A stretch of 42,916 nt of DNA from a virus, in the IMG/VR virus record IMGVR_UViG_3300020179_000060, positions 1 to 42,916 of that record; one strand, given 5' to 3'. The notes beneath the pieces are model-generated. The model ran no database searches. It was not told the origin of the DNA and saw nothing but the letters and a program-made list of their open reading frames with translations. Made by a program: the position numbers and the translations under genes. Shown here piece after piece: positions 1-42,916 of this stretch (position 1 is its first letter; every line of letters begins with the position of its first letter).

Positions 1-1962
1 ATAAGGAGTTCCTGTAATCTTTCCAGTTCTGTCAACAACAATGATGTGCATTTGGTCAAATAAACCACCACGTGACCTTGCGTAATCTGAAGTTCCTGGC
101 TGAGGAGCAATTGCAGACCATCTTAGCTTTGGACCATATGATCTAGTTGCATAGTAATCTTGAATACCTACAACTTTACCTAAGTAAACGTTACCATCTG
201 CATCATAAAGATCATCATTGATCTTAAACTTTCTGTTTGGATTTCTTAGAGTTACAGTCATGGTATCGTAACCAATGTCATAAACCCAAGCTTGAACCGA
301 AGAATTTACAGCAGTTCCAACTTTAACGATATCTCCTAAATCACCATCAAATTGTGAAATTACATATGATGGGAATTTTTCGGTCGTAGTTGTCACTGTT
401 GCTGATGCAGCAAAGATTACAAGAGTTGCAGTAACAGTTACGTTTGATTCTCCTGTTCTTACTGTTGAATCAAACTTTCTATTTGCAGTACCAAGTTGTC
501 CTCTTTGTACTTCTACTGTTTTGGTTTCAGTATCAATACCTAAGATTTTTACATACTCATGTTGAGTATTTGTACCATTATTTTTTCTTTCTAGGATTAA
601 GAATGATCCAACAGTAAATGTCGTTGGAACAGCCTCATTGAAAGTGAAATAAACCTCATTTAGATCAAATGGATTTTCTGCAGTATTGTTCATGGTTACT
701 ACATCTGCAGAATCTGAAGAAGTAGTTAAGTTCCACTTAGTTACGGTAGTTCCAGCATTAAATCTAGCAACTTCTGTTGATCCAAGAGCAGCCCTTGATA
801 CAGTAAGAGTTGTTCCAACTATATCAGTAATTCTCAAATACTCGGTATTGAGTCTGATGAAATTACCAGTTGCAAGACCAGTCGCAGAAGCAACTTGTAT
901 AGTCCTGTCATTAATCTGAGTATATGCAGGATATGGTGAAGTTAGTTTTGTCTTAACTGAAGTTGCAACAAAATCAATAAGGATTAGTTTAATTTCAACG
1001 TTTGTTTCTCCAGCTCCAGCAGTTGCACTAAAATTACCTGCGGTTGTTCCAAGTGCAGCTCGCGATACTTTTACTGTATTTGTATCAGTATCAAGAGAAA
1101 TAATTCGTACATATTCAAAAGTTGTTGTTCCACCAGTTGCAGTTCTCTTTAGTTTGAGATAATCATTTACATCCCACTCAGTAGGAATTAACCCAGAAAT
1201 AGTGATGTACTGTTCGGTTGTAGAAACTACAGCTTCACTTACAGACATTGTGTTATAAGTTTCTGGATTCTCTGCAAGAGTCCACTTGACGAGATCTAGA
1301 TCATTTGCTTTGTACTTTGCAGTTGAAGCAGTTCCTAGAGAACCTCTAGATACAGGAATGTTTGCAGGATTGGTTTTGTTTAATGAAGTTGCATTAATTG
1401 TACCAACTGTTAAATACTCTTTTCCAATTCTTAGAAGGTCTCCAGTTGCAAGATTTGCAACAAAGTTTGTACTGTTGTTTACTTGAATAGAAGTAGTAAC
1501 GGGTGTTACGCCTTCGATGGTTAGAATTTGATCAGCACCATGATCAATTACATGAACTTCCAATCCATTACTTTCTGCACCAGCACTTCTGGCAGCAAAG
1601 TAGTAAGGTGTTGAATTAGCGTTTTGATAATCTTCAAGAGTGCTAATGATTACATTTGGATTTGAACCACTTAACGATGAGTTAGCATTTCTGATATCGG
1701 TTTCTAAATCATTTGGTCTGATAACTGCAACTACACCGCCGTAAGCGATTACAGCTGCTGCAGAAAACCATGATTCGAAATTATTGTCGTCTGGTTCGCC
1801 GAAAACTTCTACCAATTCTCTTTCTGACCTGACGTATGTTACTTTATTGACAGGACCTCTTCTTGCTGCAATAACAACACAAGCAATTTGCTGATCTGAT
1901 GTTGTTAGGGAAGTAGTCTTATCAATCTCTCTAATTGTTACCCCTGGTGAAGCAAATGACAT
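1..1962 (-). CDS. 18: Tail sheath protein gp18, C-terminus cut by window edge
   Basis: Open frame of 654 codons from ATG at 1962 to the window edge with no stop, so the C-terminus is missing. The start MSFASPGVTIREIDKT, followed by a GPVNKVTYVRSERELVEVFG-type stretch, is the typical N-terminus of T4-family contractile tail sheath proteins, which polymerise around the tail tube and contract during DNA injection. Position next to the terminase also fits the T4 order 17-18. A strong ribosome site (AAGGAAGG) lies 6 nt before the start and an ATAAATA late promoter lies upstream. T4 gp18 is 659 aa; this one is longer, because residues of about 150-520 carry repeated beta modules ending in V.R..LGT at about residues 205, 300, 388 and 486. 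Conserved sheath sequence seems to resume near the window edge. Family assignment is confident; the function of the inserted modules is unknown. Confidence 0.93.
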   Translation of the reverse strand, partial: MSFASPGVTIREIDKTTSLTTSDQQIACVVIAARRGPVNKVTYVRSERELVEVFGEPDDNNFESWFSAAAVIAYGGVVAVIRPNDLETDIRNANSSLSGSNPNVIISTLEDYQNANSTPYYFAARSAGAESNGLEVHVIDHGADQILTIEGVTPVTTSIQVNNSTNFVANLATGDLLRIGKEYLTVGTINATSLNKTNPANIPVSRGSLGTASTAKYKANDLDLVKWTLAENPETYNTMSVSEAVVSTTEQYITISGLIPTEWDVNDYLKLKRTATGGTTTFEYVRIISLDTDTNTVKVSRAALGTTAGNFSATAGAGETNVEIKLILIDFVATSVKTKLTSPYPAYTQINDRTIQVASATGLATGNFIRLNTEYLRITDIVGTTLTVSRAALGSTEVARFNAGTTVTKWNLTTSSDSADVVTMNNTAENPFDLNEVYFTFNEAVPTTFTVGSFLILERKNNGTNTQHEYVKILGIDTETKTVEVQRGQLGTANRKFDSTVRTGESNVTVTATLVIFAASATVTTTTEKFPSYVISQFDGDLGDIVKVGTAVNSSVQAWVYDIGYDTMTVTLRNPNRKFKINDDLYDADGNVYLGKVVGIQDYYATRSYGPKLRWSAIAPQPGTSDYARSRGGLFDQMHIIVVDRTGKITGTPY

Positions 1963-1998
1963 TTGTATACCTTCCTTGAGATTAATTTTCTCTACTAT

Positions 1999-2005
1999 TA
2001 TTTAT
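1999..2005 (-). promoter_or_regulatory. T4-type late promoter upstream of gp18
   Basis: ATAAATA on the minus strand inside AATAATAAATAATAG, 37 nt before the gp18 start, in the 83-nt gap after the zinc-ribbon gene. The motif matches the -10-only late promoter consensus (TATAAATA in T4) read by a gp55-type sigma factor. Four other intergenic gaps in the virion module carry the same motif. Confidence 0.65.
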
Positions 2006-2045
2006 TATTTTTGGTTTTTAAATTGGGGAAACGATGCATGAACAC

Positions 2046-2276
2046 TTACCAATCTGGATATTCCCAGAATGTATTGGAATCTTTTCTTTTTCTACTTTTA
2101 ATTATTCGTTTCACAGTACATGTTTTACATTCATATGAATATGAAGAACTTAGATTATATCTATTCTTTCTAGTTCTATAAAATCCATCAATTAAATCTT
2201 TTACTTCACCACAAGTTCTGCATTTTCTTTCAGTAAGAAATAAGTGTTCAACTGCAAAAGATTCTTCTATATCCAT
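2046..2276 (-). CDS. Small zinc-ribbon protein, 76 aa, coupled to terminase
   Basis: The start at 2276 is chosen because its ATG overlaps the terminase stop as TAATG, a coupling arrangement; an ATG at 2291 would add five residues. The 76-aa product has two CxxC pairs (C19/C22 and C50/C53) separated by 27 residues, with a YECKTC second half and a basic tail (KSRKRK). This is the layout of small phage zinc ribbons that also occur at the N-terminus of HNH endonucleases, but no HNH catalytic motif is present here, so nuclease activity is not supported. It probably binds zinc and perhaps nucleic acid. It lies between gp17 and gp18 and ends before the gp18 late promoter, so it is the last gene of the packaging operon. 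Confidence 0.7.
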   Translation of the reverse strand: MDIEESFAVEHLFLTERKCRTCGEVKDLIDGFYRTRKNRYNLSSSYSYECKTCTVKRIIKSRKRKDSNTFWEYPDW

Positions 2277-3925
2277 TACCTGTACTCCCACATAAATGAT
2301 CTATCACCATATTCATCAACAAACCATCGTTCTCCAGTAGTATCTATAAAAGAACTTTCTTCTGTGCCATCTAATATAAATCCGAAAGGTGACATATCTT
2401 GTTCTATTGCATTTTTTTGTTCTTCATAGATTCTTTTTCTAATATCATTGGAAGTCATTTCTTTGAAGTATGGTTGCATTACCATCCAAGCAAATAAAAC
2501 AAGACACATAACCAAATCATCATGACATCCTTCTTCTGCTTCAAATGATTTATTTCTTTGAATAAATGTCGTTAACTCACTATAAATGTCATAATCGGCA
2601 ATTATTAACTTATCATCCTCAATCATTGTTTTTAGGTTAGAACATCCTGTTTTTTTAACTGCCGCAGTAGTTCTCACACCCAAATAAGCTTTATGGGAGA
2701 AACCAGTTCCAAGTATCTGACCAGCTCTACCTCTCATTGCACACATGAGAATGTTATCATACTCCAAATCATAATGAAGAATATCTGCAACTTGGGCACC
2801 AATATCATTTACCTCAATTAAACAATATGCTCTATTATATCCCTTTGCAACTTGTTCAATAATTGAGGGGAATAACATTGGTTTAATTTCGTTGTTTTTA
2901 TATTTTGCAACAACCTTATAAGGAATAGTAGTGATGTCAAATACAACAAAAGCGGAATAATCATTGTTGATTCCACGGGATACATCGACAGTTAAAATAT
3001 ACTCATGTCCTTCTTTTGATTCTTCATATACACTTAGACCAGAGTTATAAACTACTGGATCTTCATAAACCATATTTTTTAGTTTTGAAGAACTGATCAG
3101 AGTATCAACAGAACCAAGAAATTCACACTCAAATTCTTGAATAAACTGTCTTTCTGATGTGTTTGCAATAGTCTGTCTTTTCCATTCCTCATCTCTACCA
3201 GGAACTTGAGACCAATGTACTTCGGTTGTTACATATTCATTCTTCTTTCTTTGTGCATCATGCCAAAGTTTATAGAACATGTTCATCCCGTTTGGAGTTG
3301 AGATGATAATAACTTTGGTTGATTTACCAGATGAAATAGTAGGATATACAGAACTAAAAAACTGTTCTGCAATATGTGTAGGAATAAACGCAAATTCGTC
3401 CAGAAAGATGATGTTAAATGACATCCCTCGGACAGCAGAACTAGATGTTGAGTTTGCAGAAATTTTAGAACCATTCTCAAGTTCCAGTGAACCTTTGTTC
3501 CAAGAAATGATTCCCATCTGCAACCAGGGTGGGAGATTTTCATATGCTAACTGAAGTCTCTGCAATAGTTCCATTGCAGTTTTAGATTTATTAGCAAGAA
3601 TAGCAATATTTACATTATCATTAAAGACAGCATAATGTAACAGATAAGAAATAACCGTTGTCGATTTTCCAGTCTGTCTAGGTAGTTTTGCAATATTAAA
3701 TCTATTGTTATGAAATTTTTCTAGAAGATCTTTCTGAAAATCATACATTTCAAAAGGAACTAAACCTTCATCAAGAGAAACAATTTTAATATAATTTACA
3801 GAAAAATAAACAGGATCCTCTTTACATTTAAGAAATTCCTGAATCTGTTCTTGAGTATATTGTATTTGAACGTTTGCTTTCTTTAAGTTTGGATTACCAA
3901 GATAAATGTCATTCTTATTAATCAT
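2276..3925 (-). CDS. 17: Terminase large subunit gp17
   Basis: 549 aa (T4 gp17 is 610). This is the motor ATPase and headful nuclease that packages concatemeric DNA through the portal. Visible motifs are Walker A PRQTGKST at residues 82-89, Walker B IIFLDE at 172-177 with the catalytic Glu at 177, and the coupling motif STPNG at 209-213. The C-terminal RNase H-fold nuclease domain has acidic positions in DVSRG (D314), EVND (about 371-374) and HDD (468-470). The region before Walker A contains the FEMYDFQKDLL adenine-binding type motif typical of the family. Its start overlaps the upstream 66-aa gene as ATGA and its stop overlaps the zinc-ribbon gene, so it sits within a coupled operon. All key residues are present, so it should be functional. 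Confidence 0.97.
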   Translation of the reverse strand: MINKNDIYLGNPNLKKANVQIQYTQEQIQEFLKCKEDPVYFSVNYIKIVSLDEGLVPFEMYDFQKDLLEKFHNNRFNIAKLPRQTGKSTTVISYLLHYAVFNDNVNIAILANKSKTAMELLQRLQLAYENLPPWLQMGIISWNKGSLELENGSKISANSTSSSAVRGMSFNIIFLDEFAFIPTHIAEQFFSSVYPTISSGKSTKVIIISTPNGMNMFYKLWHDAQRKKNEYVTTEVHWSQVPGRDEEWKRQTIANTSERQFIQEFECEFLGSVDTLISSSKLKNMVYEDPVVYNSGLSVYEESKEGHEYILTVDVSRGINNDYSAFVVFDITTIPYKVVAKYKNNEIKPMLFPSIIEQVAKGYNRAYCLIEVNDIGAQVADILHYDLEYDNILMCAMRGRAGQILGTGFSHKAYLGVRTTAAVKKTGCSNLKTMIEDDKLIIADYDIYSELTTFIQRNKSFEAEEGCHDDLVMCLVLFAWMVMQPYFKEMTSNDIRKRIYEEQKNAIEQDMSPFGFILDGTEESSFIDTTGERWFVDEYGDRSFMWEYR

Positions 3926-4122
3926 TCATTCCACCATCCTTCTTCTTTATGTATCCAAATTTTTAAATCTTTGACGTATTTTCTAAGTATTTGTGCCTGT
4001 TCCTCATGCCAAGGATCACCCGTCTTCATATAAAAACGAGTGTGATGATCTATGGCTTTAAGTATTTTATGGATGGAATCATTCCAACACTCCCTCTCTG
4101 GAGTGTTCCATTCTCGTGGCAC
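3922..4122 (-). CDS. Conserved small protein before terminase, 66 aa, GTG start
   Basis: A 66-aa acidic/aromatic helical protein of unknown function. Its stop overlaps the gp17 ATG as ATGA, arguing for translational coupling. The only usable start is GTG at 4122 (the next ATG nearby is in another frame). The C-terminus ILRKYVKDLKIWIHKEEGWW looks like one amphipathic helix. Small genes of this kind commonly sit between gp16 and gp17 in cyanomyoviruses, but I cannot name a function. The first 73 nt overlap a 58-aa frame (4050-4226) in another phase, so one or both of the starts may be slightly wrong. Confidence 0.65.
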   Translation of the reverse strand: MPREWNTPERECWNDSIHKILKAIDHHTRFYMKTGDPWHEEQAQILRKYVKDLKIWIHKEEGWWNE

Positions 4123-4226
4123 GGGATTACTAGCGAGTGTACATCGTTGTAACGAAAATATTCAAGTTTGCATTGACCTGGACTGATTTCCACATATCCA
4201 ACAATTAAAAAAGCAATAAATTCCAT
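4050..4226 (-). CDS. Small protein with hydrophobic N-terminus, 58 aa
   Basis: ATG at 4226 lies 4 nt after the stop of the 70-aa gene, and the frame runs 58 codons to TAG at 4050. The N-terminus MEFIAFLIVGYV is hydrophobic, followed by PGQCKLEYF and LVIPCHENG with two cysteines, which looks like a natural protein rather than a random frame. It fills what would otherwise be a 108-nt gap in a tightly packed operon. The last 24 codons overlap the next gene in a different frame, which is unusual, and no clear ribosome site is seen. Function unknown; it may be a short membrane-anchored or secreted peptide. Confidence 0.5.
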   Translation of the reverse strand: MEFIAFLIVGYVEISPGQCKLEYFRYNDVHSLVIPCHENGTLQRGSVGMIPSIKYLKP

Positions 4227-4230
4227 AAGA

Positions 4231-4443
4231 TTAAATCAATTGTTGTTTATGATGCGGCAAACTTCTGTCCTGGGGTTTTCCGTTTTTAGGAAACTGATAA
4301 ACACCGTTGATACATAAAATCCAATTAGTTCCTGTTTTAGCATCATGAATACGAATTCTGTCACACGTTCTCATGAAGTGAGGAACTTGTCCTGGTCCCA
4401 TGGGAGTTGCTGTAAAAAGTGATGCCAAGATTAGAGGGATCAT
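4231..4443 (-). CDS. Hypothetical protein with possible signal peptide, 70 aa
   Basis: ATG at 4443 overlaps the stop of the 38-aa gene as ATGA. The N-terminus MIPLILASLFTATPMGPG is short and hydrophobic and could be a weak signal sequence or membrane anchor; two cysteines follow (in RTCDRIRIHDA and WILCINGVYQ). The segment CDRIRIHDAKTGTNWILCINGVY looks like a small beta-rich domain. No function is recognised. Membership of the packaging operon (173-aa protein to terminase) is clear from the spacing. Confidence 0.6.
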   Translation of the reverse strand: MIPLILASLFTATPMGPGQVPHFMRTCDRIRIHDAKTGTNWILCINGVYQFPKNGKPQDRSLPHHKQQLI

Positions 4444-4556
4444 TTTTTCTTGCCGCCATTCTTTGCTTTCTTAGCAGTAGCATTCCCCTGATTCTGTTTG
4501 GAGTTCTTTTGTCCTCCAGGAGAACCTTTCTTCCCCTTGTTTGGTGACTTAGACAT
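4440..4556 (-). CDS. Lys/Gly/Asn-rich 38-aa basic protein
   Basis: A 38-codon frame, MSKSPNKGKKGSPGG... to ...AKKAKNGGKKK, in which about one residue in three is lysine. Its ATG overlaps the upstream stop as TGATG and its own stop overlaps the downstream ATG as ATGA, so it fits exactly into a chain of coupled genes; this is the main support for such a short frame. The low-complexity, strongly basic composition suggests a disordered DNA- or RNA-binding peptide, perhaps packaged or acting with the terminase. That is inference only. Confidence 0.65.
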   Translation of the reverse strand: MSKSPNKGKKGSPGGQKNSKQNQGNATAKKAKNGGKKK

Positions 4557-4837
4557 CAGCAGTTCCACGCACGTAATGATTTATTTATGCGAGAATCTGG
4601 ATCCCTGGCAGTTTTTGCGGAAGTCAGTTTGGATTTCATACCTTTCATTCTGGCACAAAATGACGCCCTGCGGGGATTTCCAACCTCTTTTGAAGGTGCT
4701 TTAAGGTCGCTTCCAGGATTTTCTCTTTCATAAGACTTACGTCCTTTTTCGTTAAGACCACCAGACTTATTCTTACCTGCACTGCGGGTCCATGCAGCAC
4801 CTTCTGCAAGTTTTCTAAACTGTTTAAAAGTTTTCAT
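4556..4837 (-). CDS. DUF6321-like small basic protein, 93 aa
   Basis: Start chosen at ATG 4837, one base after the stop of the upstream gene; the frame is open ten codons further but that would overlap the neighbour. The core AAWTRSAGKN..GGLNEKGRKSY, then LKAPSKEVGNPRRASFCARM and a final LRAWNC, matches my memory of a widespread small phage/cyanophage family (DUF6321). The function of the family is unknown. The protein is rich in Lys/Arg and has two cysteines, in the FCARM and WNC motifs. It belongs to the late packaging operon. Confidence 0.8.
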   Translation of the reverse strand: MKTFKQFRKLAEGAAWTRSAGKNKSGGLNEKGRKSYERENPGSDLKAPSKEVGNPRRASFCARMKGMKSKLTSAKTARDPDSRINKSLRAWNC

Positions 4838-4838
4838 G

Positions 4839-5360
4839 TCAACCGCCAACAATTTGTACTTGTTCAAATACTACACTGGCACCAATTGCTTCTAGTTTTG
4901 CTACTCTTACTACTTGAGCAGAATCCCCTGTTGAATGAGTAAAATCTTGAGTTGCAGCAGAAGCATTGATATCAGTTGTAATGGAATTGCCAGTTTTATT
5001 AGTTACTTTCTTTCCATCAGCTGCAGCAGATTCAAAGGCAGCAGGAAGAATTGAACCTGAATCAACTACAGCAATATAATCTCCAACTCCAAATGGATGT
5101 GTATCTGTAGTTGCACCAGCAAGACCTAAAGTATACACACAAGTCGCAGAATCGGTTGCTTTATAAATTGGAGCTTTTCTTGCCTTGCCTCCAGAAAGTA
5201 ATAAAGATTCAGATGCTTTTACTACTACCGCAGGACCATCATTAATTTTTACAGTGCAATCTGTTCCTGCAGTGATACGAAACACTCCACTACTCATTTC
5301 TACATATCCTGTTCCACCAGATGCAACAGTGCTGGTTGAAATTACATTAAATACAGACAT
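4839..5360 (-). CDS. Putative virion protein, 173 aa
   Basis: 173-aa Ala/Ser/Thr/Val-rich protein with beta-strand character throughout and no membrane segment. MSVFNVISTSTVASGGTGYVEM and a later ITTDINASAAT segment resemble small virion or decoration proteins that cyanomyoviruses carry beside gp16/gp17. It is first in its transcription group: a late promoter motif lies 36 nt upstream and an AGGAGT ribosome site precedes the ATG. Late promoter control and composition favour a structural role, such as a capsid or tail decoration, over an enzyme. No catalytic motif is seen. Confidence 0.7.
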   Translation of the reverse strand: MSVFNVISTSTVASGGTGYVEMSSGVFRITAGTDCTVKINDGPAVVVKASESLLLSGGKARKAPIYKATDSATCVYTLGLAGATTDTHPFGVGDYIAVVDSGSILPAAFESAAADGKKVTNKTGNSITTDINASAATQDFTHSTGDSAQVVRVAKLEAIGASVVFEQVQIVGG

Positions 5361-5394
5361 TAAGATACTCCTATTCTTGTATATTTCTTCTATA

Positions 5395-5817
5395 TTATTT
5401 ATCTTCTATCTGTTTTTGTTGTTTTAAAAACTTTTGCAATTCTGCAGTAGAACCAACAAACAGAGAATTATTTACTGTAGTCTGTGATTTGATTACGTCT
5501 GAATTTATATCCTTAACCTTCTTTTGTAGATCTAATAGCTTATCTGTTACATCTGCAACGTGTTTAATTAATTGACCAGCAACTTCATACGTTCTTGGGT
5601 GATCACTTGCTTGTGCAACATCTAAAATACCGTTGACAGCTTCTTCACCCTTTTTAATTAAATTGTATAAAGTAGCTCTACTATATGCATAGTCATCTGT
5701 AATGTCAGATGGTGGATTTTCAGATTTGACAACCTCAACTTCTACGCTAGATGGTGTTACTTCAATATCACCAGAAACGTTGAATACGTCATTTAATGCA
5801 GAATAATTTTTATCCAT
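5395..5817 (-). CDS. 16: Terminase small subunit gp16
   Basis: 140 aa (T4 gp16 is 164). The product recognises phage DNA and regulates the gp17 motor as a ring-like oligomer. Family signature is visible in the central coiled region ATLYNLIKKGEEAVNGILDVA, then SDHPRTYEVAGQLIKHVADV, and in the C-terminal NNSLFVGSTAELQKFLK motif, which is very close to T4 gp16. The N-terminal 45 residues are acidic and variable. It follows gp15 with a 3-nt gap and ends where the next late promoter begins. Gene order gp13-14-15-16 matches T4. Confidence 0.93.
   Translation of the reverse strand: MDKNYSALNDVFNVSGDIEVTPSSVEVEVVKSENPPSDITDDYAYSRATLYNLIKKGEEAVNGILDVAQASDHPRTYEVAGQLIKHVADVTDKLLDLQKKVKDINSDVIKSQTTVNNSLFVGSTAELQKFLKQQKQIEDK
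5396..5402 (-). promoter_or_regulatory. T4-type late promoter upstream of the 173-aa virion gene
   Basis: ATAAATA (context AGATAAATAATATAG) on the minus strand overlaps the last codon and stop of gp16 and lies 36 nt before the ATG of the 173-aa gene. It should drive the group running through the terminase to the zinc-ribbon gene. Confidence 0.65.
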
Positions 5818-5820
5818 ATA

Positions 5821-6885
5821 TTATGACCACTCACCACTAAATCCGAAGTTATCATTGTCATCTAATAAAATGACATCAGCAGCATTTACAACTGAGAATT
5901 TGTGATTAGTACCAGCAGATGCAGGTATTATCAAATCAATTGAAATATTGTTTGATGCATTTTTCTTTGTTGTTGCAACTCTAAAACTATTTGCATCAAT
6001 TCGAATTATATAATAAGTTCCTAGATTTTCTAGAGGAGTAATTGCAATCGAATTACCACCAACACGATATGTAACCTTATCTCCTGTTACAAAACCATGA
6101 GCATTTAAGGTTATTGTATTTGAAGCTTGATTTACTGCACTTGCACTGAATAGTGTTCCATCTTCATTTTCATCTTGTAGTGCTTCTGGTTCTACCGTAT
6201 AACGTAATTCTCTTGTTCCAGTTTCTACATTGGTTGTAGTATATACATCCGAAATAACCTTGCGAATTACACCACCAGTATTTGCATTAATTGGACCATA
6301 CATGTAAGTTTTGGCAACAAATATAAAATTATAAATTAATGCTCTTCTTGCTGTATAATCACCTTCATATTGATCATCCACAGTTACTGATTGTAAAATA
6401 ACAGGAATGTCTTTCATTTCATTCATGTCTGGAATTATATTAACACTAATGGTTAGTGATGGTTGAAAAAATGGTAAAATTTGTTCTACAATTTGAACTG
6501 CATCATCATTGTTTTTTGATATGACACTTAATTCAAATTCAAGATTATATGGAACTGGTAGGTACTGACTCTTAACATCACCATTATCAGTTTTTTTGAC
6601 GGTTGTAATTGGATTTAATTTTCTACTTGAATCATAGGTTATACCAGTCATTTCAAATGAAATTCTTGGTAAAGTTATTTGCTGTTTATTAGATTCTAAT
6701 AAATCTGGTAGTGCAAAAATTCTTGCAAGAAATTTATCCCTTGGTCCATATGCTAAAGGAACTCTGAGAGTTTGAACAATATCGCCATCAGAATCTTTTC
6801 TGATGAGTTGAATATTATTAAACATAGTTCCAAATCCAACGATTGTCTTTCGTATGGATTCGTTATAAAAAGCCTTACCTAACAT
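5821..6885 (-). CDS. 15: Tail sheath stabiliser/completion protein gp15, with extra C-terminal module
   Basis: 354 aa against 272 in T4. In T4, gp15 forms the terminator ring on the tail and joins it to the neck. The first 230 residues align by eye with the family: N-terminal FYNESIRKTIVGFGTMFNNIQL, then QIVEQILPFFQPSLTISV and a YTARRALIYNFIF.AKTYMYGP segment. The remaining 120 residues contain an inserted module of about 75 residues (about 250-330), with NTITLNAHGFVTGDKVTYR and YYIIRIDANSFRVATT, which resembles beta modules repeated in phage fibre proteins. Start overlaps the gp14 stop as TAATG. Confidence 0.92.
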   Translation of the reverse strand: MLGKAFYNESIRKTIVGFGTMFNNIQLIRKDSDGDIVQTLRVPLAYGPRDKFLARIFALPDLLESNKQQITLPRISFEMTGITYDSSRKLNPITTVKKTDNGDVKSQYLPVPYNLEFELSVISKNNDDAVQIVEQILPFFQPSLTISVNIIPDMNEMKDIPVILQSVTVDDQYEGDYTARRALIYNFIFVAKTYMYGPINANTGGVIRKVISDVYTTTNVETGTRELRYTVEPEALQDENEDGTLFSASAVNQASNTITLNAHGFVTGDKVTYRVGGNSIAITPLENLGTYYIIRIDANSFRVATTKKNASNNISIDLIIPASAGTNHKFSVVNAADVILLDDNDNFGFSGEWS

Positions 6886-7760
6886 TAGAAGCCACCTCCC
6901 ATATTTCCATATTCACCAAATGGATTACCATCTGACCAATCTATAATCAGATCGCCTTGATCCTCATAGTATTTATTCTCATCATAATATTCGTTACTAT
7001 TTTCAAGTACACTGAAATCGTATATTGTCCATGTAGCATTTGTTTTTTCACCTCTTACTATCATGTTTAGGGAAAAATCACCAACTCTATTAATCAATTC
7101 TAATTCTCTAGTAGTCTTATTCCAAGAAGAAACATATCCATATATTTCTGGTTTTGATACGGAATATACTTTTTCTCCAACAGAATAAGTACCAGTTCCA
7201 TCTGGAGACAAAGTATATATTACTCCACTTGAATTTTCTCTCATAATGTCATCAAGTTCATCAACACCAGTTTCAATTCTTTCATCGGAGTATTCCATTA
7301 ACTCACAACGTAGTTGATAGGTTTGAACTGCTCCTAGTTGTCTAAATGGAAGTTCGTTTTCTACAAACTTGATTTGAAATATCGATTTTGTTAATGGGAA
7401 ATAAATCAAATCACCTTCGTTTGGTCTCGCAGTACTTACTAAGTTATTGGAAGAAGATACTAAATCTTCCCATCTTCTTTTAGAAACAATGAATGTTGCT
7501 TCGTCACTTATCCTCACACCAAATTTTGTAAATAAGGTTCCATCTCCCTGAAATCCATCAAAATTCGACATATACATTTCAATTGTATAGTTCTCATCAA
7601 ATTTTGATAAAATATCTTCTCCAAACAAATTATCTAGTTTGACTATTTCTCTTGGAAGATAATAAACATCCAAACCATAAATCTTTAAAGATTCTATGAT
7701 TAAATCTTCGTATAGTCTTTGTTCTGTTGGTGTTCCGTATGTGAAGTAAACGCTTTTCAT
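6885..7760 (-). CDS. 14: Neck protein gp14
   Basis: 291 aa (T4 gp14 is 256). It is part of the neck complex that closes the filled head and accepts the tail. Typical features are the N-terminal TPTEQRLYEDLIIESLKIYG helix, the YYLPRE motif, and FGVRISDEATFIVSKRRWEDL in the middle. The C-terminal part contains a segment with GEKVYSVSKPEIYGYVSSW and ends in a Gly/Asn/Met tail (GEYGNMGGGF). A strong AGGAGGT ribosome site precedes the ATG and its stop overlaps the gp15 start. Confidence 0.92.
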   Translation of the reverse strand: MKSVYFTYGTPTEQRLYEDLIIESLKIYGLDVYYLPREIVKLDNLFGEDILSKFDENYTIEMYMSNFDGFQGDGTLFTKFGVRISDEATFIVSKRRWEDLVSSSNNLVSTARPNEGDLIYFPLTKSIFQIKFVENELPFRQLGAVQTYQLRCELMEYSDERIETGVDELDDIMRENSSGVIYTLSPDGTGTYSVGEKVYSVSKPEIYGYVSSWNKTTRELELINRVGDFSLNMIVRGEKTNATWTIYDFSVLENSNEYYDENKYYEDQGDLIIDWSDGNPFGEYGNMGGGF

Positions 7761-7770
7761 ATTTTACCTC

Positions 7771-8568
7771 CTATCCAATTAGATCAAAAGGAGGTAATTC
7801 ATATGTAGATGACATTTTCTCTTCTATTTCACGAAGTTCTTCAATTGCATCATCATACAACTGTCTTCCATTAAATGTAACACCACCAGGCATTTGAATA
7901 CCTTCAAACTTAATTAAGTTTTGTCCCCACTGTTTTTTAATTAAAGCAGTTAAATATTTTTTGACAAATATCTCGTTATAACATTTAGTGTACTCATCTG
8001 GATTTAAAGCCCTATAACAATCAATGATAATAAAATCATTAGTCTGCATTCGATCCCAATCCAAATCAATAAACAATTTATTTTGAACTTTGTTATATCT
8101 TAATTCTTTATGTCCTTCTAGTAAGAAATCTAGTGTCTCTAGATATTGCATTGTGACACGATAATTTAAAATGTCATATGCATAAAAGTTATAAAAATCA
8201 TTTAAGAAAAATTGATATCTAAAACCAAACAGATTATTTACATAAGAGTTAGAAATTTTAAAAATTCCTTGTACTCCAATAACGTGTTCTGGGAGTGTTA
8301 AATATCCGCCTTGAGATTCTTTGAAATTTAAATTATCTGGTAAATTTGTATCTATATTTGCTTTTGCGTTAGTAATATCTTGTTCAGTTAATTTATATTT
8401 TAAATAAACTCTTTCAACACCAGCATACATTCTCTCATTAAATAGTTGCATGGTATCATCGATCAAATCTTCGATCTGATCATCATCAACGTTTATTTCG
8501 ATAACTGGTTTTCCTAACTTTCTAAGACAATATTCTTTTAGTTGGGATCTGGAAGATGGTTTTGCCAT
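7771..8568 (-). CDS. 13: Neck protein gp13
   Basis: 265 aa (T4 gp13 is 309). It is the head-completion protein that docks on the portal and works with gp14. It begins MAKPSSRSQLKEYCLRKLGKPVIEINV.DDQIEDLIDDTMQ, a helical N-terminus conserved in T4-like gp13, followed by WDRMQTNDFIIIDCYRALNP and KYLTALIKKQWGQNL, which are also typical. The start codon is immediately after the TAA stop of the 113-aa gene, so translation is coupled. No abnormal insertion is seen. Confidence 0.92.
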   Translation of the reverse strand: MAKPSSRSQLKEYCLRKLGKPVIEINVDDDQIEDLIDDTMQLFNERMYAGVERVYLKYKLTEQDITNAKANIDTNLPDNLNFKESQGGYLTLPEHVIGVQGIFKISNSYVNNLFGFRYQFFLNDFYNFYAYDILNYRVTMQYLETLDFLLEGHKELRYNKVQNKLFIDLDWDRMQTNDFIIIDCYRALNPDEYTKCYNEIFVKKYLTALIKKQWGQNLIKFEGIQMPGGVTFNGRQLYDDAIEELREIEEKMSSTYELPPFDLIG

Positions 8569-8910
8569 TTATCTTGTTACTCCTGCATTAATGGTAACAA
8601 CTCCTTCTACAACCCTTGTCTTGACAAGACTGGGACTTGGTGAAAGAATCACAATATCATAAACATATCTTCCTTCAGATAAAGAACCCGTTTGACTTGC
8701 AGATAAAGAAAAGATAATACGTCCACTAGTTCTTGGTGTTGGAAAAGTTATTGTGAAAGGTGTGCTTGTTGAACTATGATAAGATTTGCGAACTTGACCA
8801 GTTGCAGTATATCCAGTCAAATTTAAAGGTACACCATCTTCCTCATATACAACAACATCTGCTGTAAAATCGGTATATTGATCGACGTATAAGTTGGATA
8901 CTACTGCCAT
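8569..8910 (-). CDS. Beta-rich virion protein, 113 aa
   Basis: 113 aa, entirely beta-type sequence with no cysteine, resembling an immunoglobulin-like or BppU N-terminal-like fold: YTDFTADVVVYEEDGVPLNLTGYTATGQVRKS, then SGRIIFSLSASQTG and a GRYVYDIVI strand. Proteins with this pattern are found as small tail or baseplate components in many phages. It is first in the group with gp13-gp16 and has its own late promoter motif 12 nt upstream. Exact role unknown; a virion or tail accessory protein is likely. Confidence 0.7.
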   Translation of the reverse strand: MAVVSNLYVDQYTDFTADVVVYEEDGVPLNLTGYTATGQVRKSYHSSTSTPFTITFPTPRTSGRIIFSLSASQTGSLSEGRYVYDIVILSPSPSLVKTRVVEGVVTINAGVTR

Positions 8911-8922
8911 GGTTTTTACTTC

Positions 8923-8929
8923 TATTTAT
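8923..8929 (-). promoter_or_regulatory. T4-type late promoter upstream of the 113-aa gene and gp13-gp16
   Basis: ATAAATA in GTAAATAAATAGAAG on the minus strand, overlapping the stop region of the coiled-coil gene and only 12 nt before the ATG. If +1 falls about 7 nt after the motif, the leader would be very short. Confidence 0.6.
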
Positions 8930-9166
8930 TTACAATTTGGATGATAAATTGATTAATAAATTTTTTATGTCACTTAATTCATTTTTAATAGTATTCACCT
9001 CATATTCTAATCTATCTATTTTTTTAGCTTGTGATTTTTTAATACACATCATATCCATGTATTTTTCATACTCACTTATATTTTCATTTACAATGGCCCC
9101 AGATAATAAATCACGTTTAAAATCTGGGTGACCTTGTACTTTTGCTTTTGGATTATCTTCAATCAT
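8930..9166 (-). CDS. Small coiled-coil protein, 78 aa
   Basis: 78 aa; its ATG overlaps the stop of the 2200-aa gene as ATGA. The C-terminal 35 residues (IDRLEYEVNTIKNELSDIKN onward, ending LLINLSSKL) form a clear leucine-heptad coiled coil. The N-terminal part (KVQGHPDFKRDLLSGAIVN and YEKYMDMM) resembles a short phage protein family seen beside tail genes. It may be a trimeric fibre or baseplate connector or a chaperone; no function is established from sequence. Confidence 0.7.
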   Translation of the reverse strand: MIEDNPKAKVQGHPDFKRDLLSGAIVNENISEYEKYMDMMCIKKSQAKKIDRLEYEVNTIKNELSDIKNLLINLSSKL

Positions 9167-12100
9167 AATGCAAGTGCGATAGCTCTAAATTTTTGAATTA
9201 GTGGAACTCTGGATTGATCTTCAGCTGTCATGACAATTTTGACTGAGAATTGTTTGAATTGTGGGAGATTCTTCTCTTCAAAAATAAACTCCCTGAAATC
9301 AAAATCATCTTTAGAAGTTGGATAAGATTCTTTAAATTTTAATTCTCTATAGTTATTTTTCTCAAAATCATTGATACCATCATCTCTTCCTAATTTCACA
9401 TAAACTTTAATTTCATTTGAAGCAAAACGAACAGCATCAAACATTACTTGAACTGATGTAGATGGATTTGTTAATGATGCTTCTCTTGTAATATAAATTG
9501 ATTCATGTAAACTTCCATTTGGTTTAGTTTCATTATCAAATGATGTCTTGTTAATTCTGTTGGAAGTTAAACAAGCTGAAACTCTTTCCAAATCTAAAAC
9601 GGGAGAAATATTAGGATTGTCACTATCTAATTGTATAGCAAATTCTAGTGATTTTTTATTTGCTAGATATGTACTTTGATTTATATTTGATGCAATTAAT
9701 CTAGGACTGTTTAACTCTACAATTCCCGACATTGGAATTTCTTCATTTAAAACAAATTCATATGAAGGTTGTTTTTCGGAATTAGTACACGAAATACTTG
9801 TTGAAGAAACACTATTCATTCTTACCCTCATTGAAGTAGATGGGAATGTAGTATACATCAAGTTTGGTGTAATTGTTTCATACTGAATATTTCTTGTTGC
9901 ATATGCTTTATTCTGACCTCCATTAATAGATGCGGTTGCAATTTTTGGGAGAACCAATGTATAAGTATCGAGAGTTGGATTTCCAATTGCGTTATGTGTT
10001 TTATTAATATCAATTAATGGAATTCCATTCAAATTATAGCATTCTACAATTAATCCTGCAGCGTGTGCAGTGATTGAAGTTGAATTTTGTCCTCTTCCGT
10101 TTTGTGGAATTGTAATTGTATTTGTAGAAGCATTGACTGCACTATACTTAATAATTTCATCTTGAATTTTAATATAACCAGGGTTACTAGCAGAAATTGC
10201 TGCACCACCAATAATAGTATCAAGTTGTGATACGTCATCCAGAGTAAAATTAGATCCTCCAACTGCAGTTACTTGGTTTGTTGTCATTGGAGTTACTAGA
10301 GAACTATTTGCTGATTCTGATTGAATTCCAGAAATAGTAACTTTGTTTCTACTGGTATGCATACCATGATTTCTACTATAGATAGTTACTGTGGAAGAAC
10401 CAGCCGTCATTTTAATTGGGTCATTCTTTAGTTTTACTGTTTTCAATTCTTTATTCTCTAGATACACTTCTGCTGAAGAAGTATTTTTAAATGAAGCTCT
10501 ATATAATTTGAACTTCAAATCTTCATATTGGTCTGGAGTCCATGTAGATGCGTTCTGTGATTTAAATAAAACACCTGCATATGGTTGTTCAGAAATAATT
10601 TTTTTAGTTACAACATCTTCTTCACCCATTCGTGAAATCCACATCTTATAAAGGTTTGAGTCACTAAATACAACCAAACAATGTTCAATGTTTTCGGGAA
10701 TATAAACTGGTGATGGGAAAGTAAATGTTGTTGCTACTGTTCCGTTTTCTGATAGTAAAACTTCAGATGGTTTTTTGGTTACATCACTGAAAGGAAGAAT
10801 AGTTCCAGTTGGAGAACCATTAAACATAGTTCTTACTTGAATATTAACTGAAATTTTTGGATCTTTTGTTTGGAAGAATAAATCTACCTTAGTTAAGAAA
10901 CACCCACCACTTGTAGTTACCAAGAATGATTGAGCAAGAGGATCATACCAACCAATTTGTTGTTCACTTCTTCTTGTTTGTGTAATTGTTTGAGTTTGTG
11001 TTAATGATTGTGTTGAAACATTTGCATTTCTAACAGCAAGAACTTGTGCCTGAACTACACTCGATGTTCCTTCTGATGTGAACTTGGATTCTGCTGAAGT
11101 ATCGACAATTCCAGGAATTCTGCTATCGGTGTCACTAGTTGTCAATCTAAAAGTCGTGGAACCATTTGCAAATTGTGGGTTTCCCGAAATATTTGGATCT
11201 GGAATATATACAATTCCTCTCCACGCTCCATTTTTATCAGTAAATATTCTGGTTGTCTTTAGTGTTGCCCTTGCACCACTAGTAACACCAACAATACTAC
11301 ATTTTTTATCTTTAAATGTATTTAAATTAATGTAAGTTGGATCTACCAATTCATCAAATTCAATATTTAAATATGGTGTAGTTGTCGCATAGGTAGATCT
11401 TGTAGTCAAATCTGTATTTGTATAAGGATTTTCATTACCATAATCATATAAATTTTTGACTACACCAGTTACATAAAACTTATCACCAGAAATTCCAGAC
11501 TGAGTTGCTCCCGAAGTAGAACCAGAAGGACCAGCCAAAACTGCTCCAATCGGTGGAATTGGAAGAATAGAATTACCTTCATCGAGACCAACAAAAATTA
11601 CTTTCTCACCAACTTTGAATGATACACTATTTGATGGAGTTAAAGTTACTGTTTTACCACCAACAGACGCAGTTACATTTCCTTCGGAACCACCTCTATA
11701 CACTTCTAGTAAATTAGTGAGAGTATATGCAGTCATGTTCCTTGTATTCATAAAGAAATGTAATCTGGTATTTGGTTTCATTCTGTGTGCAGAAAGTTTA
11801 ACAATTCTTTCACGAAGATACTTAATATTAGTTTTTGATAATTCTTTATCACCAGTATTTTCAAAATCAGTTCTTTCGGTAACTACAGTTCTAGAACCAG
11901 AACGTTCCTGATTTACGGATCTGGATCCTGTAGTAACTTGCATGACTCTACGTGGAGCACCATTTCTAAATGATGGATCATACCAAACTGAGCTACGATT
12001 GTTCCAAGAACCTACAGAAACATCTCTCCATGAACCCCAATTAATCGGTCCAATTCCATCATCACCAACACCAGTTTCTCTTAAAGTTTGTTCAAAATTT

Positions 12101-15100
12101 CCTTCGACGTTTACTACATTATCAGCAACACGATTAGTAATAATCCATGTATCTTGTGTTGGAGTTAAATCAAGTCTACCAATCCACGCAAATACCGCAA
12201 ATGGATTTACGTTTTCTACTCTACTTGTTGCACTTTGATCAATAAGTAAAGTATTTGTATATGGTAAAGTAATTAGATCACCTGTCTTTTGATAATTAGT
12301 TGATTTTGTTGTGTTTAATTGAAAATCTACGTTTGTTGTATAGTGGATAGGTCTTAACGTTCCTGAACTGATATCAATTGCTGCTCTGTAATCTTTTTCG
12401 TAAATATCAGATACTAAGTTTGTCGAAAAATCATCTACAACAAAACCATTTTTAAATCTATTAACACCAGTACTATCTGTGATAGCTAATGACTTTGTTT
12501 CGAGTTCTAATAGAGTTAAAGATGTATAATATTCAACAGATTCAAGTCTCTGTTCGAGTTTACCAATATCCTCCATTGTATAACGTCTGTTTTTCTTTGG
12601 AGTTAGATTTACGTCAGTTACATTTCTGATATATGGAGGCATGCTAATATCAGCAATTAACATACTATTTTTTGGAATTTCTGGAAACTTAGGAGTTAAC
12701 GATGGACTACCTTTAATTACTTTAAATTCTCCAGTTTCGGTTAAAACTAACTTATCAAGTCTTGGAATATAAAAACTGTAATCACATACCAAATTTGAGC
12801 TTGGTTTTGTAAAATTTTTGTGTATTAAACTTCTAGTTCCTGGATTTAATAAAACTTGGTTCAGTACAAATGGTGATGATACAGTTCCAGAACCAGTTAA
12901 TCCACTTGACTGTGCGGTGATTCTATAATCAATAATATCAGTCAAGTACATATTATTATTATCAGATTCAATAGTTTCGTATGCTTGTTGATCTGTATAT
13001 GAATCCACTGTAAAGAAATCACCAGAAGTATGCTCATAATAATCATATACAATGACTAACATTCTTGAAGGAACGCTCGTTCCTGGTTTTCTTAGTATTG
13101 ATGAAATATCGTAAATTTCATCATCTAATCTTTTTTTCAGTAAATAATCAGAGGTTCTATCTTTATAAGAACCAGTGGTAACTGAAGTAACAGTTGTGGA
13201 AGCATCTGATCTAAAACAGTTTAACGTTTGATTTGCTTTAAATCTAAATGTTGAATAATAAATTACAGTAAGAACATTAGAAGAAATAGAAATTACCCTA
13301 CACTTGGTATTTTCTGAATTATCAAACAATATGTCACCAATTTTAATTCCAGAAGTTGAAGATACAGTAATTGTATCAAATACGTCAGATGGTAATGCTG
13401 TTGATGTTTTAACTTCTCTGACACAAATTAAATTTTTAACATCTGGGACACCGAGACAAATATCTTCATCAACATATCTTGTTCCATAAGAAGTTGTAGT
13501 AGATGTTTTTGCTTTATCTACCTTGAATACCGCATGTATTTTTAAAGTTTTATTTCTTAATGTTGGTCTACTTCTTGTGCAACTAACATAAATTGTCGCC
13601 GCCCCATTTGGCATTCCAGTTACAGTAACAGTATTATTAGCAGTTACTGATCCCACTTTTGATCCACTAGTTCCACTTGAAGGAATAGCAAGAACTGATC
13701 CACTTGCACTTTCACCGTCTGTATTTAAATTAAAACTTGCTACATTATTGTTAAAAGTTACAGTAAATGCTCTCATAATACTATAACTAATATCACTAAC
13801 ATTCTTGATAGTATTTTCAGCAAAACGAGTAGTTTGATTTTTTTGATTACTTAATAGTCTTGCAACAAGTTTAAATGCTTTTGTATATGACTGATTTGTA
13901 ATAGAACTATTTTGTATAATTGTTGCAGTTGAATTATTAGTTACAGTATTAATTCTAGTTTCACCATTACCCAATTTAATTCTCATATTAGTTTTTAATT
14001 CACTCAAAAAGTTTGTTTCAGAACCAGTAAAATTTGTATTGGATGAAATTGTAAATCCATCTCCAGTTAAAGCTCGTGAAGTTAGAATTAAATTTGCTTT
14101 AAAAGTAGATGATGAAAAATCTGATCCATCTGTAACTGAGTTAACTTCTTCAATAGTGTAATCTCTTATTACTAAAATAGTAACACAAGTTGCATTACGA
14201 CTATTATCAATCGTTTCACCTTCAATAAAATCACCAGATACTTGTTCTAGTGTTACCATCTTAGTTGTATTGTTGATTGCATAGACAAAACCTTTTGCAC
14301 CACTGACTCTACCTTCAACTAAATCACCATTTTGTACATTAAGTGTTCCACTAGCCCAAGATAATTCAGTAAAAGTACTAAAATCAGTTAAGTATAGTCT
14401 TGGATATCCACCAGAACCATCAGTTAATGTAATTGCGGTTGCTTTTGCAATTTCCTTTTCATTTGACTCATTTAATTTTCTATCATATAGATATATTCTT
14501 TGAAATGATCCAACGGAAAGACCACCAACCATTCCTGCAGTGTCTAACTCAAAATACTTTCCAAAATCTAAAAATTGTGAAACGTTTGATTTTGATTTAA
14601 AGGTTCTTGGTTTTTGTACTTCTACATAAGTAGATGATTGTTGTTCTAATTCATAACCCTTAACGTATGATTTTCCTGGACCAACAGTAATTGTAAAGAA
14701 ATCATTTCCATTAATAGCATTACCATCTTGTGTTGTTATTGCCCTGTTTAAAACTACTGTTCCTTTACTATTTTCTGAATTAATATCATATACACCACCG
14801 TTGAACAAATTATCCAGAGTTTCATTGACTTTTAGTTTATAATCTTCAATAGAATAGTTTCCAGACTCATCAAAAGTTCTTCTTGCTAAAGTTCTTTCTA
14901 ATTCTGCATAAACAGAACGGTCTACTTTATATTCAATTTTACCTTCTCTTACTCGTAGAAGTTCAATGAAATCTTTTCCTTGAATTTCATCTACACCTAC
15001 TTTTTCTAGAATACAAGAAACTTTTAATCTATCAGCACCAGGAGATGCATAGTTTGAATAACCGTATGAATTATCTAATAATGATTGATCATCTTCTGAT

Positions 15101-15765
15101 GTAATAATCTCTTCATAAATTCTCAAACCTACTTTATATGATGGAGTATTTCCATACTGATCAAGAATAATATTTTGAGATTCAACTTCTAAGAAAAATC
15201 CTCTTGCAAAATAAACACCATCATTTATTTTTGCATTACTTCCAGAAAATGCAGATGCGTTAGAAGTTGAAGTAATTGCTATCTGTTCTTCTGTATCATC
15301 ATCTACTAAAATTTCATTATTTGAAAAAGTTTTAAACTGTTTTCCTGTAACAGCATCAGTAATACCAGATGATAAGTATTTAATATAAAATGTTAATCTT
15401 TTCTTTACTGAAGTAGATGCACTAATACTAGTAATAATTCTTGCTCTAACGTTCGTAGATGTTCCACGGATAGTTTTTTCATGCAGAGAAGTTCTATAAG
15501 ATTCTACGGAAACTCCATTGATTAAATTTTGGACAGTAACACATTCTAATCTACTATCATATCCAATGTGTCCAGGAATGACCATAGATCCTTCCTTGAA
15601 CATATGTTGTCCAAATCTTTCTACTTGATTTTGTAGAATGGATTGTAGTGTAGTTAATTCTCTAGCTTGTACTGGAAAACCAGGCTTAAACAGAACCTTA
15701 TAAAAATTTTTACGTCTGTTAAAATCGTCAAAATAAGGAGCAATATTTAAATTAGTATCTTGCAT
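9163..15765 (-). CDS. Giant baseplate/fibre structural protein, DUF4815-like, 2200 aa
   Basis: 2200 aa. The N-terminus (NLNIAPYFDDFNRRKNFYKV, LFKPGFPVQARELTTLQSIL, FGQHMFKEGSMVIPG) matches a family of phage tail structural proteins (DUF4815). Around residue 1606, YDPLAQSFLV begins a conserved domain of about 190 residues with GGCFLTKVDLFFQTKDP, SPVYIPENIEHCLVVFSDS and WTPDQYEDLKFKLYRA, found in gp10-like cyanophage baseplate proteins. A beta module (GYIKIQDEIIKYS, GRGQNST) is near 1850-1900, and the C-terminus has FDAVRFASNEIKVYVKLGRDD. It lies where T4 has genes 9-12, so I infer that it forms the peripheral baseplate and fibre attachment. Own late promoter and AGGTAAAA ribosome site. Confidence 0.85.
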   Translation of the reverse strand: MQDTNLNIAPYFDDFNRRKNFYKVLFKPGFPVQARELTTLQSILQNQVERFGQHMFKEGSMVIPGHIGYDSRLECVTVQNLINGVSVESYRTSLHEKTIRGTSTNVRARIITSISASTSVKKRLTFYIKYLSSGITDAVTGKQFKTFSNNEILVDDDTEEQIAITSTSNASAFSGSNAKINDGVYFARGFFLEVESQNIILDQYGNTPSYKVGLRIYEEIITSEDDQSLLDNSYGYSNYASPGADRLKVSCILEKVGVDEIQGKDFIELLRVREGKIEYKVDRSVYAELERTLARRTFDESGNYSIEDYKLKVNETLDNLFNGGVYDINSENSKGTVVLNRAITTQDGNAINGNDFFTITVGPGKSYVKGYELEQQSSTYVEVQKPRTFKSKSNVSQFLDFGKYFELDTAGMVGGLSVGSFQRIYLYDRKLNESNEKEIAKATAITLTDGSGGYPRLYLTDFSTFTELSWASGTLNVQNGDLVEGRVSGAKGFVYAINNTTKMVTLEQVSGDFIEGETIDNSRNATCVTILVIRDYTIEEVNSVTDGSDFSSSTFKANLILTSRALTGDGFTISSNTNFTGSETNFLSELKTNMRIKLGNGETRINTVTNNSTATIIQNSSITNQSYTKAFKLVARLLSNQKNQTTRFAENTIKNVSDISYSIMRAFTVTFNNNVASFNLNTDGESASGSVLAIPSSGTSGSKVGSVTANNTVTVTGMPNGAATIYVSCTRSRPTLRNKTLKIHAVFKVDKAKTSTTTSYGTRYVDEDICLGVPDVKNLICVREVKTSTALPSDVFDTITVSSTSGIKIGDILFDNSENTKCRVISISSNVLTVIYYSTFRFKANQTLNCFRSDASTTVTSVTTGSYKDRTSDYLLKKRLDDEIYDISSILRKPGTSVPSRMLVIVYDYYEHTSGDFFTVDSYTDQQAYETIESDNNNMYLTDIIDYRITAQSSGLTGSGTVSSPFVLNQVLLNPGTRSLIHKNFTKPSSNLVCDYSFYIPRLDKLVLTETGEFKVIKGSPSLTPKFPEIPKNSMLIADISMPPYIRNVTDVNLTPKKNRRYTMEDIGKLEQRLESVEYYTSLTLLELETKSLAITDSTGVNRFKNGFVVDDFSTNLVSDIYEKDYRAAIDISSGTLRPIHYTTNVDFQLNTTKSTNYQKTGDLITLPYTNTLLIDQSATSRVENVNPFAVFAWIGRLDLTPTQDTWIITNRVADNVVNVEGNFEQTLRETGVGDDGIGPINWGSWRDVSVGSWNNRSSVWYDPSFRNGAPRRVMQVTTGSRSVNQERSGSRTVVTERTDFENTGDKELSKTNIKYLRERIVKLSAHRMKPNTRLHFFMNTRNMTAYTLTNLLEVYRGGSEGNVTASVGGKTVTLTPSNSVSFKVGEKVIFVGLDEGNSILPIPPIGAVLAGPSGSTSGATQSGISGDKFYVTGVVKNLYDYGNENPYTNTDLTTRSTYATTTPYLNIEFDELVDPTYINLNTFKDKKCSIVGVTSGARATLKTTRIFTDKNGAWRGIVYIPDPNISGNPQFANGSTTFRLTTSDTDSRIPGIVDTSAESKFTSEGTSSVVQAQVLAVRNANVSTQSLTQTQTITQTRRSEQQIGWYDPLAQSFLVTTSGGCFLTKVDLFFQTKDPKISVNIQVRTMFNGSPTGTILPFSDVTKKPSEVLLSENGTVATTFTFPSPVYIPENIEHCLVVFSDSNLYKMWISRMGEEDVVTKKIISEQPYAGVLFKSQNASTWTPDQYEDLKFKLYRASFKNTSSAEVYLENKELKTVKLKNDPIKMTAGSSTVTIYSRNHGMHTSRNKVTISGIQSESANSSLVTPMTTNQVTAVGGSNFTLDDVSQLDTIIGGAAISASNPGYIKIQDEIIKYSAVNASTNTITIPQNGRGQNSTSITAHAAGLIVECYNLNGIPLIDINKTHNAIGNPTLDTYTLVLPKIATASINGGQNKAYATRNIQYETITPNLMYTTFPSTSMRVRMNSVSSTSISCTNSEKQPSYEFVLNEEIPMSGIVELNSPRLIASNINQSTYLANKKSLEFAIQLDSDNPNISPVLDLERVSACLTSNRINKTSFDNETKPNGSLHESIYITREASLTNPSTSVQVMFDAVRFASNEIKVYVKLGRDDGINDFEKNNYRELKFKESYPTSKDDFDFREFIFEEKNLPQFKQFSVKIVMTAEDQSRVPLIQKFRAIALAL

Positions 15766-15797
15766 TTTTACCTACTTCCAAAAAGCCTTTATTGTAT

Positions 15798-15804
15798 TAT
15801 TTAT
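15798..15804 (-). promoter_or_regulatory. T4-type late promoter upstream of the 2200-aa gene
   Basis: ATAAATA in AAATAAATAATAC on the minus strand, in the 40-nt gap after gp8 and 32 nt before the ATG at 15765. Confidence 0.65.
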
Positions 15805-15805
15805 T

Positions 15806-17377
15806 TTAGAATTCAATGACTAGTTTGATATCTTCAATTTGGTCATTTGAACGAACAATTGGTTTTCTATGTTCAACATATAAAACACTTCCAGAATATT
15901 TTTGAACTTCTGGGTTTGCATAACCAGCAGTGAATATAACACCAGCAATAGTCGATGCAGCACCATTAATTCCTGATGTGTATGCGATATCTGGGTTTCC
16001 ACTAATACCAGATACTTCACCATTAACTGCGTTCAAACCAGAGAAAGGAACTAATTTATTTTTGTTTGCACCAGTTATGGCAAGACCACTATATTCATTT
16101 TGATAGTATCTTAAAATTTTATTAATACTGTCCCAGTGAATTACTACTCCCTTTGCATTAGTAGATGACTGATTAATTGTTTCACCAATTGTATAATTAT
16201 AATTAAATGAATCTGGAAACTTGATTGCTTTACAAGTAGAAATCGTATCTTCTGTTTGTTGAGTAGTTTCTGCAAATCTATATGGGTTTGCAATTAGACC
16301 AAAACGTCTAAAAGAAATATCAACTGGGATATCACCAGAACCATCTAAAAATTCTAATTTTGAGTTTACGAGAACACGAAATGCACCAAGTTCTGTTTCC
16401 ATGGAACTTCCGTGACCTTCTGGAGGTGGAATAATTGCTTCTAGAAATGTTGTTCCATTGGATGATGTAATACCAGTCATTGCTGCAGCAACAGTAGTTA
16501 AGTTGATATCTACATATAATTTACTCATATCAATTTTTGCATATGAGTAACCAGAACCAGTTGATTGTACAGCAACTGTTTCAATTTTATTTGCAAAAAT
16601 TCCAGAATTTCCAATAATAATTCTAGCAACACCAAGATTACCATCTCCAAGAATAGGAGTATAAAAAGTACCTGGTGTTAAATTGGAAGCTCTCGATTTA
16701 ATGATAATAGTATCAATTGCACCACTTGATGCAGCAGTTTTTACTGTAGAATCTGTTGCAATGGGGATAAAGTCACTCGTAACAAATTTCAAAACTTCAT
16801 CTGTTGATAACTCATATAAAAATTTCCATTTGTATCCATCCGATGTTGTAATAATACTGGAAGTTGAACCACTAACGGATGGTTCTGCAGAAGTTCCTGT
16901 TTGAACTCCGTTTGGATTTTCTGGAGTAGTACCATTATAAATGCACTTGAAAATTTGATACTTACTATTCATAATGTAAAAATCTGCATCAAATAATTTT
17001 GATGCTCCACTTGGTGCTAATTTTGTAGTACTGTAATCATGTCTGTACATATCATAAATTGTTCCACTGGACCAAGTTTTTTTGGGAATTACCTGTTTAA
17101 CATCTGATGGTTTAACTCTTTTCATTGAAATCATATCATCATAAATTTCAGATAGGTCATTAAAAGAATCTTCTGGATTAGGAGGCAATGCATCAGAAAC
17201 GTTTACATTTCCACTATATTTTTCAGAATTCCAAATTTGTGATCTTCCGATAAACAGATAAATTTTACTCCTTTGTACATCTGTATCAGATACAGATATT
17301 CCCGATGGTTCAGATAATGATTCCACAAATTGTTGTGCAGAAAACAATCTAAAACTATCTGTAATTAGTGCTGGCAT
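15806..17377 (-). CDS. 8: Baseplate wedge protein gp8
   Basis: 523 aa (T4 gp8 is 334). In T4 it is a dimeric wedge subunit bound to gp6/gp7/gp10. Recognisable features are IYLFIGRSQIWNSE near the N-terminus (T4 has FITFGRSEPWSS), VKQVIPKKTW (T4 VIPRRDW), ITTSDGYKWKFLYEL (T4 GDGYVWEYLFEI), and the C-terminal YVEHRKPIVRSNDQIEDIKL, which parallels T4 MENRPPIIMAMDQTEEI. The extra length comes from modules in the second half, including GSGYSYAKIDMS and FNYNYTIGETINQSSTNAKG. Late promoter immediately upstream. Assignment is strong. Confidence 0.92.
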   Translation of the reverse strand: MPALITDSFRLFSAQQFVESLSEPSGISVSDTDVQRSKIYLFIGRSQIWNSEKYSGNVNVSDALPPNPEDSFNDLSEIYDDMISMKRVKPSDVKQVIPKKTWSSGTIYDMYRHDYSTTKLAPSGASKLFDADFYIMNSKYQIFKCIYNGTTPENPNGVQTGTSAEPSVSGSTSSIITTSDGYKWKFLYELSTDEVLKFVTSDFIPIATDSTVKTAASSGAIDTIIIKSRASNLTPGTFYTPILGDGNLGVARIIIGNSGIFANKIETVAVQSTGSGYSYAKIDMSKLYVDINLTTVAAAMTGITSSNGTTFLEAIIPPPEGHGSSMETELGAFRVLVNSKLEFLDGSGDIPVDISFRRFGLIANPYRFAETTQQTEDTISTCKAIKFPDSFNYNYTIGETINQSSTNAKGVVIHWDSINKILRYYQNEYSGLAITGANKNKLVPFSGLNAVNGEVSGISGNPDIAYTSGINGAASTIAGVIFTAGYANPEVQKYSGSVLYVEHRKPIVRSNDQIEDIKLVIEF

Positions 17378-17403
17378 GATTGGTAATTTCCTTTTCTAAA
17401 ATT

Positions 17404-17410
17404 TATTTAT
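17404..17410 (-). promoter_or_regulatory. T4-type late promoter upstream of gp8
   Basis: ATAAATA in TAATAAATAAATTT on the minus strand, abutting the stop codon of the 4779-aa gene and 26 nt before the gp8 ATG; an AAGGAAA ribosome site lies between. Confidence 0.65.
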
Positions 17411-20400
17411 TAAAGTTCTTTATCATATATTACATAAGTGCTACTACTCCAATTCTGTGGATTTGGTCGAGTGCAACTTTCTAATTTAAGTGTGGTTGGA
17501 TTTGCGATAGTATAGTATACGGTTTCTTTTCCGATAATTACACTATGATAGTCATACCCTATTCCTGCATTAATAATTGTTACTTGGACAAATTTTCCAG
17601 TTGAACTTAGAACAGGTTTTAATTCTGCTCCAGATCCACCACCACCTTCAACAATTAAAATAGTATTTGCCAAATCATAACCAGAACCCGCATTAATAAT
17701 ATCAACTTTTACAATTTCTCCCCCGTAAACATATGGTTTCAACACCGCACCAGAACCACTAGAGACAGAACCAGTTGTAGAAATAATTTTAATATTAATA
17801 TTACTTGTTGGGAGACCACTGACCGTTTGCATATCAATATCAACACTAGAAGTTGTTACATTGGAAGTTAATCTATATAATTTTCTAGTGAATGAACTTG
17901 AGAACATATCTTTTCTCACAATTTCAATAGGACGATTTATTCTAAGTGTTGGAGCATTAAAATAATTAAACCCAGAATCAATAATTTCTAGATTTGAGGT
18001 AGAAACTCTACCACCATTTGTATACGAAACATCTTTGACAATAATTTCACCACCAGATCCAGTACCAACAGCACTAATTACTAAGTTTTCTGGATAATCA
18101 AAACCCGTTGAAGTTACAGTTGCATTAGTAATTTTACCATTAGAAATAACTGGTGAAACACTTAAACCAATTCCTTTTGTAATACCATTATATGTGGAAG
18201 TTCGAAGTAATGATGGACTAATTACTTGTGTAACTTTTCTAACATCAGTATCTCCACTCAATTTTATTGTGTCTCCAACTTGAATATTTTCAACCCTGTC
18301 AATTACACTTACGTCTTCTTTTCTTCCCATAAAATCATACAACATAATTTCTACTGTATTTGAAGCTGGTGCATTAGTAAACACAATTCTATTGTGATCA
18401 ATATAATAATCAACTAGGGAATTTTGAATATATCCATCTTTGATTACTAAAATTTGATTTTCATAATCTCTAGGTCTTTCAATTTCTGCATTGGGATAAT
18501 AATCTAAACCTTGATATTTCATGTAAAATATTTTAGTTGAATTATTAAATCCTGTTGTAATTTTATCCAATTGTTTGAACAGACCTAAGTTTCTAATAAT
18601 AAATTTATCTGTTGAAGTAGGAGCAACGGTAAAGTTAATTTTACTCTTAATGGGACCAGTTAAATTATATTCTTCAAATGGTTCTAGAATTTTATCATTC
18701 TTAAATACTAATAGATTTCTTGGGCTTGGAACACTATCATCTTCAACAGTTCCAGTTGGAACAAAGTTTTTGGAATTATAGAATAATGGGAATGTCTTAT
18801 TGGATCCGTTGAAACCATTATTGATATTATCGAGGATAACTAAACTATCTAATCTAATTGCAAATATATTAGCTGCCGGGCCATCTGGATCTGTATCTAA
18901 TGGGGAATCTAGTTTAAATTTATTATTATTCAAATAAGTAAATCCACTATTATATGTTTGAACAACACCGTTTACCTGTACAATCAATGAATCATCAATA
19001 ATATTTCTGTTTTCCGAACCAAGTTGACCTAGAGCGTCATCACTAAATGAAAATGTATTTAATGGTCCACTATAAAAAACACCAGTTCCATAACTTTTTT
19101 GTACCACAACTCCAACTGTGATTGATGAAGTATCTTGGATATTTGTTACATAACCATCTTCCGATAAAGTTCCAATATATGTTGTTTGATCCACTATTGA
19201 TGAATCTAACAATTTAAATGCAATATTTCCTGGTGTGTGTCCAGACGAAGGTAATAATTTAATTGTTGACGAATTAATAATTTTATCAACCTTTGTTTTG
19301 CCATCTGCGAGATTTTCAAGACGTAAAAGTTGATTATTAAACATTGCAATAATATAAATTTCGTCTGTACTATCATTTGGTGGATTTTGTCTAAAGTTTA
19401 TATAACCATTTTCAACAAAATAATCAATATATGGAGTTCTTAGGACACCATTTACTGATATTAAAATATCAGAAGTATTTCTCCATCTAGTAAATGGAAT
19501 TTTATTTCTAATTAATCTAAATCTAGTATTAGTTCCATTCATTCTTTCATCAAAAGAATCGACTTTACATAGATTCATTCTTGAAAAATCAGTTATCATA
19601 ACATTTGATAGATTAGTTACACCATCAATAAAGTTTATCCTAGATCCAGCATAATAATAAATTGTTCCAGAATTAACTCCCCATGAATTATCATCATATG
19701 GTGCGCCAATAATTAATGAATTACCAGAAGAACTCATTGATAATGAATCACCAAACCTATCATAAATCAGTGCATTTTGATTTGAAATAGTTTGTGTTAG
19801 TTGCCAGGGACCGTAATTATTTCCAAGTTGCTGGTTCGAAAAATCATAAACGTATACTTTTCCTTCTGGTTGATTAGTAATTTCATTTGCCCTATTTGGA
19901 GAACCAATAACAACTCTAGTTCCATCTGAACTAATTGAAACAGCAAATCCAAATTCCTGATCATAATCTGGATTTGGTGGAGTTATTTTTTGTTCTAGTA
20001 CCCATTTAAAACCAGTAAGATTTGTACCACTTCTTACGAATATATATGCTGTCCCACAAATCAAATTAATACTTGAATTTAATTTTTGGGAGATCATATT
20101 TTCTCTATCAAAAATTTCCGAATCATCCGAAATGTATTGTAAATATTCAAACGCTCTAGTTTGAATAAGAGTATTTGATGTATCTCTTGGTGAACCAACA
20201 ATAAGTTTATTGCCATCTTCAGTGATAGAAATAGAATTTCCAAATGAATCAAATGGTTGTACATCATCTGGTGTAATTTGATCTTCTTCATACCAAAGAT
20301 TTTCGAAATAATTGAATATATAAACTTGTTGTCTAGTACCAACCGACAAAATTGAAGAATCTGCAGAAATATCCAAAGATATTCCAAAGTTTTCATTAGT

Positions 20401-23400
20401 TTGTGGATATTTTGGAGTAATTTTTTTATCAAAAAACCATTTTCCAAGTTCTACATCAAAACGATAGATGTATACTGCTCCAGAAGCAATTACGCCATTT
20501 ACATTTTCAAATGGTGCAGAAACTGCTGCAATTTTTCCAAATTTATCAATGGATACTTGATGACCAAATCTTGCTCCACTGTTAATTCCAGTTGGTGCTT
20601 TAACAAAGGTATTTCGAGAAACAGTAACTGCTCCGCTAGTAGAAATTACTGTATTATAAAATGATACTGCTCCAACTTCTTCATTTGTTGCGGTAGCCCA
20701 CAACGGACATCCAACAACTATTTTTTCACAGTCTTTTGTTATATCAACCGAATAACCAAATTGCAAACTAGAACCAGGATATCCACGATCTGTTCTTGAA
20801 ATAGAAAGTGATGTTATTAATGTCCAATTATTTTGTGTTTTTCTGTATAATCTAACTACCCCAGTAGAACCAATAATAGTTGTTTCTTTTAATGGTGCAG
20901 ATACTACTAAGAAATTTCCACTATCACTAATTTTATTTGAAAAACCAAATAAACCTCCAGGTGAATCCTCCAAGTAATCAAATTCTAGAACTTGTGATAG
21001 ATTGGTTTTTTGAATTTTATATGCAACACCAGGATTTTGTGTAATTCCATTAACATTTACTAAAATAGAATCTTCTTTTTCAACTGCATATGGTAAAGTA
21101 GAATATGTAATGTCAAACGCAGTATTTGTTGTTCTCTCCTCAATATTTAAACCACCACCACCAGTTGCAATATAATCCAAAGTAGTTGCAAATGGAACGA
21201 AATATATTTTGATATCATCAATTAAAACATTAATAGTACCATCAAATAAAATTACAAATTCTCCATCTGGTAAAATATTTGGGGATTGATATAATTCATA
21301 ATTTGAATAATCAATAAAATCATTATCGTCCGTGATATAATTTAAAATCGTAAAAAATCTATTATCAGGAATATTATCTGGAACATCTGTTGTCCAAGTC
21401 CAAGAACCAATCTGCGGATTATATTGTTGCATGACACCATTAACAAATATAATCATAGTCTGAGTAGCTAAATCAAGATTTACTGTATTTCTCAATTTTA
21501 AACTATTTGAACTAAATTGTTCAAATTGCAATTCTGTAATTTGTGTGGTAGTATTAAATGCCATTATGAATAGTGGTTCATTGATCTGAGGAGAATCAAC
21601 AAAAGTTAAAGCATTATTAGAATATGAATATGAATTCAAGTAATATTGATAGATACCTTCAAATCTAAATGGGAATATTTTATTGACGTTGTTTACTAAC
21701 AATGGATATCCATCTTTTGTTAATGTAAATGTATTTCTTATGCCATCAATATAACCAGGAATGTCTAATAAGTAATTATTTGGATCTTTTACTGAATTTG
21801 GTGAAAGTAGTAATTTTCTGAAATACAGTAATTTAATGTCATCTGATGGCAATGGTGGTTCATCAAAAGATACTGTATTTAATATGGAAGTTACAAAACC
21901 AGATCCAAATGGCTGTAATACACCATTTCTTATTGCGAGTACATCTCCAGAATTTCTTACATAAAGTGGAATACCATCTTCATTTAAGAAGAATGTTTTT
22001 CTAGATCCATCAAAGTAATCTTGACCTACTACAATATCTTTAGAATCGTATGTACTTTGGAAATAAAATATACAACAATTACTTCCAACCGAAGGTGCAT
22101 TAACGAAAATAATTTTTTGTCCGTCTTCATCATAATTAAGAGTGTAATCTTCACCCAAAACTAAAGGTAAATTGTTGATAGTGACCAATAGTTTTTCAGA
22201 ATCATTTAAAATAAAGTTTGTGTGTATTAAATTTGCAGATGGCGATGGCGGTGGTGAAGTTAGATTTCCTTGACTATCTCTAAAATCAAATTCATTTAAA
22301 AATGTTAATTCTGAGTTTGGAGATTTTAGAATAAATTCTTTTTTAATTCCATTAAATTGAGAAGAAATATTTTCGACAAGTTCAACAAAACTCGATGACT
22401 GCTCTGGGAAAGTAGTAACAAATTTTGTATCATTACCGTAAATATAAGTTCCATCTACAGAAGGATTTCCAGATGAAGTTCCAGAATATGCAGTTCCTGA
22501 TAATAGTTTTCTCTTTACTTGTTGATATTTGTTATTAAAATTGACTTTTTTATTAGATTCAAAAGTTCTAGTAATTAGTTTGTCTCTTGTAATGTTGAGT
22601 GAAGTTGATACAAATCTCTCTTCAAAAACACTAGTATCGAGATTTTCTGTATAACATTTGTTATTAATTAACCATCCATGAATAAACGCTGTACTGGCAA
22701 TTGGTTCATCAAAAGTCAAGAAAGTTCCTGCAATAGTAAATCTAGATTGTTCTATAACAGAATCAGTACTATTTTGAATTGCACCATTTACAGAAAGAAG
22801 TAATGAGGATCTTTTTACAGTAAGTGTTGATAAGTTGTTAATTTTATATGTGTAATCATTTATTTTAGTAAAGAAAAGTTTCTGTAATGCATCAAAGTAT
22901 AAAGCAAATACTTTGGATCCTTCTGGAAATATATTTCCAGTTGTTAAAACTACTACATTTCCATTTAAAATACTATATAAAGTCGAATCTAAGACAACAC
23001 CATTTACAGATACTATTAATTTGTTTTTAAGACTATTTGAAATATTTACTGTTTCTCCAGACCTTTGCAGAACAATTCTATCTGTTCCATCCCCGATAAT
23101 ACTTCTGAATGTAACAATATCCTTTGCATCTTTTGGTGGAATTTGTGCGGTGAATAATTTGGTATATTGTGACATGTCACCACCAAAATCCCATGAATCA
23201 CTTATTACTGGTAAAAAATTCTCAAAGAAATCACTAACTAAAGAAGATGTTTGAATAATAAAAATTTTATCTTTATCATTTACAGGGAAAGCTAATGAAA
23301 GTTTATTCTCATCAACAGTATATGAATCATTTGGTTCTTGTAATACTCCGTTATATACGACTAAAGAATTTAAAGTATCAGTTTTAATTCTTGGTGAGAA

Positions 23401-26400
23401 TAGATATTGTGGTTTGTAATAATAAACATTTTCTCCATTGGTAAATTGCAATCCATTTTTGGATGTAATGAATAAAATGGTGTTTGAAATATTATCTACT
23501 TTTGCAATAGCTTGAGAAGTTCCACCAACAATTACTCCACCTGCAGATAATGCTTGTGGAGCAACATCATTCAAATATAGAATTTGTTGATTGATAACAC
23601 TATAGTTTAGTTTAAGATTTAAAATATTTTTAAGAGTTAAATTAAAACCAATAATATTTTTAATAATTCCCTGTGTATTTTGATATACCGATTGGTTACT
23701 TTCTATAATATGTTTTCCAAATAGTTTGTTACCAATAGCATGAGAATTTTTATAGATCAAATTATACCAATCTTTTACATTAGTATTGTATCCAATTAAA
23801 TATGAATAAATTTGATAATAATTACTATCTGTTATTTTTTGTGTTGCTTCCGAAATAAATCCAATATTATTTGTAAATCTTGGTTTTAAAACAGATGTAA
23901 AACTAGATTTAAATCTGGTCTTTGATTTTGTTGCTTTTAAAATAGTTGAAAATGGTACTTGTCTTTCATCAAATAGATATGCAGATTCCCAAATATAATT
24001 ACCAAAAAAATCTTTAGAAATTATATTACCACTAATTTCTTTTAATTGAACTGTGGAATTATTTTTATCATAACTAACAACTTTAGCTGTAGCAATAGTT
24101 TCAAAAACTGGTAATTTTGAAATTTTGTGTAAGTTTTTCTCATTTATAAATGAACCAGGTAAAAGAGTAATTGCTGGACCTGCTGGTATAGTCGAAAGTT
24201 GAATTGTAGTTGCATCTACAATTTTTACATATAACTGTACCTGGTTAGCAAAAATATCAGGAGGATTTGTAACAAGTGGTAATCCAGTGCATTCATATAG
24301 AACCAAATCATTAGACTTAAAATTGTGATTTGTTTCAAATATAATATTAGATTGATTTGTATTAACAGATTGTATATAACTTACCGCATCTGTTACTTTT
24401 TTAATGCTAATAATGCTATCCTTATTTAAAACACTTCTTGAAAGATTTGCTCTAACTAGTGCTCCACTTCCTCCAGTTCCAGAAGCATCAACAATTAGTT
24501 CTGGAGTATCTAATAAGAAATTACCACCAGATACTACTTCAACTGTTTGTAATTTTCCACTCTGAATTGTAGTTTTAAATTGAATTGGTGGGTCATAAAT
24601 TCCAGCTAATTCTGTCAATGGTATATCTTCTTTTACTTTAATTGTAGGTTCTACATAATAATTTTCACCCCTATCCAAAATAGTGACTGAAGAAATTTCA
24701 TAATTTTGCTTTAATTTTAAAACAACATCACTTTGTAAATCAAAGTCAATTGTTCTATCATTTCCGTAAAAGTCACCAACAGTGATATAATCAATTTTTT
24801 TAATCTTACCAATTGTGTTACTATCAGCTTGTAATTTTGCTCCATATCCATAAGATGAAGACACACCAGTAATTTCTGGTAATTTTTTGTATCCTTTTCC
24901 ACCATCAATAATTTTTACTGAACGAATTGGTCCAGAAACAGTTGATGATCTTGTATACCAATCGATCGAATTCATGTTATATGATCTTGGAGATGTAGAA
25001 TGTATTCTAACATTTCCAACATTAATATTGACTATTCCAGGTAAACTAAAATACTGCCAATTCAGTCCTACTACTGAAGATCCAATAGTTTTGATTAGAT
25101 TTATATTATTAGTCCACCATGCGTACATCATTCCGCGTGAAGGATCTAAAGTAAATGTTATTGGTGTTGTTCCAAAAATTCCAGTAGTGGTATTAAAATC
25201 ATTGTCATAAACACCACGTTGAGATCCATCCCTAACTCCAACATAGTAGTTTCCAATTTTTGTTTTATCAATTGGTGACCAACCAAGTAATCTGGTTAAT
25301 TGCCATGCAGTTGTGCCTTGAACACCCTGTCTGGTTAAAACATATACACCATTTTGAGAAGGAATTGTTTGATTTTTAACTAAAACACATTGATTAGTAT
25401 TACCTACTTTAATAGTTGTAATACTGATTTGTAGAGTGACATTTTGTGCAGTTTGTGTTGCGAATGCTGGAATGATGGTTGACCCGTCAAAAGAAAATAG
25501 TTCAAAACTGTTGTTTGTGAAGTTTGGAACCATAAAAGCATTAGGAGGAATTCCGTTACCAGAAATATTATATTCAAGATATCTAATTTGGTTAAACTTA
25601 TTTCTTTCACTTTGACTTAGTGTAATTACTCTACTTCCTGCAATTGTACTACCAACAATTTGTATAACTGTATCGACAGCTGGGAATCTTCCTGCATCAT
25701 TTCCAGTTGGTCCAGTTAATGTTGTTTCTGTTTCTTGTGAAACTGGTAAATTTGCTATAGTTGCACAGCTAACAAGAACTAAATCGGAATGAGTAACTAC
25801 CATTCCTACTTTTAAATTTGCAATATTACTTTGGGAAATTCCAGTTAGGTTACCGACGCTATCGATGGTTAAGTTAGTTAATTCTAAATTACCATAATTA
25901 TAAACTTTATACTCCTCTGGAATTGTTTTACTAAACTTAAATTTATAATCATCAATTTTTTCGATAGGATATGTTCCTTCAAAAATTTCATTTTCAAAAT
26001 CAAGAGTAAAATTCTTAACTGTTTTTTCTAAAATTTCATCACGAACTTGTAAGTATACATTTGGTAAATCAGATTCTTTTGTAGTTGGTTTAATAAAAAC
26101 TTCATGATTATCGATCAAATATGCGTTTTTGTTTAAAAATAAAAATTGACCAATATTATCTTCGGAAAAATATAGTGATTTTGATGCTAAATCAAAAGAA
26201 ATAATATAATTTACTGGTGGTGTAATGGATCTTCCAGAATAAGGACCTACTACTGATCCGTTTTCAGCAAAATATTCTGGATATTCGATGGTACTCAAAC
26301 CGTTTGGATTTAAATTTAAAGGATCATATGCATTTAAAATTGGATTGCCATTACTATCAAAAGTTGGATTTCCGTTTGAATCTAATACTGGTCGTGAATC

Positions 26401-29400
26401 AGAATTTCCCACATATATATCAATATAAGAACCGCTATCTCTAACAAATTGAACATAAAAATTTTGTCCAGTAGTAATATTAGTTGCATCATATGGGGTT
26501 ATAATATTAGTAGGATTAGTTGGATCTCCAATTCGTCCAGAAGAAAAAATCATATCTCCATAATCTATAACAGACCCATCTGGAGCAAATTTTCTAGCTT
26601 TTATAGTTGACCAATTAAACGGAGTATTTGAATCTTTTGTATAACGAATAAAATATTGTCCTCTGCCTAGATCATAACTCCAGTAAACCGATACCTTAAT
26701 TTTTTTGAGAGAGAATGTGTACTTACTATTTTCATATACTGTAATATTAGAAGTTTTTTCCAACCCAAAAGCTTGATCCTCAAAAGAATAAGATTTATCT
26801 GTGGTGAATGTAATTGGTGCGAATTGAGTTGGATAAAATTCACTTGGAGTAATTGTTATTGAAGAAGCACTATCAATACTCGTAACTGTAGCTCCATCCC
26901 AAGATAATACACCAGTATTTGTGATAGTTGAACCGACTTCAATTCCACTAATACTTGATAGTCCAGTAATTGTTCCATTATTATATAATGTTCCAGTGTA
27001 AGTTTTTCTGGTGCCACTATAAATTGTATCTACAAAATCTACAGATGGTTTAATTCTTTCTACAGTAATTTTATCACCAGATTCTAACATGTGTGGTTTT
27101 TCTTGGTGAATTTGAATTTCAGCCAATTCACCATAAATGTATAATCTATCATTTGATGTCTGGACTGTATTTAAACTAGTTGTATAATTTCTTGTAATTT
27201 GTCCACTTACTTCATCAATAACAGCATTAAACCCAGAACCTCCTGTTTCATTATTATTAATAACTAGAGTATCTCCAGTTTTATAATTATTTCCTGCATA
27301 ATCAATATAAACATTTTCAACACCACCAGTGTAAAACTGAGTAACTTCAGATCTTGTTTTACTTGAAAGATTACTTGATTTTGGAAAATATGGAAAATCG
27401 GAATCGTCTGATTTAATTCTTTTTAACCCAGGCGGCAGAGAAGAATTTAAATATTTTTGTGTGGTGTTATACGAATCAATTTTATTTCTAAAAAGTGGTC
27501 CAATAAAATATGGATAAAACTCTGTTGCAAAATATGCATAAGTACCAGTGGGGAAGTCTGGTGTTACACAGAACTTCCCATTATACTGATCCAGAGTACC
27601 AAACTTTGGATCAAATACATAATCGTCTACTAGAGATCCAATTGGATATGTGTCAACACTTGGTCTATATGCAGGAATTGGAATAACTATTTGAGCTCCT
27701 GTTCTTTCATCAGTAAATGTTCCGTATCTAATTTTATATGAAGAAGTCTGTAGTGTAACACGTGATTTTAAATCACTTGTAATTGGATCAGAAAATGCTA
27801 ATCTTCCATAAATGGGGTTACCATCATAAGCCCAACCAATTATACTAGAATGTTTATTCCGTGGAATAATAATTTCATTTGTGGTATAAAAAACATTTGG
27901 ATCATAAGGTCTAGGTAGTCTAAGTGTTACACTGCTTGCATTAATTACGTTACTATTTGGTATATTGGGTACTGATGTAAATGCAATAACAGTTGCTGCA
28001 ATTTTTGTGTTCATTAAAGTAAATGATACTGAACCTGTGACTGGGCAATTGTTGATGCGAGTTCTATTAGAGGCTGTTTGTGAAATAAATTGACCTAAGT
28101 GTATTCTAAACTGATCATTATTTTGTTTAAATATAATTAAATTTGTCAAATCTGGAATACCATTAGCATTAACAGCAGAAGGGAAATTAATAATAATTCT
28201 ATCACCAGTTTGTAATCCGTGATTGGTAGCATTAATAGTCCAAATAAATGCATTGCCCGTGGGCAGGTAAGATGGTTGTTCAGGTCTTACAAATGTTCCA
28301 AATCGTGAACTGTACTGTGTATCAATAATTACTTCATCACCAATTTCAAAAAATCCAGCAGTTTCTCTTGTAAACTGATATGTTACATTGGTAAAAGATG
28401 AATCGAAACTTGTAAATACTGGGATATATGGAATAACAGTAGATTTATCTAGTCTGTTTAAAATAGGGGCAGTTGGTTTAATTTGCAAATATTCTGGATA
28501 ATTTTTTGTATCTGGTACTTGATCTGTAGTAACTAAAGGTGAATCTGAATAGTTAAATACATACCCACCATAATTGTCAATTTTTGAAGAAAGAACTTCG
28601 GGAATAACTGGTGTCCATTGTGTAATCGTTGTTTTTGTAGCAAATAATGACCCTCTAGAAATAAATTTTACAACTGGTGGTATTGTGTAATTTTCCCCAC
28701 CATTGATAATATCAACATCAATAACTTTTCCGTTAGAATCGATTACAGCTATACCAGCTGCATTTTTCCCATCACCAATAAATTTGACAATTGGAGGTAC
28801 ATAGTAATTTTCACCTTCTTTATCAATAATGACAGATCTTACTTGATTATTAAATATTTCAGCAAATCCTGTTGCACCAGATCCAGTATCAACTATAAGT
28901 TTAGGATTTTCAGTATAACTATTTTTTCTTTCCGAATCTGTTAAAGTAATTGTTTTGTATGCTAAAGGATTGAAATCCAAAGAGTTTACTTGGGATCTAG
29001 TAAATGGACGAAAAGTAATTGGATCAATTGCAACACCAACAGAACCCGACATTACAATATTATTTTGTGGAACAGTAAAATCAATTCCAGGTCCTGTTAC
29101 TTTAACAATTGGTGTTTTGGTGTAATATTCTCCAGCACTTGAAATTAAAATCTTTACAATTTTTCCACCAACAACTTCTGTTCTAAGTTCAGCACCTTTT
29201 CCTGTAATATCACCCGAGGATCTTGATACTGTAACTGTTGCTTTTTGATCGTTTATACCAACAGTTCCACTAAATGTCAATAATGATTCGTCGATTCCAT
29301 CTAATGAGACTGAAACAAATGATGAATAAATTGATATTATTTTTGAAGTTCTTGTAGTAAGTACTTGAGTAGATTCTCCTGCACCAGTAATTTTAACATA

Positions 29401-31749
29401 TGGAAGTCTTTCATGTAAACGTTGTGGTAATATATAGCCCGAACCATTATTACTTATGGTAACGCTTTCAATTCTACCATATGTTATTTTATTACCAGTG
29501 TAACTATTAATCTCAATTCCATCATTAGTAAGCCCAATACCTCTTTGATTGACAGAAGGATTTTTTACTGCATCATATGAAAGTTTTGCTTTAGGTATTC
29601 TCTTGATATGTTTTTGATTGGCATACGTTCTTGTCTGACTAGTAGTATAAGGAGGAGTTCCAGAAGAAGCTATATAAACATATTTTTTTGCTTCATCTTC
29701 GTATAAAGATGCAAGACCATTATTAGCACTACTACCAAATGAAGAAATCCAAGACGTATGAATTGGTTCTGAAAATTCAGAATAATCTTCTTTCTCTTCA
29801 AATGTAGTTTCTGTAAATAAAGATCCACCATCATCGATGATAATTTTTCCAGGAACACTAATAACTCTAAGTAGTGCAAAATTTTCACCAGTATTGTCTA
29901 AATTAATTTTTAATAGATACCAGTGATTTTTGAGTAGTTTTGAATTATATCTTCCAATTAGTGAAACTTCTGTGCCTTCTGATTGTGGAGTTACTGGTAT
30001 ATAAGTTTTATCTCCAAAATAATCTACATACTGTCTTTCACACTCTAAAAATTGATTAATTGATTTATTTTTGTACCTGATTGTTTCAGCACCAATTCTA
30101 ATAATTCCATTTCTTGCTGGAAACCCAACAGTTGAGTCTACACTAACTGTGGTGGATGAAGAAGATAGAGACTGAGTTAATCTAGTCTGTGGTGGTAAAA
30201 ATATATTTTCAGTAATACTTCTTTCTGTAGTATTGATATCAAAAATAATTTTTCCTAGTTTATCATCATAAACTTTATCGATATTGATAATATTTAATTG
30301 TGTGAAGGGAATACATACACCAGCATCGTGCTCATCATCTAGTTCCTGGATTAAAAATAAACCTTCACTATTTTCAAGTAGTGCAAGATCTGTTTCACCA
30401 TTTGTTGAAGTTACATATTCACATTTTAAAATTTCTCTAGTTTCATATTTTGAAGCTGATGGACGTAAAACATTTTCAAATGGATATTCGATAGAAGGAT
30501 CTACCGTTGTAATTTCAATGGGTTCCAAATCAATGTATTCATTTGGATTACCATAAATGTCATTTGATAAAACTTTTCTAATTAATGATTTAACTTTTCT
30601 TCTTGGAATTTGATCGCTCTTTAATTTTCTTACACCCTCTAATACTTCTCCAGGTGAAAATACACCAACTGTATTATAAAGAGTTAGTTCTCCAGTTCCA
30701 GCATTCCAATATTTTACAAATCCAAATGCTCCAGAAGTTTGTCCAATTACTTTCTGTTCTTGAACAAACTCTTTCTCATATACTTCTAATATTACTTGGC
30801 CCTTATAATTTTTTCCTCTATTTACAATAGTGAGACCGTCAGGTGGAATTCTTCCTCCGTAAGGACTATCAACAATATTGTTCACGATTACCGAAGCATT
30901 TTCTCCATTTCCAACTACATTTACAAGTGGATATGAAGATGGTTCTAAATTAAATCCGTAATTAGTTGTTGGGGCTTGACCAGGAATATCATTGTTAATA
31001 ATTTCATATCCTAGTGTATTCTGATCACTTGAACCAATTTTTCCACTGAATACATTAACTCTAATTTTTGGTCCTACTCCAGCATTCTCTACTTTTAGTT
31101 TTACATACTTTTGATTAAAAAGAATTCTAAAAAGAAATTTGTGTGACCTAGGTGTTCCCTTTGATAAATAAAACTCTTTAATATTTTTGAATAAAACTCT
31201 TAGATTTAAATCTGATGGTAGATCTTGTGGAAAACCTGGTAGGACTTCATTCTTAAATCTAGTAATAAATTCTGTAGTGAAAATATAAGCTAAATTAATA
31301 ACTTGTGCATTTTTTGCATGGATAGCAGGAACTGAATCGCTAAATGTTACATCTCCAGTTGTCCTGTTATAATCGGTAATTGCACTGGAACCTCTTACAC
31401 ATCCTGTAAAAGAAGTTCTAGTTTTTTCTTTATAGAAAATAATTTCATTATCAATTTTAATATAACCATTTGTATGTGGAAATCCAACAGTGCTGATTAC
31501 GTTAATTGTGTCTAATGAAACATCCAACTTAGTAGTAATACTAGTTGATTTTACTAAGTCTTTTGGTGTATAATTTTGTATATTGTAATATTCTAGTAAA
31601 TTATCAACCAAATCTAAAGAACTGTACTTACTTTCTAAAGACTCATAATAGTTCTTTAGAAATTTTGCAAACAGGGGATATGTCTCCGAAATATATTCGG
31701 GGATTCTTTCGTCAATTCTTGAGGATACTTTTCCTAGAGTAGTAGTCAT
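17410..31749 (-). CDS. Giant gp7-position baseplate wedge protein, 4779 aa
   Basis: 4779 aa in one uninterrupted frame between gp6 and gp8, where T4 has gp7 (1032 aa). The N-terminal 245 residues are conserved in cyanophage gp7-position proteins (RIDERIPEYISETYPLFAKF, FKNIKEFYLSKGTPRSHKFL). The rest is modular. TTGF-type beta modules lie at about 73-120 and 541-597; G.GY..PP.V hairpins are frequent in the first third and at the end; a YHYH-like domain spans 1305-1417; a fibre-type LVKNQTIPSQNGVYVLTR module is near 2120; a dozen or so VNGVLQ hairpin modules lie between about 2795 and 4475; and a seven-bladed FG-GAP propeller occupies about 3600-4033. I infer a wedge anchor plus long outward arms involved in host contact. 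AGGTAAAT ribosome site before the ATG. Confidence 0.88.
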   Translation of the reverse strand: MTTTLGKVSSRIDERIPEYISETYPLFAKFLKNYYESLESKYSSLDLVDNLLEYYNIQNYTPKDLVKSTSITTKLDVSLDTINVISTVGFPHTNGYIKIDNEIIFYKEKTRTSFTGCVRGSSAITDYNRTTGDVTFSDSVPAIHAKNAQVINLAYIFTTEFITRFKNEVLPGFPQDLPSDLNLRVLFKNIKEFYLSKGTPRSHKFLFRILFNQKYVKLKVENAGVGPKIRVNVFSGKIGSSDQNTLGYEIINNDIPGQAPTTNYGFNLEPSSYPLVNVVGNGENASVIVNNIVDSPYGGRIPPDGLTIVNRGKNYKGQVILEVYEKEFVQEQKVIGQTSGAFGFVKYWNAGTGELTLYNTVGVFSPGEVLEGVRKLKSDQIPRRKVKSLIRKVLSNDIYGNPNEYIDLEPIEITTVDPSIEYPFENVLRPSASKYETREILKCEYVTSTNGETDLALLENSEGLFLIQELDDEHDAGVCIPFTQLNIINIDKVYDDKLGKIIFDINTTERSITENIFLPPQTRLTQSLSSSSTTVSVDSTVGFPARNGIIRIGAETIRYKNKSINQFLECERQYVDYFGDKTYIPVTPQSEGTEVSLIGRYNSKLLKNHWYLLKINLDNTGENFALLRVISVPGKIIIDDGGSLFTETTFEEKEDYSEFSEPIHTSWISSFGSSANNGLASLYEDEAKKYVYIASSGTPPYTTSQTRTYANQKHIKRIPKAKLSYDAVKNPSVNQRGIGLTNDGIEINSYTGNKITYGRIESVTISNNGSGYILPQRLHERLPYVKITGAGESTQVLTTRTSKIISIYSSFVSVSLDGIDESLLTFSGTVGINDQKATVTVSRSSGDITGKGAELRTEVVGGKIVKILISSAGEYYTKTPIVKVTGPGIDFTVPQNNIVMSGSVGVAIDPITFRPFTRSQVNSLDFNPLAYKTITLTDSERKNSYTENPKLIVDTGSGATGFAEIFNNQVRSVIIDKEGENYYVPPIVKFIGDGKNAAGIAVIDSNGKVIDVDIINGGENYTIPPVVKFISRGSLFATKTTITQWTPVIPEVLSSKIDNYGGYVFNYSDSPLVTTDQVPDTKNYPEYLQIKPTAPILNRLDKSTVIPYIPVFTSFDSSFTNVTYQFTRETAGFFEIGDEVIIDTQYSSRFGTFVRPEQPSYLPTGNAFIWTINATNHGLQTGDRIIINFPSAVNANGIPDLTNLIIFKQNNDQFRIHLGQFISQTASNRTRINNCPVTGSVSFTLMNTKIAATVIAFTSVPNIPNSNVINASSVTLRLPRPYDPNVFYTTNEIIIPRNKHSSIIGWAYDGNPIYGRLAFSDPITSDLKSRVTLQTSSYKIRYGTFTDERTGAQIVIPIPAYRPSVDTYPIGSLVDDYVFDPKFGTLDQYNGKFCVTPDFPTGTYAYFATEFYPYFIGPLFRNKIDSYNTTQKYLNSSLPPGLKRIKSDDSDFPYFPKSSNLSSKTRSEVTQFYTGGVENVYIDYAGNNYKTGDTLVINNNETGGSGFNAVIDEVSGQITRNYTTSLNTVQTSNDRLYIYGELAEIQIHQEKPHMLESGDKITVERIKPSVDFVDTIYSGTRKTYTGTLYNNGTITGLSSISGIEVGSTITNTGVLSWDGATVTSIDSASSITITPSEFYPTQFAPITFTTDKSYSFEDQAFGLEKTSNITVYENSKYTFSLKKIKVSVYWSYDLGRGQYFIRYTKDSNTPFNWSTIKARKFAPDGSVIDYGDMIFSSGRIGDPTNPTNIITPYDATNITTGQNFYVQFVRDSGSYIDIYVGNSDSRPVLDSNGNPTFDSNGNPILNAYDPLNLNPNGLSTIEYPEYFAENGSVVGPYSGRSITPPVNYIISFDLASKSLYFSEDNIGQFLFLNKNAYLIDNHEVFIKPTTKESDLPNVYLQVRDEILEKTVKNFTLDFENEIFEGTYPIEKIDDYKFKFSKTIPEEYKVYNYGNLELTNLTIDSVGNLTGISQSNIANLKVGMVVTHSDLVLVSCATIANLPVSQETETTLTGPTGNDAGRFPAVDTVIQIVGSTIAGSRVITLSQSERNKFNQIRYLEYNISGNGIPPNAFMVPNFTNNSFELFSFDGSTIIPAFATQTAQNVTLQISITTIKVGNTNQCVLVKNQTIPSQNGVYVLTRQGVQGTTAWQLTRLLGWSPIDKTKIGNYYVGVRDGSQRGVYDNDFNTTTGIFGTTPITFTLDPSRGMMYAWWTNNINLIKTIGSSVVGLNWQYFSLPGIVNINVGNVRIHSTSPRSYNMNSIDWYTRSSTVSGPIRSVKIIDGGKGYKKLPEITGVSSSYGYGAKLQADSNTIGKIKKIDYITVGDFYGNDRTIDFDLQSDVVLKLKQNYEISSVTILDRGENYYVEPTIKVKEDIPLTELAGIYDPPIQFKTTIQSGKLQTVEVVSGGNFLLDTPELIVDASGTGGSGALVRANLSRSVLNKDSIISIKKVTDAVSYIQSVNTNQSNIIFETNHNFKSNDLVLYECTGLPLVTNPPDIFANQVQLYVKIVDATTIQLSTIPAGPAITLLPGSFINEKNLHKISKLPVFETIATAKVVSYDKNNSTVQLKEISGNIISKDFFGNYIWESAYLFDERQVPFSTILKATKSKTRFKSSFTSVLKPRFTNNIGFISEATQKITDSNYYQIYSYLIGYNTNVKDWYNLIYKNSHAIGNKLFGKHIIESNQSVYQNTQGIIKNIIGFNLTLKNILNLKLNYSVINQQILYLNDVAPQALSAGGVIVGGTSQAIAKVDNISNTILFITSKNGLQFTNGENVYYYKPQYLFSPRIKTDTLNSLVVYNGVLQEPNDSYTVDENKLSLAFPVNDKDKIFIIQTSSLVSDFFENFLPVISDSWDFGGDMSQYTKLFTAQIPPKDAKDIVTFRSIIGDGTDRIVLQRSGETVNISNSLKNKLIVSVNGVVLDSTLYSILNGNVVVLTTGNIFPEGSKVFALYFDALQKLFFTKINDYTYKINNLSTLTVKRSSLLLSVNGAIQNSTDSVIEQSRFTIAGTFLTFDEPIASTAFIHGWLINNKCYTENLDTSVFEERFVSTSLNITRDKLITRTFESNKKVNFNNKYQQVKRKLLSGTAYSGTSSGNPSVDGTYIYGNDTKFVTTFPEQSSSFVELVENISSQFNGIKKEFILKSPNSELTFLNEFDFRDSQGNLTSPPPSPSANLIHTNFILNDSEKLLVTINNLPLVLGEDYTLNYDEDGQKIIFVNAPSVGSNCCIFYFQSTYDSKDIVVGQDYFDGSRKTFFLNEDGIPLYVRNSGDVLAIRNGVLQPFGSGFVTSILNTVSFDEPPLPSDDIKLLYFRKLLLSPNSVKDPNNYLLDIPGYIDGIRNTFTLTKDGYPLLVNNVNKIFPFRFEGIYQYYLNSYSYSNNALTFVDSPQINEPLFIMAFNTTTQITELQFEQFSSNSLKLRNTVNLDLATQTMIIFVNGVMQQYNPQIGSWTWTTDVPDNIPDNRFFTILNYITDDNDFIDYSNYELYQSPNILPDGEFVILFDGTINVLIDDIKIYFVPFATTLDYIATGGGGLNIEERTTNTAFDITYSTLPYAVEKEDSILVNVNGITQNPGVAYKIQKTNLSQVLEFDYLEDSPGGLFGFSNKISDSGNFLVVSAPLKETTIIGSTGVVRLYRKTQNNWTLITSLSISRTDRGYPGSSLQFGYSVDITKDCEKIVVGCPLWATATNEEVGAVSFYNTVISTSGAVTVSRNTFVKAPTGINSGARFGHQVSIDKFGKIAAVSAPFENVNGVIASGAVYIYRFDVELGKWFFDKKITPKYPQTNENFGISLDISADSSILSVGTRQQVYIFNYFENLWYEEDQITPDDVQPFDSFGNSISITEDGNKLIVGSPRDTSNTLIQTRAFEYLQYISDDSEIFDRENMISQKLNSSINLICGTAYIFVRSGTNLTGFKWVLEQKITPPNPDYDQEFGFAVSISSDGTRVVIGSPNRANEITNQPEGKVYVYDFSNQQLGNNYGPWQLTQTISNQNALIYDRFGDSLSMSSSGNSLIIGAPYDDNSWGVNSGTIYYYAGSRINFIDGVTNLSNVMITDFSRMNLCKVDSFDERMNGTNTRFRLIRNKIPFTRWRNTSDILISVNGVLRTPYIDYFVENGYINFRQNPPNDSTDEIYIIAMFNNQLLRLENLADGKTKVDKIINSSTIKLLPSSGHTPGNIAFKLLDSSIVDQTTYIGTLSEDGYVTNIQDTSSITVGVVVQKSYGTGVFYSGPLNTFSFSDDALGQLGSENRNIIDDSLIVQVNGVVQTYNSGFTYLNNNKFKLDSPLDTDPDGPAANIFAIRLDSLVILDNINNGFNGSNKTFPLFYNSKNFVPTGTVEDDSVPSPRNLLVFKNDKILEPFEEYNLTGPIKSKINFTVAPTSTDKFIIRNLGLFKQLDKITTGFNNSTKIFYMKYQGLDYYPNAEIERPRDYENQILVIKDGYIQNSLVDYYIDHNRIVFTNAPASNTVEIMLYDFMGRKEDVSVIDRVENIQVGDTIKLSGDTDVRKVTQVISPSLLRTSTYNGITKGIGLSVSPVISNGKITNATVTSTGFDYPENLVISAVGTGSGGEIIVKDVSYTNGGRVSTSNLEIIDSGFNYFNAPTLRINRPIEIVRKDMFSSSFTRKLYRLTSNVTTSSVDIDMQTVSGLPTSNINIKIISTTGSVSSGSGAVLKPYVYGGEIVKVDIINAGSGYDLANTILIVEGGGGSGAELKPVLSSTGKFVQVTIINAGIGYDYHSVIIGKETVYYTIANPTTLKLESCTRPNPQNWSSSTYVIYDKEL
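19651..20952 (-). other. Seven-bladed FG-GAP (integrin-alpha-like) propeller domain in the giant protein
   Basis: Codes for residues of about 3600-4033. Seven units of about 45-95 residues each open with FG or a close variant and continue with S..ISxDG..(V/I)VGSP and a strand such as GxVY(V/I)Y. Unit starts are LFGFSNKISDSGN, FGYSVDITKD, FGHQVSIDKFG, FGISLDISADS, FGNSISITEDG, FGFAVSISSDG and FGDSLSMSSSG. This is the FG-GAP repeat pattern of integrin-alpha-type beta-propellers, and seven is the number needed to close one propeller. Confidence 0.75.
27498..27837 (-). other. YHYH-like domain within the giant protein
   Basis: Residues 1305-1417: GWAYDGNPIYGRLAF, a central FDPKFGTLDQYNGKFCVTPD segment, then GTYAYFATEFYPYFIGP. 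The order and spacing match the YHYH domain (PF14240 as I recall it), but the YHYH tetrad itself reads YAYF, so both histidines are gone. Confidence 0.65.
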
Positions 31750-31760
31750 ATTTACCTATA

Positions 31761-33947
31761 TTAGCAGTTATCTAATGGTAGTCCTGGATCTAAATCTTTT
31801 ATTGTAATAATTGGATTTGTAGCATCTACAAAACCACAATCTTTACTATTAAGTTCGATAATCTTATCATATGTACCACCTTTACCATCTGCATAAACAC
31901 CCCACTTATTGAATCCCTTGCAGTATTCGTTTAGAAGTGTTCCAGCATTAGGATAAATTGGGTCTCCACCAAAACCACAAGAAGAACTATTTTGTTTAAT
32001 TAGTTTGGTGTATGTTCCACCAGTAGAATTGGTGAAAGTTCCATATTCATCAAATCCTAAACAATATGTACTAATTAATTGTTCACTTAATGGTGTTTCA
32101 TCATCACCAATTTCATCTGTAGGATAATCTAGTATTATTTCTTCATCACCATCATAATCATCTTCTGGAATAATTTCCAAACCACAAATTTCAACATCAA
32201 TTAGTGTATCATTTGGAAATCCTATAAATTCTGGTTCGGAAGGTACAACTGTAATATTTATTATCTGTTCAGAAGGGAGATTTAAAGTAAATTCCAAACA
32301 TCCTGTTTTGTAATCAATAGTTCCGACGACTCCTAAAATTACATATTTTTTAAATGTAGCATCGTATCTTCTTAAAATTAATGAACCATTTGCATTATCA
32401 GTGATGTGTACTTTATATGATCTCCCAACATGATCGAACCCTGTCGTTGTTGCTGAAATAAGGTTACACTTTCCTGGAGAAATAGGTGTTGTAGTTACAG
32501 ACCCATTTCCAATTGGAGTTCCAAAACAAATGATATATTTTCTATTTCCAGCTGTTCCTGTCAATCTATATTTCAAAACTGGTCTTGAAATTGCAGTAGA
32601 AATAGAACCTTCAGAATTTAGAATATCTCTTCTCAATGAAGTCTGTGAATATTTTGAACCAAATCCTGTTGTATCATCACCAGATCCAAAAGTAGAAACA
32701 ATTTGTCTTACTGTATTTCCAATATCAGCCTGTGACAAATTAGTTTTTGAAGTATTATATAATATTTTAAGATAAATGCAAATTCTGACTACAAATGGAT
32801 CTAAAATTGTTGGAAATACCGCACCAACAATATAAGCTCTTAATTTTTTAGTTATGGTATCTTTTACAGCAGCAGATAATATATCACCAAACTTTGGTTG
32901 AATTGTAATGAATACTTTACCATACTGGGGAGGATTCAGAGTTTCACCACCAACAACTCTAAGAGCTTTAATATTTGGGTAAATACTCCTGATAATAGAT
33001 TCGTAATCAGCAGCAGTTACAGCTCTGTCTTGACTGCTATAATATCTTGGTGCATTATATTTGATTGATTTAATACTTTCAAATTCTGATCCATTAGAAG
33101 ATGATGTTACTAAGGGAGTAACTTGAACACTTTTTGATGATACTACAGTTGGTTTAGTATTATAGATAGATGCAACCGAACCAACAAAAATAAAGTTTTT
33201 AATACTATTTGCTTTTGACCCGTTAGTAATCAAATAACGAATATCTATTTGCTCACCATTTTTTACTGCTCTTCCAAGAATATCATCACCAAATATAATT
33301 TCATATTTTTGATCTTGAACTTCTTCTACGAAGAAAATCTTACTTGATGGCGTCAAATCAATAATTGTTTCTGATCTAGTATGAGTAATTCCATTTACCT
33401 TCACAGATATTTGACTTGAATCAATTAAACTATTTGGTATTATAAATCTTTGATTTTCATCTTTTAAATCTACAATGTATGATGTATCAAATAAATTTCC
33501 TTCATATAGTTCAATATTTTTAAAAGTTGCAGTATTATCTTTAATATTTGCTCTTTTGGTTTCTAGTAAATTAAATTTATAAGTTTTGTTGTTTAAGACA
33601 CTAGACAATACTGGACCCGCATCTATTTGAACGTAATCTCCAGTTACATCATTTACTGTAATATTAATCTTCATACATGCTGCAGTATAAGACTTTGGAT
33701 TGTATCCAAGTCTATTTGCAAGTGCAACAACATTATCACGTATAACAGCCGTATCAATATTCAACTCATTTGCAACCATGTTGATGTTATAGGATTGCAA
33801 ATGAGCATTATATGCTAAAAGATCCAATAGAACCGATATATTCGATCCTTCATAATCGAAAGAATTAAAATCTGAATTGTTTCGTAAGTAATTCCGTAAA
33901 ATGTACTTAATTTCTTTTGGATCTAACGGTGAAATTGGTGAAGACAT
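31761..33947 (-). CDS. 6: Baseplate wedge protein gp6 with C-terminal Cys repeats
   Basis: 728 aa (T4 gp6 is 660). gp6 dimers form the inner baseplate ring and belong to the baseplate J superfamily. The N-terminus has KEIKYILRNYLRNNSDFNSF, ISVLLDLLAYNAHLQSYNIN and ANELNIDTAVIRDNVVALAN, all typical. The J-type core includes RYYSSQDRAVTAADYESIIR and PQYGKVFITIQPK. After about residue 600 comes an acidic linker and two tandem modules of about 40 residues (YC.GF....G....GGTY.K.I..NS..CGF), which T4 gp6 lacks. It starts 3 nt after the gp25 stop and is followed by the giant gene after an 11-nt gap. Confidence 0.93.
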   Translation of the reverse strand: MSSPISPLDPKEIKYILRNYLRNNSDFNSFDYEGSNISVLLDLLAYNAHLQSYNINMVANELNIDTAVIRDNVVALANRLGYNPKSYTAACMKINITVNDVTGDYVQIDAGPVLSSVLNNKTYKFNLLETKRANIKDNTATFKNIELYEGNLFDTSYIVDLKDENQRFIIPNSLIDSSQISVKVNGITHTRSETIIDLTPSSKIFFVEEVQDQKYEIIFGDDILGRAVKNGEQIDIRYLITNGSKANSIKNFIFVGSVASIYNTKPTVVSSKSVQVTPLVTSSSNGSEFESIKSIKYNAPRYYSSQDRAVTAADYESIIRSIYPNIKALRVVGGETLNPPQYGKVFITIQPKFGDILSAAVKDTITKKLRAYIVGAVFPTILDPFVVRICIYLKILYNTSKTNLSQADIGNTVRQIVSTFGSGDDTTGFGSKYSQTSLRRDILNSEGSISTAISRPVLKYRLTGTAGNRKYIICFGTPIGNGSVTTTPISPGKCNLISATTTGFDHVGRSYKVHITDNANGSLILRRYDATFKKYVILGVVGTIDYKTGCLEFTLNLPSEQIINITVVPSEPEFIGFPNDTLIDVEICGLEIIPEDDYDGDEEIILDYPTDEIGDDETPLSEQLISTYCLGFDEYGTFTNSTGGTYTKLIKQNSSSCGFGGDPIYPNAGTLLNEYCKGFNKWGVYADGKGGTYDKIIELNSKDCGFVDATNPIITIKDLDPGLPLDNC
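31828..32093 (-). repeat. Two tandem Cys-containing modules at the gp6 C-terminus
   Basis: Residues of about 619-660 and 668-707 of gp6. Copy 1 has STYCLGFDEYGTFTNSTGGTY and ends NSSSCGF; copy 2 has NEYCKGFNKWGVYADGKGGTY and ends NSKDCGF. The shared skeleton is YCxGF(x4)G(x7)GGTYxK(x5)NS(x2)CGF. Nucleotide identity is lower, so the duplication is old or the module is under protein-level selection. Confidence 0.75.
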
Positions 33948-33950
33948 CTT

Positions 33951-34367
33951 TTAACTTTCTCTTACTAGTAAATACGATAATTTTTGTATTACTTCATTAC
34001 CAACAATTGTATATTCAATGACTATTTCTATATCATTTAAATCATTATCACGAAGAATATCTATTGATGTTAAAGAAATTCTTGGTTCAAAAGCTTTTAA
34101 AATATTTTCTATTTCACTAATAACTGAATTTACTTCTGGATACTCAGTTTCAAACAATTGAGAAGTAATTCTAGTCCCAACAAATTTATTAAATGGTCTT
34201 TCATTAATCGCAATTGCAATTAAATTTCTAACAGAAGCTTTAATTGCATCTTCATTCTTTAGAACATTAATGTCATTTGTGCTTGGATTACGTGTAAACG
34301 CGAAGCTAATATCCTTAAAACTTTTGGATACGTCTCCTAATTTAGTTTTGGCTGAATACCTTGGCAT
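33951..34367 (-). CDS. 25: Baseplate wedge protein gp25
   Basis: 138 aa (T4 gp25 is 132). It is the small wedge component that links gp6 to the sheath, related to the TssE/GpW-gp25 lysozyme-like family. Key parts are SFKDISFAFTRNPSTNDINV, a loop NEDAIKASVRNLIAIAINERPFN with the conserved EDAI...N...ERPF pattern, and the C-terminal IVIEYTIVGNEVIQKLSYLL. Upstream gap of 47 nt has no ATAAATA motif; a weak TATACT/TATATT-rich stretch is present but I cannot assign a promoter there. Confidence 0.95.
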   Translation of the reverse strand: MPRYSAKTKLGDVSKSFKDISFAFTRNPSTNDINVLKNEDAIKASVRNLIAIAINERPFNKFVGTRITSQLFETEYPEVNSVISEIENILKAFEPRISLTSIDILRDNDLNDIEIVIEYTIVGNEVIQKLSYLLVRES

Positions 34368-34414
34368 TTAAAAATTTACACTTTATCTAATATAGTATAT
34401 ATGTGAGTTTTTAA

Positions 34415-34603
34415 TCAGTGCCAACGTTCTACATAGTCATCAAAACCATTTTTTCCACCACAATGACGAGAATATCTATCCTCTGGTGGTTGATTTTTTT
34501 GTTTTTTTTCTGATTCGGGGTAATAATCGGTTATTAATTTTGTGGTTCCCCACATTTCTTTCATGTAATTTACATCTCTATCTGGATTTGGTTTGATTGC
34601 CAT
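34415..34603 (-). CDS. Hypothetical protein, 62 aa
   Basis: 62 aa, hydrophilic, with Asp/Glu/Lys-rich sequence, RDVNYMKEMWGTTKLI near the start and FDDYVERWH at the end; no membrane segment or recognised motif. A GGAG ribosome site 9 nt before the ATG supports translation. It is set between the 199-aa gene and gp25 with gaps of 53 and 47 nt. I do not recognise it. The isolated position and good ribosome site make it a real, probably accessory, gene. Confidence 0.65.
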   Translation of the reverse strand: MAIKPNPDRDVNYMKEMWGTTKLITDYYPESEKKQKNQPPEDRYSRHCGGKNGFDDYVERWH

Positions 34604-34656
34604 CTGTTTTTCTCCAAAAAGGTTGAAACAGAACTTTTTACGGGGTTGCTATCCCG

Positions 34657-35256
34657 TTAATCTATATAAAATCCTTTTCTCAAATAATCTTCATCTTCAA
34701 TATATCTATACTCATCATCAATATCTACTTTTTCATCTTTCCATACTGGAAAAGCAACAGAATTTCCGTATCTAAAGTCTGGATTTCTACGAAAATGAAC
34801 CTCTATAAGTTTGTTACCAATAAATTCGCAGTTTATCCACTCATAATTTCTTTTTAAATTATCTAATATTGAAGGAAATTTTACATAACAGTTAATTTTT
34901 TCCCATTTTTTCCATCTATATAATGGTTCTTCTTCATCTTTTTCACCAACAACCACTAAGTCAGGGATTTTATTTCTAAAATCAACACTCAAGTGTGCTC
35001 CTTCAAAGATTTCTGACCAAAATTCTGATGGGTGAAATCGATCTGTTGAACTATGAATCCATTCTATACGAGCAAAACGACTCATTCCAAGTAAATTTAT
35101 GGATGGTCTAACTACATAGTACCCAGAATAAGGAACAGGCACCCCTGTTGGTCCACAGAGATGCCCTTGTCGTTTATTTAATATAAGTTTATTATAGACC
35201 CAGAGATCATCTGGATGAATAGCATTCCATTCGTCTTGTGGGTCTAAGTGATACAT
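34657..35256 (-). CDS. Conserved phage protein, 199 aa, RPSINLLGMSR motif
   Basis: 199 aa. The N-terminus HPDDLWVYNKLILNKRQGHLC is followed by GPTGVPVPYSGYYVVRP and INLLGMSRFARIEWI, then FWSEIFEGAHLSVDF. This combination looks like a phage protein family in which an RP..N..GM motif occurs; I have a weak memory of an ATP-grasp-like relation but cannot see enough motifs to claim an enzyme. It has no similarity to T4 gp53, which often neighbours this region. It follows the 48-aa gene by 3 nt with an AAGGAAAA ribosome site, so the two are co-translated. Role unknown. Confidence 0.75.
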   Translation of the reverse strand: MYHLDPQDEWNAIHPDDLWVYNKLILNKRQGHLCGPTGVPVPYSGYYVVRPSINLLGMSRFARIEWIHSSTDRFHPSEFWSEIFEGAHLSVDFRNKIPDLVVVGEKDEEEPLYRWKKWEKINCYVKFPSILDNLKRNYEWINCEFIGNKLIEVHFRRNPDFRYGNSVAFPVWKDEKVDIDDEYRYIEDEDYLRKGFYID

Positions 35257-35259
35257 ATA

Positions 35260-35406
35260 CTATTTTCCTTGTCCGCGATACTTCTTACGCGCTTTATTAC
35301 GACTGGTAGCAGCATATTTAGTTCCAAGACCTAATCCTTGACGAGATTTCTTAGGGGGACCAGGAATATAGTTGCTCTTAGTTAAAGATCCTTTAGATTT
35401 TGCCAT
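35260..35406 (-). CDS. Small basic protein, 48 aa (KSRQGLGLGTKY motif)
   Basis: ATG at 35406 to TAG at 35260, 48 residues: MAKSKGSLTKSNYIPGPPKK, then SRQGLGLGTKYAATSRNKAR and a KKYRGQGK end. I recall similar short Lys/Arg/Gly proteins (SNYIPG.PKK.RQG) in many cyanomyoviruses, which supports it as real despite its size. Strongly basic and probably disordered; nucleic-acid or ribosome binding is possible but not shown. It is the first gene after a sigma70-type promoter and is closely followed by the 199-aa gene. Confidence 0.72.
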   Translation of the reverse strand: MAKSKGSLTKSNYIPGPPKKSRQGLGLGTKYAATSRNKARKKYRGQGK

Positions 35407-35430
35407 ATTTAAACAGATTGAACTACGATA

Positions 35431-35459
35431 AGTATAACATGAAAGTAATTATAGGTCAA
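35431..35459 (-). promoter_or_regulatory. Sigma70-type promoter before the 48-aa gene
   Basis: Minus strand -35 TTGACC (35459-35454), exactly 17 nt, -10 TATACT (35436-35431). Predicted +1 is near 35424, giving an 18-nt leader. The -35 box includes the TGA stop of the PAAR-like gene. Five of six bases match consensus in each box. Confidence 0.6.
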
Positions 35460-36538
35460 GGGAATGTTGATCCTCTTGGTGTGTCATCAAATGTTGATAG
35501 GTTAACAATAACATTTTCTGTTGTTGGTTCAAATTCAAACGAACTGATTGATGTATCTTCTCTGGTGAATTCATCCAATCCATCAATCACAGAATTTTCA
35601 ATTGTTGGAACTGGTTTTGGTTGTGATGGTTGAACAACAACAAGTGTTTCGGGAATTCTTGGTGGACAATAATGTACTACTTCTGGATCTTCAACAGCTC
35701 CTGGATCAGTTGTACCAGGAGAAGGATTGGTTGATTTGGGAATGATCAATACAGGTGAACTGTAAATATTTGGTGGACCTGGTTCTGGTGCAGCTCCAGG
35801 AGAAATATATGGTAATTTATTAATTGTTTTTCCTGTTATAGTAATTGTTATTGGAACTGGAATACGTGGATCACATTCTCTTGCTATATCATTATCTCCT
35901 GGATCTTCAACAGCTCCTGGATCAGTAGTACCAGGAGGCAAAATTGATATTGGAACTATTAATGTTGGGGGTGTATGTGTACCTGGCAAGCCTGGTTCTG
36001 GAATAATTCCACGTGGAATGTCTGGTAATTTATTTTTGGGAATTTTGGAAATTATACCACCACCTTCAGGATCACTAGAAGCTCCAGGATCTTGTATTCC
36101 ACTTGGAGGTACTTGTGCTTTGACTCCTTTTCCTGCACCAGATGCTAGTGCTAATGCTAATGCAAGAGCACCAAATAATAATAAAAGTTTATTTGGACCA
36201 GCAGGAATAATAGCTGAAAATGGAAAGAAGCTAACAACATCACCAATTGACGCTAGTGGTCTTCCATCATATAGGTGTCTTGGTGATGCAGTTACTACCA
36301 TTCTAGGTAATGGTAAACAAGGAATACAACATCCTGGACCACAAGGACAACATGGTGGGTTGGGTGGAACAGGAGGAAATACATCACCAAAGTGAACAAC
36401 TGGAATTGGAGTAAGATTTTTTCCTGCTGCTGGTCCTAAAACCAAAGGACTCCAATTACAACAAGGACCTATAAAAGGACCAGCTGCAAAAGAACTTAAA
36501 TCAACGATTTTAGCGGCAGGACCATTACCAAAAGGCAT
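35456..36538 (-). CDS. PAAR-like spike-tip protein with Pro-rich repeats, 360 aa
   Basis: 360 aa. Residues of about 40-105 resemble a PAAR domain, the cone that caps the tail spike (gp5.4 in T4): VVHFGD at 47-52, a Cys-rich loop (CC.C....CC..C, 63-74), and VVTASPRHLYDGRPLASIGD at 81-100, which parallels the SP.V.ING.PAARIGD motif. H49, H88 and the cysteines could bind metal. A hydrophobic stretch (LLLLFGALALALALASGAG, about 118-136) follows, then a proline-rich tail with two copies of a PGTTDPGAVEDP unit. Position upstream of gp25/gp6 fits T4 gene 5.4. AGGAGG ribosome site. The PAAR call is likely but not certain; the long tail is atypical. Confidence 0.6.
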   Translation of the reverse strand: MPFGNGPAAKIVDLSSFAAGPFIGPCCNWSPLVLGPAAGKNLTPIPVVHFGDVFPPVPPNPPCCPCGPGCCIPCLPLPRMVVTASPRHLYDGRPLASIGDVVSFFPFSAIIPAGPNKLLLLFGALALALALASGAGKGVKAQVPPSGIQDPGASSDPEGGGIISKIPKNKLPDIPRGIIPEPGLPGTHTPPTLIVPISILPPGTTDPGAVEDPGDNDIARECDPRIPVPITITITGKTINKLPYISPGAAPEPGPPNIYSSPVLIIPKSTNPSPGTTDPGAVEDPEVVHYCPPRIPETLVVVQPSQPKPVPTIENSVIDGLDEFTREDTSISSFEFEPTTENVIVNLSTFDDTPRGSTFP

Positions 36539-36548
36539 ATGTTACCTC

Positions 36549-38921
36549 CTATCCTAGAATCTTATATGGTGCAAATTGAACAACTGGCGCAAAATCAATA
36601 TTTGGATGTAGTGTATTGTATTGTGATGAAGAAATTGCAGTTGTCCCGTATTGTGCTCTCACACAATCTAAAAATGCAGTGGAACTACGTTTTGCATAAT
36701 AAATGATTTCAAATCCTTTGAAATCATATGTACGAACTTCACTGGAATTTGTTCTTTCTTTACCAGTCCATCTGACATTTAGATCATATCGTGGAATAAG
36801 AATAAAACCATTCTCTAAAAATCCATATGTACTTTCAACATCAATACGTGTTGCGGATGTTGTAAGATTTTTTGTTAGATAAGTAAAAATCTTTACTTGT
36901 GTTTTTGGATTTGATTTTAATGAAGCTAATGCAGTAATATAATTACCCAGTGCAGTTAATTCATAAACTGCTTTTTGTTCGTATGCAAATTTATAATCAA
37001 ACTTTTCTGTAATATAAGTATTGACTACACCAAACTCTTCGATATCAACACTTGTTGTTCGAATACCAGAAGTGGTAAACACTTTACCACCACCACCTTT
37101 TAGAAGATGTTTTGTACTTGATGGTGAAGTAGTTGAATGACCCAACCACCATTTATGTTCGTGACTAAAAACACCTTCTGTAAATGAGTAAGATGGAGAA
37201 TAACTAGTAGTACCGAACCCTCCTCCACCAGTTCCACCAGTTCCAGTATTAAGCACACAGGTTGCATTAATGCCAGCGCCACTGAGGGATCCATTGGGAG
37301 CAACAATTTTAGAAATCAAATTATCGGAATCTAAATTAACTGTAAGTTGTTGTGGAAATGCAGTTGTATAGTTGTCCACCTGTAGAGTCTGCTCCCAGCT
37401 TGGATTCAATGAAGCTAGGATTGGCCTGTTTACACTGACAAATTTGGGAACACCATTTGCATAGGATCCAAGTGTTGCTGTTGGAGTACCACTTTTAACA
37501 CCAGTACTGCTGCAACTGACTCCGCTGCCGCCGCTATACTCTGCATATCTGTTTGATGCTTCAATAAATGTATTATCAATCCTACCATATGAATTTGTTG
37601 GAGATCTAGGAACTCTAGAATATTTTACCAATACTTGAAACTTCATATGCATTGGAATCTGAAACACATCATCATCATCCTGTGCAATATCATCAGGAAT
37701 AACATCAAATACATCGCAACGAGTTGGAACCATGTACATGGAATTGTTTAATGCTACAAGTGGAGGACTGACAACTGATCCATCATACAATGCAGGTCTG
37801 GTTGTGAAATCAATTGTACTTGTATCTGCCTCTATATCATCATGAGTTTTCTTTCCTTGTCCGAGAACTTGTTCGTCGAAACGTTGCCATTGTGACTCCT
37901 CTAATGTTTGATTTTTAAGAATTGTTTTACCAATATCTGTTGTGAATAGTTTCTCACTTAAAACATTATCTGGAATATCACTAATGCGATTATTGAATGC
38001 TTGTTCATTTTCAATCTTACCAGGAACATACCCACCGACAATCTCTGGATCAATGGGTGATTGCAGTACTGCCATTGATACTTCAGTTTTTGTATTTCCA
38101 AAACCAGTTGCACTGATTTTCTGATCTGCTTTGCGTTCTGCCTTTGGTGTTATTCCAGGATCTTTGAATAGAAGGTCATATTTGAGTGATTTAAAATTTG
38201 TTTCTACAATACCAACAATTCCTACTCTATCTTTAATTCCTTTTCCTGCCTTCACATTGATAATCAATCCAGTTCTTACAGTATAATTCGTATCCTTTGC
38301 GAAGTTAGCTCCGCTGCCGCTAAGCTCAGCTATACACAATCTGGTCTGTGATGAATGGTAATAGTTAGCTACCTTACTCACAGTCCAACCGTTGATGGTA
38401 TCCCCAGGTTTCACCTGTAACATGCCAGTGAGTGGATTGGTATTATAAGAGAAGATTATCTTTTTATCCGTGGTGCCTGCTGTGTAGACATGGGTGTTCG
38501 GATTGATTGTACTATTGCCCTTATTAATTCCTCCATAATATGTCATGTTATCATAGGTGTAAGTATCCTGATCAAATACACCATTTGTTCCCTGACCAAT
38601 TATAGAAATGTCAATACGATCTACAGTCATCGACCAACGATAACGTTGTTCAAACTTAAAGTTTACTGTACGAGTTGCAAAAGAATATGTAGTAATACCA
38701 CCACCTCCACCTCCTCCAGTACCTTGAGATACAGTTGATTTAACATATTCTTGAGTTAGATTTTTATTCTCATGGAATGTTTTGTCAAACGTTAATGTAT
38801 TCTTATTACTTGGTAGTTCTAAAATTGCAAAAAAATAGTCACCATCACTCAACGTGGTATTTAAGTTACCACTAATCGTGTTGAGTGAAAAATCTGTAGT
38901 GTGGTCAAGATATGTCGTCAT
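36549..38921 (-). CDS. Putative virion structural protein, 790 aa
   Basis: 790 aa, beta-rich, no membrane segment. It has two glycine runs (G seven in a row near residue 74, and GTGGTGGGGFG in the C-terminal half), which look like flexible linkers. The C-terminal 110 residues contain a TTGF-type module (ATRIDVESTYGFLENGFILI, YYAKRSSTAFLDCVRAQYGT) shared with phage tail structural proteins. It does not look like T4 gp5 or gp53. ATGA overlap with the His-rich gene and close spacing to the PAAR-like gene place it in the spike/baseplate operon. Structural role inferred from modules and context only. Confidence 0.7.
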   Translation of the reverse strand: MTTYLDHTTDFSLNTISGNLNTTLSDGDYFFAILELPSNKNTLTFDKTFHENKNLTQEYVKSTVSQGTGGGGGGGITTYSFATRTVNFKFEQRYRWSMTVDRIDISIIGQGTNGVFDQDTYTYDNMTYYGGINKGNSTINPNTHVYTAGTTDKKIIFSYNTNPLTGMLQVKPGDTINGWTVSKVANYYHSSQTRLCIAELSGSGANFAKDTNYTVRTGLIINVKAGKGIKDRVGIVGIVETNFKSLKYDLLFKDPGITPKAERKADQKISATGFGNTKTEVSMAVLQSPIDPEIVGGYVPGKIENEQAFNNRISDIPDNVLSEKLFTTDIGKTILKNQTLEESQWQRFDEQVLGQGKKTHDDIEADTSTIDFTTRPALYDGSVVSPPLVALNNSMYMVPTRCDVFDVIPDDIAQDDDDVFQIPMHMKFQVLVKYSRVPRSPTNSYGRIDNTFIEASNRYAEYSGGSGVSCSSTGVKSGTPTATLGSYANGVPKFVSVNRPILASLNPSWEQTLQVDNYTTAFPQQLTVNLDSDNLISKIVAPNGSLSGAGINATCVLNTGTGGTGGGGFGTTSYSPSYSFTEGVFSHEHKWWLGHSTTSPSSTKHLLKGGGGKVFTTSGIRTTSVDIEEFGVVNTYITEKFDYKFAYEQKAVYELTALGNYITALASLKSNPKTQVKIFTYLTKNLTTSATRIDVESTYGFLENGFILIPRYDLNVRWTGKERTNSSEVRTYDFKGFEIIYYAKRSSTAFLDCVRAQYGTTAISSSQYNTLHPNIDFAPVVQFAPYKILG

Positions 38922-39307
38922 TTAGTTAAACATCCAATACAACAATGGTCGGGGTCAAAAATTATTTCGCGTGTGTCTGTATATATGTGATAGTAACAAC
39001 AGTGTTGCCATCCGTCTTCTCTGGTTAACCCAACGCCTCGGATTCTTTCACCTTCGTAATAATCTCCAATTTTAAGTGGAAGATCATCTTTACACATAAT
39101 CACATTACAATGACAGTATCCTTCTGGTAATAATACATCAGGTGTTGTCTCAGAAATTTCTGTCGGTTGTGTGTGCGGTTCTTCGTGATCGTGATCGTGA
39201 TCTTCGTGATCGTGATATTCTAAGGTTTCTGTTTCGTCATGATGTTGATGATGTTGATGATGTTGATGATGTTGATGTTCTTCCACAGGTGAATTCTTTA
39301 TAAACAC
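38918..39307 (-). CDS. His- and Cys-rich putative metal-binding protein, 129 aa, GTG start
   Basis: 129 aa. An in-frame TAA two codons upstream leaves GTG at 39307 as the only available start; no clear ribosome site. Residues 11-23 are a run of HQH/HHQ units with 9 histidines, residues 32-45 are HDHEDHDHDHEEPH, and the C-terminal domain (about 60-129) has eight cysteines, including CHC, CC and CCIGC, plus four more histidines, so it could bind Zn, Fe or Ni. Its stop overlaps the 790-aa gene as ATGA. A CTAAATA, one base from the late motif, lies just upstream. It is the last gene before the GC-rich region. It might load metal on the spike or act as a chaperone; both are inference. Confidence 0.65.
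   Translation of the reverse strand: MFIKNSPVEEHQHHQHHQHHQHHDETETLEYHDHEDHDHDHEEPHTQPTEISETTPDVLLPEGYCHCNVIMCKDDLPLKIGDYYEGERIRGVGLTREDGWQHCCYYHIYTDTREIIFDPDHCCIGCLTK
39184..39277 (-). repeat. Short tandem repeats coding the histidine runs
   Basis: Plus-strand GATGTTGAT-type 9-nt units repeat about four times at 39239-39277 (coding HQH units) and CGTGAT 6-nt units repeat at about 39184-39213 (coding HD units). Such microsatellites can change copy number by slippage; both unit lengths keep the reading frame. Confidence 0.75.
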
Positions 39308-39473
39308 TCGAAGTTATTTAGTAAAAAAGTAGAGGCGATCGTAGTGGCCACAAAAAATTTTTTATATTTTGACGGAACCTCATCGGAGTTTCTCGGAGTC
39401 GAGTGTATACTTTTATAGATTAGACTTTTTGGCTTTTTTAAACCCGATCGCCCCGCGCCGCGCTCCGCTCGCT
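39308..39473. other. Gene-free junction between AT-rich and GC-rich regions
   Basis: No supported gene. It contains an AAAAAATTTTTT palindrome (39353-39364), two HIP1-like half sites in inverted orientation (GGCGATCG at 39334 and CGATCGCC at 39445), an AT-rich patch, and then a GC-only stretch (CCCCGCGCCGCGCTCCGCTC) before the terminator. Base composition changes sharply here. Confidence 0.7.
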
Positions 39474-39510
39474 CAAAAAACCCCTGGCCCTCCCGATGGG
39501 TGGCCAGGGG
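39474..39510 (-). terminator. Strong intrinsic terminator at the end of the GC-rich region
   Basis: Minus strand stem CCCCTGGCC / GGCCAGGGG, with an inner CCC-ATC-GGG pairing that extends it, followed directly by TTTTTT. It lies 27 nt after the stop of the 142-aa gene, so it ends the GC-rich small-gene transcripts and insulates the late virion genes. Confidence 0.9.
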
Positions 39511-39536
39511 CGGTGTGGTAGGATCGGTGGAGCGAC

Positions 39537-39965
39537 TCAGGCGATCACCAGGCCATCGTGGAGCACGACCTTGTTCACGAACTGGCCGGTCATCGGTTGG
39601 CGACGGAGCAGGTAGCGGATCATGGAGCGGCGGGAGATGCCGGCATAGGTGTACTCGCCGCCCTTGAGAAAGTTCACGGTGCAGCGACGGCGAAGCAGGT
39701 CACAGCAGATCTCGTCGGCGCAGTCGCTGTTGTCGTCGAAGCGGGTGATGGTGAGCATGGTAGCGAGTCGGTTGAAGAGTTGGCGTGCAGTGGGGATGGC
39801 GGTCTGCACTGCGGCTATGATACCACAGATCAGGACGACCGCAAGACCAGCGATCCGGCCAGTTACACGGCCGATCGTGGGGAGGGCATCAGTCAGGTGG
39901 TCGAGCACGGCGATCGCCATGTCGGCGTTGGCGTCTTGGAAGGTGGAGAGGCGAGTGGCGGTCAT
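39537..39965 (-). CDS. Membrane-associated hypothetical protein, 142 aa
   Basis: Start chosen at ATG 39965, 17 nt after the stop of the upstream 71-aa gene; the frame is open 39 codons further but would overlap that gene. One hydrophobic segment (RIAGLAVVLICGIIAAVQTA, about residues 36-56) suggests one membrane helix. A C-terminal part has SDCADEICCDLLRRRC (four Cys) and GGEYTYAGISRRSMIRYLLR. It is GC-rich and carries a HIP1 octamer (GCGATCGC, 39910-39917), a repeat frequent in cyanobacterial genomes. Not recognised. A terminator follows. Confidence 0.65.
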   Translation of the reverse strand: MTATRLSTFQDANADMAIAVLDHLTDALPTIGRVTGRIAGLAVVLICGIIAAVQTAIPTARQLFNRLATMLTITRFDDNSDCADEICCDLLRRRCTVNFLKGGEYTYAGISRRSMIRYLLRRQPMTGQFVNKVVLHDGLVIA

Positions 39966-39981
39966 GATGTTTGTGGTTGAC

Positions 39982-40197
39982 TCAGATGGCCTTAGAGCAC
40001 TTGTTACCAGAGCGGACCGACTCAGCACCAGGCACACTGCCGTGCTGGAAGGCGCCTTTGGGAGCAGCATTCGCCCAGGCACGCTGACCCGTGAATGCTT
40101 TCAGGCCACGCTTGGAAGGACGGAGCACGGTGTAGGTGATCTCACCACGGGCATCAGCGATAGCGAGGTCGAGACGGGAAGCGGTTGCAGCGATCAT
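39982..40197 (-). CDS. Hypothetical protein, 71 aa
   Basis: 71 aa, basic and GC-rich, with RLDLAIADARGEITYTVLRP near the start and GLKAFTGQRAWANAAPKG in the middle; one Cys; no membrane segment. ATG at 40197 is the first ATG after a well-formed promoter (TTGCAT-17-TATAAT) with a leader of about 18 nt and no ribosome site. It precedes the 142-aa gene by 17 nt and they are probably one transcript. Not recognised. Confidence 0.6.
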   Translation of the reverse strand: MIAATASRLDLAIADARGEITYTVLRPSKRGLKAFTGQRAWANAAPKGAFQHGSVPGAESVRSGNKCSKAI

Positions 40198-40221
40198 GAT
40201 CTGATGGCGGTTGATGTGGCT

Positions 40222-40250
40222 ATTATACAGGGTCAGGGGTCATCATGCAA
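40222..40250 (-). promoter_or_regulatory. Sigma70 promoter, cassette copy A
   Basis: -35 TTGCAT (40250-40245), 17-nt spacer, -10 TATAAT (40227-40222), then AGCCACATCAACC. The -35 overlaps the last codons and stop of the 62-aa gene. Predicted +1 near 40215. Confidence 0.8.
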
Positions 40251-40428
40251 CCACCTCCAACCAGGCAACTGGCTTACCAGTGGTGAGACGCCACACGATC
40301 ATAGGAGCACCGCCCTCGTCAACTGACCAATCGAAGGCGATGTCCCGAGCGGTGTCCAGATCGGGAGCGAACTCAGCACCGTGCTGATCGAAGGTGCCGA
40401 AGGACTTGGGCTGAATGGCGAAGGTCAT
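40243..40428 (-). CDS. Hypothetical protein, 61 aa
   Basis: 61 aa from ATG 40428 (a GTG one codon earlier, at 40431, is also possible). Sequence MTFAIQPKSFGTFDQHGAEF, then DLDTARDIAFDWSVDEGGAP and IVWRLTTGKPVAWLEVVA looks like a small alpha/beta domain with good strand periodicity. Its own promoter (TATACT) lies upstream with the same leader sequence as the 71-aa gene. The stop codon overlaps the next promoter's -35 box. Function unknown. Confidence 0.65.
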   Translation of the reverse strand: MTFAIQPKSFGTFDQHGAEFAPDLDTARDIAFDWSVDEGGAPMIVWRLTTGKPVAWLEVVA

Positions 40429-40452
40429 CACGTGATGGCGGTTGATGTGGCT

Positions 40453-40458
40453 AGTATA
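40453..40458 (-). promoter_or_regulatory. Promoter -10, cassette copy B
   Basis: TATACT followed by AGCCACATCAACCGCCATCA, which is identical for 20 nt to copy A downstream of its -10 box. No good -35 at 17 nt; a terminator hairpin occupies that place. Confidence 0.65.
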
Positions 40459-40486
40459 AAGACAAAGAAGGGGGCAAGGAGCCCCC
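40459..40486 (-). terminator. Intrinsic terminator after the 73-aa gene
   Basis: Minus strand stem GGGGGC-TCCTT-GCCCCC followed by TTCTTTGTCTTT. It sits 10 nt after the stop of the 73-aa gene and touches the -10 of the next promoter. Confidence 0.8.
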
Positions 40487-40496
40487 TGTGGACAGT

Positions 40497-40718
40497 TCAG
40501 AGATCGGACAACATCTCATCCAGGGCGGCGGTGTCGATCTTGCCGTCCATCCAGCGGGCACCGTCGGGGGTCATCTGCCCGAACCGATGCTCCAGATACG
40601 GGATGAGAGCATCGTAGCGGTCAAACTTGCAGGCGAGCGCATAGTGGGGATAGTTGTTCTGCAACCACAGGGCGACGTTCCAGGTCTCCCAGTTTGCCCA
40701 TCCGTTGTAGGTGGTCAT
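40497..40718 (-). CDS. NGW.NWETW family small protein, 73 aa (DUF7249-like)
   Basis: 73 aa. It begins MTTYNGWANWETWNVALWLQ, a signature of a small phage protein family (I associate it with DUF7249) also frequent in cyanophages; function unknown. The middle has YDALIPYLEHRFGQMTPDG and the end AALDEMLSDL. Unlike its neighbours it has a leader of about 20 nt with an AAAGGATC ribosome site. A terminator follows immediately. The protein is GC-rich in codon use. Family assignment by motif only. Confidence 0.8.
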   Translation of the reverse strand: MTTYNGWANWETWNVALWLQNNYPHYALACKFDRYDALIPYLEHRFGQMTPDGARWMDGKIDTAALDEMLSDL

Positions 40719-40744
40719 GGTTTGATCCTTTGGTTGATACGGCT

Positions 40745-40750
40745 ATTATA
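40745..40750 (-). promoter_or_regulatory. Promoter -10, cassette copy C
   Basis: CCTGTATAATAGCCGTATCAACC; same block as the other copies except for CCGT instead of CCAC. Predicted +1 near 40738. The -35 at 17 nt (CCCCAT) is poor. Confidence 0.7.
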
Positions 40751-40771
40751 CAGGGTCAGGCATCAGGATGG

Positions 40772-40790
40772 GGCACTGATGGACAGTGCC
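40772..40790 (-). terminator. Possible terminator hairpin after the 63-aa gene
   Basis: Stem GGCACTG-TCCAT-CAGTGCC, 7 bp, 7 nt after the stop of the 63-aa gene, but followed by CCATCC and not by a T run, so termination may be weak or the hairpin may protect the 3' end. Confidence 0.45.
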
Positions 40791-40797
40791 TCAACTG

Positions 40798-40989
40798 TCA
40801 GTACAGGATCTGGAGATCGTCTAGGATCACCCCATCCCTGCGAATCTCGGCGTAGACGAACTCATCGGCCTTGATGGCAAGCAGACGCTGTGCCTCTGCC
40901 CAGGTCTCGCAGTCGATGGACTCCCAGGGGTCAGAGGGGACGAAGACGGTGAAGCGGCGTTCCATGAGCGAGGGGTTGAGGTTGTTCAT
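40798..40989 (-). CDS. Hypothetical protein, 63 aa, predicted leaderless mRNA
   Basis: 63 aa: MNNLNPSLMERRFTVFVPSD, then ESIDCETWAEAQRLLAIKAD and FVYAEIRRDGVILDDLQILY. It looks like a small alpha/beta protein with one Cys and a WAEAQRLL helix. The ATG is 7 nt after the end of a perfect TATAAT box, so the predicted +1 is the A of the ATG and there is no leader or ribosome site. Function not recognised. Confidence 0.65.
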   Translation of the reverse strand: MNNLNPSLMERRFTVFVPSDPWESIDCETWAEAQRLLAIKADEFVYAEIRRDGVILDDLQILY

Positions 40990-40995
40990 GTGGCT

Positions 40996-41024
40996 ATTAT
41001 ACAGGGTCGGGGGTCAGGGTGCAA
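40996..41024 (-). promoter_or_regulatory. Sigma70 promoter, cassette copy D (leaderless)
   Basis: -35 TTGCAC (41024-41019), 17-nt spacer, -10 TATAAT (41001-40996), AGCCAC, then ATG. The -35 lies inside the last codons of the 46-aa gene. Predicted +1 = 40989, the A of ATG. Confidence 0.85.
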
Positions 41025-41154
41025 GGTGTGCAGGACTGCCACAGGAGCGGTAGAAGGCGATCATGGACTCCGCCTCGGCCAGAGTACGGAAGAACTGCGA
41101 GCGCCACTCACAGGCGTTGTAGGGTGTCTGGTAGCGGACTTCGTAGCGGATCAT
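41014..41154 (-). CDS. Hypothetical protein, 46 aa
   Basis: 46 codons from ATG 41154, which overlaps the previous stop as ATGA. MIRYEVRYQTPYNACEWRSQ is followed by a FFRTLAEAESMIAFYRSCGS segment; the TLAEAESM helix and RYEVRY strand are natural looking and resemble small cyanophage proteins. Third gene of a coupled trio (41434 to 41014). Its last codons carry the -35 box of the next promoter. Function unknown. Confidence 0.55.
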   Translation of the reverse strand: MIRYEVRYQTPYNACEWRSQFFRTLAEAESMIAFYRSCGSPAHLAP

Positions 41155-41267
41155 TGGTTGTGGATCAGGTTAGCGGTGTGATGAAGAAAATCAGCGGTGA
41201 TGGCACGGATCGGTGCCAGTGGCTGCCACAGTATCATGACCGCGACAGCAAGCACAAGAGTTTTCAT
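41151..41267 (-). CDS. Short hydrophobic peptide, 38 aa
   Basis: 38 codons from ATG 41267 (TGATG overlap with the upstream stop) to TGA at 41151 (ATGA overlap with the downstream start). MKTLVLAVAVMILWQPLAPI is a signal-peptide- or single-helix-like N-terminus with a Lys at position 2, so the product may sit in the membrane or be exported. Both overlaps support it. Function unknown. Confidence 0.55.
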   Translation of the reverse strand: MKTLVLAVAVMILWQPLAPIRAITADFLHHTANLIHNQ

Positions 41268-41434
41268 CAGTAGCTGTTCAGGAAGTCATGCAGCGCCTCT
41301 TGATACTCGGCCTCGGTGTTGAAGGTACGAGCACCGATCGTGCAGGGGAACTGACGACGAGGAGCGGGACGCTTGGACGGCTCTTTGCCCTGGGAGAGGA
41401 TCTGAGCGACGTAGGGGTTGGTGGTGTTGTTCAT
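41267..41434 (-). CDS. Hypothetical protein, 55 aa, predicted leaderless mRNA
   Basis: 55 codons from ATG 41434 to TGA 41267: MNNTTNPYVAQILSQGKEPS, then KRPAPRRQFPCTIGARTF and NTEAEYQEALHDFLNSY. N-terminal MNN and the upstream block are the same as for the 63-aa gene (TATAATAGCCAC then ATG AAC AAC), and again the predicted +1 is the A of the ATG. First gene of a trio linked by TGATG and ATGA. One Cys. Not recognised. Confidence 0.6.
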   Translation of the reverse strand: MNNTTNPYVAQILSQGKEPSKRPAPRRQFPCTIGARTFNTEAEYQEALHDFLNSY

Positions 41435-41440
41435 GTGGCT

Positions 41441-41446
41441 ATTATA
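41441..41446 (-). promoter_or_regulatory. Promoter -10, cassette copy E (leaderless)
   Basis: TCTGTATAATAGCCACATGAAC; TATAAT ends 7 nt before the A of the ATG at 41434. No good -35 at 17 nt (CCACCG). Confidence 0.75.
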
Positions 41447-41494
41447 CAGACTGGCCGTGGGGTCGGTGGGGGGCGGTGGACAGTTAGACGATTG

Positions 41495-41566
41495 TCACAG
41501 ACCAGCAAAAGCAAACAGCTTGTTGATTAGGTGTAGAATAATCACAACCAGGATAAGCTCAATCAT
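41495..41566 (-). CDS. Possible 23-aa membrane micropeptide
   Basis: ATG at 41566 to TGA at 41495. The 23-residue product, MIELILVVIILHLINKLFAF then AGL, is almost entirely a membrane helix. It fills an otherwise empty gap after the 113-aa gene. No ribosome site and no overlap support it; a random frame of this length is common, so this is tentative. Confidence 0.3.
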   Translation of the reverse strand: MIELILVVIILHLINKLFAFAGL

Positions 41567-41601
41567 TTTATTGTAGCAGTGGTATTTGTATGTAGAAAGG
41601 A

Positions 41602-41943
41602 TCATGCGAACATGAAACTTCCGTCAAACTCGTACTCATTGAACACAGGGGAAGATCCTGCCTGTCCGATGAACTTATGAACGAACCACTTGAAGTTCCG
41701 TTGAAATACACATTCACCCTTGATTGCGTGAATCTTGAGAATAGCATTCAGACGGGATTTGGTGGTGGCAGTTTGATACCCACCGTCGAAGATTTCCACC
41801 CAATCATTGCCCACACTGGCGATGTGGTTGTCGTAAAGATAAACGAAGGAAACGTCACCGATATTGATGACCTGGGTGTTGCCGCACTTCCAGTCGCGGG
41901 AAGCACAGATGGCATCGTTCATCTGTTGTTCGATCTTTCGCAT
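41602..41943 (-). CDS. Conserved cyanophage protein, 113 aa
   Basis: 113 aa. MRKIEQQMNDAICASRDWKC, then NIGDVSFVYLYDNHIASVGN, a VEIFDGGYQTATTKSRLNAIL segment, and the end VFQRNFKWFVHKF...GSFMFA. I recall this family as common in cyanophages (usual pattern: DGG.QT.TTKSRLNA), of unknown function. It has its own promoter and a leader with an AGGA ribosome site about 8 nt before ATG. Composition is intermediate between the GC-rich and AT-rich regions. Confidence 0.8.
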   Translation of the reverse strand: MRKIEQQMNDAICASRDWKCGNTQVINIGDVSFVYLYDNHIASVGNDWVEIFDGGYQTATTKSRLNAILKIHAIKGECVFQRNFKWFVHKFIGQAGSSPVFNEYEFDGSFMFA

Positions 41944-41967
41944 GGGGGTGTCCTGTGAACTGTGTTC

Positions 41968-41996
41968 AGTATGTCAGAGAATGGGGGGCATTGCAA
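41968..41996 (-). promoter_or_regulatory. Sigma70-like promoter before the 113-aa gene
   Basis: -35 TTGCAA (41996-41991), 17-nt spacer, -10 CATACT (41973-41968). Predicted +1 near 41961. The -35 lies in the loop of a GC hairpin. The same TTGCA -35 core is used by cassettes A and D. Confidence 0.6.
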
Positions 41997-42002
41997 CCCC
42001 CC
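41983..42002. repeat. 6-bp inverted repeat between operons
   Basis: Minus strand GGGGGG-TTGCAATG-CCCCCC, 14 nt after the last stop of the right-hand operon. No T run follows. It may terminate that operon or affect the promoter whose -35 lies in its loop. Confidence 0.55.
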
Positions 42003-42015
42003 CTTGTGCCACTGG

Positions 42016-42258
42016 TCAGTCTGTCACACTCTCAATCAGTTCTGCGACAGTTTCTTCATCATAAACGAAGAACACTTCTTCTAAAATCTGTTGCGGTTCT
42101 TGAATCATAAGATTCTCCGTGATGGTATCAAACACGAACTGCATCAAACATTTCGTGTCCATGTCATCAATGATACGATCAGCGTAAGCATCAACGAACT
42201 CACGAATCTGCTCAGCGTTGAGTGATTCGTATTTGGCGTAAAGTTCTTCAGTGGTCAT
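42016..42258 (-). CDS. Acidic helical protein, 80 aa
   Basis: 80 aa, strongly acidic: MTTEELYAKYESLNAEQIRE, then FVDAYADRIIDDMDTKCLMQ and FVFDTITENL. All-helical pattern with a DDMDTKCLM...D...ENL motif that I associate with a small cyanophage family of unknown function. Last gene of a five-gene coupled operon; ATG overlaps the previous stop as TGATG. The acid-rich surface could mimic DNA, but that is speculation. Confidence 0.72.
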   Translation of the reverse strand: MTTEELYAKYESLNAEQIREFVDAYADRIIDDMDTKCLMQFVFDTITENLMIQEPQQILEEVFFVYDEETVAELIESVTD

Positions 42259-42416
42259 CAGTTGTCTCCGAAGTTGTTGACAAGGAAATCTTCAAGTTCA
42301 CAAAGTTCCACCTCATCCAAGGAGGAAATGTAGTTGTGCAAAGTATCTACTAAGACACCATTATTCTGTTGGCAAGTTTTATACAGAAACTCAAAGAGTT
42401 GTGTTTTGGTAGTCAT
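42258..42416 (-). CDS. Hypothetical acidic protein, 52 aa
   Basis: 52 codons from ATG 42416 (ATGA overlap with the upstream stop) to TGA 42258 (TGATG overlap with the downstream ATG). MTTKTQLFEFLYKTCQQNNG, then VLVDTLHNYISSLDEVELCE and LEDFLVNNFGDN. Helical and acidic, similar in style to its neighbours. Overlaps at both ends argue that it is real. Function unknown. Confidence 0.65.
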   Translation of the reverse strand: MTTKTQLFEFLYKTCQQNNGVLVDTLHNYISSLDEVELCELEDFLVNNFGDN

Positions 42417-42613
42417 TTGAGAACGTGGCGATAATCAATGGATTTGACACACCAACCTGTAGCATTAGTAATCTCTTCAATGAGATCTTCTTCATCATCT
42501 GCTTCCCACATACCAATGCAACCTTCGGTTACAATGTGTTGAGTCTGTTCTGGAGGATAAACATCATCCTCCATCTCAAAATCGAGTTCGATGTCATCAA
42601 CTTGGAATTGCAT
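42413..42613 (-). CDS. Conserved cyanophage protein, 66 aa (DEEDLIEEI motif)
   Basis: 66 aa: MQFQVDDIELDFEMEDD, then a GMWEADDEEDLIEEITNATG segment and the end WCVKSIDYRHVL. The W.ADDEEDL.EEI...TGWCVKSIDY pattern is one I recall from many T4-like cyanophages; function unknown. Very acidic. Start overlaps the previous stop (TGATG) and its stop overlaps the next start (ATGA). Confidence 0.8.
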   Translation of the reverse strand: MQFQVDDIELDFEMEDDVYPPEQTQHIVTEGCIGMWEADDEEDLIEEITNATGWCVKSIDYRHVLK

Positions 42614-42789
42614 CAGAAACGAATGATAGGGTGGTCTACATCAAGCACCTGACATTCATCAGTTGCAAACACTAACTCAACAATGAGTTGGTAATACTCA
42701 TCGGTGCCAGTATCATAGACGGCAACATCAGAATTGAGTTGATCTTCGTTGAGTTGTTGCAACTGTTGCAGGAGTTCTTTGTATGTCAT
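42613..42789 (-). CDS. Conserved cyanophage protein, 58 aa
   Basis: 58 codons from ATG 42789 (TGATG overlap) to TGA 42613 (TGATG overlap). MTYKELLQQLQQLNEDQLNS, then DVAVYDTGTDEYYQLIVELV and ECQVLDVDHPIIRF. The T..ELL..L..L...QL..DV.VY....DE.Y pattern and the C-terminal LD.DHP.I are typical of a family common in T4-like cyanophages; function unknown. Confidence 0.8.
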   Translation of the reverse strand: MTYKELLQQLQQLNEDQLNSDVAVYDTGTDEYYQLIVELVFATDECQVLDVDHPIIRF

Positions 42790-42916
42790 CAGAATTGCCC
42801 AGGGAGACAGCCGTTCTCATCCAGAATACCACAACACCAACCCTGGCCGTGGTAGAAGCCAATGTAAAGATCCCAGATTGACAGACCAAAGGCCTCATCA
42901 CCATAATGGCCTCGGA
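42789..42916 (-). CDS. Partial hypothetical protein, N-terminus beyond the window
   Basis: A frame entering from the right edge and ending at TGA 42789, which overlaps the next ATG as TGATG. Readable product of 41 residues: RGHYGDEAFGLSIWDLYIGF, then a YHGQGWCCGILDENGCLPGQ segment and a final Phe. Aromatic, with CC and one more Cys. Overlap and composition make it real; function unknown. Confidence 0.65.
   Translation of the reverse strand, partial: RGHYGDEAFGLSIWDLYIGFYHGQGWCCGILDENGCLPGQF

Follow-up and report, generated by a model that had tools for sequence, protein, structure and literature searches.

The virus record IMGVR_UViG_3300020179_000060 (IMG/VR), a linear sequence of 42,916 bases analysed here over its whole length (the window), encodes in the gp7 position a giant baseplate protein, one of whose beta repeats contains a nested, predicted seven-bladed FG-GAP_2 propeller. 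The free face of this propeller probably aids adsorption by binding the host envelope, through either a glycan or a protein.

The gp7-position protein and its neighbours

A T4-like structural module occupies the minus strand of the window, on which all features described below lie. It comprises a terminase, the sheath, gp15, gp14, gp13-type neck proteins (the name gp13 being assigned by position), a DUF4815 giant protein, gp8, a 4779-aa ORF, gp6 and gp25. The 4779-aa ORF (17410..31749; phrog_2885, "baseplate wedge subunit") is framed by three synteny anchors, the baseplate wedge subunit gp8 (15806..17377; phrog_438, E 2e-151; Pfam Phage-Gp8, 75.7 bits), a gp6-like baseplate wedge subunit (31761..33947; phrog_219, E 4e-147) and a gp25-like baseplate wedge subunit (33951..34367; phrog_261, E 7e-33). 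The resulting order gp25-gp6-4779-aa ORF-gp8 is the slot where cyanophages encode "gp7". The N-terminus of the ORF matched 464 phage records, nearly all from Synechococcus phages, Prochlorococcus phages or other cyanophages and many annotated as gp7 baseplate wedge initiator, with 35-44% identity among the best matches listed. Gene order and N-terminal homology together place the protein among the cyanophage gp7-position baseplate proteins, a name that refers to position and makes no claim of homology to T4 gp7 itself; a search of residues 1-599 against PDB sequences for such homology gave no match. Cyano- and pelagimyophages are stated to lack T4 gp7 and to have VrlC in its place (PMC7029224), and the DUF4815 giant structural protein of the window (9163..15765; phrog_358; PF16075, 201 bits) is probably this VrlC, named by position after the same work.

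The 4779-aa protein contains a YHYH domain (residues 1297-1415, 27505..27861; PF14240, 73.9 bits), and its C-terminal half is an array of beta repeats of about 86 residues of the NG-Q type, 10-24 recognisable copies of which occur in the proteins of relatives. When a model of the host repeat was compared with solved structures by Foldseek, the top matches were phage tail complexes, including cyanophage A4 and T7-type fibres, with a weak best match (E 0.013, prob 0.99), and there was no Pfam fibre-anchor match among the matches listed. The host repeats may weakly resemble T7-type fibre anchor domains.

Elsewhere in the module, the relatives L004, L009 and L014 have a fibre-like ORF of about 600-900 aa (phrog_15769) next after the 113-aa L-shaped-fibre-assembly ORF, and an ORF similar to it in size and sequence is found at this place in L012. 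In the window no fibre-like ORF follows the 113-aa ORF and gp13 comes directly next; the missing ORF may sit in the unsequenced remainder of the genome.

The FG-GAP_2 propeller and its insertion site

The sequence-only reading had described seven FG units of an integrin-like pattern, and all seven were located in the 4779-aa ORF, beginning at residues 3601, 3664, 3728, 3788, 3836, 3933 and 3999. The Pfam profile FG-GAP_2 (PF14312, curated cut-off 23 bits) scored 111 bits (E 3e-32) with the whole ORF and 132 bits (E 8e-39) with the 600-aa region alone, which is far above chance. The expected FG-GAP profile matches were therefore strong for FG-GAP_2 but lacking for PF01839, the classical FG-GAP family of integrin alpha repeats, which had no match in the whole record while the same search was positive in 3 of 14 control genomes. 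The integrin family was accordingly rejected as the family of the propeller in favour of FG-GAP_2. Sequence searches with the propeller gave nothing significant in the PDB and, by direct search, no close homologue in viral_contigs.

For structure prediction, AlphaFold2 was run on an alignment of 13 propellers, the one in the window and 12 from other viral ORFs, which share one register and all have seven units, apart from a fragment truncated by the end of its contig. The model has 28 strands arranged as seven blades of four, with pLDDT above 80 over most of the propeller and at least 90 at 222 residues. An N-terminal strand (residues 3585-3591, 20977..20997; strand E51-57 of the model), which aligns with the W-strand of the other units, is followed by six four-stranded blades, namely blade 1 (residues 3605-3648, 20806..20937), blade 2 (3667-3717, 20599..20751), blade 3 (3732-3777, 20419..20556), blade 4 (3791-3825, 20275..20379), blade 5 (3839-3922, 19984..20235) and blade 6 (3936-3989, 19783..19944). 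Blade 7 consists of strands A-C (4002-4034, 19648..19746) and the N-terminal strand, which forms its outer strand and closes the ring as a velcro. The predicted fold is thus the closed seven-bladed beta-propeller that had been proposed from the letters of the DNA, and not another architecture. The long B-C loop of blade 5 holds a helical insertion of about 32 residues (3861-3892, 20074..20169; helices H327-337 and H346-358, predicted with low confidence) that is missing from the other 12 aligned propellers.

Foldseek ranked integrin alpha chains first among PDB structures for this model (E 8e-16), in keeping with the integrin-like pattern noted earlier. In integrins, longer calcium loops are located between strands A and B. 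All seven A-B loops of the modelled propeller have only 5 residues, too short for calcium loops, and calcium binding, already called doubtful by the sequence-only reading, was rejected for this reason; the DxDxDG motif was not found in the insert either.

The flanks belong to a different repeat type, as had been noticed before, and close inspection placed the propeller inside a single copy of it. With a repeat profile HMM built from relatives only, residues 3541-3588 match the first half of the NG-Q repeat and residues 4028-4061 the second half. Taken as separate pieces, the first half (residues 3541-3579, 21013..21129; HMM positions 12-55) scores 26.2 bits and the second half (residues 4034-4062, 19564..19650; HMM positions 46-79) scores 17.5 bits. 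Joining them at 3579|4034 restores one gapless repeat of 45.0 bits, compared with 41.7 bits for the best intact repeat of the protein, and only 1 of 2000 control joins with other pieces of the protein reached 45.0, using the true second half of another repeat. The host repeat is broken at HMM position ~50. The next intact repeat (residues 4063-4141, 19327..19563; 41.7 bits) was modelled on its own with AlphaFold2 (pLDDT 81), and there the break falls in a 2-residue beta-hairpin turn, YFVE-NG-YINF, between strands E53-56 and E59-62. Relatives have from several to about twenty extra residues at this turn, and the BLAST alignment with the nearest relative, L014, skips from residue 3441 to residue 4070 of the query over 43 subject residues.

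The insert so defined comprises 454 residues (3580-4033, 19651..21012; PF14312, 132 bits; 28 predicted strands). Of the earlier boundaries, 19651-20952, the end at 19651 stands, but in the protein the insert begins some 20 residues nearer the N-terminus, since the velcro strand is part of the propeller. Both of its junctions keep the reading frame, and no residue of the host repeat has been lost. Judged by the sequence and by the model of the adjacent repeat, the propeller is nested within one repeat of about 86 residues rather than placed between copies; in the propeller model itself the flanks have pLDDT below 50 and the halves of the host repeat are unfolded. The rejoined repeat, together with relatives that lack the insert, strongly supports the insertion of a whole domain, as the sequence-only reading had suspected. 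The GC content of the insert is 31.8 versus 30.1 for the host gene, and GC3 is 12.6 versus 13.6. A recent transfer of the propeller was also considered, of which base composition shows no sign.

Distribution and known counterparts

Relatives without the insert, which the sequence-only reading had suggested looking for, were found: no FG-GAP blades are present in the nearest relatives (L004-L014), and the whole contigs of L014, L009, L012 and L013 have no FG-GAP_2 match. A gp8-anchored sample, whose reach is limited to some 9-10 kb upstream of gp8, contained 45 loci with at least 9 kb upstream, and blades occurred only in L059 and L060, which represent one virus (99.98% identity). This IMG/VR virus encodes, beside gp6 and gp25, a 7027-aa gp7-position protein with two propellers. 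The collinear 7022-aa protein of Synechococcus phage S-MbCM6 has the first of the two (153 bits) without the second. A further propeller is found on a 5-kb contig (L197), adjoining gp8-like sequence. A degenerate FG-GAP DNA pattern matched 16 loci, with gp7 synteny shown for none. Among named cyanophages, FG-GAP matches also occur in S-TIM5, S-TIM61, S-TIM66, S-SCSM2R, S-H9-1 and S-H9-2. In a tree of 18 propellers whose deep branches are unresolved, those at the gp7 position fall into one clade in 0% of bootstrap trees, and the tree forces at least two changes. Given this patchy distribution and the failure of the gp7-position propellers to form one clade, the FG-GAP_2 propeller is a rare module that has been acquired repeatedly, and in other lineages the gp7-position protein has gained propellers elsewhere along its length.

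The closest counterpart is the S-MbCM6 (Namakavirus) protein, which is likewise a giant baseplate protein encoded after gp6 with a seven-unit FG-GAP_2 propeller, and which is annotated only as a virion structural protein. It is collinear with the G001 protein, the N-terminal region of which matches the protein in the window. Unlike the propeller in the window, that of S-MbCM6 follows a Laminin_G_3 domain and lies outside any NG-Q repeat, and the two are not sisters in the tree. F417_gp054 of S-TIM5 (407 aa, "virion structural protein and packaging") is also a cyanophage virion protein with an FG-GAP-type propeller, but a separate small one outside the gp7-position protein. The resemblance to the integrin alpha propeller extends to the seven blades, the FG motif and the best Foldseek matches in the PDB, whereas the propeller in the window has no PF01839 match, no DxDxDG loops, A-B loops of 5 residues and about 15% identity.

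Propellers at phage baseplates are already known, and the one in the window is a variant on them. At the baseplate periphery of the myophage phiKZ, gp131 (PDB 4GBF) has a C-terminal seven-bladed propeller for which a receptor-binding role has been proposed but is unproven (PMC4901313); it shares the blade number and the location in a baseplate protein with the propeller in the window but is described as a C-terminal domain and not as nested, and a PDB sequence search with the latter did not match it. The receptor-binding protein Gp45 of phi11 has a propeller closed by an N-terminal strand, with a cavity that fits GlcNAc (PMC4901313). It differs in being a five-bladed, non-FG-GAP homotrimer from a Staphylococcus siphophage. 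A search of open-licence papers found no report of FG-GAP in phage tails.

Proposed role of the propeller

The function that we consider most probable for the propeller is binding to a receptor or another surface. In the model, the velcro strand and strand C of blade 7 would bring the ends of the propeller side by side, the geometry that an insertion into a hairpin needs. In standard propeller topology, the C-D connection lies on the bottom face. The bottom face would then be attached to the repeat array and the top face would point away and be free, assuming that the C-terminal array is surface-exposed in the virion. Among the features presented on this top face would be the B-C and D-A loops, which are longer, and the additional helical loop in blade 5; most likely the face would bind a component of the host cell envelope, either glycan or protein, and so help adsorption. 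Such a role, for which phi11 Gp45 and phiKZ gp131 are precedents, fits a baseplate protein at the periphery with an accessory domain that in other lineages lies near lectin-type domains; the neighbours of this type are Laminin_G_3 beside the S-MbCM6 propeller and YHYH in the ORF of the window itself.

The main rival, which we regard as possible but doubtful, is that the propeller serves as a docking platform inside the virion, binding a fibre or an accessory wedge protein instead of the host. Propellers commonly mediate protein-protein contacts, and in integrins the propeller of the alpha chain associates with the beta subunit. The absence from the window of the fibre-like ORF after the 113-aa ORF would suit this view, since fibre attachment may differ in this phage. 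However, close relatives make the same baseplate without a propeller, and the free-standing propellers of S-TIM5, annotated as virion structural proteins, indicate that the fold does not need the context of the gp7 position. It is a good deal less probable that the propeller binds environmental or other non-receptor surfaces (polysaccharide, particles, other cells) as a weakly sticky accessory, or that it is a modular insertion of little function and almost neutral. In favour are the patchy distribution, with blades in a single virus among the gp8-anchored relatives that have at least 9 kb upstream, and the small insertions accepted by the hairpin turn in relatives, but seven blades that are all intact and in frame, with a composition like that of the host gene, argue for long retention under selection.

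An assembly chimera, in which a bacterial FG-GAP gene was wrongly joined to a phage contig, is highly improbable. The virus is represented by its single 42.9-kb record, and a direct search of viral_contigs found no close homologue of the propeller; yet both junctions of the insert preserve the reading frame, and it splits one repeat without loss of a residue and equals its surroundings in composition, and independent cyanophage genomes have propellers in the same protein. Beyond receptor or surface binding as such, the NG-Q hairpin turns of gp7-position proteins could be plug-in sites at which entire folded domains are nested to serve as host-recognition heads. The propeller here, displayed from the baseplate array, would then replace the fibre gene located in relatives after the L-shaped-fibre-assembly ORF and before gp13, a broader proposal that we consider unlikely.

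T4-like cyanophages are abundant, and host recognition by their baseplates and fibres is poorly known. With its exact boundaries, a 454-residue insert found in one virus and missing from its relatives offers a ready way to ask whether a host-recognition head can be part of a baseplate wedge-type protein. FG-GAP_2 propellers appear to move repeatedly among cyanophage virion proteins, as in S-MbCM6, S-TIM5, S-SCSM2R and S-H9-1; most of these propellers are not annotated as such.

A second propeller in a gp7-position protein

Two complete seven-bladed FG-GAP_2 propellers were found in the 7027-aa gp7-position protein of the IMG/VR virus G001 (loci L203/L204, G001:C1:26622-47702), the first at residues 4532-4893 and the second at residues 5891-6244. 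The collinear protein of Synechococcus phage S-MbCM6 lacks the second propeller.

Insertions and neighbouring genes in the window

The repeat immediately ahead of the propeller-split host repeat in the giant baseplate protein (ORF residues 3415-3520, window about 21190-21507) seems to hold an insertion of its own in its second half; its score rises from 17.1 to 26.5 bits once a stretch of about 40 residues is taken out. The truncated sheath-like ORF at window 1-1962 (at least 654 aa) is matched by homologues only at its two ends, in two pieces with 38-44% coverage, which suggests that it carries an additional domain in the middle of the protein. At window 7771-8910, the 113-aa L-shaped-fibre-assembly ORF and gp13 abut, and the fibre-like ORF (phrog_15769, about 600-900 aa) that lies between them in the relatives L004, L009, and L014 is absent. 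The Pro/Gly/Cys-rich ORF at window 35456-36538 (360 aa), which has no PHROG or Pfam matches, is possibly a spike-tip protein, as judged by eye.

FG-GAP blades in other viral proteins

A recurrent FG-GAP_2 propeller was also observed near residues 2070-2530 in a set of very large virion proteins on viral contigs (L096, L178, L156, and loci of similar pattern). These proteins, each about 4100-4200 aa long, are distinct from the gp7-position protein; that of L096 belongs to phrog_10938. In Sinorhizobium phage Phosso, a 3692-aa 'hypothetical protein' (L002:5007-16085) contains about 40 FG-GAP blades arranged as several propellers in tandem. At residues 330-970 of the locus L130, FG-GAP blades harbor large inserts with a recurrent 'Y..GDIV.Y.G.LW.A' motif, which by eye looks carbohydrate-binding-like.
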